IMG/VR virus record: IMGVR_UViG_3300044846_002555
Span: 1 to 64,000 of that record
Reading direction: 5' to 3' (one strand)
Length of the DNA stretch: 64,000 nt
Source of the DNA: a virus
The notes under the pieces were generated by a model. It saw nothing but the letters and a program-made list of their open reading frames with translations, did no database searches and was not told where the DNA came from. Position 1 is the first letter of the stretch. Each line of letters opens with the position of its first letter. This document shows positions 1 through 64,000 of this stretch, in pieces. A program made the translations under genes and the position numbers.

Positions 1-1604
1 CTGCCATAGGTGGTGGTCGTAGTAATTTTATTAATTGTGGTTATAACGTAATTGGAGGTGGTTTTGCTAACGCTAATTGTGCTTCTCATTCGACTATTGG
101 TGGAGGTTCAACGAATACTATATTATTAGGTGGTGGTAAAAATACGACTACTCACGCAACAATCGGTGGTGGTTACAAAAATTGTATTTGTGGTGGTTCA
201 CGACACTCAATAATCGGTGGTGGATATAAAAATATAGTGTGTTCCTTTGCAGGAGTAGTTGCCGGAGGTACTAAGAATACCTCATGTAATTACTCATCTA
301 TTGGGGGTGGTAGTGAAAATACCGCGTCGGGTAATTTTTCAACAATAGGTGGTGGTTGTAAAAACACTGGTGATGGACAAAATTCATTTATTGGTGGTGG
401 TAGTCAGAATGCCACCTCCGGTAGCCTTACAACCGTTGCAGGTGGTCAATGTAATAGTGCTGTGCAAGCATGGTCAACAATAGGTGGTGGTGTTCAAAAT
501 CAATCAGTTGGTTATAAATCATTTATTGGTGGTGGTTGTCAAAATTACAACAATGGTACAGCTTCAACAATTGGAGGTGGTTACAAAAATTGTATTATAA
601 CAAATTACTCATCAATTGTTGGTGGTTTTTCTAATTGTATTGGAGGAACTTATGGTTCGAATAGAAGTTTTATTGGTGGTGGCCAAAGTAATTACATCAG
701 AGGAATAAATTATAACTCTAATTACGGAATTATAGTCGGTGGGTCATCCAATCGAATTTGTAGTGCACCACACTCAACAATTGTTGGTGGACAATCAAAT
801 ACAATTTGTTCCTCATATTGTGGTACCGCAACTGTGTTGTGTAATAATATAATTTTTGGTGGTGCTGGAAATGCTATATATACTACAGGGTCAAACTCAT
901 ATAACTGTCTAAAAAATAATATAGTAGTTGGGGGTTATAAAAATAAAATAGCTAATTCATGCTATAATTCTAACGTAAATTGTAATTTTATTGGTGGTGG
1001 TTCTACTAATACTATTGCCGACACCTCATGTTCGGTAATAGTTGGTGGTTTTTGTAATACTATGTCCGGTAAAAATACGGATAATTGCAACAGTATTTTA
1101 GGTGGAGCCTATAATACTATTAGTGGCCCTTATAGTAATACACACATTATTGGTTCTAATATAACTGGTAATCTAAGTGATTATACTTTTGTAAATAATC
1201 TTTGTTCAGCAGGTCAAGTAAATAAGTCGGGAGGTTCTTTTGTAATTAATCATCCTGACCCATCAAAAACTAAAACAACACAATTAATTCACTCATTTGT
1301 TGAAAGTCCAACTGCTGGTGATAACATTTACAGATTTAAAGTTACTATTATTGATGGAATTGGTGAAATAATTTTACCTGATTATTATAAATTTTTAAAT
1401 GAAGATACTCAAGTTTGGATATCACCTATAAATGGATTTGGAATTGGTTATGGTGAAATTAATGAAGAATTAACTAAAATACTTATAACCGCAAATTTAG
1501 ATATGGAATATAATGTATTAGTCATTGGTACAAGAAAAGATGCTCACGCTAAAAAATATTGGAAAGGTACTGAGAGATTAAAACCCGGATTAAAAAATAT
1601 TTAA
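1..1604 (+). CDS. Tail fibre / adhesin with IGGG repeats (5' end outside window)
   Basis: The frame is open from base 3, so the gene starts upstream of the window; a GTG at 237 is only an internal codon. The first ~380 visible residues are about 24 copies of a 12-22 residue unit built on S-x-I-(I/V)-G-G-G-x-x-N, which suggests a beta-roll or trimeric stalk like YadA-type head repeats. The last ~120 residues form a different domain with the signature INHPDP...LIHSFVESP, DNIY, LPDYY and GTRKDAHA. I recall this domain at the C-terminus of several phage fibre and bacterial surface proteins, where it follows repeats. No peptidase S74 chaperone is visible. Role inferred: receptor binding or long fibre. 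The gene converges on the minus-strand sugar operon and ends at a shared terminator. Confidence 0.8.
   Translation, partial: AIGGGRSNFINCGYNVIGGGFANANCASHSTIGGGSTNTILLGGGKNTTTHATIGGGYKNCICGGSRHSIIGGGYKNIVCSFAGVVAGGTKNTSCNYSSIGGGSENTASGNFSTIGGGCKNTGDGQNSFIGGGSQNATSGSLTTVAGGQCNSAVQAWSTIGGGVQNQSVGYKSFIGGGCQNYNNGTASTIGGGYKNCIITNYSSIVGGFSNCIGGTYGSNRSFIGGGQSNYIRGINYNSNYGIIVGGSSNRICSAPHSTIVGGQSNTICSSYCGTATVLCNNIIFGGAGNAIYTTGSNSYNCLKNNIVVGGYKNKIANSCYNSNVNCNFIGGGSTNTIADTSCSVIVGGFCNTMSGKNTDNCNSILGGAYNTISGPYSNTHIIGSNITGNLSDYTFVNNLCSAGQVNKSGGSFVINHPDPSKTKTTQLIHSFVESPTAGDNIYRFKVTIIDGIGEIILPDYYKFLNEDTQVWISPINGFGIGYGEINEELTKILITANLDMEYNVLVIGTRKDAHAKKYWKGTERLKPGLKNI
3..1160 (+). repeat. Coding tandem repeats (IGGG units)
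   Basis: Degenerate DNA repeat with core attggtggtggt, spaced roughly every 36-66 bases. It encodes the IGGGxxN units of the fibre. Both unit length and spacer sequence vary, so it is a protein repeat and not a DNA-level array. Confidence 0.85.
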
Positions 1605-1609
1605 AAATA

Positions 1610-1640
1610 AAAACCCTCACTTAACGTGGGGGTTTTTTTT
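1610..1640. terminator. Rho-independent terminator between convergent genes
   Basis: Stem aaccctcac / gtgggggtt (one T-G wobble) with loop ttaac, followed on the plus strand by eight T (1633-1640). It lies between the fibre stop (1604) and the stop of the minus-strand operon (1639). The minus-strand side has a shorter T run, so it may act in both directions. Confidence 0.85.
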
Positions 1641-2514
1641 ATTGTTGGTCAATAGCGTCAACTATTTTCTGAATGTCAAATACTTCGTATAAGTCATTAT
1701 AAGGTATACTACTTATGTCTTGGAATAATAGATATTTAGAATAATGAGGATGATTCAAATCAGGTTTTTTTGTTGGTTCATTTGCAATAATATTATTATG
1801 GATATCAAAACCAAATACTTTAGGGTTAGTCCCAACCCAAGTAACGACAGATGGTAAGTTTAAAGCCGTGGCGATGTGCATTACACTACTATCAATTAAT
1901 AATCTTTTTGTTGACATACTTAATAACACCGCGATACTTCTGAAAGAATCTAATGCTTGAAATGTATTTTCATAGATTATTTGGTCTTCTCTTTTAACGT
2001 GTAATATAGCATAATCTTTAGCATAATGATTAATAATGTCTTGCATTATTGGTTGGGGAATATCTCTTGTCCAACTATATTTTAAAGGTTGATTAAACGC
2101 TCCCCCGTGTGGTTGAATAACCATAATTGGTTTGTCTAATTTATAGAACGATTCAAAATATTGTCTTTCGGCTTTAGTAATAAACAACTCCGGTTTTTCT
2201 CCATCATAATTTAAACCATACATTTCACACCATAACTGAATAAGATGTTTTTCTTCGGTGATATAACTTGATGTTGTGTATGGGTCTGTAACAAATACTT
2301 TAGATTCTTTACCCATAATATATTTTTCATATATTCCACTCATTGTTTCATGAGTTAATACTTTATTAACATTTGGATTACCGATGAAAACATCCGGATA
2401 ACTACTAACAACAATTATATTTGCTTTACTATATTGTTTTTTTATAGCTTTTAATACTGCGGTCGCCATGATATTCTTACCAAGTCCCCCATCTATTTGA
2501 AAAATTACATTCAT
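1639..2514 (-). CDS. Glycosyltransferase family 9 (heptosyltransferase-like)
   Basis: 291 residues, GT-B fold glycosyltransferase of the ADP-heptose:LPS heptosyltransferase type. The N-terminus MNVIFQIDGGLGKNIMATA is the usual glycine-rich first strand-loop. The C-terminal half has MVIQPHGGAF, then LLSMSTKRLLIDSSVMHIATALN, equivalent to the family's 'D(S/T)G..HlA' nucleotide-sugar segment with S in place of T/G. It is the last gene of the minus-strand operon, 1 bp after the DUF2061 gene. The sugar donor cannot be read from sequence. The gene presumably adds a sugar to a virion or host-surface glycan made by this operon. Confidence 0.75.
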   Translation of the reverse strand: MNVIFQIDGGLGKNIMATAVLKAIKKQYSKANIIVVSSYPDVFIGNPNVNKVLTHETMSGIYEKYIMGKESKVFVTDPYTTSSYITEEKHLIQLWCEMYGLNYDGEKPELFITKAERQYFESFYKLDKPIMVIQPHGGAFNQPLKYSWTRDIPQPIMQDIINHYAKDYAILHVKREDQIIYENTFQALDSFRSIAVLLSMSTKRLLIDSSVMHIATALNLPSVVTWVGTNPKVFGFDIHNNIIANEPTKKPDLNHPHYSKYLLFQDISSIPYNDLYEVFDIQKIVDAIDQQ

Positions 2515-2515
2515 A

Positions 2516-2734
2516 TTATTCTTTATTTTCTTTTAATCCAAATTTTATCCATTTATACCACACTCTTTCGTGTAGAAAATATATTAATGGTTTTATACAT
2601 AATTCTGTCAATCCAATACTACCTGAAACTAAAAAATTACCTGTAAATAGGTAAGAGATTATACAGGTTTGTAATGTCCCTAACATTCTATAACTTATGG
2701 CTTTACCTACGTGTCTTTTAACTTCTACTTTCAT
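2516..2734 (-). CDS. DUF2061 small membrane protein
   Basis: 72 residues matching the DUF2061 pattern: KRHVGKAISYRMLGT near the N-terminus, then two hydrophobic segments (about residues 20-38 and 40-56), then HERVWYKWIKFG. Function is unknown. In bacteria and cyanophages this family is often found beside sulfate-activation genes, and here an APS kinase and a sulfotransferase lie 0.6-1.9 kb upstream in the same operon. The start codon shares a base with the stop of the preceding gene (2734), so the two are translationally coupled. It would act in the inner membrane. Confidence 0.8.
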   Translation of the reverse strand: MKVEVKRHVGKAISYRMLGTLQTCIISYLFTGNFLVSGSIGLTELCIKPLIYFLHERVWYKWIKFGLKENKE

Positions 2735-2967
2735 TATCTAACAATTACTACATCACCTTTCCAAATCACCTCATTTGCGGTGCAGCTAAGGTGGTGTTTA
2801 TCCACATCTGTGTTTCTTGATGGGTCATAGACAATATCTCTTGTTGTATGGGGAGGTATTTCAAAAATTACATTTGATGCAACGTTTTCAACACCATCAA
2901 TTAATATTCTCCAAAACAAGTGATTATCATCACAAAGTGTATTATATCTTAATTTAACATCAATCAT
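2734..2967 (-). CDS. Small conserved phage protein, unknown function
   Basis: 77 residues, no known domain. It looks like an all-beta protein: NHLFWRILIDGVENVASNV, then PPHTTRDIVYDP, then HLSCTANEVIWKGDVVIVR. Proteins with this general layout (R.LIDGVE...; HxSC near the end) occur in cyanophages beside sugar genes, from memory only. The start overlaps the stop of the nucleotidyltransferase gene by 4 bp and the stop abuts the DUF2061 start, so it belongs to the sulfation-like block. No transmembrane segment or signal peptide. Confidence 0.6.
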   Translation of the reverse strand: MIDVKLRYNTLCDDNHLFWRILIDGVENVASNVIFEIPPHTTRDIVYDPSRNTDVDKHHLSCTANEVIWKGDVVIVR

Positions 2968-3374
2968 AACTTACCTTCTTTTTTCATTTGTTCTCTAATC
3001 TTTGTTGCAGATATATCGTGAATTTCTTGTGGTGGAATATGTTCAATAATATCATATCCAACGCCTCTACCAAACTCAATTGAACAAATATCAGGAATAA
3101 CCATAACTTTAACTCTTTCTTCTTCTGAATAAAAGTTTGAGATGTTCTCTCTAACTTGTTCTGCAGTAAACGGATTTTTCTCGTCCGGTTGTATATCTCT
3201 AATACAGATTAAAACATTCTTACCTTCATCCATTGCTCTTTTAAACAATTCTTGGTGACCCAAATGTAATGGTTGCCATCTACCAACAAACATTGCGAAT
3301 TGACCATCCTTTGATGGTAATGATGAACCTACATGTATTTTTTTACTCCAATTTTCCATTTGTTTTAAATTCAT
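2964..3374 (-). CDS. HxGH nucleotidyltransferase (NMNAT / cytidylyltransferase-like)
   Basis: 136 residues. The nucleotidyltransferase signature FVGRWQPLHLGH (residues 29-40) holds the HxGH motif at 37-40, and ISATKIR (121-127) is the second conserved motif of the superfamily. The pattern GRxQPxHxGH is closest to NadM-type nicotinamide-nucleotide adenylyltransferases and cytidylyltransferases; ATP sulfurylase shares the fold. The gene overlaps the APS kinase gene by 32 bp. Context suggests a role in making an activated sugar, or possibly in sulfate activation, but the substrate cannot be fixed. A second in-frame ATG at 3359 (MENWSKK) is an alternative start, still within the overlap. Confidence 0.75.
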   Translation of the reverse strand: MNLKQMENWSKKIHVGSSLPSKDGQFAMFVGRWQPLHLGHQELFKRAMDEGKNVLICIRDIQPDEKNPFTAEQVRENISNFYSEEERVKVMVIPDICSIEFGRGVGYDIIEHIPPQEIHDISATKIREQMKKEGKL

Positions 3375-3801
3375 TAATTTTATTAATAATGTTACCTAAC
3401 GATTTTTGTTCGGCAACATTTGTTGTGTTTACATCCACAAAGTTTTCTGTTGGTGGTTCATAATTGGAAACATGATAATCTTCTCTACCTCTAATATCTT
3501 CGGTATGAACATAAAACTCTAAAACATTATGTTTGTTTTTAAATTCATCACGTTGGTCTTTATAAGGTGATACTAATGAAACTATCACATCAAATCCTTT
3601 TGAATCTAAAAATAATGAAATGTCTTGTGCTTTCTCAATATTTTTTCTTCTTCCTACTTCAGAGTAATCTTTATTTTGAAAGACATCTCTAATATCATCA
3701 CCATCAACAAGTATTGTATTACTTGGGTGTAGATAATCTTTAAGTTGTTTTGCTAATGTGGTCTTACCTGCTCCGGGTTGACCTGTAAACCAATATATCA
3801 T
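3343..3801 (-). CDS. cysC: Adenylylsulfate kinase-like protein (CysC family)
   Basis: 152 residues. P-loop GQPGAGKTT at 7-15, then VDGDDIRD at 32-39 (the APS-kinase DGD(N/D)xR element), then GRRKNIEKAQ and VIVSLVSPYKDQRD, all characteristic of CysC. The family makes PAPS from APS and ATP. The protein is shorter than the usual ~190-200 residues, and the C-terminal part (REDYHVSNYEPP) keeps the YEPP segment. It sits 12 bp after the sulfotransferase gene, which would use PAPS, and overlaps the nucleotidyltransferase. Shorter phage versions are known; a broader nucleoside or sugar kinase activity cannot be excluded. Confidence 0.8.
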   Translation of the reverse strand: MIYWFTGQPGAGKTTLAKQLKDYLHPSNTILVDGDDIRDVFQNKDYSEVGRRKNIEKAQDISLFLDSKGFDVIVSLVSPYKDQRDEFKNKHNVLEFYVHTEDIRGREDYHVSNYEPPTENFVDVNTTNVAEQKSLGNIINKINEFKTNGKLE

Positions 3802-3813
3802 AATTAAAATTTT

Positions 3814-4632
3814 TTATACATATCCAAAATAATCATAAAACCATTTATAATGATTTTTAATGTTCATTGATATCTCATACCCCAACACTTCCATATAATC
3901 ATCCGGTTTTCTTTCAAATTTAGGTCTTAATTGATGGTCACCAAATATCCCATGTACTCTATCATCTTCATGAGTTAATTGAGATATATTCTCAAAGTCG
4001 TGTCCTTCATAATATGGAATTCCCAAATATTCATATATCCTTGTCATTTCGTCTACCGGATTATCCATTAAATCTTCATAACGAATAAATAACATTTTAT
4101 TATCAATGTTTTGTTGAATGATATCTTGTAATCTATCAATTGCAACACCAACAGGAATACCACTAGCCCAAATATCAACACGTTTATTTAAAGTTGTTCC
4201 AACTAATTGAGCCGGATTTTGAATACCATTTTCTCTATGAGGATTTTTACGGAAATTTTTTTCCATAGAAGAATAGATGGCTCTGATGTCTCTAACCATA
4301 CAAATTATTTTTGGTTCATCTTGTAACATTTCTATTAAACCATAGTTAATTCCCCACTCTCTACTTTTATCCATAACGATTGGTTTATCAGTTAATCGTT
4401 TAAAATAACCTTGCATTCCATCTTTACAAAAATCAACAAATGCTTTGGTCATTTCATCTTGGTCTTGTGCTTGAAATGCTTGTGAATGATTATAGTTATT
4501 TTTACAGGCAATTACAAAATCTACCAAACCTGATGTTGGTGTTGAATAAATTTCAGGGTTTTGTGCTAACAAATTCTGTATTAGTGTGCTTCCACTTCTT
4601 GGTAGAGATGAGTTAAAAAATATTTTCTTCAT
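3814..4632 (-). CDS. PAPS-dependent sulfotransferase
   Basis: 272 residues. The 5'-phosphosulfate loop is LPRSGSTLIQNLL (10-22). The 3'-phosphate-binding element is CMVRDIRAIYSSM (111-123), with Arg114 and Ser121/122 in the expected places. IRYEDLMDNP in the second half is also typical of carbohydrate and protein sulfotransferases. Reaction: transfer of sulfate from PAPS to a hydroxyl or amine. With the APS kinase directly downstream (12 bp), this gives the last two steps of sulfation. The acceptor is unknown; the surrounding glycosyltransferases point to a glycan. Confidence 0.85.
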   Translation of the reverse strand: MKKIFFNSSLPRSGSTLIQNLLAQNPEIYSTPTSGLVDFVIACKNNYNHSQAFQAQDQDEMTKAFVDFCKDGMQGYFKRLTDKPIVMDKSREWGINYGLIEMLQDEPKIICMVRDIRAIYSSMEKNFRKNPHRENGIQNPAQLVGTTLNKRVDIWASGIPVGVAIDRLQDIIQQNIDNKMLFIRYEDLMDNPVDEMTRIYEYLGIPYYEGHDFENISQLTHEDDRVHGIFGDHQLRPKFERKPDDYMEVLGYEISMNIKNHYKWFYDYFGYV

Positions 4633-4636
4633 TTTA

Positions 4637-5314
4637 TTAAATGTTATCTATGTATATTATTATTTCTGTGTAATGTTTTAAAAAATTATCAGACATTAAA
4701 TTCCATTTAATATTAACACCATCAATTGAGTAGACCTCAAAATTTACAAAATATTGTAGGTAAGTGTCTCTAAATTTTTTAAATTTTTCGTTTAAAATAG
4801 GTCCACCTAAATGCCATTCTCCAACAATTTTTTTAACATTGTTTTTAATAAATTCAAAATTTTCATCATTGAATATATCATATTCACCACCCTCACAATC
4901 GGTCTTTAAAAAATCTATGGTTTCTAAATTATATAATTCGCAAAGTTTTTTAAATGTAATCCCTTCCATTTGTTTTGTCCCACCATATATGTAATCACAA
5001 TCGGTATATGTATTCGTATTGGAAACACCTTTTAATATAGGTGTTACCGGATAACCAATCGTATTCTTAACTAATGTAGGAAATTCATGTTCACTTGGTT
5101 CAAGACAATATACATGTTTTGGTTTTTTAGATAAAATACTATACGTAAATGGGCCAACACTGGCACCAAAATCTAATACAATATCCCCTTCAGATACCTC
5201 AAAAAATTTTTCATATATTTTATCGATAAATGTTTCTCTGGTTATAAGTTCTTTATGAGAGAGACCTTCTTCGGTTTGCTCCATCCATCCCCAATCAAAA
5301 TCGTTTAATTTCAT
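4637..5314 (-). CDS. FkbM-family SAM methyltransferase
   Basis: 225 residues. SAM-binding motif I is DIVLDFGASVGPFTYSI with the acidic end of strand 2 in YCLEPSE. Strand 4 is FLKTDCEGGEYDIF, the DCEGxE signature of FkbM-type O-methyltransferases. A C-terminal EWHLGG matches the conserved 'E.H' region. The family methylates sugar hydroxyls, often terminating or decorating polysaccharides. The start overlaps the end of the preceding gene by 4 bp. One of three FkbM modules in the operon (also 8145-9035 and the C-terminus of 10880-13996). Confidence 0.85.
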   Translation of the reverse strand: MKLNDFDWGWMEQTEEGLSHKELITRETFIDKIYEKFFEVSEGDIVLDFGASVGPFTYSILSKKPKHVYCLEPSEHEFPTLVKNTIGYPVTPILKGVSNTNTYTDCDYIYGGTKQMEGITFKKLCELYNLETIDFLKTDCEGGEYDIFNDENFEFIKNNVKKIVGEWHLGGPILNEKFKKFRDTYLQYFVNFEVYSIDGVNIKWNLMSDNFLKHYTEIIIYIDNI

Positions 5315-6483
5315 TTTATTAAATCTTGTATTTGGTCAATAACCATTTTAGAGGTTATTGATTTATGACATTCAAATTGTTTTTTAGTTCCTTTATTTAT
5401 TGGACACCAATTCCAATCTCCTTTATCAAATGTGTATTCGGGATTGTTCCAACATCCATTACATGAGTTTTTGTTGATAATTCTGGTACAATTAATAATA
5501 AACTCATGGTCCGGTAAAGTAAAGTTTGATATCATCACAACATTTTTATTTAACGCCCATGATAACCAAGATAGTCCACTTGACAGTCCAATAAAGAAAT
5601 CACTATGGTGAATAACATTCATTGTATTTCCTAATGAATCATCTTTAAGATTCTCAACACCTTTATAGGTGTCACCATTTTTTGAAACATTAATGACTTT
5701 ATATCCTTTATCTATTAGATATTTAACTAATTCGGACCAACCTGATGGGTTATTCCATAATTTACACCCAGCAGTTGAATTAGTAGCTATTGTAATATAT
5801 TTTTCTTTATAAGGTCGTTCAATAGGTTCAAAATCAATGTGTGTTTTAATTTCTTTATGTTCCAAACCTAATATATTAGTTATGGTTTTTTGTAATGGGA
5901 TTGTTGCCGGATTTACGGGTTCTAATGAATCATTATAAAACCACCCTACTTTAAACATTGCGTGAATATTATTAACAACTTGACCAGGTTTAACGAATTG
6001 TAAATTTGGATATGATTTTTCAAATAAATGATTTAAAAATGTTGAAACAACCACTTCACAATCATGTTTCTTTCTAAACTCATCACAATAAGGAATCCAA
6101 GAGATGGTGTCACCTAATGAAGAGGATTCAAACGTTATAAAAACTTTTTTACCTTTAAATGAAATTGTCTCTTCTTTAATAATAAAAGAACCTTTAGAAA
6201 TTCTATATTTAATACCATTAAAATATTGTCTATATGTTCGACAGAACATATTGTTACTTAATTTACTTTTATATAATAAAACGTCATTATTGTCAAATAT
6301 TTCAACATCAAACTCTTCATTAGTGTTAGATTTTAAATTTAAATAAAATCCATTAACATGAGACCACTCAACACTGACATTTATTTCATCACCAAAAGAT
6401 TCAATATATTGTTTTGTAAACTCGTTGTTTGTTGGTGAGGTAACATCAAACTCACTATCATTAATTTTAATTATGTTCATCAT
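5311..6483 (-). CDS. TibC/AAH-like protein O-heptosyltransferase with Cys4 metal finger
   Basis: 390 residues. An N-terminal beta-rich domain (to ~110) precedes a GT-B domain starting at KVFITFESSSLGDTISWIPY. Family features are TNSTAGCKLWNNPSGW, HHSDFFIGLSSGLSWLSWAL and a C-terminal cysteine finger at C341, C344, C360 and C372, ending FECHKSI. This matches autotransporter heptosyltransferases (TibC, AAH, BAHT), which put heptose on Ser of adhesin repeats and hold iron in a four-Cys finger. The phage target would be a protein or a glycan; this window encodes Ser/Thr-rich repeat proteins. Start codon: MMN at 6483, in a row of tightly packed genes (gap 4 bp). Confidence 0.8.
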   Translation of the reverse strand: MMNIIKINDSEFDVTSPTNNEFTKQYIESFGDEINVSVEWSHVNGFYLNLKSNTNEEFDVEIFDNNDVLLYKSKLSNNMFCRTYRQYFNGIKYRISKGSFIIKEETISFKGKKVFITFESSSLGDTISWIPYCDEFRKKHDCEVVVSTFLNHLFEKSYPNLQFVKPGQVVNNIHAMFKVGWFYNDSLEPVNPATIPLQKTITNILGLEHKEIKTHIDFEPIERPYKEKYITIATNSTAGCKLWNNPSGWSELVKYLIDKGYKVINVSKNGDTYKGVENLKDDSLGNTMNVIHHSDFFIGLSSGLSWLSWALNKNVVMISNFTLPDHEFIINCTRIINKNSCNGCWNNPEYTFDKGDWNWCPINKGTKKQFECHKSITSKMVIDQIQDLIK

Positions 6484-6487
6484 TATA

Positions 6488-7132
6488 TTATTTTGTAAAT
6501 ATAGTTATACTATCCGTACCATCCCAATTACTTAATGGATTAAATTTTATGGTTTTTTGTTCAACAATTTTCATATTATGTTTTTCAACCAAAGATTTAA
6601 ATAAATCAGGGTTCATATCTGCTCTACCGGCAATATTTTTAAATGAATAATCATTACCTAAATATAACCATGAATGGTGAATATATGATTTACCACCGGG
6701 TTTTAAAACTCGATATATTTCTTTTAGATAATCATCAATAACGTTTTTGTGTATGTGAACAAAAGAATCGTATGAAAATACTAAATCTTGACTATCATCA
6801 CTAATTTGTGTTAAATCATTCCCATTGTTAACAAAATATTCTGACACATGGTGTCCTAATTTTTCTCTTGTTTTATTTATACAATTTTCATTTAAATCAA
6901 TAACAATTAGTTTGGATGCCAAAATTGAAAGAAATTGAGTTATTCTACCATAACCGGGAGCAATCTCTAATATTTTTTTACCTCTAAATTCTTTAATATC
7001 ATCAAAGATATAATTATTCCAAAGATTTTCTGTGGTGCCAAAAGATTTTGACCATTCATGTCCATCATTCTCCCACATTTTTTCGTCATTCCACAATCTT
7101 TGTTCGTCTATGTTTTTAAATTTTTCTTCCAT
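6488..7132 (-). CDS. Class I SAM methyltransferase
   Basis: 214 residues. Motif I is KKILEIAPGYGRITQFL, followed by LIVIDLNENCI (acidic end of strand 2), FSYDSFVHI (motif III region) and EIYRVLKPGGKSYIHHS (post-motif), all of the Methyltransf_11/25 type. The acceptor is unknown. It lies inside the glycan operon, 42 bp downstream of the next upstream gene. Small-molecule sugar methylation (O- or N-methyl on a nucleotide sugar) is a reasonable guess from context only. Confidence 0.8.
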   Translation of the reverse strand: MEEKFKNIDEQRLWNDEKMWENDGHEWSKSFGTTENLWNNYIFDDIKEFRGKKILEIAPGYGRITQFLSILASKLIVIDLNENCINKTREKLGHHVSEYFVNNGNDLTQISDDSQDLVFSYDSFVHIHKNVIDDYLKEIYRVLKPGGKSYIHHSWLYLGNDYSFKNIAGRADMNPDLFKSLVEKHNMKIVEQKTIKFNPLSNWDGTDSITIFTK

Positions 7133-7174
7133 GTTGTAATTTTAGTTGATATTTTTAAATTGTGTAATTTTAAA

Positions 7175-8143
7175 TTAATTTATTTTAGGTTGTTCTAATT
7201 CTGTTAAGTTTAATACACGAAGTAGAGTGTTACAATCATTAAATAAATCTCCCGTTAAAAAATGTATATTTTTAGTGTTATCGTATTTATCCAAATAAGT
7301 TTCTAAATTAAACATTAATGTTGGTTTTTCATACTCTAAACTTTCTTTAATTGATATTGGATTAAGTTCTAATCTTGATGTAAATAAATGTACGTCGCAA
7401 GATTGGATAAATAAATCAACATCATTTCTTTCCCCCCAAATAATACAATTATTAGGTTTATCCTCTATTATTGGTTCCCAATAATCTTTAAAGTTGCTGG
7501 CTTGATTACCAATAAAATGAAACGTTATTTCGTATCTTTCTAACATTCTCGCGATTTCAAAGGCATACCCTTGATTTTTACCCCAAGTGAATAAACCAAT
7601 ATTGATTATGTGTTTATAATTTGGGTCTAATCCTAATTTAATAATGTTATCGATTTTATTTGGTTGTTTAATCTCTATAGGATATTCAATTAAATCCATT
7701 GGTACACCCAATTCTTCAAAAACTTTCAATGAGTAAGGCGATACAAAAATGAATTTATCAGGTAAAAACCTTTTCCAATCAGGCATAGAGTGGGAACTAT
7801 GTGTGGTTTCAAATATTTTATAAGTCCTATTTTTATCATATAACCGTTCCATAATTTCAGTTGACATAAATGTTTCTGAAAATTCTTCAATCATAATGTG
7901 TGGTGAATCATGGTTATCAATTAGTTCAAACAATTCCGTTTCTTTATCTTCATTCAATGTTATAAATTTATCCCCAATCATGTTTATAACATTATTTCTT
8001 TGAACAATATAATTCCACGCAACACATTCCCATTCTACAACTATTACGTTATAAACATCTTTAAGTAGTTCAACTTTTTTAGATACCACTTGAGGGCATC
8101 CACCTGTTGACATATGTGGTGTAATTATTAATAATGTTTTCAT
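7175..8143 (-). CDS. Glycosyltransferase, GT4-like
   Basis: 322 residues, GT-B fold. The N-terminus MKTLLIITPHMSTGGCPQVV is the typical GT4 glycine-rich start. The C-terminal domain holds KHIINIGLFTWGKNQGYAFEIAR, and then DVHLFTSRLELNPISIKESLEYEKP, an E-x7-E-like donor-binding segment (ELNPISIKE). No signal peptide. It probably extends a glycan chain. Neighbours are an FkbM methyltransferase (1 bp upstream) and a SAM methyltransferase (42 bp downstream). Confidence 0.75.
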   Translation of the reverse strand: MKTLLIITPHMSTGGCPQVVSKKVELLKDVYNVIVVEWECVAWNYIVQRNNVINMIGDKFITLNEDKETELFELIDNHDSPHIMIEEFSETFMSTEIMERLYDKNRTYKIFETTHSSHSMPDWKRFLPDKFIFVSPYSLKVFEELGVPMDLIEYPIEIKQPNKIDNIIKLGLDPNYKHIINIGLFTWGKNQGYAFEIARMLERYEITFHFIGNQASNFKDYWEPIIEDKPNNCIIWGERNDVDLFIQSCDVHLFTSRLELNPISIKESLEYEKPTLMFNLETYLDKYDNTKNIHFLTGDLFNDCNTLLRVLNLTELEQPKIN

Positions 8144-8144
8144 T

Positions 8145-9035
8145 TTATTCTAAAAAGGAGAATGAATTCCAAAAATCGTATTTGACTTTATAACCATTCA
8201 TTTTTAACCAATCAAAAAGTTTATCAATCCTTTCACTACTACCTGTTCTTTCTTCACAAAAATTTATAGTTTCAAAAACGATTAATTTTGGTTTGACGAC
8301 TTTACTAAAATCTAATGACATTATAATTTCGTCATCAATAGCTTCAGTGTCTAAATGTAACCAATCTAAAGTATCTTGTAAATTTTCTTGTATAATTAAA
8401 TCATTAATACTTATTGAATCCACATTAACAACAACAATTTCTTCATTATCAAATACGTGTTTTTTACAATGAGTTTCACTTAATGTGTTTGTATAACCAT
8501 CTCCGAATTCATAAAAGTTAACATTACCACCATTACCGGTTATAACATTGTTTCTAAATGAAACATTATTAAAATTTGAATAATTTTGTGTTAATTCATC
8601 AAATTGTTTTTTGGATGCCTCAACTAAAACTGCGTAAGTTGAGTTATTTTTTACGTGTTTAACCCATTCTCCGGATGTACCATCATGAGTGCCTATTGCA
8701 ATACCTTTTGTATTTGGATTTTTTTTAATCCACGTCTCAAAAAATTGTTCAGTGGCATTTCGATTAACCCAAACATCGTATTTAAATTCGGATATAATTT
8801 CATCATGTTTATTTTTAATTACCACAACAAAATTATCGTTATTAACTGTATCCCAAGATGCCCACATATTGGGATAAAGATTCGTTGACCAAATAATTTT
8901 ACCACCACCTGAAACTTCAAATATAAAAGGAAGTTCATTTTCATTATATAACCAAGAGACCTCTTCGTAAACTTTACCCAAAACTTTTCCATTTGGTGCT
9001 TCCTCACTTTTTTCAATATATTTAAGTTCAAACAT
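8145..9035 (-). CDS. FkbM-family methyltransferase with N-terminal beta domain
   Basis: 296 residues. Residues 1-~85 form a beta-rich domain (KYIEKSEEAPNGKVLGKVY, SWLYNENELPFIFEVSGGGK) that resembles the non-catalytic beta domains seen before the GT-B domain in 5311-6483 and before the FkbM part of 10880-13996. The methyltransferase follows: KGIAIGTHDGTSGEW (motif I), YAVLVEASKKQFDELT, and DWLHLDTEAIDDEIIMSL with the DxEaiD signature of FkbM. Probably methylates a sugar. It is 1 bp from the downstream GT4 gene and 2 bp from the upstream GT34-like gene. Confidence 0.75.
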   Translation of the reverse strand: MFELKYIEKSEEAPNGKVLGKVYEEVSWLYNENELPFIFEVSGGGKIIWSTNLYPNMWASWDTVNNDNFVVVIKNKHDEIISEFKYDVWVNRNATEQFFETWIKKNPNTKGIAIGTHDGTSGEWVKHVKNNSTYAVLVEASKKQFDELTQNYSNFNNVSFRNNVITGNGGNVNFYEFGDGYTNTLSETHCKKHVFDNEEIVVVNVDSISINDLIIQENLQDTLDWLHLDTEAIDDEIIMSLDFSKVVKPKLIVFETINFCEERTGSSERIDKLFDWLKMNGYKVKYDFWNSFSFLE

Positions 9036-9037
9036 TA

Positions 9038-9724
9038 TTATAATACTTTTTTAATTCTATTTAATTTACTTGGTGTGTCACCACCCGCGTGATACACATA
9101 ATTTATTATACCGTCTTCCCAATATCTATGATAAGAAAATGGTAATACCCTAATATTACCTAATAATAAAGGATATTCAATATCAACAGTATTTTTATTT
9201 AAAATGTTTTCACCACCATTAATTTTAAAATTATCATAAATTAATTCATCTAATCTTGATTGTTCATGAAAAAATTCAAATTTAAATTGTTTTGGGGAGT
9301 CCCATAAAGTGTTTAAAATATTGTTTGACCATTCACTATTTTTCCATATCATAAATCCGGTTGTTGTGTGGGTCCACATATTACCACTAACTCTGTCTAC
9401 CTCAAGTTTAGGGATAACTAAATCAACATCATCAGTTATCATATCTTCAATTTTAATATTTTGATTAACAAATACTGCGTCAGCATCTATCCACACAACA
9501 TAATCAAATAATGGTAAATACTTTTTAAGTACGTCTATCTTTATCCAAGTTGGGTGCCAATCAGAATAATCATCGTTTTTAACTATTTCCTTAATATATG
9601 AGTATCCGTGTTTATTGGAATATTCATGATGATTTATTGAAGATAAATCTCCATAATCACATTTTCCATAGTTTTCCCATCTAATGTGGTCAGTGTACGA
9701 TGTTAAAATACATATTTTACTCAT
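9038..9724 (-). CDS. GT34-like galactosyl/xylosyltransferase (GMA12/MNN10 type)
   Basis: 228 residues, GT-A fold. The N-terminus KICILTSYTDHIRWENYG leads into NHHEYSNKHGYSYI and then WHPTWIKIDVLKKYLPLFDYVVWIDADAVF. The WIDADA segment holds the metal-binding DxD, and the run 'H..Y...HGY.y....W.K...l...l..ydyv.W.D.DA' is the pattern of the GMA12/MNN10 family. The later TGFMIWKNSEWS is the conserved acceptor-side segment. Predicted to transfer a hexose or pentose from a nucleotide sugar. Packed between the GT2 and FkbM genes. Confidence 0.8.
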   Translation of the reverse strand: MSKICILTSYTDHIRWENYGKCDYGDLSSINHHEYSNKHGYSYIKEIVKNDDYSDWHPTWIKIDVLKKYLPLFDYVVWIDADAVFVNQNIKIEDMITDDVDLVIPKLEVDRVSGNMWTHTTTGFMIWKNSEWSNNILNTLWDSPKQFKFEFFHEQSRLDELIYDNFKINGGENILNKNTVDIEYPLLLGNIRVLPFSYHRYWEDGIINYVYHAGGDTPSKLNRIKKVL

Positions 9725-9725
9725 A

Positions 9726-10877
9726 TTAATTTTTGATTATAAAATGTCTGATATATGTCCACCAACTAAATCCATAGTAACGACTTATAACTGGTGTATA
9801 TTTGTTTAATTGTTTTTCTAATTCTTCATCTTTATCTTCATTAGATAAATGATAATTTTGGTTTTGATAATAAAATAAAACTTTACCACCTTTAATTTTT
9901 TGAAGTATTTTTTCTAAAACATTTTCGTTAAGATTATTAAGTGAAAATAAGTGGATATCCGATTCAGGATTATTAAATGTTAGTGTAACATCATAATATA
10001 ATTTCTGTAAAACTTCCTGTTGACCTTTAGATATATTTCTAGACCATAATGATACGTTTTTATTTTGTAATTCTCCAATAGGGTAGGACCCTAAAGTAGA
10101 GGTTTCAATATACAATTCATTAAATCTACTATCAATACCACCGTCACTTAAATTTAATTTATTTAATGCAATATCAAAATTTGCGTTAAAATTATGTGGG
10201 ACAATTTTTCTGTGGGATTCGGAATCTTCTCGTAAATACCACTTATATAAAGGTCTTGGTATATGCAGATATTTCCCAAATGAATTTGACCAAAATACGT
10301 GATAACTATCTTCAGCACCCGCCAACACATCTGTTAATTCAAACTTATCTATGATATTTTTAAACGCCCTTAAATGACCAAAACAACTATAACTTATATT
10401 ATTTAGATAATCACATGATGGGTGATAATTATTAATTTTGTTAGAGATTATATCATTATTTAAGATATATGAGATTGAATGTAATGAACCACTATCTTCA
10501 TATAATTTAAAGTAATCTGACGACACTAAAGACACATCATTGTTGTTTTCTAAAAATGAGTTATAAACATTTAAAAAGTTTTTATCAAAATCATCATCAG
10601 CATCGACTAAAACAATCCAATCAAAAGTTTTATCAAAAAATTCTTGAGGATTCCAATACATTTGTTTTTTTTCAGATTGTTCATAATATTTTATTTTATG
10701 TTTTAAAATACTATTTTCTAATCGGTTTAAGACTATGTCTTTAGTGTTGTCACTTGAAAAATCGTCAGTAATGTGCCATTCAAAATTATCATAATCTATT
10801 TGTTCGATAGAATTAAATATTCTATCAACAAATCTTTCACAATTATAAAAGGTGGTGTATATTCCAAATTTTAACAT
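9726..10877 (-). CDS. GT2-family glycosyltransferase
   Basis: 383 residues. The N-terminal GT-A domain has KFGIYTTFYNCERFVDRIFNSI, then WHITDDFSSDNTKDIV and DWIVLVDADDDFDKNFL; VDADDD carries the DxD metal motif of GT2. The C-terminal ~150 residues (from about NISKGQQEVLQKLYY) are not recognised and end in a basic, aromatic tail. It uses a nucleotide sugar and adds it to a glycan acceptor; donor and acceptor unknown. It is 2 bp from the genes on either side or less. Confidence 0.8.
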   Translation of the reverse strand: MLKFGIYTTFYNCERFVDRIFNSIEQIDYDNFEWHITDDFSSDNTKDIVLNRLENSILKHKIKYYEQSEKKQMYWNPQEFFDKTFDWIVLVDADDDFDKNFLNVYNSFLENNNDVSLVSSDYFKLYEDSGSLHSISYILNNDIISNKINNYHPSCDYLNNISYSCFGHLRAFKNIIDKFELTDVLAGAEDSYHVFWSNSFGKYLHIPRPLYKWYLREDSESHRKIVPHNFNANFDIALNKLNLSDGGIDSRFNELYIETSTLGSYPIGELQNKNVSLWSRNISKGQQEVLQKLYYDVTLTFNNPESDIHLFSLNNLNENVLEKILQKIKGGKVLFYYQNQNYHLSNEDKDEELEKQLNKYTPVISRYYGFSWWTYIRHFIIKN

Positions 10878-10879
10878 AA

Positions 10880-13800
10880 CTAATTTAAATTTTTAGCAAA
10901 AATCATATTATCTTTAATTTTAACATCAAAATTGTTTTTTAATAAAACACTAACCACTAACTCTAATATTTCTTCACTATGTGTCTCAATACAATATCGT
11001 TTTATTTTTTTTAAATTTTTAGACGTTATTGTTTTAAAAATATCGTATTCAGAACCTTCACAATCTATTTTGCAATAATTAATTGTGTCATCAATTTCAT
11101 TGATAAGGGTATTAATATTAATGGATTCAACAATAATTTCATCACCGGTGTTATTAAGTAAATCATTATAAGTTGACACACAATTTCTTGCGGAAACATC
11201 ATCACATAATGTCATTGTAATTTCACCATCTTCAACACTAACTGCTTTATTAATTGGTGTTATTGGAAATTCTTTAGATAATTCTAAAATATGATTAAAT
11301 GGTTTTTTTAATGGTTCAACACAATATGTTTTTTTAGCTCCTTTATCCAGTGAGTAAAGAGAGAAAAATCCATAATTACCACCAATGTCTAAAACAACAT
11401 CATCTTTTTGAACATTAAATTCATCATCATATTCATAATCTTTATTTATGAATATCTCCCAATAAGTTGAATAATTATTATCTTCTAAATTTTCAAATTT
11501 ATATTCTTTATCACCTATTGTTAGTTTGTTATCCCCATTGATAATCATTTTTTTATAACCAAAAAATTCACCATCTAAATATAGGTTTATAATAATATTA
11601 CCTAAACCGTTTAAACGACCCGGACTTGGTGCCCACCAATTTATTCCGTTATAGTTTCTTTTCGCAACATCAAAAAAGTTGTCTCTTTTTAAACCTGTGT
11701 TAACATCAATCACCTCCATTTTTATTGGGAGTTCCGTGTCAACTTTATAATTAAAGTGTATTTTATTTAAATCGTCTTTTTTAAACAATTCAACAATGGT
11801 GTCAAATTTATTAACATTTTCCGAGTTCAAAACTTTACTAATGTTTTCTTTAACCCGGTCAACAGATGGATGACACTCAAAAGTTGATTTCTTCTCTAAA
11901 CACCCTGGCATTGGTGGAACGGCATTAATGTGTCCCCACTCTTTAACATTATACGATAAATTTGAATTACAAAATATATTACAAGTTCCTCCAACATATG
12001 TATAGTTATATTCTTGAGTCCCATATCTATATGGTGCTCTAAATGATGGATGTATCGCGCTACCTAATTGTAATATATGGGTATTCGTACATCCTGCTAA
12101 ATGTAAAGGCCCGGAATCCATTGTTACAATACATTTAGAGTTATTAATTACCCACCACATATCACTCATCGTCCCTTGATTGGTTAAATCTAAACCATAA
12201 AGATTTTCAAAAACAGGACAGTATTTTTCTAATGTATCACCTAACGAATGATGTAATTTTTCTCTATAACCTGACCCTATTAAAACAGTATAAATTTTGT
12301 TTTCACGAAGCCAATCAATTAATTCTGTCCAATTTTTATCATTCCAAGTTCTGTTCGCCCAATTTGTTGTTACGTGTAATACAACATACTCTTTAGGTAA
12401 GTCAATATCTAATTCTAATGATGTTGGATAAAAATCATAACTCAATTGTTCTGGTAAAAGTTGGAATCCTAAATCATTAGCGTGTAATTGACGAGTATCA
12501 ATATGTGAGAATTTTTTCTCAATACCATTCTTATCAAAAGTTCCGGGAAACGTAAAACTTTCATATATTCTTGAGTTTGATGTATCAATTAAATTGTATT
12601 CGTCAAATGAAAGTAAATTATCAACATAAGGGTTTCCTCTAAATACAACTTTACTATGTGTCACAACATTGATTTTTTCATTATGTGATTGAGAAAGATA
12701 TCGTAAAGTTGGTGTTGACGCTAACGTATCTCCAAAACTACTACTGTGAATTAAATAATATATGTTTGACATTGTAATTGATTTTTTTTTAGTATTATAA
12801 CTTTCTAAAATTTTATTTGCTTTCTCAGTAACATAGTCCCAATTAAAATTTTTCTGAATATATTGTGAATCTAATAATGATTTATTGTTATATTCTGAGA
12901 GTTTATTTAATTTATATTGTGTATAAAATTTCATAACTTCATACTCAAATTGAGTATAATTTGGTTCTGATAATTTACCAGGGTAATAGTCATGTAGTAA
13001 CTCCCAAAAATATTCTTGGTTGTTTATTATTAATTTTCTTTGAGCGTCTTCTTCTCCTACAATCTCAATACCAATACCTATTGAGTTTTCAGTATATTCT
13101 AATTGACCTGTTGATTTACTGTAAATGGATGGCACACCTGAAGATAATGATTGAATTAACGGAAGATTCCAACCCTCACCGCGTGAACAAGAAACATATA
13201 AATTTGCATTTCTAATTTCATTAATATAATCCTCTTCACTTAATGTATCCAAAAATGTGATGTTATTATATTGAGGTAAACCATATTTTGTAAACAATTC
13301 ATCTTGTGATTCCTGTTCTCGATATTTGTCATGTATTGCTAATTTAAATTCAACTGAGGGGTCATCACCAATTACATTAGTAATTGACTTTATTAATTCG
13401 TAAGATGATTTACGATATTCCCAAGTACCAATATGTAGTATTGTTAGTTTTTTATTTTTTTTATTTTTAACGGGAAAAAATTTGGATGGGTCAACACCCT
13501 CATTAACAACAGTTATTTTATTTCTATCTATTCCATTATTAACAAAAACCTCTAATTGCCATTTACTTGGAACCCATATATAATCAACTTTTTTAAGTTT
13601 TTCAATAAAACCTTCTAACATTTCTGTAGTTTCCCAAGGGAAGTAAGCAATAACTGGTTTATCGTAATCTTGATAATAATAATGATGATACGCTTCGGCC
13701 ATTATAAGGTGAAAATCGGGAACAAATGATTCGTCATATCCTAATAGTGGAAATTCTTTTAACTCACCATCTACCCATAAACTTTGTTGATGTAATAATT

Positions 13801-13996
13801 GATGGTGAATATCCTCTAAACCTTTAGTGTTTTTATACATATCAGGACCACTATAAAAACCATTCCAAGTATTAGTATCTAAATTGAAGTTTCTTATCTT
13901 AACATTATGGTATTTGTTTAGATTTTTACTAAATTCTTTAATATGATGTGCAATACCACCAGGTCCCATCATTGAGCCGTGAATTAATATATTCAT
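10880..13996 (-). CDS. Three-domain fusion: GT4 + TibC-like GT + FkbM methyltransferase
   Basis: 1038 residues. Domain 1 (1-~400) is GT4: PGGIAHHIKEF near the start, ILHIGTWEYRKS, and SRGEGWNLPLIQSLSSG (E274 of E-x7-E). Domain 2 (~409-745) starts at an internal Met409 (MSNIYYLIHSSSFGDTLAS) and is TibC/GT9-like: HVTTNWANRTWNDKNW, VTMDSGPLHLAGC, and a cysteine finger at C672, C676, C699 and C708 ending FECHPS. Domain 3 (~850-1038) is FkbM: VVLDIGGNYGFFSLYS, YCVEPLK and YCKIDCEGSEYDIF, preceded by a beta domain. The protein could add two sugars and a terminal methyl group in one polypeptide. Met409 could also be an internal translation start. Confidence 0.85.
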   Translation of the reverse strand: MNILIHGSMMGPGGIAHHIKEFSKNLNKYHNVKIRNFNLDTNTWNGFYSGPDMYKNTKGLEDIHHQLLHQQSLWVDGELKEFPLLGYDESFVPDFHLIMAEAYHHYYYQDYDKPVIAYFPWETTEMLEGFIEKLKKVDYIWVPSKWQLEVFVNNGIDRNKITVVNEGVDPSKFFPVKNKKNKKLTILHIGTWEYRKSSYELIKSITNVIGDDPSVEFKLAIHDKYREQESQDELFTKYGLPQYNNITFLDTLSEEDYINEIRNANLYVSCSRGEGWNLPLIQSLSSGVPSIYSKSTGQLEYTENSIGIGIEIVGEEDAQRKLIINNQEYFWELLHDYYPGKLSEPNYTQFEYEVMKFYTQYKLNKLSEYNNKSLLDSQYIQKNFNWDYVTEKANKILESYNTKKKSITMSNIYYLIHSSSFGDTLASTPTLRYLSQSHNEKINVVTHSKVVFRGNPYVDNLLSFDEYNLIDTSNSRIYESFTFPGTFDKNGIEKKFSHIDTRQLHANDLGFQLLPEQLSYDFYPTSLELDIDLPKEYVVLHVTTNWANRTWNDKNWTELIDWLRENKIYTVLIGSGYREKLHHSLGDTLEKYCPVFENLYGLDLTNQGTMSDMWWVINNSKCIVTMDSGPLHLAGCTNTHILQLGSAIHPSFRAPYRYGTQEYNYTYVGGTCNIFCNSNLSYNVKEWGHINAVPPMPGCLEKKSTFECHPSVDRVKENISKVLNSENVNKFDTIVELFKKDDLNKIHFNYKVDTELPIKMEVIDVNTGLKRDNFFDVAKRNYNGINWWAPSPGRLNGLGNIIINLYLDGEFFGYKKMIINGDNKLTIGDKEYKFENLEDNNYSTYWEIFINKDYEYDDEFNVQKDDVVLDIGGNYGFFSLYSLDKGAKKTYCVEPLKKPFNHILELSKEFPITPINKAVSVEDGEITMTLCDDVSARNCVSTYNDLLNNTGDEIIVESININTLINEIDDTINYCKIDCEGSEYDIFKTITSKNLKKIKRYCIETHSEEILELVVSVLLKNNFDVKIKDNMIFAKNLN

Positions 13997-14000
13997 AAAA

Positions 14001-14561
14001 TTATTTTTTAATTACCCAACTTGAATCAGGGTATCTCGTAATTGAATGTGTTTTACCAAAATAGTCATTTACTGCATATAAAACATCAATATTCTCTAAA
14101 TAATCATGACCGGATAAATAACCACCTTTTTTAATTTTTGGTAACCACGTATTAATATCGTTTATTACATCATCATACCAATGAGACGCATCAATATAAA
14201 CAAGGTCAAAATGTTCATCAGGAAACATTTTAGAGGCCTCATCACCCCTCATATGTATTTTATTAATGTGAGAATAAAATGATTTCATATTATCAAACAA
14301 TTCCATAGCTTGGAAAATAATACCATCATTATTCCAATCTTCCCAAGTATCGATGCAGTATATTTTTTCACAATGTAATGCTAAAACTTCACTACTAACA
14401 CCGGCATACGAACCAATTTCAGCAACAACAAAATTATCTTTCATAATATCTTCACACATCATGAACAAACCTTGAGTCCTATTAACACCACCTTCATCAT
14501 CTTTTAAACCAAACATTCTATAGGCCGTTTTTAAATATTCTCGTCTATTATCAATATTCAT
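14001..14561 (-). CDS. Class I SAM methyltransferase (first gene of the glycan operon)
   Basis: 186 residues. FVVAEIGSYAGVSSEVLALH is motif I, IYCIDTWEDW the end of strand 2, FDLVYIDASHWYDDVINDI the motif IV region (Methyltransf_24 type, DASHxYxxV), and KKGGYLSGHDY the post-motif. Similar enzymes include sugar O-methyltransferases such as macrocin-type and CmcI-like. It is the 5'-most gene of the 14-gene minus-strand operon, and its promoter must lie in the 108 bp gap to 14670. It is 4 bp from the next gene. Confidence 0.8.
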   Translation of the reverse strand: MNIDNRREYLKTAYRMFGLKDDEGGVNRTQGLFMMCEDIMKDNFVVAEIGSYAGVSSEVLALHCEKIYCIDTWEDWNNDGIIFQAMELFDNMKSFYSHINKIHMRGDEASKMFPDEHFDLVYIDASHWYDDVINDINTWLPKIKKGGYLSGHDYLENIDVLYAVNDYFGKTHSITRYPDSSWVIKK

Positions 14562-14669
14562 ATTGTTTTATTTTTTTACCCTAAAGATAATAAAATATGT
14601 ATAAATTTCCATATAATTTTAGATAATTTAATTATTTATCGTAAAATAATTCTAACTATATTTATAGTA
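14562..14669. promoter_or_regulatory. Divergent promoter region between two glycosylation operons
   Basis: 108 bp, very AT-rich, between the start of the minus operon (14561) and the plus-strand gene at 14670. On the plus strand, TATTTATC (14633-14640) lies 29 nt before the ATG and TATTTATA (14659-14666) only 3 nt before it. On the minus strand the closest motif is AATTTATA (14607-14600). No Shine-Dalgarno sequence on either side. Confidence 0.5.
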
Positions 14670-15560
14670 ATGCAAGTAGTTGAAATAACAAGTTTATCAG
14701 GACATTCACCATTTAATATCTCAATATGTGATATTACCTTAACTTATTGTTATGTGGTTGCAACCGGTGTTGTTGTTGTCCCCCCAACATTAGAATTACA
14801 AATACCTACTCAATTAGAAGGTGCTCAACAAGTTATAGTTAAAGTTGTGGATTCAATTGGTTGTCAAGAATTAATTTTACAAAGTTGTCCAACAACCCCA
14901 ACTCCAACACCTACAATAACCCCAACTCCAACACCTACAAAAATTGTGGTTTGTAATTGTCTTACATTTGAAAATACAACATCGAATACATTATATTTTT
15001 ATTTTACTCAATGTGATGACACAATATTAAAAGGTGAAATACAATCGGGAACTACATTATATTATTGTGGTAGATTACCATCAGCGGATGTTGGTATTAA
15101 TGTGAATATAGGTAATTTGTGTGTTAACAATACGTGTCCTGATTCGGCATTAACCCCTACCCCTACAACAACACCAACAACAACACCAAACCTGACATCG
15201 ACATCTACGCCAACCCCAACACCGACCCCAACTCACACTCCAACAGCAACATCGACAACAACACCGACACCAACACCAACACATACTCCAACGGCAACAT
15301 CAACAACAACCCCAACTCCAACACCTACATCTGCGGGATTAGTTTTAGAGTTATACGGTTGTTGTGATTTGACAACACAATACGTTGCATATAATCCAAT
15401 ATTCGCATCATTACCAGGGGTATATACCGCAACAAATGGTGAACCTTATGAAGTGGTAACAGGTGTTGCGATTAGTGGAGCTCCTACGGTTACCATTGTT
15501 GATATAACAAATTATAGTAATTGTACTAATTGGGTGACAGTTTTTGGTAGTTGTCCGTAA
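14670..15560 (+). CDS. Mucin-like Thr/Pro-rich protein, probably virion or surface exposed
   Basis: 296 residues: three small Cys-containing beta domains (about 1-73, 91-159, 222-296) joined by Thr/Pro linkers at 74-90 and 160-221. The second linker contains the unit PTPTPTHTPTATSTTT twice. No signal peptide or membrane segment, so if it reaches a surface it probably does so on the virion. Such linkers are typical O-glycosylation substrates. A GT60-type transferase, a family known to modify hydroxyPro/Thr in Pro/Thr-rich proteins, follows 65 bp downstream. No homolog recognised. Confidence 0.65.
   Translation: MQVVEITSLSGHSPFNISICDITLTYCYVVATGVVVVPPTLELQIPTQLEGAQQVIVKVVDSIGCQELILQSCPTTPTPTPTITPTPTPTKIVVCNCLTFENTTSNTLYFYFTQCDDTILKGEIQSGTTLYYCGRLPSADVGINVNIGNLCVNNTCPDSALTPTPTTTPTTTPNLTSTSTPTPTPTPTHTPTATSTTTPTPTPTHTPTATSTTTPTPTPTSAGLVLELYGCCDLTTQYVAYNPIFASLPGVYTATNGEPYEVVTGVAISGAPTVTIVDITNYSNCTNWVTVFGSCP
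14889..15332 (+). repeat. Low-complexity Thr/Pro coding tracts
   Basis: Two tracts, 14889-14939 and 15147-15332, of ACN/CCN codons (accccaactccaacacct type). Synonymous codons vary, which argues for selection on the protein repeat and against recent slippage. Non-repetitive coding sequence separates the two tracts. Confidence 0.85.
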
Positions 15561-15574
15561 TAATTAACCATTAA

Positions 15575-15582
15575 TATTTATC
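15575..15582 (+). promoter_or_regulatory. TATTTATC promoter-like motif before the GT60 gene
   Basis: TATTTATC in the 65 bp gap, 43 nt before the ATG at 15626. Same motif class as at other transcription-unit starts in this window. Confidence 0.35.
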
Positions 15583-15625
15583 TTTTATTTTGAACTATTA
15601 TCTTTTGTGTAAAAACAAGAGATAA

Positions 15626-16873
15626 ATGAAAATATTTGTACAGATAGCTTCCTATCGTGACCCCCAACTTATCCCAACATTAGATAGTATGTTGGAAAAT
15701 GCTAAAAGACCTAAAAACTTAAGAATAGGTATATGTCGTCAATATCACCCTGAAGACGGGTTTGATAATTTAGAAAAATTTAGTGGAGATAAAAGATTTA
15801 GAGTTAAGGATGTTTTATATTCTGACGCTAAAGGTGTTTGTTGGGCAAGAAATCAAGTACAACAATTATATGATGGTGAGGAATATACTCTTCAAATAGA
15901 TTCTCATATGAGATTTGAAAAGGATTGGGATGATACCTTAATCAAAATGGTTAAACAACTTCAGAAGAAAGGATTTAAGAAACCTTTATTGACGGGGTAT
16001 GTTTCTTCATTCGACCCGGATAATGACCCGGCAGGTAGAGTTAAAGAACCGTGGAGAATGTCTTTCGATAGGTTTATCCCTGAAGGTGCGGTATTCTTCT
16101 TACCTGAAACAATTCCTGGTTGGGAAAAACTTAAACAACCAATTACTTCTCGTTTTTATTCTGCACATATGGCTTTCACTCTTGGAGAGTTCAGTGTTGA
16201 GGTTCAACACGACCCTGAATTTTATTTTCACGGGGAAGAAATATCTATTGCCGTTAGAGCATTTACTCACGGATATGATTTATTCCACCCACACAAAACT
16301 GTTATTTGGCATGAGTATACTCGTAAGGGTAGAACCAAACAATGGGATGATGACAAAGAGTGGGGTAAAAAGAATGAATTGTCTCACAAAAAGAATAGAC
16401 AACTTTTTGGAATGGATGGTGAGGAAGTTACTTTGGATTTTAGTAAGTACGGATTTGGAACTGAAAGAACTTTAAAAGATTATGAGATTTATTCTGGTCT
16501 TAAATTTTCAAATAGAGCTGTCCAACAATATACATTAGATAAAAAGTATCCACCAAATCCTACCGTTTATGAAACTGAAGAAGAATGGTTGGCAAGTTTT
16601 GCAAGAGTATTTAAACATTGTATAGATATCTCATTTAAACAAGTTCCGGAAAAAGATTATGATTTTTGGGTTGTTGCTTTCCACGATGAGAAAGATGAAA
16701 CTCTTTATCGTAAAGATGCGGATATTAATGAAATAAATAATATGATGAAAGACCCTGACGGATACTGTAAAATTTGGAGAGATTTTCAAACAACCTCTAA
16801 ACCAAAATATTGGGTGGTGTGGCCTTATAGTAAATCAAAAGGTTGGTGTGATAGATTAACCGGTAACTTGTAA
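15626..16873 (+). CDS. GT60-like GlcNAc transferase (Skp1 / mucin-type O-glycosylation)
   Basis: 415 residues. The N-terminus FVQIASYRDPQLIPTLDSML, then LRIGICRQYHPEDG, KGVCWARNQVQQLYDGEEYTLQIDSHMRF and WDDTLI is the pattern of the GlcNAc family PF11397/GT60, with DSH (92-94) in the DxD position. Relatives in Dictyostelium and other protists attach GlcNAc to hydroxyproline of Skp1 or to Thr in mucin-type proteins. Later features: FHGEEISIAVRAFTHGYDLFHPH and IWHEYTR. Cytoplasmic, no signal. It follows the Thr/Pro-rich protein gene and precedes two more transferases (gaps of 3 and 1 bp). The C-terminal ~100 residues are not recognised. Confidence 0.8.
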   Translation: MKIFVQIASYRDPQLIPTLDSMLENAKRPKNLRIGICRQYHPEDGFDNLEKFSGDKRFRVKDVLYSDAKGVCWARNQVQQLYDGEEYTLQIDSHMRFEKDWDDTLIKMVKQLQKKGFKKPLLTGYVSSFDPDNDPAGRVKEPWRMSFDRFIPEGAVFFLPETIPGWEKLKQPITSRFYSAHMAFTLGEFSVEVQHDPEFYFHGEEISIAVRAFTHGYDLFHPHKTVIWHEYTRKGRTKQWDDDKEWGKKNELSHKKNRQLFGMDGEEVTLDFSKYGFGTERTLKDYEIYSGLKFSNRAVQQYTLDKKYPPNPTVYETEEEWLASFARVFKHCIDISFKQVPEKDYDFWVVAFHDEKDETLYRKDADINEINNMMKDPDGYCKIWRDFQTTSKPKYWVVWPYSKSKGWCDRLTGNL

Positions 16874-16876
16874 TAT

Positions 16877-17866
16877 ATGAGATTTATTATTAGGCATCAG
16901 TTAAGAGACCTTAAAATGGGGGGTCACGAGTTTTATGTGACTAGTTTATTTAAAAAATTTATAAATTCAATAAAATTAAAATATCCGGAACACACTTTTG
17001 ATGTGGAAGTCGACCAATCTTATGAGAAATATGGTCAAGGGAGTATTTTTAGTTGTATGAGTTTATCGATTATTAATCCTGAAAATAATAATTATATTTT
17101 AATATCATTATTCGATAATTGGAAATATCATTTTATGAGGCATCTTGGTTGGGAACCAAAAAAAATGAAACAATTTTTTTATGCTGGTGGATTTAATTTT
17201 TTAGATTATTTTAACTATAAAAAAATATCATCGTTAAATCCTGATTTAGAATTCCCGGATGATATACAAAGTGTTTTTAACACTTTTTTTTATAACCCTT
17301 ATTTTGATTGTTGTTACGATGAAATGGAATCAATCTATAACACTAAAAATAATAGAGAACAAAAACTTTATTTTAGGGGGTGGATGTGGGATTTTAGAAA
17401 ACAAATGACCGAAAATATTAATCGAGACGATATTTTAATTATTGATAAAAACCAAAACAATCAAAATTTAAATTATGTTGATTACTTAAAAGACATGGCG
17501 AATTATTCGGTTAGTTTAAGTTTACCGGGTGGAACAGAATCTTGTAATAGAGACATAGAATGTTTTGGTATTGGTGTTCCTGTTATTAGACCTTATTTAC
17601 AAATAAATTATCCTGAACCATTAATACCAAACTACCATTACATTAATTGTTATCACTATTGTGATTATACGGATAACGGAAACCCAAAATATTTGTCATA
17701 CGAAGATTTTCAAAAAAATTTAATATACACTTGGGAGAAAGTTAAAAATAACCAAGAGTATTTAGATTTTATATCTAAAAATGCCCGAGAATGGTTTGTT
17801 AAAAACTGTCAACCTGAAAATAATATAGAATTATTTTTAAATAAAATTGATTTAAATTTATTATAA
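16877..17866 (+). CDS. Putative glycosyltransferase, exostosin/CAP10-like
   Basis: 329 residues. No clear single family. The segment KLYFRGWMWDFRKQM followed by YLKDMANYSVSLSLPGGTESCNRDIECFGIGVPVIRP resembles the C-terminal donor-binding region of exostosin (GT47) and CAP10 (GT90) enzymes: 'FRG...R', then 'y..sl.lpG...s.R..E....G.pvi'. A C-terminal QKNLIYTWEKVKNNQEYLDFISKNAREWF helix follows. It lies 3 bp after the GT60 gene and 1 bp before the next, clearly the same operon. An alternative is a distant GT4 enzyme. Confidence 0.6.
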   Translation: MRFIIRHQLRDLKMGGHEFYVTSLFKKFINSIKLKYPEHTFDVEVDQSYEKYGQGSIFSCMSLSIINPENNNYILISLFDNWKYHFMRHLGWEPKKMKQFFYAGGFNFLDYFNYKKISSLNPDLEFPDDIQSVFNTFFYNPYFDCCYDEMESIYNTKNNREQKLYFRGWMWDFRKQMTENINRDDILIIDKNQNNQNLNYVDYLKDMANYSVSLSLPGGTESCNRDIECFGIGVPVIRPYLQINYPEPLIPNYHYINCYHYCDYTDNGNPKYLSYEDFQKNLIYTWEKVKNNQEYLDFISKNAREWFVKNCQPENNIELFLNKIDLNLL

Positions 17867-17867
17867 T

Positions 17868-19544
17868 ATGAGTGTAACATTAGTGACCGGTTTATGGAAT
17901 ATAGGGAGAGGTGACCTTCAAGAAGGGTGGTCTCGTTCATTCCAATATTATTTAGAAAAATTTGAACAATTGTTACATGTTAATGAGAATATGATTATTT
18001 TTGGTGATAAAGAATTAGAAAAATTTGTTTTTAAATATAGACGTGTTGAAAACACTCAATTTATTCATAGAGAGTTATCTTGGTTTAAAGATAATGAATT
18101 TTACACTAAAATACAATCAATTAGAACTAACCCCGAATGGTTTAATCAGGTTGGGTGGTTATCTGATTCAACTCAAGCCAAATTAGAAATGTATAATCCT
18201 TTAGTGATGTCTAAAGTGTTTTTACTTCACGACGCCAAACTATTAGATAAGTTTAATTCCGAATATATGTTTTGGGTTGATGCCGGAATAACAAACACAA
18301 TTCATCCGGGATATTTTACTCACGACAAAGTTTTAAACAAAATACCTAAATTAGTAAATAATTTTCATTTTGTATGTTTCCCTTATGAAACAAATAGTGA
18401 AATACACGGATTCAAATATGATGTTTTATGTAATATTGCGGGAAACAAAGTTAATAAAGTTGCTCGAGCCGGTTTTTTTGGTGGTAAAAAAAATGTAATA
18501 TCAGAAATAAATTCAATATATTATGGATTGATGAATGATACTTTATCTAAAGGTTTTATGGGTACGGAAGAATCATTATTTACCATAATGACTTATCAAT
18601 ACCCAAATTTAATAACTTATTCAGAAATAGATGGTAATGGTTTGATGGGTAAATTTTTTGAGGATTTAAAAAATGATAATGTTATTGTTAAATCTGAAAG
18701 TTCTAAAAATGTAATAATAAATAATAATATGGATATCACTAACGTTGCTCTTTATGTAATAACATTTAATTCCCCAAAACAATTTGAGGTTTTAATCCAA
18801 ACTATGTTAGAATATGATAAAGATTTTATAGATAAACCGGCAAAATACTTATTGAACAATTCAACTGATTTATCAACAACTGAACGTTATGTTGAATTAT
18901 GTTTACAATATGGTTTTGAACATATCAAAAAAGACAATATTGGTATTGTTGGAGGTAGAGTTTTTGTTGCGGAACATTTTGATAAAACAAATCACGATTG
19001 TTATTTTTGGTTTGAAGATGATATGGCATTTTATCCAAGAAAAAATAAAATGTGTAAAAATGGTTTTAATAGATGGACTGAAAATTTATATCAAAAATCA
19101 TTAGAGATTCTTAAAAAAGAAAATTTTGATTTTTTAAAACTTAACTACACTGAATTTTTTGGTGATAATAGTACTCAATGGAGTTGGTATAATGTTCCCC
19201 AAGATTTTAGACAAAGACATTGGCCTGATAATCCAAGATTACCTGAACAAGGATTAAATCCGAATTCTCCAAAGACAGTTTTTAAAAATATTAAATCACA
19301 TAATGGTTTACCATATGTCACAGGTGAAATTTATTTATGTAATTGGCCAATACTTTTAAGTAGAGAAGGTAACTATAAATGTTATTTAGAAACTAAATGG
19401 GCTCACCCTTTTGAACAAACTTTAATGTCTCATTGTTATCAAGAAACTGTAATGGGTAATATTAATCCCGGGTTATTGTTATTAACACCAACTGAACACA
19501 ATAGATTTGACCATTATGATGGTTCGTTAAGAAAAGAAAGTTAA
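17868..19544 (+). CDS. Two-domain protein: HtrL/YibB-like + GT2/GT-A-like transferase
   Basis: 558 residues. Residues 1-~270 match HtrL/YibB/WlaTC: TLVTGLWNIGRGDLQEGWSRSF, then YNPLVMSKVFLLHDAK, EYMFWVDAGITNT (metal-type DAG) and RAGFFGGKK. That family is found in LPS loci and is a presumed glycosyltransferase. After an Asn-rich linker (~275-285) a second domain starts at ALYVITFNSPKQFEVLIQTML, with AKYLLNNSTD and CYFWFEDDMAFYPR; EDDM is the likely metal site of a GT-A enzyme. HSHCYQE-type C-terminal elements were not assigned. The fusion suggests two sequential sugar additions. It is 1 bp after the previous gene. Confidence 0.7.
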   Translation: MSVTLVTGLWNIGRGDLQEGWSRSFQYYLEKFEQLLHVNENMIIFGDKELEKFVFKYRRVENTQFIHRELSWFKDNEFYTKIQSIRTNPEWFNQVGWLSDSTQAKLEMYNPLVMSKVFLLHDAKLLDKFNSEYMFWVDAGITNTIHPGYFTHDKVLNKIPKLVNNFHFVCFPYETNSEIHGFKYDVLCNIAGNKVNKVARAGFFGGKKNVISEINSIYYGLMNDTLSKGFMGTEESLFTIMTYQYPNLITYSEIDGNGLMGKFFEDLKNDNVIVKSESSKNVIINNNMDITNVALYVITFNSPKQFEVLIQTMLEYDKDFIDKPAKYLLNNSTDLSTTERYVELCLQYGFEHIKKDNIGIVGGRVFVAEHFDKTNHDCYFWFEDDMAFYPRKNKMCKNGFNRWTENLYQKSLEILKKENFDFLKLNYTEFFGDNSTQWSWYNVPQDFRQRHWPDNPRLPEQGLNPNSPKTVFKNIKSHNGLPYVTGEIYLCNWPILLSREGNYKCYLETKWAHPFEQTLMSHCYQETVMGNINPGLLLLTPTEHNRFDHYDGSLRKES

Positions 19545-19568
19545 TTTGTTTATTTTTGGAAAGCAAAG

Positions 19569-19576
19569 TATTTATA
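19569..19576 (+). promoter_or_regulatory. TATTTATA promoter-like motif
   Basis: TATTTATAAATA starts at 19569; the core ends 14 nt before the ATG at 19591. One of the best-placed members of the recurrent set. Confidence 0.5.
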
Positions 19577-19590
19577 AATAAAAACAATAG

Positions 19591-20436
19591 ATGGATTTTT
19601 TTATAAAGAAAAACGCAACCTTACCGGTACTAAAGTTACAAGTGGTTAAAGACGGAAGAAGTGACTATAATAAGTTTATGGATATGATTGAAGAATCGGC
19701 CATTTTCTTCTCAATGGTTGACGTAGAAACCGGTATTCCAAAAATAAGTTCAAGACCTGCAGGGTTTGTTGAAAAAACTTTTGTTGACTTGAATGCTGGT
19801 CCTGAATATTACATATATTATCAGTTTACACCAAGAGATACTAATAGAGTTGGTCGATACGCCGGTCAATTTATGTTAAGAAATTCCGATGGTGTCCTTA
19901 TATTACCAATACGTGAAGAATTATTTATAAATGTTCAAGATTCATTTATTGCTGATGATTTAGTTTATGATAGTTGTTACGTGTCAGAATTCCCTTGTTG
20001 TATCAATGGACCATATACTACAACAACAACTACAGAATGTTGTCCTTGTACTACAACTACTACTACAATTAATCATACTACAACCACGACAACAACAGTT
20101 CCTGTATTATCCGAAGTTAATATGGGTTCAGGTATTTATGACGATATTGGTCATTTATTTATTGATTTTATTGCCGATAGTCCTCAACTAATTAAATGTA
20201 TTGTTGAAGATTATGTATTGGCACCTCCGTTTTATATAATTGGTGGTGAGAACTATTATATGTATACCCCATTACAAATAGGTGGAACAATTTATAGTGA
20301 CCCTAATGGACAAACAATATCATTGATTAATGATGGTAGTTATGTCACTCAAGTAAACGGATATCAAGTAATCACCGTTTTTAATTCTGTAATTACCGGA
20401 ATTGTTAATTTTAACAATTTACTTCCATGTCATTAA
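19591..20436 (+). CDS. Probable virion protein with poly-Thr linker
   Basis: 281 residues. The N-terminal domain (1-~140) begins FFIKKNATLPVLKLQVVKDG and reads like a beta-sandwich virion domain (ESAIFFSMVDVETGIPKISS, YYIYYQFTPRDTNRVGRYAGQF). Then come two CC/PCC clusters and poly-Thr runs at 143-148, 154-159 and 163-169 (20017-20100), and a C-terminal beta domain (~172-281). The architecture is like 14670-15560 and like the insertion in the tail sheath: globular domain, Cys, Thr tract, globular domain. It has its own TATTTATA motif. Function unknown; structural or adhesive role inferred. Confidence 0.6.
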   Translation: MDFFIKKNATLPVLKLQVVKDGRSDYNKFMDMIEESAIFFSMVDVETGIPKISSRPAGFVEKTFVDLNAGPEYYIYYQFTPRDTNRVGRYAGQFMLRNSDGVLILPIREELFINVQDSFIADDLVYDSCYVSEFPCCINGPYTTTTTTECCPCTTTTTTINHTTTTTTTVPVLSEVNMGSGIYDDIGHLFIDFIADSPQLIKCIVEDYVLAPPFYIIGGENYYMYTPLQIGGTIYSDPNGQTISLINDGSYVTQVNGYQVITVFNSVITGIVNFNNLLPCH

Positions 20437-20468
20437 TCTAAAATTGATTTATTAATTATTATCAATTA

Positions 20469-20476
20469 TATTTATA
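20469..20476 (+). promoter_or_regulatory. TATTTATA promoter-like motif before DNA polymerase
   Basis: The motif ends 58 nt before the ATG at 20535. The leader between them contains a three-codon ORF (20513-20524, ATG TCA TTC TAA) just before the polymerase start. Confidence 0.4.
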
Positions 20477-20534
20477 GAAACAAGACAAACCTGATTTAAA
20501 ATCGGAGCAAATATGTCATTCTAAAAAATATATT

Positions 20535-23468
20535 ATGGTAACACAAGAAGAGATTAAAGCATTCCTTGAGGGGAATGACCCTGAAGAGCATATCGTTGCA
20601 ATCGAGTATGATTACGCATCGGACGCTATCTACAAAATCAAAGAAATCCCTGGTCAGGGAAAAATAATCAAAAAAGACACATTTACAGCATTTGCTTGGG
20701 TTGGTGATTTAAGAGATTTGAATTTTTATTCAAAATCAAAAGACCAACAAAAAGAAGCAATGAAGAAACACGGTATCATCATTGAGAAATTAGAAACCAA
20801 AGGTAATGAGAGATTAGAAAAAGGTCTTAAGTTTATGGTAAAATCAATGAAAGGGTATCGTTCACTTATACAATTCTTTAGGGATGGTGGTGTAGACCCA
20901 TGGGGTGAAAAAACAAAAGGTAAATTAACGGTACTTCCACCGGTAGAACAATTCCTTATTTCAAGAGAGAAGAGATTATTCAAAGGATATGAAGAGTACA
21001 ACGACATCACCCGACTCGGATTTGACTTGGAGACGACCTCTTTAGAACCTAAAGATGGTCGTATATTTATGATTGGAATCAAAACCAATAAAGGATACCA
21101 AAAAGTTATTGAGTGCGCTGATGAAGACCAAGAACGTAGAGGGTTGGTAGAATTCTTCAATATTATTGATGAACTTAAACCTTCAATCATTGGTGGGTAT
21201 AACTCAGCAAACTTCGACTGGTTTTGGATATTTGAAAGATGTAAAGCACTTAACTTGGACATCAAAAAGATTGCAAAATCTTTAAACCCGGCAAGACCTA
21301 TCGGACAAAAAGATGGGATGTTAAAACTTGCTAACGAGGTTGAAAGATATTCTCAAACTCAATTATGGGGTTATAACATCATTGATATTATTCACTCTGT
21401 TCGTAGAGCACAAGCAATCAACTCAAGTATTAAATCAGCAGGGTTAAAGTATATTACACAATACATTAAAGCTGAAGCCCCTGACCGAGTTTATATTGAC
21501 CATTTAGATATTGGACCGATGTATGCTAAAAAAGAGGAGTATTGGTTAAATGTTGAGAATGGAAAATATAAGAAAGCGGATAATCCTGCGTTTGATAATT
21601 TAGATACAAGATTCCCGGGTAAATACTTAAAGGTGACGGGTGATAACATTGTTGAGAGATATCTTGACGATGACTTGGAGGAAACGTTGACAGTGGATGA
21701 TGAATTCAACCAAGGAACGTTTCTATTAGCGTCAATGGTACCAACAACATATGAAAGAGTTTCCACGATGGGAACTGCCACATTATGGAGAATGATTATG
21801 TTAGCTTGGTCATATAAGAATAACCTTGCAATACCTCAAAAAGAAGATAAGACCGACTTCGTAGGAGGACTTTCACGACTACTTAAAGTTGGTTACTCTA
21901 CCAATGTACTTAAACTTGACTACTCGTCTCTATACCCATCTATTCAGTTGGTTCACGATGTGTTTCCCGAGTGTGATGTGATGGGTGGAATGAAAGGTAT
22001 GTTAGCTTACTTCCGTAACGCTCGTATTATGTATAAAAACTTGGCGGGTGAGTTCTATGAAACTGACCGTAAAAAGTCCTTATCATATGACCGAAAACAA
22101 TTACCTATTAAGATATTCATTAACTCGATGTTTGGGGCATTATCCGCACCACACGTTTATGAATGGGGAGATATGTTTATGGGTGAACAGATTACTTGTA
22201 CCGGAAGACAATATCTTCGTCAGATGATTAAGTTCTTTATGAAGAAAGGATATACCCCACTAGTAATGGATACCGATGGTGTCAACTTCTCTAAACCTGA
22301 AGGATGGGAGAATAGACGTTACATTGGTAAAGGATTGAATTGGAAAGTTAAAGAGGGTAAAGAATATACCGGAGATGATGCCGACGTTGCAGAATTTAAT
22401 GACCTTTTTATGAGAGGTGAAATGGCGTTGGACACTGATGGTACTTGGCCATCTTGTATTAATTTGGCTCGTAAGAATTATGCGGTTATGGAGGCGAGTG
22501 GTAAAATTAAACTGACTGGTAATACTATTAAATCTAAAAAACTTCCATTATATATTGAGGACTTTTTAGATAAAGGTGTAAAATTATTATTGGAGGGTAA
22601 AGGTCAAGAATTTATTGAGTGGTATTATGAATACCTACAAAAAATTTATGATAAAGATATTCCTCTTATGAAGATTGCTCAGAGAGCTAAGGTTAAGTTA
22701 TCTATTGATGACTATAAAAAAAGATGTGGTATGAAAACTAAGGCGGGTTCCTTAATGAGTAGAATGGCTCATATGGAATTGGCAATTAAACACGATTTAA
22801 AAGTTTCGTTAGGTGATGTTATTAGTTATGTTAATAATGGTATTAAAGCGTCTCACGGAGATGTTCAAAAAGTGAATAAACCTAAAAAAGGTTGGTCTGA
22901 AAAACAAATAGAATTATATTTTTCATCATATGATTCCACACATTATAAAGAAAAAGAAAAGTTTTTATTAAAAAATGGTTGGGAAAAATCTTGGTCTGAC
23001 GATAATTGGGTTCGTTCTGACGAGCCAATGAAAGAAGCGATGAATGGTGTTCCAACGGATGTTGCATATAGACTTGCAAATGCTGATAATACTGATTCGG
23101 CGATACAATTAAATTGTTATATGTTAGACCAAACTGAAATTGAAAACAATCCGGATATGAGAGGTGATTATAATGTGGAGAGAGCCATCTCAACATTTAA
23201 TAAACGAATTGGTCCGTTATTGGTTGTGTTTAAAGAAGAAGTTAGAGAACAATTAATTGTTGTTAATCCTGAAGATAGAGGGTTTTTCACTAAAGAACAA
23301 TCTGAACTTATAAATGGTGTTCCATTTAAAGAAGGTGACCAAGATAGATTAAAAGAGGATGTGTTAGATATTAGTGAGGGTGAGATTAAGTATTGGGAAA
23401 AACGAGGAATGAGTCCTGATTACATTTATGACTTAGCATCCGAAGGTTGGGAAGAATATATTAATTAA
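20535..23468 (+). CDS. 43: Family B DNA polymerase (T4 gp43-like)
   Basis: 977 residues. The 3'-5' exonuclease motif Exo I is GFDLETT with D164 and E166; Exo II is probably GGYNSANFDWF around 220-230. Polymerase motif A is LDYSSLYPSIQ (D462, SLYPS 465-469), motif B is KQLPIKIFINSMFG (521-534), and motif C is MDTDGV (D579, D581). Both active sites look intact. It is somewhat longer than T4 gp43 (898). It stands alone between virion-decoration genes and the minus-strand neck block, away from the rest of the replication set (52.6-60.9 kb). No intein or intron is apparent. Followed by a strong terminator. Confidence 0.95.
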   Translation: MVTQEEIKAFLEGNDPEEHIVAIEYDYASDAIYKIKEIPGQGKIIKKDTFTAFAWVGDLRDLNFYSKSKDQQKEAMKKHGIIIEKLETKGNERLEKGLKFMVKSMKGYRSLIQFFRDGGVDPWGEKTKGKLTVLPPVEQFLISREKRLFKGYEEYNDITRLGFDLETTSLEPKDGRIFMIGIKTNKGYQKVIECADEDQERRGLVEFFNIIDELKPSIIGGYNSANFDWFWIFERCKALNLDIKKIAKSLNPARPIGQKDGMLKLANEVERYSQTQLWGYNIIDIIHSVRRAQAINSSIKSAGLKYITQYIKAEAPDRVYIDHLDIGPMYAKKEEYWLNVENGKYKKADNPAFDNLDTRFPGKYLKVTGDNIVERYLDDDLEETLTVDDEFNQGTFLLASMVPTTYERVSTMGTATLWRMIMLAWSYKNNLAIPQKEDKTDFVGGLSRLLKVGYSTNVLKLDYSSLYPSIQLVHDVFPECDVMGGMKGMLAYFRNARIMYKNLAGEFYETDRKKSLSYDRKQLPIKIFINSMFGALSAPHVYEWGDMFMGEQITCTGRQYLRQMIKFFMKKGYTPLVMDTDGVNFSKPEGWENRRYIGKGLNWKVKEGKEYTGDDADVAEFNDLFMRGEMALDTDGTWPSCINLARKNYAVMEASGKIKLTGNTIKSKKLPLYIEDFLDKGVKLLLEGKGQEFIEWYYEYLQKIYDKDIPLMKIAQRAKVKLSIDDYKKRCGMKTKAGSLMSRMAHMELAIKHDLKVSLGDVISYVNNGIKASHGDVQKVNKPKKGWSEKQIELYFSSYDSTHYKEKEKFLLKNGWEKSWSDDNWVRSDEPMKEAMNGVPTDVAYRLANADNTDSAIQLNCYMLDQTEIENNPDMRGDYNVERAISTFNKRIGPLLVVFKEEVREQLIVVNPEDRGFFTKEQSELINGVPFKEGDQDRLKEDVLDISEGEIKYWEKRGMSPDYIYDLASEGWEEYIN

Positions 23469-23473
23469 AACAT

Positions 23474-23500
23474 AAAAGGTGTCTAACGACACCTTTTTTT
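23474..23500. terminator. Rho-independent terminator between convergent genes
   Basis: Stem AAAAGGTGTC / GACACCTTTT with loop taac, followed by a T run (to 23500) on the plus strand. It lies between the DNA polymerase stop and the stop of the minus-strand gene at 23499. The A-rich 5' flank allows use in both directions. Confidence 0.9.
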
Positions 23501-23888
23501 ATTCTAATTTTAAACCATCTGATGAAACGATGTACCAATTATTTTCTAACATATAAAATTCAACACAAGCACCCCAATCAATAAATATTTCATCATAGTA
23601 CTCATCAATTTTACCTGAACTAGGTCTAATGAATACTTTGGTTAACGCTTTAATAATAATATGTTCTGTTGTATTAGAATCTAATGTTATATTACAAGAT
23701 TCAACATCTTTAATTACAAGTAGAATTTCCCCATTTGTTCTGTAATTGGATTCGGTAATAATTTTTTTCATTGGTATTAGTTCAGTATTTTCAGTTTCTT
23801 CAGTATTTTCTACCTCGATTAAAGTATTACCTAAAAATCTTGGGTCGTTAATTGTTTTTCTTGTAAATCTTTGGGTTATTGTGTTCAT
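23499..23888 (-). CDS. Hypothetical protein, beta-rich
   Basis: 129 residues, not recognised. An acidic segment (IEVENTEETENTELIP) is followed by MKKIITESNYRTNGEILLVIKDVESCNITLDSN and KVFIRPSSGKIDEYYDEIFIDWGACVEFYMLENNWYIVSSDG, which reads as a small beta-sandwich ending in a 'W.v..S.G' strand, as seen in phage head-decoration or fibre-cap domains. Only 3 bp separate it from the neck-type gene upstream, so it is probably a virion component, but this is inference. M39 (MKKIITES) is a possible internal start. Confidence 0.5.
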   Translation of the reverse strand: MNTITQRFTRKTINDPRFLGNTLIEVENTEETENTELIPMKKIITESNYRTNGEILLVIKDVESCNITLDSNTTEHIIIKALTKVFIRPSSGKIDEYYDEIFIDWGACVEFYMLENNWYIVSSDGLKLE

Positions 23889-23891
23889 AAA

Positions 23892-25028
23892 TTATATTAC
23901 ATAAATTTGTCTTGGCATTGCTCTAAATTTAAGTTGTTTGTTTAAATTTTCTGCGAGTAACGCTTCACGTTCCATCATTTTTTCAGGACGTAATCTTTCT
24001 AATCTTAATTTTAATTCTTCTTCAAGTTTGGATTTTTCATCTTTACCTTCAGTAGCTAAAGTGGCGTAATCCATTGTTAACTCACTATCAGGTGTTTTAA
24101 TGTTACCACTAAATTTACCTCTAACTCTTGATAATGTTTCTTTACAATAAGCAGTAAACCATCTTCTAACAAATTGTTGAGAAGGATTATTTAAGTCAAT
24201 CCAAGACATAGAGTCAATTGGAACGTCAGACGGTAATTTAATAATATCCGGATTGTTTTTTAAACAATTATCTCTATCCGCAGGGCCAACATCGTAATAC
24301 CAATACCATACTTGACCTTTAGCTAAATTTCTGTCACCAAAGTCAAATTTACCACCCGGAGTATTCATTAAGTGAATAGCTTTTTTACCTTCAGGTAATG
24401 CGGTTATAGTATATGTTAAATCACCCGCTATAATACGTCTTTGAATATTAATTTCTTGCATTCTCAATAACATATCAAATGCTGGCATCATAAAATAAGA
24501 ACCTGTTGCACCCATTTGAGCGAAACCACCGGCTCCACCCATACTACCTAAACCACCAAAACTAAAATTATCAAAAAAGACCCCATTCGTTGGAGATGGG
24601 CTAAACCATAATAATTCGTTAATTTCTCTATTTGCTGGAATTTCGTAAATTTGTTGATTAGGTACTAATTGTATAAAATCTTTTTTCAATACTGAATCAC
24701 CACCGGCTTGTAGTCCAACAATTTTTGAATAAGCGTAGGTGTATCGTGTTTCCCAATCTAAACTTTTAGTTACAAAAGCCCTTGATAATGATTGAGTATC
24801 TAAATTTAAGTTGTATAAAGAAGTCCATTGAGATTCAATTAACCAATCTTGAATATATTGTGAATAGTCACCAATAGATAATTCTAATAAACTATCCATC
24901 TGTTCGTCTTCTAATTCAATACTTCTTAATGGGGCACCAAGTAAGTGTTTAATTCTTGTATATAATTTAGTTCTTTCCGGTTCCGGTATAATTGCAGTTT
25001 GGTATGTTGTACCAGTTAATATCGCCAT
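23892..25028 (-). CDS. Neck / head-completion protein, T4 gp13-like
   Basis: 378 residues. The N-terminal TKLYTRIKHLLGAPLRSIELEDEQMDSLLELSIGDYSQYI fits the start of gp13-type neck proteins of T4-like phages ('Y..r.LGaP...ieltdeQiddrideAl..y.eyh'). A Gly/Phe/Met-rich loop (NFSFGGLGSMGGAGGF) lies mid-protein. The C-terminal half includes VRRWFTAYCKETLSRVRGKF, a conserved helix of the family, then a charged coiled segment rich in Glu/Lys/Arg. The role would be head closure and connection to the tail. It sits on the minus strand although the rest of the tail genes are on plus. TATTTATA lies 13 nt before its ATG. Confidence 0.65.
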   Translation of the reverse strand: MAILTGTTYQTAIIPEPERTKLYTRIKHLLGAPLRSIELEDEQMDSLLELSIGDYSQYIQDWLIESQWTSLYNLNLDTQSLSRAFVTKSLDWETRYTYAYSKIVGLQAGGDSVLKKDFIQLVPNQQIYEIPANREINELLWFSPSPTNGVFFDNFSFGGLGSMGGAGGFAQMGATGSYFMMPAFDMLLRMQEINIQRRIIAGDLTYTITALPEGKKAIHLMNTPGGKFDFGDRNLAKGQVWYWYYDVGPADRDNCLKNNPDIIKLPSDVPIDSMSWIDLNNPSQQFVRRWFTAYCKETLSRVRGKFSGNIKTPDSELTMDYATLATEGKDEKSKLEEELKLRLERLRPEKMMEREALLAENLNKQLKFRAMPRQIYVI

Positions 25029-25041
25029 AACGTTTTTATTT

Positions 25042-25049
25042 TATAAATA
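25042..25049 (-). promoter_or_regulatory. TATTTATA promoter-like motif (minus strand)
   Basis: Reads TATTTATAAAATAAAAACGTT then ATG on the minus strand. The core ends 13 nt before the start codon at 25028. It lies in the 21 bp gap after the SOD-fusion gene. Confidence 0.5.
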
Positions 25050-26588
25050 TCAACTTAATGTATAAATCAGGTCTTCTTTAGGGAAAATAAACTGACCGTC
25101 CATTATTTTTGAATGTTTATTGTCAAAGACCAAAACTTCTTTATTATTACGAGTAAAAATCAACCAATCAGTTGAATATCGTTTAACATTTCCTGTTCCT
25201 AAAATCATTATTGAATCTTTTATTTCTTTTTCTCCGGTATATGGTTTTATTTGTACCGTTTTTTTAACACCATCAACAATTACTTCACAATCAACCCCAC
25301 CAATCATATCTTCTTTACTTCCAAGTTTACCGATTGCATTAACGTTATCATTACCAAATTGTTTTTTTAATATTTCAATAGTTTTATCTTCTCTTGATTG
25401 ACCCCAACTATTAGTTTGAGTTAACACTTTCATAAGATTTTGGAATGTGGATGATTTTTGTGAGAATATTCTAAATTTGTATTCATCTAAAATATCAACA
25501 AGTTTTTTAACTTCACTTATTTGTTCAAATGGTTTTAAGCCAATCATTTTTATTTCAGGTAATTGTTTGGCTTTTAAAACTTGATTAACATCATTGAGTA
25601 AAACACAAAAACAACTATAGTTTGTGTTTAGTTTATTTAAAACTGAACGACCTTGAGTTTCTAAATCGTATACTCCGGAAACTTCTCCTTCGGCATATTC
25701 ATTATTCCCATAATAGTTGTCAGGAAAAACATCTTTTAACATTCTGTTAATACCGTCTTTGAAGATTGTTTTAACTTTTGGGTTGATATTAAACACCATA
25801 CGAATCGCCTCATTCATTTCTCTACTACATCTTTCAGATTTACCTTCAGAAATAACAGATTTTAATTCGGCACTTTCATTTAATTTATTATCCACTCTCA
25901 TTGTATATAATTTGTTAACAAATTCCCAATTTACACATTTCCAAAAGTTTTTAATATAGTCATCTTTTTTGTTTCTGTATTTTAGGTAGTAAGCGTGTTC
26001 CCATAAATCTAAACCTAACACAGGATATCCACCATCCTCAATAGTATTCATTAATGGATTTTCTTGGTTTGCTGTCGATACAATTTTTAAGGTATTTCTT
26101 TTTGTTATGACTAACCAAACCCATCCTGAACCAAATCTTTCTTTTGCAACAGTTTCAAATTCTTTTTTAAAGTTGGCAAAGGTATTAAAATCTTTTTTTA
26201 TTTGTTTGATTACTTCACCATTTGGGGTTTGAGTTTTAGGTGATAACATTTTCCAAAACAATGCGTGGTTAAAAGCACCTCCGGCATTATCTTTGATTGT
26301 TTTATTAAATCTACTGATAGATTTAACAATTTCTTCAAGTTCTAAATCACCATAATCTTTGTTTTTAAGAGCGGCGTTTAGTTTATCTACGTAACCTTTA
26401 TAATGTTTATTATAATGGTAGTTCATTGTTTCAGCATCAATAAATTGCTTTAGTGCTGAATAGGAATACGGTAATTTGTCGATTCCTATCTTTTTCATCT
26501 CATTAAGAAAGAGTGTTTCATTTTCTTGTTTTTCAACATTTTGAATCTCTTCCGTAATGAGTTTGATTTTATTTTCAATATGTTTCAT
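25050..26588 (-). CDS. Fe/Mn superoxide dismutase fused to a PD-(D/E)XK-like domain
   Basis: 512 residues. Residues ~38-228 are a full-length Fe/Mn SOD: LPYSYSALKQFIDAETMNYHYNKH, GGAFNHALFW, GSGWVWLV and LGLDLWEHAYYL. All four metal ligands are present (H58, H108, D194, H198). Residues 1-37 are a helical extension. The region ~235-380 is unassigned, and ~395-512 carries SREDKTIEIL, then GGVD (D433) and VQIK (Q446, K448): an E...D-x(12)-QxK layout like PD-(D/E)XK nucleases with Gln replacing the usual acid. SOD converts superoxide to peroxide and oxygen. The fusion is unusual. It has its own TATTTATA motif 20 nt upstream. Whether it is an enzyme, a virion protein or a nuclease is open. Confidence 0.75.
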   Translation of the reverse strand: MKHIENKIKLITEEIQNVEKQENETLFLNEMKKIGIDKLPYSYSALKQFIDAETMNYHYNKHYKGYVDKLNAALKNKDYGDLELEEIVKSISRFNKTIKDNAGGAFNHALFWKMLSPKTQTPNGEVIKQIKKDFNTFANFKKEFETVAKERFGSGWVWLVITKRNTLKIVSTANQENPLMNTIEDGGYPVLGLDLWEHAYYLKYRNKKDDYIKNFWKCVNWEFVNKLYTMRVDNKLNESAELKSVISEGKSERCSREMNEAIRMVFNINPKVKTIFKDGINRMLKDVFPDNYYGNNEYAEGEVSGVYDLETQGRSVLNKLNTNYSCFCVLLNDVNQVLKAKQLPEIKMIGLKPFEQISEVKKLVDILDEYKFRIFSQKSSTFQNLMKVLTQTNSWGQSREDKTIEILKKQFGNDNVNAIGKLGSKEDMIGGVDCEVIVDGVKKTVQIKPYTGEKEIKDSIMILGTGNVKRYSTDWLIFTRNNKEVLVFDNKHSKIMDGQFIFPKEDLIYTLS

Positions 26589-26608
26589 TCGGCTTGTTAT
26601 TTATTTCT

Positions 26609-26616
26609 TATAAATA
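26609..26616 (-). promoter_or_regulatory. TATTTATA promoter-like motif (minus strand)
   Basis: On the minus strand TATTTATAAGAAATAA precedes the SOD-fusion ATG (26588) by 20 nt, inside the 42 bp gap behind the helicase gene. Confidence 0.45.
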
Positions 26617-26630
26617 TCTCAACAAATAGA

Positions 26631-28478
26631 TTATCTTCGGGTGTTGATTTTATTCATAAGTTCTTCAATGAAGTCACCACTCTCACCAATGTTATCTCCC
26701 ATAACCGTTCCGATGTTTTGTTTCTTCATATTAACCATATCATAAATTATCCCTTCTATGGTATTATCAAAGATTGGGTAATAAACTGATACCGAATTTT
26801 TTTGACCATATCTATATGCTCTATCTTCAGCTTGAGATAAATCTCCCGGAACAAATGATAGGTCATTCATAATAACTGCTTCAGCTGCGGTCAATGTGAT
26901 TCCAACACCGGCAGCTTTCACGTTTCCAATAAACACTTTAATTTTTTCGTTTTCTTGGAATTGGTCAACAGCGTATTGTCGTTGAGGTTTTGCTGTTGAA
27001 CCATCTAATTTAACCGCCGATTTACCAAAGTGCTCTGAGATTTTATTTAGAGTGTCGGTAAAGTTAGTAAAAATAATAACTTTCTTACCTTGTTCTATAA
27101 TATTTTCAGCAAGTTCAATTGTGTCTTTAATTTTTTCTTCGGCAATTACTTGACGAACTTTCATTAGTTTACTGAACTGAACCGTTAATGATGTGCTTTC
27201 ATCCGGATTCTTATCATACCAATCATAATACTCACCCATTAACCCTTCGTACATTTTAGATTTTAATCTCAAATAAATTGGGGTAATGATTTTTTCAGGT
27301 AAATCTAACACATCCGTTTTTAATCTTCTTAAAACTTGTCTTGAAGTTCGGTCTCTTAATTCTTCCAAATTTGATGCTCCGGTGACGTTCCATATTTTAC
27401 GAGTTCCTGCGGTGAATTGATAACCTTGACAATATCTAATAGCATAAGCCATCCAATTCTGTGCAACAGGACTTTCAATTAACGACAATAGATTAAAGTA
27501 GTTCATCGGTCTATTGGTCATAGGTGTTCCGGTTAATAACCAAAGTTTATCAACTTTTTTACAAAAACTATTAACCAATTTAGTTCTTGCCGCCTGACCA
27601 TTACTCACATAATGTGCCTCATCTAAAATAATAAGGTCAAAGTTTCCTTGAGTGATTAATGAATTTTCTTTGTCTTTTAAATCGTAAAAGTTTTTAAGAA
27701 TATCGTAATTAACAATTACAAAGTCGTGTTCTGTTGAAAAGTTTTTACCTTCAGCAATATAAACACTTCTATCTGTGTAGTTTGCGATTTCTCTTTGCCA
27801 ATTAATCTTCAGAGATGCTGGACAAACAATTAATATTTTTTTAGCACCACTCTCTAACGCAGCGATAACGGTAATCGTTGTTTTACCAAGACCCATATCA
27901 TCAGCTAATATAAATCGTTTTGAACCTACTAATTTTTCAATGGCTATTGGTTGGTGTTCTAAAGGAGGTCTATGACTATATTTTGTATAATCTATTTTAA
28001 CATCTTTAATTGTATGTGTTTTAATTAAAGCACCTTTTGGTAGCCAAAAATCATGGATAGTGTCATTCTCCAATACTTTCCCCCAAACATGATAGGATTT
28101 GTCTTTCTCAACTAATAGCTTTTCAACCCATATTTGTTCAGGAATCGTGGTTAGTAATTTTTCATCGGCAATCTTTTTAGCAAAGTAAGGGTCTAAATCA
28201 ACCCATCTTTTGGCTACCTTTGGTGTTACTCCGTAATAATTAATTATATAATCAGATTGTGCTCGAGTAGGGTAAAATCTTTTATTGGTGTCCTTTTGTA
28301 GTTTTAATTTAAGGATATAGTTATTTGCCCCCTCGTAAGTGTCAAGAAGAGATATTGCTCGTTGTTCTACTGTTAAATTAGAATTTTCAGATGTATTGTT
28401 TTCCAATTTTATTCTTTTAGTAGAAATATAACATATTTTATAATATTTATCAAGATATGGGAATGAAACAAGAGACAT
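26631..28478 (-). CDS. SNF2-family helicase (HepA/SMARCAL1-like; UvsW-type role possible)
   Basis: Up to 615 residues. Helicase motifs: HQPIAIEKL (Q-like), LADDMGLGKT (Walker A, ~191-200), ILIVCPASLKINWQRE (Ia), ILDEAHY (DEAH 286-289), LLTGTPMTNR (III), KVIIFTNFTDTL (IV), IGNVKAAGVGITLTAA (V) and DRAYRYGQ (VI, QAEDRAYRYGQ). These are SNF2 signatures. The family translocates on dsDNA and can anneal or remodel forks. T4 uses UvsW for fork regression, so a similar role is plausible. The ATG at 28478 overlaps the divergent gene at 28457. The first ~25 residues look non-coding in character, so a TTG at 28406 (LENNTSEN) may be the true start. Confidence 0.85.
   Translation of the reverse strand: MSLVSFPYLDKYYKICYISTKRIKLENNTSENSNLTVEQRAISLLDTYEGANNYILKLKLQKDTNKRFYPTRAQSDYIINYYGVTPKVAKRWVDLDPYFAKKIADEKLLTTIPEQIWVEKLLVEKDKSYHVWGKVLENDTIHDFWLPKGALIKTHTIKDVKIDYTKYSHRPPLEHQPIAIEKLVGSKRFILADDMGLGKTTITVIAALESGAKKILIVCPASLKINWQREIANYTDRSVYIAEGKNFSTEHDFVIVNYDILKNFYDLKDKENSLITQGNFDLIILDEAHYVSNGQAARTKLVNSFCKKVDKLWLLTGTPMTNRPMNYFNLLSLIESPVAQNWMAYAIRYCQGYQFTAGTRKIWNVTGASNLEELRDRTSRQVLRRLKTDVLDLPEKIITPIYLRLKSKMYEGLMGEYYDWYDKNPDESTSLTVQFSKLMKVRQVIAEEKIKDTIELAENIIEQGKKVIIFTNFTDTLNKISEHFGKSAVKLDGSTAKPQRQYAVDQFQENEKIKVFIGNVKAAGVGITLTAAEAVIMNDLSFVPGDLSQAEDRAYRYGQKNSVSVYYPIFDNTIEGIIYDMVNMKKQNIGTVMGDNIGESGDFIEELMNKINTRR
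28444..28451 (+). promoter_or_regulatory. TATTTATC promoter-like motif
   Basis: It ends 5 nt before the ATG at 28457. It lies in the divergent overlap with the helicase gene start. If it is a -10 element, translation may start instead at the second Met (28463). Confidence 0.35.
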
Positions 28479-28789
28479 TAGAAAAATTAATAGATAAAAT
28501 GATAAAACACGTTAAACCTAATGGTGTGTCTGAACTTATTTATACATTAAAACCTACTGACGATACTAATGAAGAATATTATATGAAGGTAACATATATT
28601 GTCCCTGATGATAGTAAATATCTTTATAAAGTGTCATATCAGGGTCGTGAAATTCCTATAGATTACAGAAGTAAATGGAATTATGAAATACAAAAGACCA
28701 TAAAAGATTATTTTGGTATCAATGTTATAATCAATAATTCAGGTACTCGCTCGGAATCAGAATACAAAAGACAAAAAAAATATGAGTAG
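28457..28789 (+). CDS. Hypothetical protein
   Basis: 110 residues (or 108 from the second Met at 28463). Mixed alpha/beta: an N-terminal helix KQETLEKLIDKMIKHV, then strands SELIYTLKPTDDTNEEYYMKVTYIV and YLYKVSYQGREIPIDY, then WNYEIQKTIKDYFGINVIINNSG and a basic tail. No recognised family. It is the first gene of the plus-strand neck/tail block and overlaps the next gene by 8 bp, so it is likely translated with it. A helper or small structural role is only a guess. Confidence 0.5.
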   Translation: MGMKQETLEKLIDKMIKHVKPNGVSELIYTLKPTDDTNEEYYMKVTYIVPDDSKYLYKVSYQGREIPIDYRSKWNYEIQKTIKDYFGINVIINNSGTRSESEYKRQKKYE

Positions 28790-29297
28790 AAATTTAGTAC
28801 CAATTACCAGAATAGGTAAGTTCTTCGGAGCGGAGGATTACGATTTAGACATCTCTATGGGGGAAGAATGGTTATATGGTGATATGAACTTTACATTAGT
28901 TCTATATAAAGTAGATAGATTAAAAACCAAAACAGACGATGTTTATGGTGAGGTAATGACTGACGGTATAAAATATTTACCACCAATTGAGTTTAAAGCT
29001 TATGTTCAAATACTTCCACCTGAAAACAAATACTTGGGTAATTCTAAAATTGTACAATCAGAACCTGGTAATATGAAATTTGCAATTTACGCAGCTCAAC
29101 TTAACGATTTAGGAATTCAAATTAATTATGGGGATTATATTGGTTATTATGAAACAGAAACAAAAGTTAGATATTACGTTGTTAGCGATGACGGAAGAAT
29201 TAATTCAGATAATAAACATACATATGCCGGTTATAAACCATTTTATAAATCATATGTAGCAACTCCGGTAACGGAAAATGAATTTAGAGGATTATAA
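28782..29297 (+). CDS. Probable neck protein (gp14-like position)
   Basis: 171 residues. NLVPITRIGKFFGAEDYDLDISMGEEWLYGDMNFTLVLYKVDRLKTKTDD, a central beta region (EFKAYVQILPPE; MKFAIYAAQLNDLGIQINYGDYIGYYETETKVRYYVVSDDG) and a C-terminal KPFYKSYVATPVTENEF. The ending resembles the 'i.yGDyi.y......y.V..v..' part of head-closure/neck proteins. Its place between the gp13-like gene and the gp15-like gene fits the T4 order 13-14-15-18-19. Sequence similarity to gp14 itself is not clear, so this is a positional call. Confidence 0.45.
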   Translation: MSRNLVPITRIGKFFGAEDYDLDISMGEEWLYGDMNFTLVLYKVDRLKTKTDDVYGEVMTDGIKYLPPIEFKAYVQILPPENKYLGNSKIVQSEPGNMKFAIYAAQLNDLGIQINYGDYIGYYETETKVRYYVVSDDGRINSDNKHTYAGYKPFYKSYVATPVTENEFRGL

Positions 29298-29716
29298 TGA
29301 AAGTAAAAATAACAAAAAATAAACTATTCAATTCAATATACAATTATATTGATAAAACATTTAATTCAAGTAAAATGGATTGGGTTTATGGTATGGATGA
29401 AGATGAAGATGGATATCCTGATGTTGATAGAGAAAACGAATACTTTTTAATGTTCTTTGAAGGTGATTATCAAGGTATTTATGATACTGATATTATTTTT
29501 TATTATTTTGATGTTGATTATTATAATACTGAACCATCACATAAACCTTTTAGAGATAAAGCACCAATTTTAGAAGTTATTGGTAAGCACGCGGAACATT
29601 TAGATGACATGTTTGAAGGACATTGGGAAGAACCTATGAAAAAATGGTTTGAAGATAATTTTAATTTACCTGTTAAATCAGTATCCACATATTACGATTA
29701 TGAAAATTATAATTAA
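29297..29716 (+). CDS. Hypothetical acidic protein
   Basis: 139 residues, strongly acidic and aromatic: MDEDEDGYPDVDRENEYFLMFFEGDYQGIYDTDIIFYYFDVDYYN, then a helical part (PILEVIGKHAEHLDDMFEGHWEEPMKKWFEDNF). The basic N-terminal MKVKITKNKLFNSIYNYIDK starts like other small proteins of this phage. The start codon overlaps the stop of the preceding gene (29297) and the end overlaps the next gene by 17 bp. Composition resembles DNA-mimic or anti-defence proteins, but nothing specific supports that here. Confidence 0.5.
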   Translation: MKVKITKNKLFNSIYNYIDKTFNSSKMDWVYGMDEDEDGYPDVDRENEYFLMFFEGDYQGIYDTDIIFYYFDVDYYNTEPSHKPFRDKAPILEVIGKHAEHLDDMFEGHWEEPMKKWFEDNFNLPVKSVSTYYDYENYN

Positions 29717-30233
29717 CGAAAGACAGTATAGAAGATTATTAGAAATTGTTACAAATGATAAAGTTATTTGTGATGAGTGTGGTTGGTCTTGGGCTTTAGC
29801 CGATGGTGGAAACGACCCTTATATCTGTCACAAGTGTGGTCACGATAATGAGGAGAAAAAAAATATTGGTGATAAAGTTATGGTTTATTATAACTTACAC
29901 AAACACACCTTTTCAGTAACCTATAATGGAAGAGTTATTACTCATGCCGATTATGTTAAATTATCAGATGTTGAATTCAGAGTTAGACAAGGGGGTAGAG
30001 AAAAAGTATTAAAAGATAAAAGAAAGAATGTTCATTCATTTGTAATTGGAACTTTAATGGATTATTGTAAATTTCCTTGTGAGAATTTACCAAGTGAACC
30101 AAATAGTAATATAGTAACCTATAACCCTTACAAATATAACTCTTATGTTGTAAAAGATACCGAAGAACCAATATATAGTGCCGGTGAAGTTGAAATGATA
30201 AATTTAAGAGACAAAATATTTATAACAAAATAA
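29700..30233 (+). CDS. Zinc-ribbon protein, unknown function
   Basis: 177 residues from the ATG at 29700 (MKIIINERQYRRLLEIV), the preferred start because this N-terminus is a recurrent pattern of phage proteins of this kind; upstream codons to 29649 are in the overlap with the preceding gene. A C4 zinc ribbon follows: CDECGWSWALADGGNDPYIC with HKCGHDN after it, i.e. CxxC...CxxC with two CG knuckles. The rest is beta-rich (MVYYNLHKHTFSVTYNGRVI, HADYVKLSDVEFRVRQGG). Possibly a nucleic-acid or protein-binding adaptor. TATTTATA near its 3' end probably serves the next gene. Confidence 0.6.
   Translation: MKIIINERQYRRLLEIVTNDKVICDECGWSWALADGGNDPYICHKCGHDNEEKKNIGDKVMVYYNLHKHTFSVTYNGRVITHADYVKLSDVEFRVRQGGREKVLKDKRKNVHSFVIGTLMDYCKFPCENLPSEPNSNIVTYNPYKYNSYVVKDTEEPIYSAGEVEMINLRDKIFITK
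30217..30224 (+). promoter_or_regulatory. TATTTATA promoter-like motif
   Basis: The core ends 13 nt before the ATG at 30238. It lies within the last codons of the zinc-ribbon gene, so its conservation would be informative. Confidence 0.45.
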
Positions 30234-30237
30234 TAAC

Positions 30238-31275
30238 ATGCCATTACCAAATAAAATAAAGAAAACAATTCCGTTAACATTTCCAAAAACTCTTTACCCA
30301 AGAAGAGAACAACTATTGGAAAAAATTAATAAAGACGGAACTTATTTACCAAAATCAATTTTACACGCCGATTTGGATGGGGGTATGTTAAATTTTGTTC
30401 AAAATGAATTAGAAACAATTGTGGAAGGTAAAGTTATCCCAATGGTTGATATCATTATTACTTCACAAAACTGGTCACAATTTACAGAAACTTGGAATTT
30501 TCAAGATTTGGACTCAAACGTTTCCCCTCCGTTTATTACAGTTGTAAGAAACCCGGAAGTTAAATTCGGAACAAATCCTGCGTTACTATATAACATACCA
30601 AACAGAAAACAATATTTTTATGCTCAAGTTCCAACTTGGGATGGAAATAGAAACGGTATGGATATATACAAAATACCTCAACCTGTTCCTGTTGATATTA
30701 CATATAGTGTTAAAATAATTTGTAATAGAATGAGAGAATTAAATGCTTTCAATAAAAATATTCTTGAAATGTTCGCATCTCGTCAAGCCTACACAACTAT
30801 CAAAGGTCATTATATTCCAATCATTATGAATAATATTACTGATGAGTCAGTTATGAATATTGATAAAAGAAAATATTATATTCAAAGTTATGATTTTACA
30901 ATGTTAGGTTTCTTAATTGATGAAAATGAATTTGAGGTTGCTCCCGCAGTTTCAAGAGTTTTAACGGTTGTTGAATTTGAAAAAGAATCGTTCACTCGTG
31001 GACGAAGAAAAAATATTACTGACGAATCTACTGTTAGTAATTTTTTATTTGTTGCAGGGAACAATATTTTATCACAAATTTTTGATTACACAGTTGATTT
31101 AAATTTAGGTGAAACAACTAATATTGATTCATTTGACGTGTATCTAAATAATCAATATTATGGTACTGATTTATTTCAAATTCAGATAAACACAAATGAT
31201 GTTTTAAAAATCATAGTGGTTAAAAATGATGACTCAAAAGAAGGTATTATTGAGTTAAATAATGAAATAGTTTAG
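30238..31275 (+). CDS. Probable tail completion / sheath stabiliser protein (gp15-like position)
   Basis: 345 residues. The middle contains VPVDITYSVKIICNRMRELNAFNKNILEMFASRQAY, GHYIPIIMNN and RKYYIQSYDFTMLGFLI. This resembles T4-like gp15/gp3-type terminators, where 'P..i.y.v.i.....d....qile.il..F.....' is followed by a small beta domain. A C-terminal beta domain (~260-345) is added. It lies directly before the tail sheath gene, as gp15 lies before gp18. I could not confirm homology by eye; a portal-proximal structural protein is the alternative. Own TATTTATA motif; 3' end overlaps the antisense RHH gene by 4 bp. Confidence 0.55.
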   Translation: MPLPNKIKKTIPLTFPKTLYPRREQLLEKINKDGTYLPKSILHADLDGGMLNFVQNELETIVEGKVIPMVDIIITSQNWSQFTETWNFQDLDSNVSPPFITVVRNPEVKFGTNPALLYNIPNRKQYFYAQVPTWDGNRNGMDIYKIPQPVPVDITYSVKIICNRMRELNAFNKNILEMFASRQAYTTIKGHYIPIIMNNITDESVMNIDKRKYYIQSYDFTMLGFLIDENEFEVAPAVSRVLTVVEFEKESFTRGRRKNITDESTVSNFLFVAGNNILSQIFDYTVDLNLGETTNIDSFDVYLNNQYYGTDLFQIQINTNDVLKIIVVKNDDSKEGIIELNNEIV

Positions 31276-31436
31276 TTTTCACCATAAATATCCTTCTTTT
31301 CCTTACATTGGTCTATAATCATTCTTTCTAAAAAACGATACATTTTTATTCCCCTCTTTTCACAATAGGTCTTTAGGATACTATGAACCTCGATTGATAT
31401 CTTTAGGTTCTTAATTTTTTTTTCGTTATCTGCCAT
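31272..31436 (-). CDS. Small ribbon-helix-helix-type regulator (antisense to tail operon)
   Basis: 54 residues, too short for routine ORF lists. Translation starts MADNEKKIKNLKISIEVH, continues SILKTYCEKRGIKMYRFLERMII and ends KDIYGEN. The pattern (basic N-term, a strand LKISIEVH, helix SILKTYCEKRG, helix MYRFLERMIIDQC) is that of MetJ/Arc/CopG RHH proteins. It is the only minus-strand gene between 28.5 and 63.3 kb. Directly before its ATG is a perfect 11-bp inverted repeat (31437-31465), and 41 bp upstream a 14-bp palindrome (31478-31491), good operator candidates for autoregulation and possibly for the divergent sheath promoter. Confidence 0.7.
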   Translation of the reverse strand: MADNEKKIKNLKISIEVHSILKTYCEKRGIKMYRFLERMIIDQCKEKKDIYGEN

Positions 31437-31465
31437 GGTAGAATAAAGGCAGAATTTATTCTACC
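31437..31465. promoter_or_regulatory. Inverted repeat, candidate operator
   Basis: Perfect 11-bp arms, GGTAGAATAAA (31437-31447) and TTTATTCTACC (31455-31465), with a 7-bp spacer. It abuts the start codon of the small RHH gene. No T run follows on either strand in a way that suggests termination. Confidence 0.6.
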
Positions 31466-31470
31466 TAATT

Positions 31471-31491
31471 TATAAATACTTCTTAAGAAGT
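31471..31491. promoter_or_regulatory. Promoter motif overlapping a 14-bp palindrome
   Basis: TATAAATA on plus (31471-31478) is TATTTATA on minus, 34 nt before the RHH start (31436). Its end overlaps the perfect palindrome ACTTCTTAAGAAGT (31478-31491), which is flanked by a further imperfect dyad (AATACTT ... AGTATT). A repressor bound here would block the minus-strand promoter. Confidence 0.55.
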
Positions 31492-31515
31492 AAAGTATTT
31501 TGGTTTTTTTGATAA

Positions 31516-31523
31516 TATTTATC
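31516..31523 (+). promoter_or_regulatory. TATTTATC promoter-like motif before the sheath gene
   Basis: TATTTATC ends 36 nt before the sheath ATG (31560). It lies 25 bp from the 14-bp palindrome, so both directions could be controlled together. Confidence 0.45.
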
Positions 31524-31559
31524 AATAAAAATAAATTTACAAATTAAAAAGACAAACTA

Positions 31560-34500
31560 ATGGCATCAAATCAAAAAGTATTCGTATCTCCCGGAGTATA
31601 TACTTCTGAAGTTGATTTAAGTTTCGTAGCACAAAGTGTGGGAGTTACCACGTTGGGTATTGTGGGTGAGACCTTAAAAGGTCCTGCTTTCGAACCTATT
31701 TTTATACGAAATTTTGATGAATTCACAAATTTCTTCGGTGGAACTTCTCCAGAAAAATTTATAAATACACAAATTCCAAAGTACGAAGCGGCTTATATTG
31801 CTAAATCATACTTACAACAATCTAACCAATTATTCGTAACGAGAGTTTTAGGATTATCCGGTTATGATGCAGGACCATCTTGGTCTATAACAACAAAAGC
31901 GAATGTTAACCCGACAACGGTTGATTTCTTTTGTGAAAGTGCTACAACTGAGAATTGTATAACTGAGTGTATTGACTTTAAAACAATTAATTATTCTATT
32001 GAATTCTCGGCGTGTACTAACAGTATTGATAGTATAGTGTTTACAAACACATCTAATTTAGCACCTGAGATTTCTTCAATATTAAACGAACCTTACGAAC
32101 AATTCGATGGTAGTATAAGTACGTTGTATACTGATTTCTCTAGACAAATTTTTGACGTAGTTTCAACACCGGCAAAAGAGGATACTTCAATTTATTACTA
32201 CGGAGCAATACCAACAAGTGTTTATTCAGGATTAAGTGAGGTGTATACAGGTGAAACAAATGTTTACGAAGTTGATAATGTAAGTGCTAATTTATGTAAT
32301 TACTCAGCACCACAAAATGACCCTTGGTATTACTCATTATTTGATAATGTTGGTAATGCCGCTTACACAGGATTTTCATTTTGGTCAGTTGTGACAGGAT
32401 TAACATTGACACCTATTATTACAACTACAACGTCTACGTCAACAACAACTACTACAACTGACCCATGTACAACTACAACATCAACATCAACCACTTCAAC
32501 AACAACGGCTAGACCTACACATTGTTATACAGGTACATTGATAGGTGTTATTTATGTCTATTCGGGAACCGCATATACTGATTATGATGATTTAGTAATT
32601 GCTACATTACGTTCAAGAGGTCTTTCAACATATGGTTTAGATGATGGTCCGGTTTATGAAGTATCAGGTTTAACTGATGTTAGTTTAGATTGTACAGGAA
32701 CATATTCAGGTGTAACTAAAAACCCATTTTCAACTTTTGGTGTTAACATCACAAGTAAAGATGGTGACCAATATTTCTTTGAAACATCCTTCTCAAACTC
32801 TGACCCTAAATATATAAGTAAAGTATTTGGAGCGTCTAACTTCTCTAAACCAAGAACAGTAGTTCCATTATTTGTTGAAGAAAGATTCCAAGCTTTATTA
32901 ACAAATGCTTGGAGAATGGGTTATATTAGAGGTTTAAATTGTGAATTAACCGCTTTACCTGACGCACGTCAAGCAATTGACCCAACATCAATAGCATTTT
33001 ATTTAGAGAAATATCAATCTCCGGTATCACCTTGGGTTGTTTCTGAATTAAGAGGTAATAAAGTTTATAACTTATTTAAATTTACAACTATTGCTGATGG
33101 TGATTCTGCTAACGTTGATATTAAAATATCGTTAGCTAATATGTCATTTAACAACGGTACTTTTGATGTATTGATTAGAGATTTCTTTGATACTGATTCT
33201 GCTCCGGTGGTTCTTGAAAAATATACTAACTGTACAATGAACCCTCAAGATAATTCATTCGTAGGTAAGAAAATTGGTAGTTTAGATGGTGAATATCCAT
33301 TATTATCAAGTTATGTTATGGTTGAGATGAATGAGGATGCTCCGATAGACGCACTTCCTTGTGGATTCTTGGGTTATGATTATAGAGAATATGCTGGTGT
33401 TAGACCACCATTCCCATTAATTAAAGCTAAATACTATTATCCTGGTGAGGTAGTTTATAATCCACCATTTGGTTTAGCATCAGGTGCGGACGATACTACT
33501 ACAAGTGCGGGTGATAATGTAAGAAGAACTTATTTAGGTATCTCTGATACTGAAGGTATTGATGTTGACTTCTTCCAATATAAAGGTAATCAACTTCCTT
33601 TAGATATATGTAACGATACTGAAGGTAATCCTTGGAACTTTAGAACTAGAGGATTCCACATGGATGAAAATGCAACAGGTATTACAATACCTAATGTATT
33701 TGTAACTAGTGGTACACCGGCGTTCTTCTGTGGTGACGCACCATTTACATCAGACCCTGATAACCCTGAAAATCCTTACTATAGAATTTTTGCACGTAAA
33801 TTTACTTTACTTGTTAAAGGAGGTTTTGATGGATGGGATATCTACAGAGAATTTAGAACAAATACTGATAGATTTGTATTAGGTAGAGCAGGTTATTTAA
33901 GAGGAGCTTGTCCAACACCAAGATACCCTACCGCAACAGGTTGGGGGGCATTCAAACAAATTAGTGTAGCGGGTAATACTCAAGATTTTGCGAACACCGA
34001 TTATTACGCTTATTTATTAGGTCAAGAAACATTTGCAAATCCTGAAGCAGTAAACATTAACGTGTTTGTTACACCGGGTATTGATTATGTTAATAACTCT
34101 AATTTAGTTGAAAACGCAATCGATATGATTGAATTTAGTAGAGCAGATTCATTGTACGTTTGTACAACACCTGACTACAATATGTATGTTCCTTCAACAG
34201 GTAATCAATTTGACTTTATTTACCCACAAGAGGCTGTAGATAATTTAGCAAATTCAGGTATTGATTCTAACTACACGGCGACTTACTACCCTTGGGTATT
34301 AATGAGAGATACAGTTAACAATACACAAATTTACTTACCAGCAACTGCTGAGGTAACGAGAAACTTAGCGTTAACAGACAACATCGCTTATCCTTGGTTC
34401 GCAGCTGCGGGTTACACGAGAGGTATTGTAAATGCTGTTAAAGCGAGAATTAAACTGACTCAAGAAAATAGAGATACTCTATATCAAGGTCGTTTAAATC

Positions 34501-34886
34501 CAATTGCTACCTTCTCTGATGTTGGAACAGTTATTTGGGGTAACAAAACTCTTCAAATTAGACAATCGGCACTTGATAGAATCAACGTAAGAAGATTATT
34601 ACTTCAAGCTCGTAAATTAATATCTGCTGTTTCTGTTAGATTATTATTCGAACAAAACGATGCTAAAGTAAGACAAGATTTCTTGGATTCTGTTAACCCA
34701 ATATTAGATTCGATTAGAAGAGATAGAGGTCTTTACGATTTCCGTGTAACTGTTTCGTCTGACGCAGCTGATATAGACAGAAATCAAATGACAGGTAAGA
34801 TTTACATCAAACCAACCAAATCGTTAGAATTTATAGACATTACGTTCTATATCACTCCAACAGGTGCATCTTTCGAGAATATATAA
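31560..34886 (+). CDS. 18: Tail sheath protein with large Thr-rich insertion (gp18-like)
   Basis: 1108 residues, against 659 in T4. The N-terminus VFVSPGVYTSEVDLSFVAQSVGVTTLGIVGET and C-terminus (LRQSALDRINVRRLLL-type segment, FRVTVSSDAADIDRNQMTGKIYIKP, IDITFYITPTG) are classical contractile sheath. Between about 110 and 420 is extra sequence: Cys-containing beta domains and a Thr/Ser tract at 288-317 (TTTTSTSTTTTTT..., 32421-32510) followed by another small domain (HCYTGTLIGVIYVYSG). The insertion should project from the outer sheath surface. Such poly-Thr tracts are candidate O-glycosylation sites. The gene has its own promoter motif and is followed by a hairpin. Confidence 0.95.
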   Translation: MASNQKVFVSPGVYTSEVDLSFVAQSVGVTTLGIVGETLKGPAFEPIFIRNFDEFTNFFGGTSPEKFINTQIPKYEAAYIAKSYLQQSNQLFVTRVLGLSGYDAGPSWSITTKANVNPTTVDFFCESATTENCITECIDFKTINYSIEFSACTNSIDSIVFTNTSNLAPEISSILNEPYEQFDGSISTLYTDFSRQIFDVVSTPAKEDTSIYYYGAIPTSVYSGLSEVYTGETNVYEVDNVSANLCNYSAPQNDPWYYSLFDNVGNAAYTGFSFWSVVTGLTLTPIITTTTSTSTTTTTTDPCTTTTSTSTTSTTTARPTHCYTGTLIGVIYVYSGTAYTDYDDLVIATLRSRGLSTYGLDDGPVYEVSGLTDVSLDCTGTYSGVTKNPFSTFGVNITSKDGDQYFFETSFSNSDPKYISKVFGASNFSKPRTVVPLFVEERFQALLTNAWRMGYIRGLNCELTALPDARQAIDPTSIAFYLEKYQSPVSPWVVSELRGNKVYNLFKFTTIADGDSANVDIKISLANMSFNNGTFDVLIRDFFDTDSAPVVLEKYTNCTMNPQDNSFVGKKIGSLDGEYPLLSSYVMVEMNEDAPIDALPCGFLGYDYREYAGVRPPFPLIKAKYYYPGEVVYNPPFGLASGADDTTTSAGDNVRRTYLGISDTEGIDVDFFQYKGNQLPLDICNDTEGNPWNFRTRGFHMDENATGITIPNVFVTSGTPAFFCGDAPFTSDPDNPENPYYRIFARKFTLLVKGGFDGWDIYREFRTNTDRFVLGRAGYLRGACPTPRYPTATGWGAFKQISVAGNTQDFANTDYYAYLLGQETFANPEAVNINVFVTPGIDYVNNSNLVENAIDMIEFSRADSLYVCTTPDYNMYVPSTGNQFDFIYPQEAVDNLANSGIDSNYTATYYPWVLMRDTVNNTQIYLPATAEVTRNLALTDNIAYPWFAAAGYTRGIVNAVKARIKLTQENRDTLYQGRLNPIATFSDVGTVIWGNKTLQIRQSALDRINVRRLLLQARKLISAVSVRLLFEQNDAKVRQDFLDSVNPILDSIRRDRGLYDFRVTVSSDAADIDRNQMTGKIYIKPTKSLEFIDITFYITPTGASFENI

Positions 34887-34893
34887 TAAATAA

Positions 34894-34926
34894 AATTATG
34901 ACCCATTGTAATAGTGGGTCATAATT
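34894..34926 (+). terminator. Hairpin after the sheath gene (no T run)
   Basis: Perfect 12-bp stem, AATTATGACCCA (34894-34905) and TGGGTCATAATT (34915-34926), with a 9-nt loop. No poly-T follows on the plus strand, so it may be an mRNA 3'-end stabiliser or a processing site, and not a classical terminator. The next gene starts 17 nt later. Confidence 0.5.
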
Positions 34927-34942
34927 AAGCCAAATAACAATT

Positions 34943-35764
34943 ATGTTTAATAAAAAAATTTTAAAAGAAGGTATTGACGACGCAGGAGCTCCTGATGAAA
35001 AATACTACGCATTTGATTGGGATGATAACATTGTTACAATGCCAACTAAAATTATTTTAAAAGATGATGAAGGTCGTGAAGTAGGTATGTCTACTGAAGA
35101 TTTTGCGGATTATAGAACGGAGATTGGTAATCAACCATTCGAGTATAATGACCATACTATTGTTGGTTTTGCGGATGAACCTTTCAGATATTTCCGGGAT
35201 AAAGGTGATAAACAATTTATTGTTGACGCTATGTTAGCAAAACCAGGTCCTGCTTGGCCTGATTTCGTTGAAGCAATTAATAATGGGTCAATTTTTTCGA
35301 TTGTTACCGCAAGAGGTCACAACCCTAACGTACTTAAACAAGGTGTTTACAATTATATTGTTTCAAACACAAACGGTATAAATTCTAATGAACTAATTAA
35401 GAATTTAGAAAAATATCGTGATTTGGCGGATGAAGAAGAAATATCTAAATCAGAAATGATAAAAGAATATTTAGATATGTGTCGTTTTTATCCGGTGTCT
35501 TTTGGTGAGGGTTCAGCAACAAATCCGGAAGAAGGTAAAATTAAAGCTTTAAAAGAATTTGTTCAATATGTTAAAGATGTTTCAAAAAGAATTCAGAAAA
35601 AAGCTTTCTTAAAAAACAAAATTAGTAATTATTTTGTACCTAAAGTAGGATTTTCAGATGATGATGTAAGAAATGTGGATGTAGTTAAAAAACATTTTGA
35701 GCAAGACCCAGAAAATATTATTAAAACTTATTCAACAGCAGGAGGAATAAAAAAAGAATATTAA
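34943..35764 (+). CDS. HAD-superfamily phosphatase
   Basis: 273 residues. Motif I is YAFDWDDNIV with D25 and D27; motif II is IVTARGHN (T122); an EEGKIKALKEF segment supplies the likely motif III lysine; and GFSDDDVRN (D239-D241) is motif IV. Thus a complete HAD hydrolase active site. It resembles phage-encoded HAD proteins related to polynucleotide 3'-phosphatase domains, but there is no kinase domain. The N-terminal MFNKKILKEG is an extension. It sits between sheath and tube genes, an unexpected place for an enzyme. Substrate unknown. Confidence 0.75.
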   Translation: MFNKKILKEGIDDAGAPDEKYYAFDWDDNIVTMPTKIILKDDEGREVGMSTEDFADYRTEIGNQPFEYNDHTIVGFADEPFRYFRDKGDKQFIVDAMLAKPGPAWPDFVEAINNGSIFSIVTARGHNPNVLKQGVYNYIVSNTNGINSNELIKNLEKYRDLADEEEISKSEMIKEYLDMCRFYPVSFGEGSATNPEEGKIKALKEFVQYVKDVSKRIQKKAFLKNKISNYFVPKVGFSDDDVRNVDVVKKHFEQDPENIIKTYSTAGGIKKEY

Positions 35765-35783
35765 ATAGTTATAATAAATAAGA

Positions 35784-35826
35784 ACTAGAAAAACTAGTAA
35801 ATTAAAACTAGTATTAAATAAACTAG
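35784..35826 (+). repeat. Four ACTAG repeats in the intergenic leader of the tail-tube gene
   Basis: The 172-bp gap 35765-35936 contains ACTAG at 35784, 35793, 35807 and 35822, each in an A/T-rich context (aaactagta). The rest is extremely A-rich. No ORF or tRNA is present. ACTAG/CTAGT dyads could pair with each other in the transcript. Confidence 0.6.
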
Positions 35827-35889
35827 ACTGGAAGAGAATGATAATAAATTAAATTCTAAAAGTCAACTAAAATATTTTTTAAATAGTGA

Positions 35890-35897
35890 TATTTATT
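35890..35897 (+). promoter_or_regulatory. TATTTATT promoter-like motif before the tail-tube gene
   Basis: TATTTATT ends 39 nt before the ATG at 35937. It is followed by an A-rich leader with no Shine-Dalgarno sequence. Confidence 0.4.
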
Positions 35898-35936
35898 AAA
35901 TAAAGATAAAATAAATAAAATTAAAAACAAATTGAA

Positions 35937-36425
35937 ATGGCTGATTTATTAATGAAAATGCCCATACCTTACGAACCTAAAAGACAAAATAGGTTTATAT
36001 TACGTTTTCCTTCAACATTAGGGATTAATGAATGGTTCGTAGAATCGGCAGCAAGACCAAAAATAACAATTAATCCTGTTGCGATTCCATTTTTAAACAC
36101 TGAAACATATGTTGCCGGTCGTTTTACTTGGGGTACAATAAATGTTAAATTCCGTGACCCAATTGGACCTTCTGCGTCTCAGGCACTTATGGAATGGGTA
36201 CGTTTATGTGCAGAATCAGTTACCGGACGTATGGGGTATGCTGCGGGTTATAAAAAGAATGTTGACCTTGAGATGTTAGACCCAACGGGTGTAGTTGTTG
36301 AGAAATGGATATTAGAAGGAACTTTCTTATCTGATGTTAACTTTGATTCGTTGGCGTATAGTACAGACGCTTTAGCGACAATATCAGCGGTATTACGTAT
36401 GGATAGATGTATATTAGTTTACTAA
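35937..36425 (+). CDS. 19: Tail tube protein (gp19-like)
   Basis: 162 residues, against 163 in T4 gp19. Typical features: PKRQNRFILRFPSTLGINEWFVESAARPKITINPVAIPFLNTETYVAGRFTWGTINVKFRDP, then MEWVRLCAESVTGRMGYAAGYKKNVDLEMLDPTG and a C-terminal TLTFRYDRCIL-like segment (TISAVLRMDRCILVY). The protein polymerises as hexameric rings inside the sheath. It is the best conserved small virion protein in the window. It has a long A-rich leader with its own promoter motif and is followed by a strong terminator, which suggests high-level monocistronic expression. Confidence 0.93.
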   Translation: MADLLMKMPIPYEPKRQNRFILRFPSTLGINEWFVESAARPKITINPVAIPFLNTETYVAGRFTWGTINVKFRDPIGPSASQALMEWVRLCAESVTGRMGYAAGYKKNVDLEMLDPTGVVVEKWILEGTFLSDVNFDSLAYSTDALATISAVLRMDRCILVY

Positions 36426-36450
36426 AAAATACTTTATATTTAAAATTAAG

Positions 36451-36483
36451 AATCCACATATCAAAAATATGTGGATTTTTTAT
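36451..36483 (+). terminator. Rho-independent terminator after tail tube
   Basis: Perfect 11-bp stem AATCCACATAT / ATATGTGGATT with loop caaaa, followed by a T run (36476-36481). Confidence 0.92.
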
Positions 36484-36538
36484 TAACTATTGATAAAAAA
36501 ACATATACGATTATATTTTATAATAAAAACAAATTTAT

Positions 36539-37294
36539 ATGGACGAAAGTTTAATTAATGCAGCAACAGAAAATTTCACATTACCACATGACGTGGTATC
36601 ATTACCGAGTGGTGGAATTTTTTATAAATCTAAGAAAAAATCGGTTAAAGTAGGTTATTTAACGGCATCTGATGAAAATTATTTGATTGGTGCAATGGCT
36701 GGTAAAGAAAATATTGTATTTACTTTATTAAGAAATAAATTATATGAACATGATTTACGTCCTGAAGAATTAATGGATGGTGATGTTGAAGCAATTTTAA
36801 TCTTTTTAAGAAATACTTCTTTTGGTCCGGAATATACAATTAATTTAATTGACCCAAGTACTAGTAAAACTTTTTCACACACTGTTGTCTTGGATGAATT
36901 AAATATTAAACAATGTAAACATCAACCTGATGAAAATGGTTTTTTTACTACAACATTACCTAAAACAGGTGTAACAATTAAATTAAGACCTACCACTTTT
37001 CATGACACTATTGAGTTGGATAAAATGGTTGAACAATATCCCGTGGGAAGACAAGCGCCAAGAATAACTTGGAAATTACAAAAACAAATTGTTGAGATTG
37101 ATGGTGATAACGATAGAGGTAAAATAGCGATGTTTGTTGATACTTTACCTATTATGGACTCTAAATACATAAGAACTTTTTTAAGAGAAAATGAACCGTC
37201 ATTAGACCTTAAAAGAACTGCAACCGCCCCATCAGGAGAATTGGTATCTTACGAGATAACCTTTGGGGTTGAGTTTTTTCGGCCTTTCTTTTAA
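36539..37294 (+). CDS. T4-type baseplate/tail assembly protein (gp26-like, PF12322), upstream part of a frameshift pair
   Basis: 251 residues. ENFTLPHDVVSLPSGGIFY, VGYLTASDENYLIGA, LRPEELMDGDVEAILIFLRNTSFGP and the final YEITFGVEFFRPFF are the pattern of the T4 baseplate-hub assembly family (gp26). It lies between tube and tape-measure genes, where tail assembly chaperones of other phages sit. In the last 35 nt the +1 frame opens (from 37260) and continues without a stop to 37436 through a conserved-looking peptide. The candidate slip sites are TTT.CGG (37277) and TTT.TAA (37289). See the next entry. Confidence 0.8.
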   Translation: MDESLINAATENFTLPHDVVSLPSGGIFYKSKKKSVKVGYLTASDENYLIGAMAGKENIVFTLLRNKLYEHDLRPEELMDGDVEAILIFLRNTSFGPEYTINLIDPSTSKTFSHTVVLDELNIKQCKHQPDENGFFTTTLPKTGVTIKLRPTTFHDTIELDKMVEQYPVGRQAPRITWKLQKQIVEIDGDNDRGKIAMFVDTLPIMDSKYIRTFLRENEPSLDLKRTATAPSGELVSYEITFGVEFFRPFF

Positions 37295-37436
37295 CTATCG
37301 ACAACTACTAATTGAGGAATATTATTTGATGGCTAAATTTATAAGAACATCATATAGTGACTTCAACGAGATGCCTACTTATGTTAGGAAATTTTTAATA
37401 AACAGAATTCTAGAAGATAATACACCAAAGACCTAA
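37260..37436 (+). CDS. Frameshift-encoded C-terminal extension (gp51-like); independent start possible at 37329
   Basis: Frame +1 relative to 36539-37294 is free of stops from 37260 to 37436. From the candidate slip sites it reads SFNYRQLLIEEYYLMAKF, then IRTSYSDFNEMPTYVRKFLI and NRILEDNTPKT. The 'iyyL.......y.d...MP.y.R.f.i..i.e' pattern is that of the small gp51-like or chaperone-extension proteins after gp26-like genes. A separate protein starting at ATG 37329 would have 35 residues (37329-37436, possible gagg 11 nt upstream) but would cut the leading helix. Hence a +1 programmed frameshift, or a start at an upstream TTG (37263, 37269), is likely. The stop overlaps a hairpin. Confidence 0.65.
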   Translation, partial: PLGLSFFGLSFNYRQLLIEEYYLMAKFIRTSYSDFNEMPTYVRKFLINRILEDNTPKT

Positions 37437-37464
37437 ATTAAAATATGTCTTTGGTGTATTTATT
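37421..37464 (+). terminator. Terminator-like hairpin between chaperone and tape measure
   Basis: 12-bp perfect stem TACACCAAAGAC (37421-37432) / GTCTTTGGTGTA (37447-37458) with a 14-nt loop, followed by tttattta. The 5' arm encodes the last codons of the frameshift ORF. The weak T tract could give partial termination before the tape-measure promoter motif. Confidence 0.6.
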
Positions 37465-37468
37465 TATA
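37461..37468 (+). promoter_or_regulatory. TATTTATA promoter-like motif before tape measure
   Basis: The core ends 13 nt before the ATG at 37482, reading TATTTATAAAACAAATTTAAT then ATG. Confidence 0.5.
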
Positions 37469-37481
37469 AAACAAATTTAAT

Positions 37482-39362
37482 ATGCAAGATGCAAGTAGTT
37501 TAGACGCTAGTGGTCAAAAAGGTAAAGATATTCTTGATTCGTTCGGTAAAGCTTTATTAAGTAATTTTCAAACCGAAGCAGTTGGTAAAGTCGTTGCCGA
37601 ACTTGATAAAGGGGCTAGTACCCTTTTAAAACAATTTGGTGTTGGTCAAGAAATGGCTCAAACATTAAGAGCCACTATGGCTGATGCGGTTACTGGTGTT
37701 AGAACTTTAGGTGGGGATATTGATGCGGTTATTAAAACACAAATGGAGGCTTCAAAAGCTTTACAACGAAACGTAATATTATCTGCGGAAGTAAATAAAG
37801 ACCTTTATGCAACAGTGAAAGTAACAGGTCAAGAAGTTGGTACGTTAGTATCAGGATTTAAAGATGTTGGAATTGGTGCGGGACGAGTTGCGGGTGAAAT
37901 GAAAAAAGTTGTTGATATTGCTACTCAGTCAGGTGTAAACGCCGCAGATGTTTCGGCAAAAGTTTTACAAAATATGGATGCCCTAAACAAATATAATTTT
38001 GAAGGAGGAGTATCCGGTTTGGCTAAAATGGCTGCTCAAGCGAGTTTATTAAGAATTGATATGAGTCAAACATTGGCGTTTGCGGAAAAAGTATTTGACC
38101 CGGAAGGGGCTATTGAAATGGCTGCGGCAATGCAAAGATTAGGTGTTTCTCAAAGTAGTTTACTTGACCCACTTAAAATGATGGATTTAGCTCAAAATGA
38201 CCCGGCTGAATTACAAAACCAAATTGCTCAAATGAGTAAACAATTTGTTCAATTAGGTAAAGACGGTAATTTTGAAATTATGCCGGGGGCGAAACGTCAA
38301 ATGAGAGAAATATCCAAAGCGATGGGTATACCTTATGAACAATTGACTAAAATGGCGTTAGGTAGTGCTGAATTAGAGGATAAAATGAGTAAAATTCGTT
38401 TTCCTGATTTACCGGGCTTAGATGAAGATAAGCAAAAAATGATAGCCAATATGGCTGAAATGGGTGCTGGAGGTAAATATGAAGTTCAAGTCAAAGATGA
38501 ACAAACAGGTGAAACTATTACCAAAGCCCTTGACCAATTAAATGAAAAAGATGTTGCAAATCTTGAAAAAATGGCTAATACCGCTCCAAAAACAATGGAG
38601 GAATTAGCTGTTAGTCAATTAAGTGTTACAGAAAAAATGGCTGCGGATATTAAATCATTGGCAGACCAAACAGGTTTAGGGGCTGCAAGAACTAAAGCGA
38701 TGGGTACTGGTATAAATTTTCTTAGAGATACTTCAACCGCAGTTAGAAAAACACTTTCACCAAAAGAGATGAGTACAAAAAATCTTGCGTCATCAATTGA
38801 CTCAGGTATAGATAAAAATTTAGATGTTCTTAAAAGATTAACAGATGGTGAGATAAGTGCTGGTGAGGCAAGAAAAGAAGTTGGGGAAAATTTAAAAAAA
38901 TTAGGGTCATTACTTAATTCTGCTTATGAAACCGGAATGAAAAACGCCCAAATCGAATCTGAAAAAATAAAAAATGATTACCCTGTGATTGACCAACTTA
39001 AAAAACTTTTATCGGGTGATATAAGTAAGATAGAAAGTAATAAGAAACAGGAAACAAATATTACTCAAACAGAAATTAGTAATGTTAGAAATGCCTCAAC
39101 AATTCCTACTAATACATCACAAACAGCAACTAATCCATCTACTGATAGACCAATTGAAATAACATTAAATCACAATATAGATTTAAAAACAACAGGTAAT
39201 GTTGACACTAACCAAATAGTAATGGCTCTTAAAAATACTGACGTTCAACAAGGTATGGTCGGAGCGTTAAAAGAGGCGATGTATAGTAATGGTTTAATGG
39301 CTCCAACCGCAAACAAAACACAATTAATGAATAGTAATATTAGTGCGAGTTCATTAGCATAA
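37482..39362 (+). CDS. Tape measure protein (gp29-like)
   Basis: 626 residues; T4 gp29 has 590, so the tail should be of similar length. The sequence is mostly helical with Ala/Gly/Met-rich repeats (TLLKQFGVGQEMAQTLRATMADAVTGVRTLGG; VVDIATQSGVNAADVSAKVLQNMDALNK). A Thr/Asn/Ser linker (~515-545) precedes the C-terminal RPIEITLNHNIDL strand typical of tape-measure C-termini. It lies after the chaperone pair and before the baseplate hub genes, as expected. It has its own TATTTATA motif. Confidence 0.85.
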   Translation: MQDASSLDASGQKGKDILDSFGKALLSNFQTEAVGKVVAELDKGASTLLKQFGVGQEMAQTLRATMADAVTGVRTLGGDIDAVIKTQMEASKALQRNVILSAEVNKDLYATVKVTGQEVGTLVSGFKDVGIGAGRVAGEMKKVVDIATQSGVNAADVSAKVLQNMDALNKYNFEGGVSGLAKMAAQASLLRIDMSQTLAFAEKVFDPEGAIEMAAAMQRLGVSQSSLLDPLKMMDLAQNDPAELQNQIAQMSKQFVQLGKDGNFEIMPGAKRQMREISKAMGIPYEQLTKMALGSAELEDKMSKIRFPDLPGLDEDKQKMIANMAEMGAGGKYEVQVKDEQTGETITKALDQLNEKDVANLEKMANTAPKTMEELAVSQLSVTEKMAADIKSLADQTGLGAARTKAMGTGINFLRDTSTAVRKTLSPKEMSTKNLASSIDSGIDKNLDVLKRLTDGEISAGEARKEVGENLKKLGSLLNSAYETGMKNAQIESEKIKNDYPVIDQLKKLLSGDISKIESNKKQETNITQTEISNVRNASTIPTNTSQTATNPSTDRPIEITLNHNIDLKTTGNVDTNQIVMALKNTDVQQGMVGALKEAMYSNGLMAPTANKTQLMNSNISASSLA

Positions 39363-39376
39363 AATAAAGTACAATC

Positions 39377-39384
39377 TATTTATA
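39377..39384 (+). promoter_or_regulatory. TATTTATA promoter-like motif
   Basis: The core ends 15 nt before the ATG at 39400. Confidence 0.5.
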
Positions 39385-39399
39385 GGTAAATCAGAATAT

Positions 39400-42300
39400 A
39401 TGGCAGAGAGTTCATTATCATTTGCATCCACGTCTTCCTTTAGAAATTCACTAATGGTTAAAAACTTGGCACCTTACAGTGTTCAGGGAGTATATACCCC
39501 ACCTGTGAGTCAAGTTAATTATGAAACAATTTTAAGTGTTAGTAACGTCATTGATTCTCCGGGTGAGTTAATTACTAATGGTTCTTATTCAAATCTATTA
39601 TATCCGTTAAATGAATATGGTCCTGATGGGGGTTATAGTACTCAAATAAATTTCAACGGACCTCCTTTACCTGTCGCTTCAAATCAAGGGGAATACAACC
39701 CAAATGACACTGTTTTAGATTTAGTAAATGAGTTTTTCATTGACGCCGCTTATATTCAAAACAGATATGGACCTCAAGGAAGTTTTAATGATTTAGTAAT
39801 TATTACTGACGTTGAGAATAATAATAAAATTTATCAACCTTATTGGGAGCCACCAAGTTTTGCTCCGTCATCGTATTCACCATATAATATTTTATTATCA
39901 CCAAATCCTATTGGTAGTAATGGATTATTATCTCAAGATTCATTTATTGCAAGATTCGGAGCGTCAGAGTTAAATTCTTTATTGAAAAAAAGAATTGATG
40001 CTGAGTTATTTCAAAATACATTAGGATTAATTAATTTAGAATCTCTACAAGACCCGTTTGAGATTAGTATGATGTTGTCGGGTCAACAACCTTTAGTTTA
40101 TAAAAATTGGAAGATTACCGTACCTGAAAACCCTGTTGTTGCGGCAGCCGACTTCTTAACAAGATTAGCGGGGGCATATTGGCCTGTTTCATTAATACCT
40201 GGTGATTATTTTAACGATAACAACGAAAATAGTCAAACACAACAAACATCAAACGCATTAAACACCGTAAATCAATTAACAGGTGGTTTATTAGGTCCAA
40301 TATTAAACCTTAATAGAAGTGGTTCACAAATATTCTTGGCAAACACCGGTAACGGACAAAGGTCAGTTTTATTTGCAAATATTAATTATAACAGATATCA
40401 ACCATCATATGATAAAGATTATGGTTTATTGTTTGGTGTTGCTCAAGGTTTAGTTAACTTATTAGTTCCAAATATTAATCCGGGTAATGGTACGTTAGTT
40501 GGTGGTTATTATGTTGGTAATAGAACATCAGAGCCGTCTTATATTACCTCACCCCCAAATCAAATACCTGTTAACGCATTTGGTCAACAAGACCCTTCAC
40601 CAGTATATGGTCCATCAGAGATGGGTATATTATATGAAGGTAATGAATCAGCTCTTAGTAATTTTGGTTTAGGAGGAAGGTCTTACAGTGACGGTGGAGG
40701 TATTGACGGTGGATTTGTTTGGGTATCTCCAAAATATAAAGCCAATGCCGGATTCCGTGCGATACCGGGTGGTGGTTCAGGAACAATCGATGAGGATTAT
40801 CAATTGGTTAGTGGAAACATTACAAGAGATGAATCGACAAATATTGAGTTCAAAGAAACTTCCATATTAGACCAAACTCAAAGATTAATTGACTCGGCTG
40901 ATGGTGTTACGGGTGAAGCCCGTTTAAAACACGTTGGTAATGCGATGAATCAAATTAGTAAGGTATTCCACGATGGGTATAAAGAAATTACTAAAGGTTC
41001 TCAAGTTTTATCATATACTGATAATACAACAGGAGGTGATGCCGGTATAGAATATTGTAGGGTTTTTACTAAAGATAATCCGTATTATACTTACAATGAT
41101 TTACAAAAAACAGATGGTATAACTACATCAGGTAGAAGATTTACACATTCTGTTTTAGATAATACATACAATTTAAATATTGTTCCATTAAGAAATCCGG
41201 GGTCAACAAACATTATAGCAAATAATGTTAATGGAACGGGGGGATATGCTAAAAAATATATGTTCTCAATTGAGAACTTAGCTTGGAGAACATCAAGTAG
41301 ACCTGGGTTTACTTATGATGAATTACCTGTTTGTGAGAAAGGTCCAAATGGGGGTAGAGTTATGTGGTTTCCACCTTATGATTTAAAATTTTCAGATAGT
41401 AGTACTGCTAATTGGAATGATACTTCATTTTTAGGTAGACCTGAGCCAATCTATACGTATAAAAATACAAGTAGAAGTGGACAATTAAGTTGGAAGATTA
41501 TTGTGGATAGTCCTTCAGTTATGAATACTATTGTTGAAAAACAATTAAAAGGACAGAGTAAAGAAAGAATTAATTCTATAATCGATTCATTCTTTGCAGG
41601 ATGTGTTAAGTATGACATTTATGAATTAGCGTTAAAATTTAATACTATACCTACAAAAGATTTATATACATATCAAGAGATTTTAAGTAATCCAAGATTA
41701 ACGGATGAAGAGTTAAAGAATGTTAGCGCTAACATTCCGAGAGAAAATTCTGTACCTCAAGGAGGTGCGGGAACACCTGCAGATGCTGCGGTTCAAACTG
41801 CTAATCCGGACACTTCAATTGATGACTTTAAAAAGAATTATTCTCAATTGGCGTTTTATTTTGATAATGATATTCCTGACCCTAAATCACAGGGGGTTGT
41901 ATCATCAGTACCTTATGATGTCACATATTCGGCTTATACCGCACCAACAAACATTACAAAATATGTGGATACCGCAAGTGGAATATTTAACGCTGGTAGT
42001 GTTAATAGAAATGTAAGAGAATTTTTCGATAATATTGTAATATCAAATTTTAATAAAATTGCTAATAATAGTAGTAATTTTATTGTTGATGCTTATAACA
42101 TATTAAAAGAAAAAAAGGGGACTATTAGTATACAAATGGTTGGGTCGGCATCTGCGACCGCTAGTGTACCGTATAATACTAATTTATCTAAACGAAGAAA
42201 TGACTCAGTAATTCAATTTTTAAAAACATATAAAATTGGTGACGCTAATTTAGCTCCATTTTTTGAAGATAAAACATTTCAAATTACATTACAAAGTGGT

Positions 42301-44409
42301 CAAGGTGAACAAATTGTAATTCCTCAAGGTGAGTCAGGTAGTGGTTCTCAAGTTGATTGTAGTAAAAATATTAAATCAAACACAAATACAACAACTTCAA
42401 ATAAAGAGGCTGAAGTGTATTCTACAGATGCTATGGCGTGTAGAAGAGTTAAGATTAGTAGTATTTTAGTAACTCCAACAGTAACAACAACCACAACAAC
42501 CCAAAAAGTTGAAATAGTAACACCTGAAGTTAGTGCAACAACAATTAATACTATTAAACCTGTTCAAACAATTGAAATACAACAAAAATTAAAAGAAGGT
42601 ATTGGAAAACGTATTATTAGACAGTTATTGACAGAATGTGATTATTTTGATGTTATTAAAGAAAGTAATCCTATTCTATATGGTTCTATTGCGGATAAAA
42701 TTAGATTTTTTAATCCTGCATTTCACTCTATGACTCCTGAAGGATTAAATGCTCGATTAACTTTCTTAAATCAATGTGTTAGACCTGGTGAAACGATACC
42801 TGTTATTGGTGTTGATGGTAAACCAAAATATAACGACGCTGTAAATACTGCCTTTGGGGCACCACCGGTTTTAGTATTAAGGATTGGGGATTTTTATAAT
42901 GGTAAAATAATTCCAAAAACAATTTCATTTACATATGAACCATTAATATTAGATATGAATCCTGAAGGTATTGGTATTCAACCAATGATTGCAAATGTTA
43001 ATTTAAGTTTTGATATGATTGGTGGTATGGGATTAGCTAGACCTGTGGAACAACTACAAAATGCGTTATCATTTAATTTCTATGCTAATACTGAAATTTA
43101 TGATGAAAGAGCGACTTGGACTGAAGATACTTCAGCTTTGGACGCTAAATTAGTTCAGTCAATATTAGATGCACAACCACCGGTTACAGTTAATAATGTT
43201 CAAAATGATATTGTTAACGATGGTGGAAATACTATTGGAGACATATTAACAAATATTCCGGTTACTAGTGGTCAAACAGGGGAAATTACCTATATGACTA
43301 TTATGGATAAAATATTAGATTCAACACAAGAATATTATACAAATATCTTAAATCAAAGTGATAGTATTGTCAAATCTTATAATTATGGTGTTTGGCAATT
43401 AATAACACAAGATAGATTATATACTTCCGGAGAAATAAGTTTAAATTCTAGTAGTGTATTGGCACCAATTTACGGTAAACCTGAAGGTGTTGAAACTAAA
43501 GTTGATTCGTTATTTAGTACGTTTATCTCAGATATAAATGCTGACAACCCTACTAATAAAAATTATATCATATCAAGATTAGTTGGTTTTAAATTTACAG
43601 ATGCAACAATTCAAAGAGTTAAGACAAATATGAATCAATATATTAACACGTTAAAAGGTGATTATAGTAGTGGTTTGTTTACTAAAATTCAAGAGATTGT
43701 GGTTTTAGAACAAAATATGGTTCAAATAATTAGAAAGATAAATTTAGTAACAACAAAAACTGATGGTAAAATTTTAGATACGGGTGTTCCTCGTGTTTAT
43801 ACTATTTCAGGAACTACTGAAGTTAATAGTGCTAGTCTTGGGTCTCCATTGGATACGTATATAGAATTATGTGATGATTATCGTTTAGTTGGTGTTAGAT
43901 TAGATGAGTTTAATGTTTTAATGGAAGCTGAAAAAATAATTACAACTGTTACCGTACCGTATGAAGGTCCGGGAGAATTTGAACCAATATCTAAACAATT
44001 TGCTACGGCATCTGTTGAGGATAAACGACAATTCATGGTAATGGCGCAAATATTCAATGATAACAATAAATTAACTGAATTTAAAAACGCTATTATTAGT
44101 GGAGAATTAAAGAATGATAATAAATTAGTTAGAAAATTTAATAATATTTGTGATGATTTTGCGGATTTAACTAAAAAAGAGTTAGTTGCTGAACAAAAAT
44201 TTATTAAAACAATTAGGGATAAAGAATCGTATTCAAAATTTGTAAACCAAACCGCTTATCCTAAAGGTAAGTTAAGAAAGTTTACATACACAACAGTTCC
44301 TGACCCTGCTACCGAGACACAACAAAAAACGGATATTGCTAATTTATATAAAACTGTTAATGTGAATAACGACCCTTTAACTTTTGATGGTAAAATAAAA
44401 TTTGATTAA
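39400..44409 (+). CDS. Large tail-tube-associated baseplate protein with OmpA-like domain
   Basis: 1669 residues. The N-terminal ~880 residues are not recognised beyond repeated beta segments. About 885-1025 looks like an OmpA-C domain: ISIQMVGSASATASVPYNTNLSKRRNDSVIQFLKTY and, later, ACRRVKI, i.e. the 'LS.RRA.aV..yL...g....r....G' core with R-R and C-R-R. Such domains bind peptidoglycan diaminopimelate. The stretch LRIGDFYNGKIIPKTISFTYEPLILDMNPEGIGIQPMIANVNLSFDMIGG ... LQNALSFNFYANTEIYDERA (~1165-1250) matches gp54/gp48-type tube-cap proteins. The position between tape measure and gp53-like gene supports a baseplate/tube-cap role. Confidence 0.75.
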   Translation: MAESSLSFASTSSFRNSLMVKNLAPYSVQGVYTPPVSQVNYETILSVSNVIDSPGELITNGSYSNLLYPLNEYGPDGGYSTQINFNGPPLPVASNQGEYNPNDTVLDLVNEFFIDAAYIQNRYGPQGSFNDLVIITDVENNNKIYQPYWEPPSFAPSSYSPYNILLSPNPIGSNGLLSQDSFIARFGASELNSLLKKRIDAELFQNTLGLINLESLQDPFEISMMLSGQQPLVYKNWKITVPENPVVAAADFLTRLAGAYWPVSLIPGDYFNDNNENSQTQQTSNALNTVNQLTGGLLGPILNLNRSGSQIFLANTGNGQRSVLFANINYNRYQPSYDKDYGLLFGVAQGLVNLLVPNINPGNGTLVGGYYVGNRTSEPSYITSPPNQIPVNAFGQQDPSPVYGPSEMGILYEGNESALSNFGLGGRSYSDGGGIDGGFVWVSPKYKANAGFRAIPGGGSGTIDEDYQLVSGNITRDESTNIEFKETSILDQTQRLIDSADGVTGEARLKHVGNAMNQISKVFHDGYKEITKGSQVLSYTDNTTGGDAGIEYCRVFTKDNPYYTYNDLQKTDGITTSGRRFTHSVLDNTYNLNIVPLRNPGSTNIIANNVNGTGGYAKKYMFSIENLAWRTSSRPGFTYDELPVCEKGPNGGRVMWFPPYDLKFSDSSTANWNDTSFLGRPEPIYTYKNTSRSGQLSWKIIVDSPSVMNTIVEKQLKGQSKERINSIIDSFFAGCVKYDIYELALKFNTIPTKDLYTYQEILSNPRLTDEELKNVSANIPRENSVPQGGAGTPADAAVQTANPDTSIDDFKKNYSQLAFYFDNDIPDPKSQGVVSSVPYDVTYSAYTAPTNITKYVDTASGIFNAGSVNRNVREFFDNIVISNFNKIANNSSNFIVDAYNILKEKKGTISIQMVGSASATASVPYNTNLSKRRNDSVIQFLKTYKIGDANLAPFFEDKTFQITLQSGQGEQIVIPQGESGSGSQVDCSKNIKSNTNTTTSNKEAEVYSTDAMACRRVKISSILVTPTVTTTTTTQKVEIVTPEVSATTINTIKPVQTIEIQQKLKEGIGKRIIRQLLTECDYFDVIKESNPILYGSIADKIRFFNPAFHSMTPEGLNARLTFLNQCVRPGETIPVIGVDGKPKYNDAVNTAFGAPPVLVLRIGDFYNGKIIPKTISFTYEPLILDMNPEGIGIQPMIANVNLSFDMIGGMGLARPVEQLQNALSFNFYANTEIYDERATWTEDTSALDAKLVQSILDAQPPVTVNNVQNDIVNDGGNTIGDILTNIPVTSGQTGEITYMTIMDKILDSTQEYYTNILNQSDSIVKSYNYGVWQLITQDRLYTSGEISLNSSSVLAPIYGKPEGVETKVDSLFSTFISDINADNPTNKNYIISRLVGFKFTDATIQRVKTNMNQYINTLKGDYSSGLFTKIQEIVVLEQNMVQIIRKINLVTTKTDGKILDTGVPRVYTISGTTEVNSASLGSPLDTYIELCDDYRLVGVRLDEFNVLMEAEKIITTVTVPYEGPGEFEPISKQFATASVEDKRQFMVMAQIFNDNNKLTEFKNAIISGELKNDNKLVRKFNNICDDFADLTKKELVAEQKFIKTIRDKESYSKFVNQTAYPKGKLRKFTYTTVPDPATETQQKTDIANLYKTVNVNNDPLTFDGKIKFD

Positions 44410-44411
44410 TT

Positions 44412-44738
44412 ATGGGTACTAAAGATTATTATAATAGATACAATAATTTTATTGTTAATGGACGACAAACAGTTGTTCCATATGTTACTCTGCCAAGTAA
44501 ATCCACAGATAAAAGATATATTTTTAAAGTTGCTCAATCTAGATTAGACAAAGTTTCACAACAATATTATGGGACACCTTTTTTTGGTTGGTTAATATTA
44601 CAAGCAAATCCAATATACGCAGGTCAAGAGTGGAATATCCCTGATGGGGCAATCTTGACAATCCCTTATCCTTTAATTGCTTCATTACAGGATTACAACA
44701 ATGACCTAGAAAATTACTTCTTTTATTATGGTAGATAA
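44412..44738 (+). CDS. 53: LysM-domain baseplate wedge protein (gp53-like)
   Basis: 108 residues. DKRYIFKVAQSRLDKVSQQYYGTPFFGWLILQANPIYAGQEWNIPDGAILTIPYPL is a LysM-like domain of the gp53 family: 'l..IA..yYg...lWwvI...N.i..p..i..G..L.iP'. gp53 in T4 joins wedges to the hub. The gene is 2 bp after the large tail gene and overlaps the hub gene by 11 bp, so the three are probably co-translated. Confidence 0.85.
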   Translation: MGTKDYYNRYNNFIVNGRQTVVPYVTLPSKSTDKRYIFKVAQSRLDKVSQQYYGTPFFGWLILQANPIYAGQEWNIPDGAILTIPYPLIASLQDYNNDLENYFFYYGR

Positions 44739-47700
44739 ATCGGAAAATATATTAGTTGAGTTTGATTATAATAACATATCAATCATTGACCCAAATAAAG
44801 TCATAGATAGTGACGGAAAAGTACAAGAAAGATATGTTAAACAAGAAAATTTAGTGATGTACGCTAATTTAGAGTGTAAAGTATTACCACGTACTAAATT
44901 AGCCCTTGGTGTTGCAAATAACGACCAAGTACAAACAGTTTCAATTGCCAGTATTAATTTTTTAAAACCGGGTGATAAAACATTTTTAGACAATTCATAT
45001 ACTGATGAAATAACAGGTAAAGATACGATTACCGGTAATGGTGTGAATCAGCCAAAACTAACCTCTATTTCAAATCCAAATAAGAGTAGTGATTTTTATA
45101 TTAGACAAACAATTAATTCGGGTGGTAAACAAGCATCTGTTGATAATGGTTTATTAGGTATTACTTCTATTAATATTAGACAAGGTTTAGATTTTTTACC
45201 TTCAATCACCATTGAATTAGAAGATGTTAAAGGTAGAGCGATGTTTGAGGCGGGTGATAATTCACCATATGCGGCATTTTTTAATTTACCTTATCCAATG
45301 TTCCAATTAACTATAAAAGGATTTTATGGTAAGGCTGTTAAATTACAATTAATGTTACAAACGTTTTCATCAAGATATGATACGTCTAATGGTAATTTTA
45401 AAATCAAACTACATTTTTACACATACAAATATACATTATTGAGTGAAGTACCTATGGCGGCGTTGACGGCTGTTCCACATATGTACCAATCTAGAGTTAA
45501 TATACAAACTACTAAAGGTGGGGCTACCAACTTTTCAAATGTTCAGGACTCAATAGTATCAAGAGGTTATCAAAAAGTTAGAGAGTTATATAGTGAATAT
45601 AAATCAAAAGGAATGATACCTGATGATTTTCCGGAAATAACCGTTGTTCAAATGAGAGATAGAATTGAAAATTTTATTAAAAACATTCTAACATCTTTTT
45701 CTCAACAAAATTTAGACCCATTAACTTACGTTGAGGAGTATCAACGATTATTAGGTAATTTGGATAAAGATGTTTATGTTGGGGCGGGAACTTCTTGGTT
45801 TTCCAAATATATGGATACTGAGAATTATTTGGTTATGAAAGGGGTTAATGGTCTTACTGAGGGTAGTAAAGTTTATACATTTAAACGTGAAATAGACACT
45901 CAAACAAAACGAACTGCGGCATTAAGTGAACTACAAGGTATTATTAGTAAGGCAAAAGAAAAAATGGATGAGAATCCTGTTTGTGGTGTGGATGGTAAAT
46001 ACACAATTGATGGTAAAACAAATACTAGTTCAAAATCAACATTTAAAATTACAACAGATATTTTTCCTGTTGAACCAAAATATGGGGATGTAAATGTTTT
46101 AGAAACATATCGACAACGAAAAAAATTATCAACAACACCAAATGCTGAACAACTTAAACAATTTGATAATGAATTGGCGGAACAAGGGGTTTTTAATTCT
46201 TTAGTAATAGTAAATAAAAAAGGTTCGGAAGAAAAAAAATTTCAATATTATATATTTGAAGGGGTTGGTCGATTTGAAGATTTAATCAATCAAATGGGTA
46301 CTAATGTAAAAAAAGCTAAAGAAAATATTCAAGAAGCTTTAACAGAAGCTTTAACTAATTTATTACAAAAGAAAGATAATGGTATTGGGTTTGTTCCAAA
46401 TATCCGAAATGTACTTGCGGTTATTTTTGCAAATGGAGAGGCGTTTTTAAGATTGATGGACGATGTTCACGTTCAAGCTTGGAATTTAAATGACACACAA
46501 ATTAAAGCTAGAAGGAATTCTATTTTAAATCCTGAAACTGCAACTGCTTGTGTGGATAACGTATCTTCAGGAGATAATGAAACATTACCAATATACCCGT
46601 GGCCACAAATGTTAGTTGCAACATCAGGTAAGGATGGGCGTGAAATGTTTGAATTAACTTATCCTGGTGATAAAAACGTAATAAATCAAACGAAGGCGTA
46701 TCAAACAGATTTATGGCCTGAAGTAGAATTTGTGGAAGAATTTATTAGGGCAACAACTCAAACGGTAAAACCACCTGCAGACCCGTTAACAACTGAAAAT
46801 CCCTTAACGGATATTCAACGAGTATCATTGGACGCTATTGAATTTCCAATTAGTAATGCTGTTTATGACAATAAGGAAGAAATAAAATATTTTTATGAAA
46901 TATTTGAAAGAATATTTTTAACATCAAATTATTCAGGTTTATTAAGAAGTAATGGTAATACCCAAGACCAAGATAAAGTTACGGATGTTATTGCTGAGGC
47001 GGAAAGTATTAATATTATTCAAAGTTTATCTAACGATAACCCTTTTATTATTAAAAAATTAAAAGAGTTTGGGATTAATGCGGGTAATTTTGAGGTATTA
47101 ATGAGACACATATCTAATGACGGTACGGGTGAAAGTTGGCAAAATTTTATAAGAGGTATTTTTAATACTTCTTACATTAAAAATAAAGTTAATAATTCTA
47201 GTTATGAATTTTTAAGTCAAAACTTGTTGAACGAAAATAAATCCCAACCATTAGTTTCCCTACCGGGTGAAAATAATGTTGTTAATTTTATCTCAAATTC
47301 AACCTCAAGTAATATTTTTAATTTAACTGATACATACCCATTTACAAATTTTCCTTGGGTTAAAAATGAATTGGCAAATGGGAATTCGATTTCGGATATC
47401 AAATCATCATATAACACAACAAAAGTATTAACGTATAATACTAATAAAAAAATTATATCTAATTTTTTAGATATAACTAATAATAATGATAGAAGACCGT
47501 TTACTAATTTTTTATTTAATGAAATTAAATCACCAATTTATTTCTTTGATTTAAAATTATTTTATGAAAATAGAAGTTTTGATAAACAATTACCAACAGA
47601 AGGTAATTTAAGATATAATGACTATTCAGGGTTAGTTACGAGTAATCAAACCGTTTCAATGTTTAACACACCATATTTTGTTAATTCAATCCAACAAGGT

Positions 47701-50700
47701 GTTAAAAATTTTAGAAATAACGATGAATATCCATTTGTTGCTTCAGCATATTTGTTTTTAAATAGTTTGCCTTTATCTACACTTAGAGAAAAATATAAAA
47801 CTTATTCGTCTAATTCGGCAACTGATTTAGATTATATTTTTGCAACACTTAAGAAATTTGGTGCGGTTCATAAGTTACCATATGCTTGGATATTAAAAAT
47901 TGGTTCTGTTTGGAATAGATATAAAAATTTTGTTGAAACAGGTAAAGATATTTTAGACACGTCATGGTCAGGTTTTAGTTATGTTCATAATTATGACCCG
48001 GTAACCAATTCACCAAGTAAAAATTATAATTTAATAATTAATGGGGCTCAGATGGATATTGTGTTAGAAAAAAACACAACATTAGGTGTTGAAACATCTT
48101 CATTAATTAATACAGGTTTTTACCCATTATTAATTAATGACTTTAATGTATTTTATCAAGGTTTCCAAATATATTCAGGTTACACCGATACAGATATTCA
48201 AAATGGATTTACTTCAGGGGTTACATTAAATTACGTACCTGAAGCAATTATTAATATGCCTGAAGGGTTTGACCCAAATAATCCAAAAAGAGATTTAAGA
48301 GTTATTCCTTGGTCAGTTTATATTACAACATTGGACCAAACTTCTTCATTTATTGTCCCATCTCAAGGTGCGTTAATAAATCAAACAAGTAATGAATGTA
48401 TTACTGAAGAAACTAATCAACTAAAATATGAGATTACCGGTAATACCGCAATGTATAATGGTTCGGTTAGAATGTTTTGGTCAGCACCTAACTATGGGTA
48501 TTTTGATATAGATAAAGTTGTTAAACCAACACCAATAAAATACTTAAAACAAGTATTCAACATTACAGGTGATACCAAACAAGAGAATTTCTCAATTAAC
48601 GGTAAACAAGACCAATACACTGAAATAAGTGAAATATTCTCAGTATTTGAAACAGAGGTTTTAGATAGTTTTGAAACAGAATTTTTAAATTTTTCAAAAT
48701 CAATATATGATTTTGATGATGAGTTTATTTCAAATAGTGATAGCGAAACAACTAAATCGTTTAAAAACTTTCAAATGTTAATGAGAAGTTTGATGAGGAT
48801 TCCAAAAGTGGGGGGGACAAACATTAATACAGAATTAGTTTCTGCGGTTTCGGATTCGCAGTTGAACGTTTTAACTAATATTTTACAGTCATTTTTAAAT
48901 TATGACGTTGTGTTCAAATATGGTAATCCGGCAAACTTTGATAAAAGATTATTTTATACTTTTTCAAATGCGTTAATTGCTGACCCATATACTTGGAGTA
49001 AATATTCGTTCCAAACACCAATTCCATTACCAACATCAGGGGGTACGGTAACATTATCACAATCAATTACAAATTACCCAAATGAATGGAGAGCGTTACA
49101 ATTATATGTTGGTTTTTCGGAGATACCTCAATTACAATATACAAATGATGGTTCATACATTACAGATTTTTTTGTTGATTGTAATATAGATTTTAGTGTT
49201 GAAAATATAAAAACATTCGCACCTATTATTAAAATTTATGCGACTCAAAAATTAAATGATGATACTCTGAATTATAATAAGTTTGTTAATTTAATGAATG
49301 ATTATATTGCAAGTACGGATAAATTCCAAAGTATTATTATTAATAAATTAATGCCTAAATTACAAAAACAATTACCGGATGTTGGTAGTACACCAGATAC
49401 TGCACTTGCGACGGCATTAGAAGGTCCTCAAACAAAATTAGAATATTGGGAGGCGTTTAAAGCGTTAAACGATAAATGGATATCAGGTAATGACTTTAAA
49501 ACTAAAACACTTTTTGAAGATGTTTTATTAATGGATAGAGCGAACAGAAACATTGGGGATAAAGTATTAGTTGATGTTAATAAATTAAAATTTAGATTAA
49601 AAGATATAAACCCTAAAACAAGTATGTTGACTTTTGTTCAAACAATTTTAGTTGAAAATAATTTTGTTGTTATGAACATACCTTCATATGTTAACTTTTA
49701 TAATGTACAAGATGCTGTTAAAAATCCTGTTCCAAAACCAGAGGGGTCTCTTGATTTTGCGAACACGATGTTTGGTACGTTTTTAAATGTTGATTATAGA
49801 AATTCTTCAGCAAAAATGGTGTGTTTTTATGCGGGTAAACCAAGTGAACAACCTGATTTTCAAAACAATGCTAATGTAAGATTTAAAGGTGACTCTTTTG
49901 ATTTAAGACGAGCAAGTGATAATCCATTAATTGAAGACCAAATCGGTAAAACCGATTGGGATAAATCAAATAAAGTTGTTGGGTTTAATGTTGATGTTGG
50001 ACCACAAAGTCAATCAATTTTCCATGGATTCCAAATAGACCAAAGTGCGGGACAAGCTACCGCAGAATCTTTACAACAAACTGATGAGTTAGTTAAACAA
50101 TCTTCAGGTAAAGTTGCTGGTACACAAAATATTTCATTATATAATTTATATAAAAATAGAAGTTATGCTTGTACTGTTTCTATGATGGGTAATGCGATGA
50201 TTCAACCAACTATGTACTTCAATTTAAGACACGTTCCTATGTTCAGTGGTGCTTATATGATACAAGAAGTGAATCATAGTATTGGGCCGGGAACATTTGA
50301 AACGGTTTTCAAAGGAATAAGACAAGCGGTATCAAACTTACCTGAAATAGATAGTTACATTCAAACGTTAAAAACTAATTTATTGACTTCAATTATTGAA
50401 AAAAATAAACAAGACAAACAAGAGGTGATAAAAGAAAGTGCTACAAAAGGGGACAATGTTATTAGTGAAACTAATGATGCTGTTAAAGAAGCAACAAAGA
50501 AAGACGCGACTACTTCAAAAAATTCTTCAGAATGTAAACCAGTAAGTAATTATGAAAAATATAGTAAAGTTGACTCAACAACAACTAAATCTAAATATAA
50601 AGACGCTATTAGTACAATTATTACTCAAACCTCTGACCAAAAATTAAGATATTTAGTGTTTGCAACAATTTATTTAGGGTCATCAAATGGAACTGAATTG

Positions 50701-51615
50701 GAGACAAAAGAAAGCAATTATTCAGGTGTTAATTTATTACAAAATTGGGGTCAAACAGGTCTCTCTTATTTTAATCAACAATTTTATTGTAGTTCAACTG
50801 ATGTACCATACGCAATTTTTTCAGATTTGTCTAAGCATGTTGAGTTTTTAATTGCAAGATTTAGTGGTAAAATTAGTTTATTACCTGATATAACCGCAAA
50901 AGAGATTGTTAAATTTTATACATTATATTTCTCAGCAAATCAAAAAAATATTGATGTATATAACAAATTGGTCCAAGATAATCCGAGTCAAGTAAGTCAG
51001 ATGGAAACTAGTGTTCAACAATCAATTGACCTATTTAAAACTGGTAGTGGAAATCAAAGTGGTAGTTTACCACCTAGTACACCTCCAAAGGCTAATACGG
51101 ATGCTGGGATTTTTGAAAATGCTAAAGCGTTTAGTACGGCTAGTATGCAAAATCTTCAGTATAGTAATGGTCTTCTTACAGGTAATTTTGTTCTTTACTA
51201 TGAAGGTGAATTATTAACCCAAGATTATCCTGCTAAATTATATATTTTGGGTGGTATGGATAAAATTGAAATTTGTAGTTTTACAATAAAACCAACAACA
51301 AATAAAAATGTGGGTTCATTTGTTTCATCACCTAAAGTTATTGAACTTTTAGAGGCGGCTAGAAATGATGAGACGTATAGAATTACTTTTATAGTTAAAG
51401 CGAACGCTTTTCCAAATATTAGTTACGCATTCACGAGAGTTCTTTCACCAATAGATTGTCCTGATGAGGATTTTAAATATCGTCAAATAATTGATGTAGG
51501 TACGTGGGATTCTATTAAAAATGATATTTGTTGTAATTGTTATAGTGAACCTTATACTGGGACACAAATTATTTGGGACGGAAAACCGTGTTCAAAAAAC
51601 GGGACAACATGTTAA
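44728..51615 (+). CDS. Giant baseplate hub protein (gp27/gpD-like region inside)
   Basis: 2295 residues. About 145-240 holds ITSINIRQGLDFLPSITIELEDVKGRAMFEAGD ... YPMFQLTIKGFYGKAVKLQLMLQTF, a hub beta-domain. Around 1735-1870 SIFHGFQIDQSAGQ, then YACTVSMMGNAMIQPTMYFNLRHVPMFSGAYMIQEVNHSIGPGTFETVFKGIRQ, is typical of phage late control D/gp27 hubs (a ring domain ending 'Y.v..v.Hsi..g.f.T...g.r'). About 1955-2095 (RYLVFATIYLGSSNGTELETKE...) may be a peptidoglycan-active domain of unknown type; the last ~200 residues are Cys-containing beta. Very large for the family. It ends at the tail block boundary. Confidence 0.7.
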   Translation: MVDKSENILVEFDYNNISIIDPNKVIDSDGKVQERYVKQENLVMYANLECKVLPRTKLALGVANNDQVQTVSIASINFLKPGDKTFLDNSYTDEITGKDTITGNGVNQPKLTSISNPNKSSDFYIRQTINSGGKQASVDNGLLGITSINIRQGLDFLPSITIELEDVKGRAMFEAGDNSPYAAFFNLPYPMFQLTIKGFYGKAVKLQLMLQTFSSRYDTSNGNFKIKLHFYTYKYTLLSEVPMAALTAVPHMYQSRVNIQTTKGGATNFSNVQDSIVSRGYQKVRELYSEYKSKGMIPDDFPEITVVQMRDRIENFIKNILTSFSQQNLDPLTYVEEYQRLLGNLDKDVYVGAGTSWFSKYMDTENYLVMKGVNGLTEGSKVYTFKREIDTQTKRTAALSELQGIISKAKEKMDENPVCGVDGKYTIDGKTNTSSKSTFKITTDIFPVEPKYGDVNVLETYRQRKKLSTTPNAEQLKQFDNELAEQGVFNSLVIVNKKGSEEKKFQYYIFEGVGRFEDLINQMGTNVKKAKENIQEALTEALTNLLQKKDNGIGFVPNIRNVLAVIFANGEAFLRLMDDVHVQAWNLNDTQIKARRNSILNPETATACVDNVSSGDNETLPIYPWPQMLVATSGKDGREMFELTYPGDKNVINQTKAYQTDLWPEVEFVEEFIRATTQTVKPPADPLTTENPLTDIQRVSLDAIEFPISNAVYDNKEEIKYFYEIFERIFLTSNYSGLLRSNGNTQDQDKVTDVIAEAESINIIQSLSNDNPFIIKKLKEFGINAGNFEVLMRHISNDGTGESWQNFIRGIFNTSYIKNKVNNSSYEFLSQNLLNENKSQPLVSLPGENNVVNFISNSTSSNIFNLTDTYPFTNFPWVKNELANGNSISDIKSSYNTTKVLTYNTNKKIISNFLDITNNNDRRPFTNFLFNEIKSPIYFFDLKLFYENRSFDKQLPTEGNLRYNDYSGLVTSNQTVSMFNTPYFVNSIQQGVKNFRNNDEYPFVASAYLFLNSLPLSTLREKYKTYSSNSATDLDYIFATLKKFGAVHKLPYAWILKIGSVWNRYKNFVETGKDILDTSWSGFSYVHNYDPVTNSPSKNYNLIINGAQMDIVLEKNTTLGVETSSLINTGFYPLLINDFNVFYQGFQIYSGYTDTDIQNGFTSGVTLNYVPEAIINMPEGFDPNNPKRDLRVIPWSVYITTLDQTSSFIVPSQGALINQTSNECITEETNQLKYEITGNTAMYNGSVRMFWSAPNYGYFDIDKVVKPTPIKYLKQVFNITGDTKQENFSINGKQDQYTEISEIFSVFETEVLDSFETEFLNFSKSIYDFDDEFISNSDSETTKSFKNFQMLMRSLMRIPKVGGTNINTELVSAVSDSQLNVLTNILQSFLNYDVVFKYGNPANFDKRLFYTFSNALIADPYTWSKYSFQTPIPLPTSGGTVTLSQSITNYPNEWRALQLYVGFSEIPQLQYTNDGSYITDFFVDCNIDFSVENIKTFAPIIKIYATQKLNDDTLNYNKFVNLMNDYIASTDKFQSIIINKLMPKLQKQLPDVGSTPDTALATALEGPQTKLEYWEAFKALNDKWISGNDFKTKTLFEDVLLMDRANRNIGDKVLVDVNKLKFRLKDINPKTSMLTFVQTILVENNFVVMNIPSYVNFYNVQDAVKNPVPKPEGSLDFANTMFGTFLNVDYRNSSAKMVCFYAGKPSEQPDFQNNANVRFKGDSFDLRRASDNPLIEDQIGKTDWDKSNKVVGFNVDVGPQSQSIFHGFQIDQSAGQATAESLQQTDELVKQSSGKVAGTQNISLYNLYKNRSYACTVSMMGNAMIQPTMYFNLRHVPMFSGAYMIQEVNHSIGPGTFETVFKGIRQAVSNLPEIDSYIQTLKTNLLTSIIEKNKQDKQEVIKESATKGDNVISETNDAVKEATKKDATTSKNSSECKPVSNYEKYSKVDSTTTKSKYKDAISTIITQTSDQKLRYLVFATIYLGSSNGTELETKESNYSGVNLLQNWGQTGLSYFNQQFYCSSTDVPYAIFSDLSKHVEFLIARFSGKISLLPDITAKEIVKFYTLYFSANQKNIDVYNKLVQDNPSQVSQMETSVQQSIDLFKTGSGNQSGSLPPSTPPKANTDAGIFENAKAFSTASMQNLQYSNGLLTGNFVLYYEGELLTQDYPAKLYILGGMDKIEICSFTIKPTTNKNVGSFVSSPKVIELLEAARNDETYRITFIVKANAFPNISYAFTRVLSPIDCPDEDFKYRQIIDVGTWDSIKNDICCNCYSEPYTGTQIIWDGKPCSKNGTTC

Positions 51616-51639
51616 ATTAAGTTTTTTCAAAATAAAAGA

Positions 51640-51647
51640 TATTTATA
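51640..51647 (+). promoter_or_regulatory. TATTTATA promoter-like motif
   Basis: TATTTATAAATAAAAGATT then ATG; the core ends 11 nt before the start at 51659. It begins the replication-side transcription unit. Confidence 0.5.
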
Positions 51648-51658
51648 AATAAAAGATT

Positions 51659-51883
51659 ATGGACACAAAATTAATATTAGACAACTATTTAGGTAAAAAT
51701 ACCAGAAGTACCGAAAAAGATTTGGGAGATGGTTCTAAACAAGTATGTGATTTAGACACAGGTGATTGTTATACTATCAGAATGAAAGATGGTTTAATTG
51801 AAAGAGTGGATAACACATTAAACAAAAATAAGAGAATTCAAGTTGAAACTTTAACAGGTGTAAAACAACTATTAAACGGTTAA
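51659..51883 (+). CDS. Small hypothetical protein
   Basis: 74 residues. MDTKLILDNYLGKNTRSTEKDLGDGSKQVCDLDTGDCYTIRMKDGLIERVDN, then KRIQVETLTGVKQLLNG. Predicted small beta-hairpin core with two cysteines (VCDLDTGDCYTI) that could pair. No family recognised. It is 4 bp before the next gene, so they form a pair. Confidence 0.55.
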   Translation: MDTKLILDNYLGKNTRSTEKDLGDGSKQVCDLDTGDCYTIRMKDGLIERVDNTLNKNKRIQVETLTGVKQLLNG

Positions 51884-51887
51884 TAAC

Positions 51888-52565
51888 ATGAAAAAAATAG
51901 ACAATCAAATTTTAGAAGAAATTGCTAGATATAATTCTATCAATCAATATATTGTTGAACAAGATGCTACGTTACCTCCACCACCAGGTGAAGTTGACCC
52001 AAATGCCGCTCCGGCTCCTGATGCAGGATTAGCCCCTGAAACGGCTCCACCGGCAGACCCAAATGCTGCGACAGTACCACCGGCTCCGGCAGGACCTCAA
52101 CCGGTTGATGTTGCGACTGACCCGGATGTAGAAAAAATTGATGATACAAAATCAGAATCAAAAACTGAGGAAATGGATATTACTGATTTAGTAAAATCGC
52201 AGAAAAAAGTTGAAGAAAAACAAGAAGAATACTTTAGTAACCTATTCCAACATTTAGATAATTTAGAAACTAAATTAGGTGAAATGGATGGTATTATGAC
52301 TAAATTAAATGATTTAGAATCTAAAGTTGAAAAATACAGAGAAAAAACACCTCAAGAAAGATTAGAATTAAGAACACTAGATTCAGGACCTTTCAATCAA
52401 AAATTAAGTCAATTTTTTGATGATAAAGAGGAGGATATGGAAAAAACAGGAAAAAATGAATATATTTTAACTCAAGACGAAGTTGAAGATTATTCCCCAA
52501 ATGAGATTAAAAAAACCTTCAGAAATTTTGAAGACGAAGTAAATCCATTTAGACAAGTAAGATAA
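51888..52565 (+). CDS. Acidic Pro/Ala-rich coiled-coil protein, possibly virion core
   Basis: 225 residues. Residues ~1-25 are a helix (KKIDNQILEEIARYNSINQYIVEQ); ~28-80 are Pro/Ala-rich (PPPPGEVDPNAAPAPDAG...; DNA here is markedly GC-richer than the window). About 85-160 is a coiled coil (QKKVEEKQEEYFSNLFQHLDNLETKLGEMDGIMTKLNDLESKVEKYREK), and the tail is acidic with DEVEDYSPNEIKKTF. Prohead core or scaffold-like proteins have such composition; a structural role is inferred only. Followed by a UUCG-loop terminator. Confidence 0.5.
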   Translation: MKKIDNQILEEIARYNSINQYIVEQDATLPPPPGEVDPNAAPAPDAGLAPETAPPADPNAATVPPAPAGPQPVDVATDPDVEKIDDTKSESKTEEMDITDLVKSQKKVEEKQEEYFSNLFQHLDNLETKLGEMDGIMTKLNDLESKVEKYREKTPQERLELRTLDSGPFNQKLSQFFDDKEEDMEKTGKNEYILTQDEVEDYSPNEIKKTFRNFEDEVNPFRQVR

Positions 52566-52570
52566 TTTTA

Positions 52571-52593
52571 ACGGTCTTCGGACCGTTTTTTTT
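52571..52593 (+). terminator. Rho-independent terminator with UUCG tetraloop
   Basis: ACGGTC-TTCG-GACCGT (52571-52586) with T run to 52593: the C(UUCG)G loop is exceptionally stable. Confidence 0.95.
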
Positions 52594-52661
52594 ACAAAAC
52601 AATTTGACAAACACACGGCTGACACTTATACTTTTATAAACCTTTAAATATTTTAAACACT

Positions 52662-53516
52662 ATGGCGACAAATTCATTAGACGCAGTTTTGGCTCAATAC
52701 GAGCAATCAAAACAAGGTGGTTCTTCTAACACCTCAAAATTCACACAAGAAGAAAGAATGAAAAAATACTTCGCGGCAATCCTTCAAGACAAGGAAACTC
52801 AAGGGCAACGAAGATTAAGAATCTTACCAACTAAAGATGGTTCTACACCATTTAAAGAAGTTTGGTATCACGAGATTCAAGTAGATGGAAAATTCCAAAA
52901 ATTTTATGACCCGGGAAAAAACGACAACGAACGTTCACCTTTAAATGAGGTTTACGAAGAACTTCGTTCAACCGGAAAAGAATCTGACAAAGAGTTAGCT
53001 AAACAGTACTTATCACGTAAATTTTACATTGTGAAAGTTATTGATAGAGATAACGAGGCGGATGGTGTTAAATTTTGGAGATTTAAACATAACTACAAAA
53101 ACGAGGGTATTTTAGACAAAATTATCCCAATTTGGAGAAATAAAGGTGATATCACAGACCCTTTAACAGGTAGAGATATCATTTTAGAATTGACTAAAGC
53201 AAAAACTCCAAAAGGTGCTTTTTACACAGTAATTCAAACGGTTATGTATGACGATGCAGCTCCTGTTCATGAGGATAAAGCAACTGCTGACGGATGGGTT
53301 AACGATGAGTTAACTTGGGAAGATGTTTACTCTAAAAAACCGGTTGAGTATTTAGAAGCTATCGCAAGAGGTGAAACTCCAAAATGGAATTCTGATAAAG
53401 GTGGTTACGATTATGGTAATTCAGACGAAGATGAAACTTCATTTGGTGGTTCTAAACCATCGGCACCTATTGACCCACAAGCGGATGCCGAAGGGGATGA
53501 GGATATGCCATTCTAA
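52662..53516 (+). CDS. 32: ssDNA-binding protein (gp32-like)
   Basis: 284 residues. The N-terminal MATNSLDAVLAQYEQSKQGG is a flexible LAST-like arm; KYFAAILQDKETQGQRRLRILPTKDGSTPFKEVWYHEIQVDGKFQKFYDPGKND is the start of the OB fold as in T4-like gp32. The C-terminal acidic tail ends DEDMPF, the usual SSB tip for partner binding. T4 gp32 has 301 residues and a zinc site; no Cys-rich zinc motif is obvious here. It binds ssDNA and organises UvsX, polymerase and helicase. First gene of the recombination/replication cluster. Confidence 0.85.
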   Translation: MATNSLDAVLAQYEQSKQGGSSNTSKFTQEERMKKYFAAILQDKETQGQRRLRILPTKDGSTPFKEVWYHEIQVDGKFQKFYDPGKNDNERSPLNEVYEELRSTGKESDKELAKQYLSRKFYIVKVIDRDNEADGVKFWRFKHNYKNEGILDKIIPIWRNKGDITDPLTGRDIILELTKAKTPKGAFYTVIQTVMYDDAAPVHEDKATADGWVNDELTWEDVYSKKPVEYLEAIARGETPKWNSDKGGYDYGNSDEDETSFGGSKPSAPIDPQADAEGDEDMPF

Positions 53517-53536
53517 TCAAAAACACTTGGACATAT

Positions 53537-53571
53537 AACTTGGACACTGAGACATACTCGGTGTCCAAGTT
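53537..53571 (+). other. Long hairpin between gp32 and uvsX genes
   Basis: 15-bp stem AACTTGGACACTGAG / CTCGGTGTCCAAGTT with one wobble and a 5-nt loop, no T run after it. Upstream a related direct repeat (acttggaca, 53525) occurs. Possible mRNA stabiliser, attenuator or processing site. Confidence 0.6.
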
Positions 53572-53607
53572 GTCTAAAAAACTAAAAAAATTAAATTAAT
53601 TAGATAT

Positions 53608-54612
53608 ATGGCAATTAAAAAACACGATTTTAAGTCCATTAAGGATAAATTTTCTACATCTGCAAAATACAAACCACAAAGGTTTTTTGACTTAGGTCCT
53701 GACTTTTTGGATGCGGTTGGTATTCCGGGACCAGCAATAGGGCATTTAAATATGTTCTTAGGTCACTCAGACACTGGTAAGACGACTGCTTTAGTAAAAT
53801 GTGCGGTTGATGCTCAGAAAAAACAAATATTACCGGTATTCATTATCACCGAACAAAAATGGTCATTTGAACACGCAAAACTTATGGGTTTTGAATGTGA
53901 AGAAATGGTTGATGAAGAAACAGGTGAATTAGAGTGGGATGGGTTTTATATCTTCAATAATAACTTTGATTATATTGAACAAATTACTGACTACATTAAC
54001 TCTTTATTAGATGCTCAAGAGAAAGGTGAATTAGATTATAGTTTATTATTTTTATGGGATTCTGTTGGTTCAGTTCCTTGTAAAATGACTTACGAAGGTA
54101 AAGGAGGTAAACAACATAACGCAGCGGCTTTAGCTGACAAAATAGGTATGGGTATTAATCAAAGAATATCAGGAAGTCGTAAAGCGGATTCTAAATATGA
54201 GAATACTTTGGTTATTGTTAACCAACCGTGGGTTGAACTTCCGGATAATCCATTTGGACAACCTAAAATTAAAGCTAAAGGTGGTGAAGCAATTTGGTTG
54301 AACTCTTCATTAGTTTTCCGTTTTGGAAATGAAAAAGGTGCAGGAACAACAAAGATTACGGCAACTAAAGATAAGAGAACTATCAAATTTGCGGTAAGAA
54401 CTAAAATCTCCGTAATGAAAAATCATATCAATGGACTTGGTTATGAGGATGGTAAGATTATTGTAACCCCTCATGGATTTTTGGCGGGAAAAGAAACTTC
54501 AGAAGAAAAAGCTTCAATTGAGAAGTACAAAAAAGAATATTCTGAATATTGGAAAAACATTATCGGAACAGATGGTGATTTTGACTTGAAAGAAGTAGAA
54601 GAAAAAGATTAG
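53608..54612 (+). CDS. uvsX: UvsX/RecA-like recombinase
   Basis: 334 residues. Walker A is GHSDTGKTT (52-60); Walker B-type LLFLWDSVGSVPCK includes the catalytic region; then KGGKQHNAAALADKIGMGINQRI and NTLVIVNQPWVELPDNPFGQPKIKAKGGEAIWLNSSLVFRF are RecA/UvsX core. T4 UvsX has 391 residues, so this is shorter. It promotes strand exchange in recombination-dependent replication together with gp32. It lies between the gp32-like and exonuclease genes; the hairpin 53537-53571 precedes it. Confidence 0.9.
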   Translation: MAIKKHDFKSIKDKFSTSAKYKPQRFFDLGPDFLDAVGIPGPAIGHLNMFLGHSDTGKTTALVKCAVDAQKKQILPVFIITEQKWSFEHAKLMGFECEEMVDEETGELEWDGFYIFNNNFDYIEQITDYINSLLDAQEKGELDYSLLFLWDSVGSVPCKMTYEGKGGKQHNAAALADKIGMGINQRISGSRKADSKYENTLVIVNQPWVELPDNPFGQPKIKAKGGEAIWLNSSLVFRFGNEKGAGTTKITATKDKRTIKFAVRTKISVMKNHINGLGYEDGKIIVTPHGFLAGKETSEEKASIEKYKKEYSEYWKNIIGTDGDFDLKEVEEKD

Positions 54613-54633
54613 TAACGAATACAAACAAAACAA

Positions 54634-55638
54634 GTGGTTAAAACCCTATTAGTGGACGGCAATAATTTAGTAAAGATTGGCTTTCACGGAGTAAAAGATT
54701 ATTATCATAATGGAAAACACATAGGTGCCTTATGGCACTTTGTGAATACCATTAGACGATTCATAGATGAACAAAACTTTGATAAAGTTGTTGTTATGTG
54801 GGATGGTGATGATAACTCTTCAACTCGAAAACTTATTTATCCCCAATACAAAGAACAACGTAGAGACAGAGACAACGAGTATAAGTTAGATTCTTTCACT
54901 GAGCAGAAAGAAAGAATCAAACAATACTTGGAGGATTGTTATGTGAGACAAATCAACGTAGATAATAACGAAGCGGATGATTTGATAGCTTACTATTGCC
55001 AAATCTCGGATAACGAACAAAAAACTATTTATTCGGGGGACAAAGACCTTACCCAACTTATTTCAGATAAGGTGTCGGTATATTATCCAAGAACCAAAGA
55101 AACTTATCAATTAGGTAGTAAAATCAAATGTGATATTTACGAATTCCCTCATCAAAATATTAAAACTTATAAAATTTTATCGGGTGATAAATCTGATAAC
55201 ATTGATGGTATTTCAGGTTTAGGAGAGAAAACTCTTATTAAGTTTTTCCCTGAGCTACTTGAAAAACCGGTTTCAATTACCGATATTTTAGAAAAAGCTG
55301 AGAACCTACTTAAAGAAAACAAGAATAATAAAACATTACAAAATTTAATATCGGGTAAAACTAAAAGTGGTGTTCATGGAGAGGAATTTTTTACTATTAA
55401 TGAGAAAATAATAAATCTATCAAATCCGTTAATTACTGATGATGCTAAAGAACTTGTAGAGTTATATTATAGAGAAACGTTAGACCCGGATGGTCGGGGA
55501 CATAGGAATCTTATAAAGATGATGATGGAAGACGGTTTTTTTAAATATCTACCAAAGGGGGATGACGCATGGGTAAATTTTGTTAGACCCTTTATGAAAC
55601 TAACAAGAAAAGAAAAAAGAAATTATAACAACAATTAA
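54634..55638 (+). CDS. 5'-3' exonuclease (T4 RNase H / FEN-1 type)
   Basis: 334 residues. Start codon is GTG (54634). KTLLVDGNNLVKIGFHG and VVVMWDGDDNSSTRKLIYPQYKEQRRDRD hold the first metal-binding Asp and the family's K/R-rich arch. NNEADDLIAYYC, IYSGDKDLTQL and LSGDKSDNIDGISGLGEKT are the other acidic motifs and the helix-three-turn-helix. It removes Okazaki primers and flaps in lagging-strand synthesis. It lies 21 bp after uvsX, and 8 bp before the next gene. Confidence 0.9.
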   Translation: MVKTLLVDGNNLVKIGFHGVKDYYHNGKHIGALWHFVNTIRRFIDEQNFDKVVVMWDGDDNSSTRKLIYPQYKEQRRDRDNEYKLDSFTEQKERIKQYLEDCYVRQINVDNNEADDLIAYYCQISDNEQKTIYSGDKDLTQLISDKVSVYYPRTKETYQLGSKIKCDIYEFPHQNIKTYKILSGDKSDNIDGISGLGEKTLIKFFPELLEKPVSITDILEKAENLLKENKNNKTLQNLISGKTKSGVHGEEFFTINEKIINLSNPLITDDAKELVELYYRETLDPDGRGHRNLIKMMMEDGFFKYLPKGDDAWVNFVRPFMKLTRKEKRNYNNN

Positions 55639-55646
55639 TTAAAACT

Positions 55647-56099
55647 ATGAAAGACCAAGAATCGGTAAAATTAGAATTCTTAATGATGGTAAATGATAAC
55701 ATCATTGTACAAAGATTTTTTAACGTGAGAGAGTTTAACAATGAGGCAAAGAACTCATTAGAACTTTATGAATTACTTCGTGAATTTAAAGAAGACATTC
55801 AAACTCAATTATCATTGAAAACAGTAACGTATATGTCTGATAATATGTACGAAATTATTAACAATCCGGCTATTTTGGAAACGTCATATACTGATGGTCC
55901 GGAGTACTTTAACATCTTCATCAAACAAAATGATGTGACAATTTGTCATAGACAAGTGGACGCTAAAGTATACCCTCCAAAGATAAGATACACTGTGGAT
56001 GTACGCCCACACCTAAAAAACTTGTTGATGAACTTGACTGACATTTTTTCATCTAAAAATTTAACAAAAAAATATATGGATGTTACCTTAAGTGTGTAG
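55647..56099 (+). CDS. Hypothetical protein in the replication operon
   Basis: 150 residues, no recognised family. SVKLEFLMMVNDNIIVQRFFNVREFNNEAKNSLELYELLREFKEDIQTQL, a middle TVTYMSDNMYEIINNPAILETSYTDGPEYFNIFIKQNDVTICHRQVDAKVYPPKIRYTVDVRPHLKNLLMNLTDIFSSKNL. It reads as a compact alpha/beta protein, conserved-looking and lacking low complexity. Location between the exonuclease and the replicative helicase suggests a helicase-loader-like or polymerase-accessory function, by position only. Confidence 0.55.
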   Translation: MKDQESVKLEFLMMVNDNIIVQRFFNVREFNNEAKNSLELYELLREFKEDIQTQLSLKTVTYMSDNMYEIINNPAILETSYTDGPEYFNIFIKQNDVTICHRQVDAKVYPPKIRYTVDVRPHLKNLLMNLTDIFSSKNLTKKYMDVTLSV

Positions 56100-56107
56100 T
56101 ATTTATT
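56100..56107 (+). promoter_or_regulatory. TATTTATT promoter-like motif before helicase
   Basis: TATTTATT ends 22 nt before the ATG at 56130, immediately after the preceding stop. Confidence 0.4.
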
Positions 56108-56129
56108 AATACACTAAAAGAAAAAATAT

Positions 56130-57512
56130 ATGGCGTCAAACAAAAATTTCGAGTATCTAGGTAGTACCTTTCAGATACAATTATTAAACCAAATCATTAT
56201 TGATAAAGATTTTTCAAGGTCTATCATCGATGTGATTGAAACAAGTTATTTTGAGAATAAATACTTCAAATTAATTATTCAAATGATTAAAGAGTATTAT
56301 ACAAAATACGAACATACACCAACCTTTGACACATTAGAACAAATCACAAAATCTGAGATACAACAACCTCTAGCTGCGAAAATCATTATTGATACCCTTA
56401 ATAAAGTTAAGGAATCCACACTTGAGGGAGCGGAGTTTGTACAAGAAAAATCAATGAAGTTCTGTAAGCAACAGGAGTTACAGAAAGTTATGGTTAAAGC
56501 TCAAAAAATCATCGACACGGGTGAATTTGAAAGTTACGACACATTAGAGGAGATGGTAAGTAAAGCTCTTCAAGTTGGGGAACACGATAAGGGAACAGAA
56601 AGTGTTTTCAGCAATTTAGATGACGTTTTAAACGAAGATTATCGCCATCCGATACCAATGGGTATTCCGGGGATAGATAGGTTATTAAAAGGTGGTTTAG
56701 CTAAAGGTGAAATCGGTGTTGTATTAGCACCAACAGGTGTTGGTAAATCAACTTTACTGACAAAAATCTCAAATCACGCATTTAATTTGGGATACAATGT
56801 TTTACAAATATTCTTTGAGGATAACCCAAAGATTATTCAACGTAAACACATTACGTTATGGACAAAAATCCATCCGGATGAATTGTCTTTAAAAAAGGAT
56901 GAGGTTATGATTAAAGTTCAAGAAATTAAGGAGAGTATGACTAATCAATTGATACTTAAAAAACTTCCATCAGATACTGTAACAATGATGCAAATTAAGA
57001 ATCAAATTAGAAAAATGATTTCTGAAGGAAACAAAATTGATATGGTATTATTGGACTACATTGATTGTGTTGTTCCTGATAAAAACTTGGGTGACGAATG
57101 GAAATCTGAAGGGTCTGTTATGAGAGGATTTGAGGCGATGTGTCATGAACTTGATTTAGTTGGTTGGACAGCAACACAAGGTAACAGAAGTTCAATATCA
57201 TCAGATGTTGTAACTACTGACCAAATGGGTGGTTCAATCAAAAAAGCACAGGTTGGGCACGTAATTATTTCCGTGGCAAAATCTCTACAACAAAAAGAAA
57301 TGAAACTAGCAACGATTGCAATTACTAAATCACGTATTGGTGATGATGGTATTGTCTTTGAAAATTGTAAATTTGACAATGGTATGTTAGAAATTGATAC
57401 AGAAAGTTCGGTGACCTTTTTAGGTCTTGAAGAACAAACTGAAGAAAGAAATAGACAACGAATCAAAGATTTGTTAGAAAAAAGAAAAGAAAAACAACAA
57501 ACACAAAATTAA
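56130..57512 (+). CDS. 41: DnaB-like replicative helicase (gp41-like)
   Basis: 460 residues. An N-terminal helical domain (1-~150) resembles the DnaB/gp41 collar. RecA core: [23 protein letters not shown] with Walker A at ~200-208, [30 protein letters not shown] (Walker B) and [39 protein letters not shown]4 gp41 is 475 residues. It unwinds the fork ahead of the polymerase. No primase gene is seen in this window. It is 5 bp before the R2 gene, so replication and nucleotide supply are co-expressed. Confidence 0.9.
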
Positions 57513-57517
57513 AAAAA

Positions 57518-58468
57518 ATGGAAGAAAAAATATTAAAAGAAAATCCGAACAGATTCGTTATTTTCCCTATTGAACATAATGATATATGGGAATTTTACCA
57601 ACAACATCAAGCAGCGTTTTGGACGGCTGAAGAAGTTGATTTATCCAATGACATTAGAGATTGGGAAAATTTAACAGACAATGAAAGATTCTTTGTTAAG
57701 AATGTATTATCATTTTTCGCAGCATCTGACGGAATCGTTAACGAAAACCTAGCGGAAAATTTCTTAAAAGAAGTACAATATCCTGAAGCTAAGTTCTTCT
57801 ACGGATTCCAACTTATGGCTGAAAATATTCACTCATTAATGTATTCATTATTGATTGACACTTATATTTCAGATGCGGATGAAAAAGATGAATGTTTCCA
57901 CGCGATTGATAAATTACCTGCGGTTCAAAAGAAAGCGAAATGGGCTTTAGATTGGATTGAAAATTCTACTTTCCAAGAAAGATTGGTTGCGTTTGCGGCG
58001 GTTGAAGGTATCTTCTTTTCAGGTTCATTCTGTTCAATTTTTTGGTTAAAATCAAGAGGAATAATGCAAGGTTTATGTAACGCTAATTCACTTATCTTTA
58101 AAGATGAGAACTTACATTGTGATTTTGCAATTCATTTGATTAATAATCACGTTGAGAATAAACCAAGTGAGAAAAGAATTAAAGAAATTTTATTATCAGC
58201 GTTAGAGATTGAAAAAGAATTTATTACTGAATCTATACCAGTATCTTTAATTGGTATGAACTCAAACTTGATGAAACAATATCTTGAATTTGTGACTGAT
58301 GGTTTATTAGTTAAATTTGGATGTAAAAAACAATTTAACGTAGAACAACCATTTAAGTTTATGGAACAAATTGCTGTTGAAACAAAGGGTAACTTCTTTG
58401 AATCAAGAACTATGGAGTACCAAAAAGCTAAATTGGGTGAGTCATTAACATTTACTGAAGATTTTTAA
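57518..58468 (+). CDS. nrdB: Ribonucleotide reductase class I, small subunit (R2)
   Basis: 316 residues. Complete di-metal site: D41 in [11 protein letters not shown]77-region NENLAEN, E102/H105 in [11 protein letters not shown], the second-half Glu in [13 protein letters not shown], and E/H in [12 protein letters not shown]; the radical tyrosine is Y109 (LMYSLL). The layout is the eukaryote/virus-like R2 pattern. It generates the tyrosyl radical for R1, encoded 1 bp downstream. Found in many T4-like phages to supply dNTPs. Confidence 0.93.
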
Positions 58469-58469
58469 T

Positions 58470-60884
58470 ATGATGTCATTAAAGATAAAAAAAAGAGGGG
58501 GGGACGAAGTTTCGTTCAACCCCCAAAAAATTTATAATAGAGTTAAACGAGCAGCAAGAGGATTAAACGTAAATGCTGATGAGGTATTCATTAAGGTGAT
58601 AACTTCAGTTCCAACAGAGGGTGTTATTACAACCAAAGAGTTGGATAAGTTAGTTTACGAGATTGCGGCGGCATACACCGGAAGTCATCATGACTACTCA
58701 AGATTAGCGTCTTCAGTAGCAATTTCTGCGTACCACAAAGAAACTGATGATAGTTTTTGTAACACAATGCACACATTACACGTTGATGGTATTATTAATG
58801 ATAAGTTAATGGAAACTATTGAAAAATATGGTCCTGAAAATATTGATTCTGTAATTAATCACGAGAATGATTACAATTTTGATTATTTTGCATGGAAATC
58901 ATTACAAGAAATGTATTTGTTAAAAACTCCGGAAGGTAGAGTAATTGAAAGACCACAACATATGTATATGAGGGTGGCTTTATGGGTTACTAAATCATTT
59001 GAACAAGCGGTTGAGTATTACCAATCATTGTCAAACCAACTTATTTCCCCGGCAACACCAATTATGATTAATGCGGGGACTAAAACACCTCAACTAGCGT
59101 CTTGTGTATTGAAATACAATCACGGGGACTCAAGAGAAGGTTTATTACAAACATTAAATGATATTTCAACGTACTCTTCGGATGCTGCGGGAATTGGTTT
59201 ATGTATGTCTAACATTCGTAGTAAAGAAAGTCGTATTAACTCATCAGGAGGATTTGCGGGTGGTTTATTGAAATACCTTAAAATAGTTAACGAATCATTA
59301 CGTTTCTTTAATCAACAAGGAAGAAGACCGGGAAGTGCAGCTATCTACATTGAACCTTGGCATAAGGACATCATTGATTTACTTGAGATTAAAAAGAACA
59401 CGGGTGCTGAAGAGATGAGAGCGAGAGATTTGTTTACATCAATATGGTTACCGGACAACTTTATGGAGGCGGTTAAGAATAATTCTGATTGGTACTTATT
59501 CTGTCCTAACGACATTAAAAAGGCGGGTATCAAACCATTACAGGAAACTTATGGTGAAGAATACGAACATAGTTATAACAGAGCAGTTGAACTAGGTCTT
59601 GGTAAAAAAGTAAAGGCACAAACAATTTGGAATAAAATTATAGAATCTCAAGTTGAAACCGGAGTTCCTTACTTATGTTCAAAAGATAGTGCGAACAGAA
59701 AAACAAACCATCAAAACATTGGGGTGATTAAACAATCTAACCTATGTAATGAGATTTACCAATATACTGATGAGAACACTACTGCAATCTGTACTTTATC
59801 ATCTATGGTATTGAAAAACTTTATTATTAAAGGTGAGTTCGACTTCAAATTACTTTATAATGAGGTTAGAAAGGTTGTTAGAGCACTTAACAAAGTTGTT
59901 GACATTAATAGTTACTCAACTGAACAAGGTAGAAAAGGTGGTTTAGAACAAAGAGCGATAGCTATCGGAACTCAAGGACTTGCTGACGTATTCTATTTAA
60001 TGGATTACATCTTCACATCTGAAGAAGCTCGACAATTAAATAAAGAGATTTTTGAAACCATATACTTTGCGGCAATCACCGAGAGTATGGAATTATGTAA
60101 ATCAGGTGAATATAAACCATACAAATTCTTTAAAGGGTCACCAATGTCAAAAGGTATATTCCAATTTGATATGTGGGGGTTAGATTACGAAGGATTAGGT
60201 AGAATGTGGGATTGGGACTCACTTAAGTTAGAAGTATCCAACCACGGGGTTTGTAACTCGTTATTCACGGCTCAGATGCCGGTTGCATCTTCTGCTAAGA
60301 TTACAGGTTCATTTGAAATGACAGAACCGGCTCACTCGGCATTATTTAATCGTCGTGTAGTTGGGGGTGAAATCTTAATTGTTAATAAATACTTAATTAA
60401 TGATTTTGAAAAAATTGGTATTTGGTCTGAAGATTTGAAAAATGAGATTATAATGAATGAGGGTTCAATTCAAAACATTAACTTTAATCATTATCTTGAT
60501 GTTGAAGATAAAAACTACAACAAGAAAGTTAAGAGAATTGAACATTTAATTCCAAAATACAAAACAATTTGGGAAATATCTCAAAGAGAACTTATTGATA
60601 TGGCTGCTGACAGAGCACCATTCATTGACCAATCACAATCAATGAATATCTATATGTCTAACCCAACATTATCAAAGATTTCATCATCACACTTCCATTC
60701 TTGGGGTAAAGGATTAAAAACTCTTTGTTATTATGTTAGAACTAAAGCAATATCAACCGGAGCAAAACATTTGGCTGTGGATATTTCAAAAGTGGGTCAA
60801 CCAAAACCTATTGAAAAACCAACCGTTGAAATAAATCAAAAACCAAAAGACAGTGAATTTGAGTGTTTTGGGTGTGGTTCTTAA
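58470..60884 (+). CDS. nrdA: Ribonucleotide reductase class I, large subunit (R1)
   Basis: 804 residues. The ATP-cone starts at SLKIKKRGGDEVSFNPQKIYNRVKRA. Catalytic elements: LASCVLKYNHGD (C212), SNLCNEIYQYTDE (Asn-Cys-Glu of the active site), ICTLSSMVL (partner Cys), CYYVRT (two radical-transfer Tyr), and the C-terminal CFGCGS with two redox cysteines. All expected residues are present, with an intact ATP-cone. It converts NDPs to dNDPs with NrdB. Start ATG ATG at 58470; stop 60884 precedes a terminator. Confidence 0.94.
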   Translation: MMSLKIKKRGGDEVSFNPQKIYNRVKRAARGLNVNADEVFIKVITSVPTEGVITTKELDKLVYEIAAAYTGSHHDYSRLASSVAISAYHKETDDSFCNTMHTLHVDGIINDKLMETIEKYGPENIDSVINHENDYNFDYFAWKSLQEMYLLKTPEGRVIERPQHMYMRVALWVTKSFEQAVEYYQSLSNQLISPATPIMINAGTKTPQLASCVLKYNHGDSREGLLQTLNDISTYSSDAAGIGLCMSNIRSKESRINSSGGFAGGLLKYLKIVNESLRFFNQQGRRPGSAAIYIEPWHKDIIDLLEIKKNTGAEEMRARDLFTSIWLPDNFMEAVKNNSDWYLFCPNDIKKAGIKPLQETYGEEYEHSYNRAVELGLGKKVKAQTIWNKIIESQVETGVPYLCSKDSANRKTNHQNIGVIKQSNLCNEIYQYTDENTTAICTLSSMVLKNFIIKGEFDFKLLYNEVRKVVRALNKVVDINSYSTEQGRKGGLEQRAIAIGTQGLADVFYLMDYIFTSEEARQLNKEIFETIYFAAITESMELCKSGEYKPYKFFKGSPMSKGIFQFDMWGLDYEGLGRMWDWDSLKLEVSNHGVCNSLFTAQMPVASSAKITGSFEMTEPAHSALFNRRVVGGEILIVNKYLINDFEKIGIWSEDLKNEIIMNEGSIQNINFNHYLDVEDKNYNKKVKRIEHLIPKYKTIWEISQRELIDMAADRAPFIDQSQSMNIYMSNPTLSKISSSHFHSWGKGLKTLCYYVRTKAISTGAKHLAVDISKVGQPKPIEKPTVEINQKPKDSEFECFGCGS

Positions 60885-60898
60885 TAGAAATAAATATT

Positions 60899-60926
60899 AA
60901 TCACGACTTTGGTCGTGATTTTTTAT
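60899..60926 (+). terminator. Rho-independent terminator after nrdA
   Basis: Perfect 9-bp stem AATCACGAC / GTCGTGATT with loop tttg, followed by a T run (60919-60924). Confidence 0.92.
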
Positions 60927-60933
60927 TTTACTC

Positions 60934-60968
60934 TATTTATAAGAAATAATTACGACACTATATTTATA
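60934..60968 (+). promoter_or_regulatory. Two TATTTATA promoter-like motifs before gp25
   Basis: TATTTATA at 60934-60941 (30 nt before ATG) and again at 60961-60968 (3 nt before ATG 60972). Same double arrangement as before 14670. Confidence 0.5.
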
Positions 60969-60971
60969 GAT

Positions 60972-61430
60972 ATGGCAGATGGAAAAACATATGGTATTAA
61001 TTTCCCTTTTAGGGATTCTTATGATGGAAAGTATTTAGACCTTTCCACAGATAGTACTGAAGAAACAAGAACGGACTTAATACATTTATTATTAACTAGA
61101 AAAGGAAGTAGATATTTTTTACCCGATTTTGGTACAAGATTGTATGAATTTATTTTTGAACCATTAGATGGTCCTACATTTTCAGATATTGATGCTGAAA
61201 TTAGAGATGCTGTTGAAGAATACATACCGGGAATAACAATTAAAAATATAAGTATTACTGCGGCATCAGATGGTGAGGAAGATAAAGGTACTTATGTTGA
61301 CCAATATGATACACGTGTTTTTAGAGTACCGGGTATTGGAACTAAAGAACACACTGCGAAAGTAAAAATAGATTATCAAATAAATAATGACGTGTTTAAC
61401 GCTAGTGATTTTGTAATCCTAAATATTTAA
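60972..61430 (+). CDS. 25: Baseplate wedge protein, gp25-like
   Basis: 152 residues from ATG 60972 (MADGKTYG); a longer GTG start at 60909 would run through the terminator and is rejected. The core STEETRTDLIHLLLTRKGSRYFLPDFGTRLYEFIFEPLDGPTFSDIDAEIRDAVEEYIPGITIKNISI is the GPW/gp25 domain (lysozyme-like beta fold) with the conserved EI/ETR...L.T..G.R.m.pdfG..l....fe.....' pattern. gp25 joins the sheath to the wedge. It lies directly upstream of the gp6-like gene, as in many phages. Confidence 0.9.
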   Translation: MADGKTYGINFPFRDSYDGKYLDLSTDSTEETRTDLIHLLLTRKGSRYFLPDFGTRLYEFIFEPLDGPTFSDIDAEIRDAVEEYIPGITIKNISITAASDGEEDKGTYVDQYDTRVFRVPGIGTKEHTAKVKIDYQINNDVFNASDFVILNI

Positions 61431-61435
61431 AGAAT

Positions 61436-63274
61436 ATGGCAAATAAAAAAATATCGTATACTACGAGAGATTTTCAATCAATTAGAACTGAGTTAATAAA
61501 CTTTACAAGAACTTATTATCCGGATTTAGTTGACAATTTTAATGATGCAAGTGTGTTCTCTGTATTATTAGACCTAAACGCTGCGGTTACCGACAACCTT
61601 CAATTCAACATAGATAGAAGTATTCAAGAGACGGTATTACAGTATGCTCAACAAAGGTCATCAGTATTTAACATTGCCAAAACTTATGGGTTAAAAGTTC
61701 CGGGTCAAAGACCGTCAGTAGCTTTAGTTGATTTTTCAATTACTGTACCGGCTTTTGGTGATAAAGAGGATTTAAGATATTGTGGTATTTTACGTAGAGG
61801 TTCTCAAGTAAGTGGTGCTGGTCAAGTATTTGAAACTGTTTATGATATTGATTTTTCATCACCATCAAATGCGGATGGGTTTCCTAATAGATTAAAAATT
61901 CCAAATTTTGATTCAAACAATAAGTTATTAAATTATACTATTGTAAAACGTGAGACCATTGTTAACGGTATTACTAAAGTTTTCAAGAGAGTTATTACTG
62001 CTAATGACGTAAGACCATTTTTTGAAATATTTTTACCTGAAAAGACCGTATTAGGTGTAACAAGTGTGTTATTGAAAGATGGTACTCAATATGCCAATGT
62101 ACCTTCAAATCAAGAATTTTTAGGTGTTGATAATAGATGGTTTGAAGTTCAAGCTTTAGCTCAAGATAGAGTTTTTATTGAAGACCCAACAAAAGTTTCT
62201 GACAACCCCGGGATTAAAGTAGGTAGATATGTAAATACTGCCACTAAATTTATTACGGAATTTACACCTGAAGGGTTCTTTAAAATGACCTTTGGTGGAG
62301 GTAGTCAATCTGCTGACGAACAATTAAGAGAATTTGCTCGAGATGGTAAACCATTAAATTTATACAAATATTCTAATAACTTTGCGTTAGGTAGCACTTT
62401 AAAACCTAATTCAACCCTATTCGTTCAATATAGGATTGGTGGTGGTACAGGAAGTAATTTAGGTGTTGGAGTTATTACACAAATTGGAACAGTTTCATTC
62501 TTTGTAAATGGTCCGTCTGAATCTGTTAATACTACAGTTGTTAATTCATTAAGATGTAACAACGTAACAGCGGCTATAGGTGGGGCAAATTATCCAACAA
62601 CAGAAGAAGTTAGGAATTTAGTATCGTATAACTTTACGGCTCAAAACAGAGCAGTTACTGTAAATGATTATGAATCAATTATTAGAACAATGCCATCACA
62701 ATTTGGTGCACCGGCTAAAGTTGCAATAACTGAAGAAAACAATAAAATTAAAGTTCAAATGTTATCATATGATGAGACCGGTAGATTAACCGAGATAGTT
62801 TCAAACACATTAAAAAATAATGTGGCGAATTATCTATCAAATTACCGTATGATTAATGATTATGTATCAATTGAAAGTGCAAATGTTATTGACTTAGCTA
62901 TAAATGTTGATGTTGTGTTAGATAATTCACAAAATCAAGGTTCAATTATTTCTCAAGTAATTAATATAATCACAGATTATTTTGACCCGACAAACCAAGA
63001 AATGGGTGAAAATGTTAATGTATCGGAATTAAGAAGATTAGTTCAAAGTGAAAATGGTATTATTTCCGTTTCTGATATGACATTTTTTAATAAAGTTGGT
63101 GGTCAATATTCTTCATCTCAAACATCTCAAAGATATATCGATTCGGAAACAAAACAAATTGAATTAGTTGATGATACAATTTTTGCCGAACCAAGACAAG
63201 TGTATCAAGTTAGATATCCAAACAAAGATATCAATGTGAGAGTTAAAAATATTAAAACGGTTAATTTCTCTTAG
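61436..63274 (+). CDS. 6: Baseplate wedge protein, gp6-like (baseplate J)
   Basis: 612 residues; T4 gp6 has 660. The N-terminal KISYTTRDFQSIRTELINFTRTYYPDLVDNFNDASVFSVLLDLNAAVTDNLQFNIDRSIQE fits gp6 ('..RD...i...l......yp...........'). The C-terminal half has SYNFTAQNRAVTVNDYESIIRTMP and FNAPAKVAI-like elements, VNVDVVL, and NVSELRRLVQSENGIISVSDMTF, i.e. the baseplate-J domain. It forms dimers in the wedge ring. It is 5 bp after gp25. Confidence 0.88.
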   Translation: MANKKISYTTRDFQSIRTELINFTRTYYPDLVDNFNDASVFSVLLDLNAAVTDNLQFNIDRSIQETVLQYAQQRSSVFNIAKTYGLKVPGQRPSVALVDFSITVPAFGDKEDLRYCGILRRGSQVSGAGQVFETVYDIDFSSPSNADGFPNRLKIPNFDSNNKLLNYTIVKRETIVNGITKVFKRVITANDVRPFFEIFLPEKTVLGVTSVLLKDGTQYANVPSNQEFLGVDNRWFEVQALAQDRVFIEDPTKVSDNPGIKVGRYVNTATKFITEFTPEGFFKMTFGGGSQSADEQLREFARDGKPLNLYKYSNNFALGSTLKPNSTLFVQYRIGGGTGSNLGVGVITQIGTVSFFVNGPSESVNTTVVNSLRCNNVTAAIGGANYPTTEEVRNLVSYNFTAQNRAVTVNDYESIIRTMPSQFGAPAKVAITEENNKIKVQMLSYDETGRLTEIVSNTLKNNVANYLSNYRMINDYVSIESANVIDLAINVDVVLDNSQNQGSIISQVINIITDYFDPTNQEMGENVNVSELRRLVQSENGIISVSDMTFFNKVGGQYSSSQTSQRYIDSETKQIELVDDTIFAEPRQVYQVRYPNKDINVRVKNIKTVNFS

Positions 63275-63324
63275 CAATTTATTTTAAAATTTATTGAATT
63301 ATCTTTTGAAAATAGTATATAAAC

Positions 63325-63332
63325 TATTTATT
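63325..63332 (+). promoter_or_regulatory. TATTTATT promoter-like motif
   Basis: TATTTATTAAAAAAGATTATT then ATG; the core ends 13 nt before the start at 63346. Confidence 0.45.
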
Positions 63333-63345
63333 AAAAAAGATTATT

Positions 63346-64000
63346 ATGTCCAATTCATTTAGAATACGTACAGAGCCGGGTGTTGACAAATCACTTAACG
63401 TCTTGATAGACCAAGAATTTGAGTATTTAGAAATATTATCTCTAAAATTATTACAAAGTCAAATATACACTAGACAATGCTCTGATTACGGGGTTATTGT
63501 TGGTAGGGTAAGTGTGAACAATGGTTTTGGTATTCCAAATGCTAAAGTTTCTGTGTTTATACCTTTAGACACAAATGACGAACTTAATCCGGTTACTTCT
63601 GATTTATATCCGTATAAAACATTAACAGATTTGAATGAAGATGGTTATAGATATAATCTACTACCATATGTTAAATCTCATAGTGGACATAATCCAACAG
63701 GAACTTTTTTTAATCGGGAGGATGTTTTAACCGACCCAACTTTAATACAGGTATATGACAAATACTTCAAATACTCTACAGTAACAAACTCTAGCGGTGA
63801 CTATATGATTTTTGGTGTACCAACCGGAAGTCAAACAGTTGTTGTTGATATTGACTTATCAGATATTGGGGAATTCTCATTATCACCCCAAGATTTGATA
63901 AGAATGGGTCTTGCAACGCCAGCTCAAGTTGCGGGTATAAATTTTAAATCTTCTACAAATTTAAATTCGTTACCTCAAATTATTAATTTTAATAGAACTA
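63346..64000 (+). CDS. Baseplate-associated protein with Ig/carboxypeptidase-regulatory-like domain (3' end outside window)
   Basis: Open from ATG 63346 to the window edge (218 codons seen). MSNSFRIRTEPGVDKSLNVL, then QDFEYLEILSLKL-like helix (IDQEFEYLEILSLKLLQSQI) and CSDYGVIVGRVSVNNGFGIPNAKVSVFIPLD begins a beta-sandwich of the carboxypeptidase-regulatory/Ig-like kind; YSTVTNSSGDYMIFGVPTGSQTVVVDIDLSDIG closes it. The position after gp6 corresponds to gp7 in T4, but the sequence is not gp7-like in what I can see. Probably a large wedge-peripheral protein of the baseplate with its own promoter motif. Confidence 0.6.
   Translation, partial: MSNSFRIRTEPGVDKSLNVLIDQEFEYLEILSLKLLQSQIYTRQCSDYGVIVGRVSVNNGFGIPNAKVSVFIPLDTNDELNPVTSDLYPYKTLTDLNEDGYRYNLLPYVKSHSGHNPTGTFFNREDVLTDPTLIQVYDKYFKYSTVTNSSGDYMIFGVPTGSQTVVVDIDLSDIGEFSLSPQDLIRMGLATPAQVAGINFKSSTNLNSLPQIINFNRT

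Follow-up and report, generated by a model that had tools for sequence, protein, structure and literature searches.

The window analysed here is a 64,000-nucleotide stretch of viral DNA (positions 1 to 64,000 of IMG/VR record IMGVR_UViG_3300044846_002555), and includes a cassette of small genes with a predicted role in sulfation, embedded in a long operon on the minus strand. All of the cassette ORFs were confirmed on this strand by an ORF check, and are listed here in order of transcription together with the flanking parts of the operon.

4637..14561, minus strand: upstream part of the operon, with genes for glycosyltransferases and methyltransferases
3814..4632, minus strand: ST, putative sulfotransferase, 272 aa
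3343..3801, minus strand: KIN, short-lid kinase of the APS-kinase fold, 152 aa, predicted to convert APS to PAPS
2964..3374, minus strand: NT, HxGH nucleotidyltransferase, 136 aa, with the signature GRxVGY; a predicted minimal, non-orthologous ATP sulfurylase
2734..2967, minus strand: P77, a 77-aa protein without a named family
2516..2734, minus strand: DUF2061, a small membrane protein (Pfam DUF2061, 6.6e-19)
1639..2514, minus strand: GT9-like glycosyltransferase (Glyco_transf_9, 5.6e-5), the last gene of the operon

The genes are compactly organized, with a 12 bp gap between ST and KIN and overlaps of 32 bp (KIN/NT), 4 bp (NT/P77) and 1 bp (P77/DUF2061), in agreement with the adjacent and overlapping genes of a preliminary description of this locus. 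The identities proposed there (sulfotransferase, CysC-like kinase, HxGH nucleotidyltransferase and DUF2061) are upheld by Pfam and by motif columns: ST, KIN and DUF2061 score above their Pfam cut-offs and NT above that of CTP_transf_like, and the loss of catalytic residues that would have counted against them is not seen on alignment, the active-site columns being invariant or nearly so. P77 is a fifth cassette ORF, absent from that description. The upstream part of the operon codes for FkbM-like and other methyltransferases, GT9, GT4-like, GT34 and GT2 glycosyltransferases, and a 1038-aa protein combining GT4, GT9 and FkbM domains; judging from this gene context, the product of these genes is the likely sulfate acceptor. 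A GT9-like gene is found in 54 of the 59 groups recovered by a scan with ST.

ST is an intact, predicted PAPS-dependent sulfotransferase, matching both Sulfotransfer_3 (PF13469; 70.5 bits, cut-off 27, 3.2e-19) and Sulfotransfer_1 (PF00685; 56.3 bits, cut-off 22, 4e-15), and its relatives in Synechococcus phages are annotated as sulfotransferases. The SSLPRSGST loop and R114...S122, which we take to bind the 5' and 3' phosphates of PAPS, are both present, as had been claimed, and P11, R12, G14, S15, T16, R114 and S122 are invariant or nearly so in 51 dereplicated relatives. Sulfotransferases of the same Sulfotransfer_3-type family occur in the marine phages S-SKS1, S-SRM01 and S-SCSM1 and in OM43 phages, but in the part of the source available these are reported without a PAPS-making partner, whereas the ST of the window adjoins activation genes (PMC10580990).

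KIN was initially described as a short CysC-like kinase with a P-loop, and this fits its match to Pfam APS_kinase (PF01583; 60.6 bits, cut-off 21.1, 2.3e-16) and the conservation of G12 and K13, although it misses the cut-off of the NCBIfam apsK equivalog-domain model (64.4 vs 138.7 bits). The structure model (pLDDT 95.7) aligns best with APS kinases and PAPS synthetases, which fill the best 29 VIA-align rows (Z 20.7–16.7; first row 7yq1, Z 20.7, rmsd 2.1 over 148), the next fold being gluconate kinase (Z 16.6). G12, K13, D35, R38, R51 and R84 are invariant or nearly so in 100 dereplicated relatives, with D35, R38 and R51, the aspartate and two arginines that hold APS, present in all of them; these were mapped by eye onto the APS contacts given in the portion available of a description of APS kinase (PMC4373884). 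KIN thus retains the fold, P-loop, DGDxxR motif and second arginine of APS kinase (CysC), but its lid is about 20 residues shorter, with R-G-R in place of the KGLY motif of the full lid. The lid lysine or arginine and the second stacking phenylalanine expected of a full lid are not found, and the FTG segment is absent; known APS kinases have a much longer lid, and the residues there that hold APS and ATP are accordingly altered in KIN.

NT matches Pfam CTP_transf_like (33.7 bits, cut-off 21, 4.8e-8) and has both the HxGH and ISxTxxR nucleotidyltransferase motifs, with H37, H40, S122, T124 and R127 invariant, which bears out its original designation as an HxGH nucleotidyltransferase; including G102 and R103, seven columns show little or no variation across 85 dereplicated relatives. 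Its best solved-structure profile match is an NMNAT (E 3.4e-9), and its model aligns with PPAT (Z 10.0, rmsd 3.0 over 113); the best 50 VIA-align rows are all PPAT or NMNAT, and the absence of Sat from these rows excludes nothing. NT falls short of the cut-offs for ATP-sulfurylase (PF01747; 20.5 vs 24.3 bits, 3.4e-4) and for the NMN adenylyltransferase equivalog (NCBIfam TIGR01527; 31.6 vs 181.2 bits). Compared with five Sat proteins, NT lacks the motifs QxRNPxHxxH and GRDHAG and has GRWQPLHLGH and GRGVGY instead, and a profile comparison with Sat is weak (41% probability), aligning the C-terminal part alone. The order of motifs in Sat, HxxH followed by GRD and then S(G/A)TxxR, is nevertheless also shown by NT. 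Its predicted reaction is that of CysD/CysN and Sat, from which it differs in size, in failing the PF01747 cut-off and motifs, and in a mostly complementary distribution among genomes.

In cellular genomes, NT adjoins a full-lid APS kinase in marine Bacteroidetes, and is fused to APS kinase at seven loci in the order APSK-NT (L335, L351, L380, L384, L387, L388 and L389) and at one in the opposite order (NT-APSK, L383). Full-lid and short-lid kinase partners interchange in the NT tree, which used every second phage row and in which L379, scored short-lid by script, had been set to full-lid by hand from its sequence before the tree. Three Nitrospirota loci (L330, L331 and L333) have the gene order sulfite reductase, APS reductase and NT, and in Dadabacteria an APS reductase gene lies beside a PHO4-family permease gene, with neither Sat nor CysD found; all six reductases tested, together with that of L330, score as APS reductases by the corresponding model and fall short of the one for PAPS reductase (TIGR02057). 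Since the partners of NT elsewhere are full-lid APS kinases and APS reductases, APS is indicated as its product.

The distribution of NT was compared with that of known sulfurylases in 49 genomes that contain it. APS kinase was found in 47 of these, the genomes having been chosen through 50 of 72 cellular loci, with preference for those with a kinase neighbour and with L362 dropping out of the 50; Sat is present in six, and CysD scores above cut-off in one, a weak CysD match in G036 (29 bits) that overlaps its own PAPS_reduct match being scored as absent. Of the 49, which are mostly MAGs or SAGs and are not phylogenetically independent, 42 yielded neither Sat nor CysD, with APS kinase present in 40 of the 42. 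The Fisher and hypergeometric statistics computed in this analysis take no account of phylogeny. The two genomes with NT in which APS kinase was not detected are G044, which has an APS-reductase gene, and G049. Among control relatives, CysD is present in all 67 genomes with a strong APS kinase match (of 149, G019 itself excluded) and a strong NT match in none, and Sulfotransfer_3 occurs in 39 of the 49 NT-containing genomes versus two of 14 controls. In the phylum of G045 (57 genomes), 32 have NT, eight have Sat, none has both and 17 have neither. Assembly gaps as the sole cause of the missing sulfurylases were rejected, given the presence of APS kinase in 47 of the same 49 genomes, and are also countered by G045, where the contig with NT is 1,590,246 bp long.

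ATP sulfurylase starts all sulfate use in cells. The best reading of NT is as a small NMNAT/PPAT-like nucleotidyltransferase that some bacteria would use instead of Sat or CysDN to supply APS kinase or APS reductase. From sequence comparisons, we think it probable that the cassette is a self-contained module for sulfate activation and sulfation, with NT acting as an ATP sulfurylase outside the family of that name and feeding KIN, and then ST. NT would convert sulfate and ATP to APS and pyrophosphate, and the phage would thus be independent of host ATP sulfurylase; KIN, from its family, fold and exchange of partners, would phosphorylate the 3'-OH of APS to give PAPS; and ST would transfer the sulfuryl group to the product of the adjacent glycosyltransferase/methyltransferase operon. 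The sulfated product could be a virion or a host glycan and, as first suggested, might mimic algal polysaccharide or mask receptors. The cassette would therefore run from sulfate and not from APS. The preliminary description had it turning APS into PAPS, which agrees with the predicted KIN step, but this starting point was probably too modest, as the comparative evidence suggests that NT makes the APS; its broader idea of a sulfation cassette is supported. A little more guardedly, we favor the view that NT represents a third, minimal class of ATP sulfurylase derived from NMNAT/PPAT-like nucleotidyltransferases. This class would stand in for Sat and CysDN in the bacteria with APSK-NT fusions, in Dadabacteria and in many marine Bacteroidota and Marinimicrobia; phages would spread it, pairing it with a short-lid APS kinase and a variety of sulfotransferases for glycan sulfation independent of host sulfate activation. 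No description of an ATP sulfurylase role for such a protein was found in the open-access literature searched, and the only match there for a novel or alternative ATP sulfurylase, as far as the excerpt available goes, concerned SAR11.

In the version first proposed, KIN would convert host-made APS to PAPS for ST, and NT, with no connection to this step, would serve the glycan operon as a nucleotidyltransferase for a sugar or cofactor. CTP_transf_like and NMNAT-type models do score NT above ATP-sulfurylase, and glycosyltransferase genes surround it, but we regard this as unlikely, as NT accompanies KIN or APS kinase even without the ST family of the window or glycosyltransferase neighbors, forms fusions with APS kinase in either order, and is present in the sulfite reductase/APS reductase operon.

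Comparison across related phages, suggested at the outset, shows the KIN-NT-DUF2061 trio to be conserved in many of them, often with ST adjacent. In 151 phage groups with both KIN and NT (group counts rest on clustering at 15% shared k-mers), the two genes are adjacent in 107 (overlapping in 94), 100–1500 bp apart in 39, fused in three, and otherwise arranged in two; KIN is present in 47 of the 48 groups from a scan with NT, and chance was rejected as the cause of this proximity. The ST scan found KIN in 48 of 59 loci, always on the same strand and within 1.5 kb in 40, which speaks against ST usually occurring without KIN. Among the 125 groups with KIN and NT for which ST was not the seed, 75 carry an ST or ST-like gene at most 6 kb from KIN (41 if window-type ST alone is counted), compared with none of 80 control loci anchored on ribonucleotide reductase, although the share of the 75 contributed by ST-like families A3 and A4 is not independent because both were found as KIN neighbors. 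A3 and A4 are weakly supported as putative sulfotransferases: A3 matches heparan sulfate 2-O-sulfotransferase (E 0.001), with Sulfotransfer_2 matches in two of 18 members (best 1.4e-4), and A4 has no PDB match and a single member with a Sulfotransfer_3 match below cut-off (E 0.0014). In the other 50 of the 125 groups no ST or ST-like gene was seen within 6 kb, and Sulfotransfer_3 was found in just five of 26 other KIN-containing records (21 without window-type ST in the locus and five others).

These associations bear on the proposal that viral cysC is an auxiliary metabolic gene boosting host assimilatory sulfate reduction, as set out in the parts available of two reports (PMC9529941, PMC10914622). 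Phage cysC and cysH are described as widespread, and phage cysC as transcribed (PMC10914622, in part), but we consider such a role for KIN doubtful, with no cysH relative detected by phmmer among the viral-locus ORFs examined or in the window, and with ST or ST-like genes near KIN as frequently as described above. It is more improbable still that NT is an NMN/NaMN adenylyltransferase or CoaD-like enzyme of cofactor supply, such as for NAD salvage in infection, with KIN as the accompanying kinase, in the manner of NadR-like pairs; NMNAT and PPAT are its best solved-structure matches and share its HxGH and ISxTxxR motifs, but NT scores far below the NMNAT equivalog cut-off, KIN groups with APS kinases, and in cells NT is partnered by APS kinases and APS reductases instead of NAD genes. 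Campylobacter phosphoramidate synthesis is a model for a PAPS-like donor of a non-sulfate group. The remodelled KIN lid and the lack of a recognised ST at many KIN loci would suit a scheme of this kind, with NT adenylylating another oxyanion or headgroup, KIN adding a 3'-phosphate and ST-like enzymes transferring the group, but the full-lid APS kinases and APS reductases that partner NT elsewhere make it the least likely of these alternatives.

Coupling of an APS-making nucleotidyltransferase to APS kinase, as predicted for NT, is reminiscent of bifunctional PAPS synthase (PAPSS) and bacterial Sat-APS kinase fusions, and the NT and APS kinase domains also form one chain in L335, L351 and L383. 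The sulfurylase part differs, being an NMNAT/PPAT-like domain of ~110–150 aa with GRxVGY and not a member of the Sat family, and the phage NT and KIN are encoded by separate, overlapping genes. The sulfated capsule cluster of Vibrio KMM 8419 similarly brings together genes for PAPS synthesis, sulfotransferases and glycosyltransferases, but, in the section of the source available, uses cysNDC where the phage uses NT and KIN (PMC11641403). If the proposed role of NT is correct, it would supply the step that sulfur metabolism otherwise lacks in several uncultured lineages, where no known ATP sulfurylase had been detected, and add a very small enzyme for a central reaction of sulfur chemistry; viral cysC would be reread from helping host sulfur assimilation to supplying PAPS for sulfation, and phage sulfotransferases would gain a matching donor supply.

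The remaining two cassette genes may be membrane accessories of the activation enzymes, and DUF2061 might serve as an anchor for the module or influence access to sulfate. P77 has no match in Pfam, PHROG or NCBIfam, and in other phages is fused with DUF2061 as one ORF in 39 of 144 DUF2061 groups. DUF2061 (PF09834; 68.5 bits, cut-off 23.1) had been noted as often linked to sulfate genes, and we find NT in 46 of the 48 groups from a DUF2061 scan, and DUF2061 fused N-terminally to a full-lid APS kinase at four cellular loci (L361, L377, L378 and L382).

The virus record that contains the window is 142,859 bp long, and other genes of the window code for helicases, ribonucleotide reductase, and a baseplate wedge protein. 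A run of glycosyltransferase and methyltransferase genes ends, in order, with a sulfotransferase (ST), a short-lid kinase of the APS-kinase fold (KIN), an HxGH nucleotidyltransferase (NT), a 77-aa protein (P77), the small membrane protein DUF2061, and a GT9-like gene.

14561 down to 1639, minus strand: glycosyltransferase and methyltransferase gene run, all on the same strand
3814-4632, minus strand: ST
3343-3801, minus strand: KIN
2964-3374, minus strand: NT
2734-2967, minus strand: P77
2516-2734, minus strand: DUF2061
1639-2514, minus strand: GT9-like gene

ST, KIN, and DUF2061 fall clearly within their Pfam families; NT is matched by a general nucleotidyltransferase model and narrowly misses the ATP-sulfurylase model, and profile searches gave no family match for P77, which is joined with DUF2061 as a single protein in 39 of 144 DUF2061 groups. 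Also within the run, a 1038-aa protein (10880-13996, minus strand) combines GT4-like, GT9-like, and FkbM methyltransferase domains. A long plus-strand protein at 1-1604, which seems to continue past the 5' end of the window, repeats motifs of the IGGG(x)N type and resembles a tail fibre or adhesin; its reading frame at 237-1604 has no PHROG match.

Dereplicated phage relatives show little or no variation at the positions expected for the active sites: the PAPS loop and R114/S122 in ST (n=51), the P-loop, D35, R38, and R51 in KIN (n=100), and GRxQxxHxGH, R59, P68, GRxVGY, and SxTxxR in NT (n=85). The accessible text on M. tuberculosis CysC (PMC4373884) lists Asp480, Arg483, Phe492, Arg497, and the lid residues Lys562 and Phe576 as APS contacts; mapped by eye, the first four correspond to KIN D35, R38, Y46, and R51, Lys562 falls near R104, and the counterpart of Phe576 is gone with the shortened lid, so that KIN keeps the core of the APS site with a remodelled lid. 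The KIN model (pLDDT 95.7) has APS kinases as its first structural matches (7yq1, Z 20.7, rmsd 2.1 over 148), and the top 29 consist entirely of APS kinases and PAPS synthetases, followed by gluconate kinase (Z 16.6). The NT model (pLDDT 88.8) resembles PPAT (Z 10.0, rmsd 3.0 over 113) and NMNAT (Z 9.5, rmsd 3.1 over 110), a common fold from which its substrate cannot be read.

Viral contigs were scanned separately with ST, KIN, NT, and DUF2061 and dereplicated into groups, the ST scan being made without KIN. KIN, NT, and DUF2061 recur together: KIN lies within 1.5 kb in 47/48 NT-scan groups, NT and DUF2061 accompany KIN in 56/58 and 55/58 KIN-scan groups, and NT and KIN accompany DUF2061 in 46/48 and 42/48. 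Among 151 groups with both KIN and NT, the two are adjacent in 107 (overlapping in 94), separated by 100-1500 bp in 39, fused in three, and otherwise placed in two. KIN was found in 48 of 59 ST-scan groups, 40 of these within 1.5 kb and all on the same strand. Of 125 groups whose seed was not ST, 75 have an ST or ST-like gene no farther than 6 kb from KIN (54 of 76 where both flanks reach at least 5 kb; 41 of 125 for window-type ST alone), and none of these families was found in 80 loci (970,991 bases) chosen around ribonucleotide reductase; as counter-evidence, only 5 of 26 further records with KIN contain Sulfotransfer_3. Two further ST-like families, with motifs PRCAST and GRAGST, occur in 27 of 84 ST-less KIN groups, about 3-5 kb from KIN (L014, L016, L019, L050, and other loci), and have weak support as sulfotransferases. 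KIN loci without ST often carry carbamoyltransferase, 2OG-Fe(II) oxygenase, and (by eye) halogenase-like flavoprotein genes, a hint that glycans or small molecules may be elaborately decorated.

L271:5390-7057, one of these genes
L295:9317-9910, one of these genes
L050:11157-11807, one of these genes
L016:10338-11588, one of these genes

Two viral loci (L261:8226-8990, L270:8218-8991) encode a divergent variant of the module, a one-chain kinase and NT of about 255 aa with NADEVR replacing DGDxxR and DUF2061 nearby. In three others (L114:1853-2815, L174:9746-10711, L175:7634-8599) NT is preceded in frame by an N-terminal region of about 185 aa that contains Cys-rich motifs and may be a homing-endonuclease-like insert.

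When the NT alignment was used to scan genome contigs, 72 cellular loci emerged, from records labelled as Bacteroidetes, Marinimicrobia, Dadabacteria, Nitrospiraceae, Acidobacteria, Chlamydiae, Omnitrophota, and others. Most Marinimicrobia loci have a short-lid kinase followed by NT, and in marine Bacteroidetes a canonical full-lid APS kinase adjoins NT or stands one gene away (apsK 260.7 bits against a cut-off of 138.7 in L345). Full-lid kinase and NT share one chain, kinase first, in seven loci and in reversed order in L383; DUF2061 is fused N-terminally to the full-lid kinase, with NT next, in L361, L377, L378, and L382, and a sulfotransferase-like gene follows in L378 (Sulfotransfer_3 5.8e-5, below cut-off). 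On an NT tree (90 rows, 122 columns) nine changes are required to place the partner labels full, short, and none, starred branches forcing at least six for 'full' and at least three for 'short'. Because the labels interchange, both kinase forms serve the same NT partner, which argues that short-lid KIN also uses APS. In one marine Bacteroidetes locus a second small nucleotidyltransferase (L347:7609-8007, CTP_transf_like 2e-9) lies between APS kinase and NT. A Crocinitomicaceae MAG (L319:383-4573) has KIN-NT-P77 and, behind it, genes for an ABC transporter ATPase and a Sulfotransfer_1-type protein; here the phage module sits in a polysaccharide-like locus of a cell.

NT also has APS reductase (CysH) as a partner. 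Three Nitrospirota loci (L330, L331, L333) have the order nitrite/sulfite reductase, CysH, NT (NIR_SIR confirmed in L330 and L331, PAPS_reduct in L330 and L333), and in Dadabacteria genomes G043-G046 a PHO4-family permease adjoins CysH (PHO4 confirmed where tested, L486 and L489), a pairing like that of the cysH-cysP operon in B. subtilis. The six reductases of one test set and that of L330 all satisfy TIGR02055 (235.3 bits), the model for APS reductases, and fall short of TIGR02057 (254.2 bits), the model for PAPS reductases; NT thus has two different APS consumers as partners, kinase and reductase, whose common need is APS.

Fifty of the 72 loci were taken, and 49 of them gave an NT-bearing genome to search, with APS kinase in 47 and Sulfotransfer_3 in 39 (2/14 in control genomes). 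Sat was found in six and CysD above cut-off in one, so 42 have neither known sulfurylase; 40 of these have APS kinase, the exceptions being G044, with an APS-reductase gene and NT, and G049, with weak PAPS_reduct similarity only. As control, 67 of 149 genomes from the family of G019 (itself left out) have a strong APS kinase match; CysD is above cut-off in all 67, which gave no strong NT match and five weak ones (20-23 bits). The contrast of 42/49 with 0/67 (Fisher P 1e-24) ignores shared ancestry and is indicative only. The same caution applies to the phylum of G045, where 57 genomes divide into 32 with NT, eight with Sat, none with both, and 17 with neither (hypergeometric P 6.5e-4). G045 has NT, on a 1,590,246-bp contig of a record labelled 'chromosome: 1', as well as APS kinase, CysH, and Sulfotransfer_3; neither Sat nor CysD was found.

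Against a sulfurylase role, Sat is kept in six of these genomes, NT satisfies neither the profile nor the motifs of the sulfurylase, NMNAT and PPAT stand nearest to it in both sequence and fold, and comparison with the Sat profile gives a weak match. The proposed mechanism is therefore drawn from gene context and distribution. Of the two Nitrospiraceae with Sat, the Sat sequence examined was that of G047, which has NT beside APS reductase; its Sat-APS kinase fusion (L495) reads QTRHPLHRVH and GWDYA where QTRNPxHRAH and GRDHAG are expected, and this Sat may be inactive or altered.

The preliminary description had seen a phage sulfation cassette that could turn APS into PAPS and sulfate an operon-made glycan. 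That observation is confirmed, and genes, motifs, conserved gene order, fusions, and distribution are all established here; its interpretation is partly supported, and we extend it with NT as candidate source of APS. NT would make APS, KIN would make PAPS, and ST would sulfate a product of the glycan operon, with DUF2061/P77 conceivably anchoring the activation enzymes at the membrane. Searches of open-access papers turned up no account in which this NT acts as a sulfurylase. Studies of Challenger Deep viruses (PMC9529941) and freshwater phages (PMC10914622) have described viral cysC as an auxiliary gene for assimilatory sulfate reduction, and their accessible portions mention no nucleotidyltransferase or sulfotransferase partner. 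Phage sulfotransferases have been reported with function termed 'unclear' (PMC10580990, accessible text), and a marine Vibrio, according to the available part of PMC11641403, produces a sulfated capsule by means of a gene cluster that combines cysNDC with sulfotransferases.

Follow-up and report, generated by a model that had tools for sequence, protein, structure and literature searches.

The window analysed here, the first 64,000 nucleotides of the 142.9-kb virus record IMGVR_UViG_3300044846_002555, quite likely encodes a cytoplasmic mucin-type O-glycosylation system of a phage, in which a GT60-family glycosyltransferase would modify Thr-rich stalk proteins of the same phage. Enzymes of this kind initiate mucin glycosylation in protists and animals. 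Large phages from aquatic habitats that carry stalk and GT60 genes side by side form a widespread group, and they therefore probably sugar-coat parts of their own particles. The observation behind a preliminary description of this DNA was confirmed, and the interpretation offered there is, overall, supported by the analysis below.

Three proteins with Thr/Ser/Pro tracts had been described in the window, and all of their described features were found. The first, T1 (14670–15560, forward strand), is a Thr/Pro stalk protein of 296 amino acids with 23% Thr that contains tracts at 14889–14939 and 15147–15332 and is the predicted main acceptor; homologs are present in 53/80 GT60 loci. The second, T2 (19591–20436, forward strand), carries a poly-Thr tract at 20017–20100, and the third is the tail sheath (31560–34886, forward strand; 1108 amino acids; phrog_23 E=6e-55, PF17482), which contains TTTTSTSTTTTTTDPCTTTTSTSTTSTTT and has a Thr tract at 32421–32510. 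Three more tract proteins are encoded beyond the window in the same record (76599–79601, 80243–82732, and 93334–94245), and tract segments reach 989 amino acids in relatives; the tracts are thus long, Thr/Ser/Pro-dense regions of the mucin-like kind. The maximum number of Thr, Ser, and Pro per 30 residues was 27 in T1, 21 in T2, and 27 in the sheath, whereas the highest value was 17 when the 20,662 residues that the window encodes were shuffled 200 times. The pattern applied to reversed DNA also gave few matches, and chance composition was ruled out. The tracts follow a strict (Thr-X)n pattern, with the Thr phase occupied by Thr (89.7%), Ser (4.0%), and Ala (less than 0.4%), while the X phase drifts and is just 42% Pro. 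The feature preferentially retained is the Thr/Ser hydroxyl. Tandem repeats with units of 6 and 48 bases are present and tandem duplication does contribute to tract length. However, a nucleotide-repeat artefact was rejected as the whole explanation because Thr codon use is equal inside and outside the tracts and because Thr persists in its phase even as X changes.

Next to T1, the gene at 15626–16873 (forward strand) encodes a predicted GT60 polypeptide O-glycosyltransferase of 415 amino acids. Its GT60-like nature, recognized earlier, was borne out by a search against PF11397 (E=5.6e-71, 240 bits with a cut-off of 21), in which two stretches together matched positions 2–43 and 97–350 of 352; a genome search recovered the same match, and phrog_24687, annotated as glycosyltransferase, matched with E=4e-168. 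The DxH motif, described as a GT27/GT60 signature in place of DxD (PMC7185993), is located at residues 92–94 (D92-S93-H94) and is invariant across 44 homologs. An AlphaFold model (pLDDT 93.1) was used in a fold search, and the 45 best PDB matches were all mucin-type ppGalNAc-transferases, with moderate TM-scores of 0.43–0.53. Three features of GT60 membership, namely the profile match, DxH, and a GT-A fold close to GT27, were therefore found, and the predicted fold is of the protein O-glycosyltransferase type and not that of a DNA transferase. A PDB sequence search had matched T7 RNA polymerase (E=0.006), a weak and biologically senseless hit in place of which the fold search result was taken. 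Within its phage clade GT60 is a core gene, and among bacterial genomes relatives were limited to a single contig in a Saprospiraceae MAG. A literature search found no paper naming both PF11397 and phage.

Two further transferase genes had been proposed after GT60, and this is supported for one of them. The gene at 17868–19544 (G3, forward strand) is HtrL_YibB-like in its N-terminal half (PF09612 E=1.9e-16; TIGR02192 E=1e-17), and its second half, to which no family was assigned, looks GT-A-like by eye; present in 74/80 GT60 loci, it is the conserved partner of GT60 and a proposed second transferase. The gene between them (G2, 16877–17866, forward strand; 329 amino acids) varies between phages, occurs in 11/80 GT60 loci, and gave no match above threshold in Pfam, PHROG, or NCBIfam. 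On the reverse strand, 1639–14561 holds a variable cassette of proposed extension and capping enzymes, comprising GT9, GT4, GT2, and GT34-like transferases, methyltransferases, an APS kinase, a nucleotidyltransferase, and a sulfotransferase, none of whose genes occurs in more than 12 of 37 well-flanked relatives. Across the loci compared, GT60 and G3 are conserved and the cassette is variable. The system was also suggested to be self-contained; the phage does encode transferases, but it must obtain the nucleotide sugar from its host, and no family was assigned to one of the three putative transferases.

The association of GT60 with stalk genes was observed in two divergent GT60 lineages sharing about 40% identity. 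In lineage A, 37/54 distinct loci have a stalk gene immediately upstream of GT60 (p=1e-20, relatedness ignored), and the stalk proteins at this position reach 3214 amino acids. In lineage B, which was fetched by GT60 sequence from a seed contig (L152) itself picked by tract pattern, a stalk gene lies one to two genes downstream (27/86 versus 26/524; p=1e-11, relatedness ignored). The preliminary description had suggested looking for co-occurrence of GT60 and Thr-tract genes in relatives, and this was seen: the Thr/Pro pattern was present in 13/13 GT60-positive records, selected for size or as isolates, but in none of 10 GT60-negative jumbo phages and none of 33 random viral contigs. Of the GT60-positive records that reach 90 kb, nearly all have stalks; the pattern was not found in one of 97 kb (G116) and in several GT60-positive fragments. 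Every record that shares the DNA polymerase and reaches 90 kb was GT60-positive, and in this set no close relative with tracts but without the transferase was found. Co-occurrence within the clade is confounded by descent because GT60 is a clade core gene; however, inheritance in one clade as its sole cause is weakened by lineage B, where the stalk genes are on the opposite side. Thr/Pro stalks also occurred without GT60 in 20/30 confirmed pattern-selected contigs, and in 1/7 among those of at least 90 kb, after 10 contigs with no Thr-tract ORF above threshold (nine GT60-negative, one GT60-positive) were set aside. These GT60-less contigs come from unrelated phages, most of them smaller, or are fragments, and their stalks show the Thr/X pattern too; a tract by itself is therefore no sign that GT60 is needed. 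A transferase-like neighbor of stalks on contig L494 gave no match in a Pfam scan.

A virion coat had been proposed from these proteins, and a virion location is established for the sheath, whose Thr tract is found at the same place in 24/64 relatives; the other tract proteins are proposed to be located there too, tentatively in the case of T2, and T1 may be a particle protein as well. T2 has a conserved N-terminal domain of 138 amino acids, a possible baseplate anchor, which showed weak fold matches to the phage NF5 baseplate (E=2e-3) and to the phage injection device 4v96 (E=7e-3), and the BppU_N profile hit 1/40 family members with E=0.087. Its homologs comprise 125 ORFs of 125–1906 amino acids, the longer ones mostly tract-bearing. 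One 3214-residue stalk protein gave a weak tail-fibre match.

Comparison with known systems showed partial likenesses. Mucin O-glycosylation in Trypanosoma cruzi (TcOGNT1, PMC9472816) shares the GT60 family and Thr-rich acceptors, and surface exposure is proposed for the phage proteins as well, but it involves a eukaryotic Golgi enzyme and membrane-anchored mucins, whereas the phage enzyme is predicted to be cytoplasmic and its acceptors phage structural proteins. The animal ppGalNAc-transferases (GT27) are the best fold matches and have DxH and dense Thr/Ser/Pro acceptor regions in common, although they form a separate CAZy family with 10–15% identity and use GalNAc as donor. In mycobacteriophage Che8 and relatives, too, virion proteins bear sugars that have been linked to transferases of the phage itself (Freeman et al. 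2023, as cited in PMC11256854 and PMC12619734); these sugars are placed on capsid and tail tube subunits, and the citing passages of these two papers do not refer to Thr-stalk proteins or GT60. Xanthomonas phage XacN1 carries the same GT60 gene as ORF334 and Thr/Pro tracts in ORF325, but its cassette differs from that of the window in that a carbamoyl transferase adjoins GT60. Proteomic analysis of XacN1 found at least two glycoproteins, not identified in the main text, where the authors name the transferases but neither the mucin link of the family nor an acceptor (PMC5852040). The moraphages (PMC12619734), large phages of 200–307 kb, mostly from freshwater, with contractile-tail genes and four transferase groups among their core genes, may overlap the present lineage; that study makes no mention of threonine/proline tracts and treats the role of the transferases only in general terms.

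The earlier proposal that the GT60 enzyme acts on the Thr/Pro proteins is supported by gene adjacency, presence and absence across phages, the predicted fold, retention of the Thr hydroxyl, and the XacN1 glycoproteins. In the mechanism we propose, GT60 would glycosylate the polypeptide hydroxyls of Thr and some Ser in the (Thr-X)n and poly-Thr tracts by the retaining transfer expected of its family; the sugar is most likely GlcNAc, drawn from UDP-GlcNAc of the host. The conserved transferase at 17868–19544 may then add the next sugar, and the hypervariable transferases, methyltransferases, and sulfotransferase may extend and cap the glycan in a way that differs from phage to phage. Once glycosylated, the tracts would stand out from tail and baseplate structures as extended stalks or brushes and make the particle surface variable. 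A broader reading, to which we give somewhat better than even chances, is that two deep lineages of large phages possess a dedicated viral mucin system, with a GT60 initiator specific for phage-encoded (Thr-X)n stalks, which can be as long as about 3000 residues and offer Thr acceptors by the hundred. In lineage A this system would include a conserved second transferase, and a rapidly evolving cassette for extension, methylation, and sulfation would give each phage its own glycan coat, while GT60-less stalks would be served by other, unrecognized polypeptide transferases.

An unlikely alternative is that the tracts are unmodified spacers spread by repeat expansion and that GT60 has another target, such as phage DNA or glycans on the host surface, being near the tracts because large phages cluster decoration genes. 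The 6- and 48-base repeats, the adjoining cassette, and the stalks of GT60-less phages fit this, but spacers need neither Thr kept while Pro drifts nor Ser favored over Ala in the Thr phase, GT60 has stalk neighbors on different sides in the two lineages, and its predicted fold matches protein, not DNA, transferases. It is improbable that the tracts are glycosylated on non-virion proteins that cover or alter the host cell during infection, for instance as protection from superinfection. In favor of this, T1 has no assigned structural domain; however, the tract-bearing sheath is a virion protein, and the weak resemblance of the T2 anchor to baseplate proteins, the weak tail-fibre match, and the position of XacN1 ORF325 after the baseplate wedge genes ORF323 and ORF324 point to the particle.

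Hydroxyproline, also suggested earlier as an acceptor, is very improbable in place of Thr. GT60 enzymes of the Dictyostelium Skp1 kind do exist and the tracts are Pro-rich, but this acceptor is disfavored because no PF13640 prolyl-hydroxylase-type gene, the only oxygenase family searched, was found alongside the transferase in 12 GT60-positive records. Moreover, Pro varies while Thr is kept, and the sheath and T2 poly-Thr tracts contain little Pro. Thr is likely the acceptor.

To our knowledge, few examples of phage virion protein glycosylation have been described, mainly from mycobacteriophages. If GT60 is paired with Thr-stalk proteins dedicated to it across hundreds of phage contigs from the environment, self-glycosylation would be common in large aquatic phages. 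For the XacN1 glycoproteins this pairing points to a possible acceptor, and because that phage is in culture the idea is testable now. Such phages would supply a simple cytoplasmic mucin-type system, possibly expressible in E. coli, and would bear on the origin of the eukaryotic GT60 enzymes.

The window's source, a 142,859-base virus record, belongs to a contractile-tailed phage and carries sheath, tube, baseplate and DNA polymerase genes. Five genes lie on the + strand at 14670-20436, consisting of a Thr/Pro protein (T1, 14670-15560), the GT60 transferase (15626-16873), an unassigned gene (G2, 16877-17866), an HtrL_YibB-like gene (G3, 17868-19544) whose second half, on visual inspection, appears GT-A-like, and a conserved domain followed by a Thr tract (T2, 19591-20436), with the DNA polymerase next. 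The preliminary description placed two more transferase genes after GT60, which is supported for G3; G2 has no assigned family. Its gene coordinates were correct, as were its Thr/Ser/Pro tracts in T1 (14889-14939 and 15147-15332), T2 (20017-20100) and the tail sheath (32421-32510), and three further tract proteins are encoded elsewhere in the record. Chance composition was ruled out as the origin of the tracts, which peak at 27 Thr, Ser or Pro per 30 residues versus a maximum of 17 across 200 shuffles. Immediately to the left, a - strand cassette contains glycosyltransferases, methyltransferases, an APS kinase, a nucleotidyltransferase and a sulfotransferase. The last three adjoin one another at 2964-4632 (APS kinase PF01583; nucleotidyltransferase with a weak ATP-sulfurylase match), recur in 7-8 of 80 related loci, and may provide PAPS synthesis and glycan sulfation by the phage.

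By the available sequence tests, the product of 15626-16873 is a GT60 member, as first proposed. An HMM search matched PF11397 (E=5.6e-71), and the protein also matches phrog_24687, annotated 'glycosyltransferase'. Residues D92, S93 and H94 are invariant among 44 aligned homologues with identity down to 29%. All of the 45 best PDB fold matches of the AlphaFold model (mean pLDDT 93.1) were ppGalNAc-transferases, the starters of animal mucin glycosylation (E 4e-11 to 9e-9, TM by query length 0.43-0.53, 10-15% identity), and a sequence search for a solved GT60 enzyme structure found none. The change of DxD to DxH is a known GT27/GT60 variation, and polypeptide Ser/Thr O-glycosylation is common to both families (PMC7185993). 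The T. cruzi GT60 enzyme TcOGNT1 forms GlcNAc-alpha-Thr on mucins (PMC9472816).

Close GT60 relatives are encoded in 412 IMG/VR stretches, 80 of which were kept, and 76 of these 80 contain a Thr-tract gene. In the window's own GT60 group (lineage A), with every distinct GT60 protein represented once, a tract gene lay immediately upstream in 37/54 cases, compared with 63/589 for the remaining positions up to eight genes away (p=1e-20, ignoring kinship of loci and with the near rank chosen after the data were seen). A second group (lineage B), about 40% identical in GT60 and separated by a long, supported branch, was fetched by its own GT60 sequence; the tract pattern had led to the seed, L152, but not to its relatives. 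Tract genes were present in 44 of the 60 fetched loci, all among the 56 of lineage B, mostly one to two genes downstream of GT60 (27/86 versus 26/524, p=1e-11, subject to the same two limits). Because of these limits, the recurrence in two arrangements outweighs the numbers. Lineage A loci share the flanking G3, T2 and DNA polymerase, and no match to these was seen around three lineage B GT60 genes (L411-L413). The only GT60 relative found among GTDB genomes (72% identity, G3 adjoining) lies on contig CALJOK010000014.1 of a Saprospiraceae MAG, of the Bacteroidota, which may be a phage contig and a hint of the host.

Co-occurrence, suggested initially as a check, was examined with the TPTPTPT DNA pattern ACNCCNACNCCNACNCCNACN. 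The pattern was present in 13/13 GT60-positive records that were selected by size or isolate status, among them Xanthomonas phage XacN1 and Stenotrophomonas phages RAS14 and CM1, versus 0/10 jumbo phages (RaK2, 121Q, GAP32, CBB, Munch, SCTP-2, Phosso, XbC2, XaC1 and Vibrio 2.275) and 0/33 IMG/VR records retrieved with arbitrary words of 15 or 17 bases, all of these controls lacking GT60. Among records of at least 90 kb, tracts occurred in 23/24 with GT60 versus 0/18 without (p=5e-11), a figure biased because 7 of its lineage B records were known tract carriers when chosen. Taking all lineage B records of at least 90 kb from the GT60 search, 13/14 had tracts, the exception being the 97-kb G116; all lineage A records of that size from the search that gave the 412 stretches had them. 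All records of 90 kb or more that carry the window phage's DNA polymerase also have GT60, so GT60 and tracts are inseparable within this clade.

Thr/Pro stalks occur also in phages without GT60. Of 30 contigs picked on the pattern alone and confirmed to encode a Thr tract, 10 were GT60-positive (6/7 at 90 kb or more, 4/23 among smaller ones), which shows that the stalks are not restricted to such phages. Stalks in GT60-negative records show the residue pattern of lineage A (89.7% Thr, 4.9% Ser). In one such phage (record G029), an unassigned ORF at L494:14886-15866 adjoins large Thr/Pro stalk proteins; a Pfam search gave no match, and the ORF, which may resemble plant hydroxyproline O-arabinosyltransferases, is a possible alternative stalk transferase.

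Across 132 distinct tract proteins (26,127 tract residues), Thr falls at every second residue, with P(T at +2|T)=0.88 and 0.065 at +1, versus 0.43 shuffled, and Thr codon use is equal inside and outside tracts. The Thr phase of alternating lineage A blocks is 89.7% Thr, 4.0% Ser and less than 0.4% Ala, where picking blocks by Thr content inflates the Thr figure and leaves the Ser-to-Ala contrast unaffected. Ala is rarer than Ser, even though Thr to Ala needs a transition and Thr to Ser (ACN to TCN) needs a transversion. In the other phase, Pro makes up 42%, accompanied by Asn, Gln, Leu, Val, Ile and charged residues. The contrast is weaker in lineage B (78.7% Thr, 3.1% Ser, 2.1% Ala). This composition indicates that the hydroxyl is the chemical group kept and proline the residue that drifts, as would be expected for a modified hydroxyl, and the acceptor would be Thr instead of the hydroxyproline initially considered. 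The window's tract contains imperfect 6- and 48-base repeats by TRF, and copy number therefore changes through duplication.

Among the tract proteins, the tail sheath (31560-34886), a structural protein, bears its tract at one place, residues ~285-300 of full-length members, in 24/64 distinct relatives, and relatives with C-termini at least 84% identical exist without it. Among close relatives (L505-L584), the tract is gained or lost at this single place, resembling a replaceable surface loop. The T2 anchor (model pLDDT 83) weakly matches phage baseplates by fold and gave a single weak BppU_N match; the T2 tail ranges from none to about 1770 residues. XacN1 ORF325 (3313 aa) lies after two baseplate wedge genes and carries Thr/Pro tracts towards its C-terminal end. 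Stalk proteins exceeding 3000 aa (L060:303-9947 and L424:850-10101) have a layout resembling beads on a string, in which stretches of Thr/Pro are interspersed with small modules that contain Cys. Apart from phrog_15511, of unknown function, and a weak hit to a tail fibre family, these modules have no match.

XacN1, with at least two published glycoproteins, encodes GT60 as ORF334; neither threonine nor proline is named in the main text of the XacN1 paper (PMC5852040). Glycans on mycobacteriophage virions are attributed to Freeman et al. 2023, as cited in PMC11256854 and PMC12619734. No paper naming PF11397 together with phage was found in a search of literature that included few subscription journals and no bioRxiv preprints.

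Adjacency in two lineages, co-occurrence and the kept Thr hydroxyl support, with the corrections made here, the proposed link between GT60 and the tracts, and we consider it likely that GT60 glycosylates the Thr tracts. Among 37 well-flanked lineage A loci, T2 was kept in 37/37, G3 in 35 and T1 in 27, and G2 and each left-cassette gene in 1 to 12. Such a distribution is what one would expect if initiation, by GT60, were constant and extension and capping varied between phages, in a step order that we infer.
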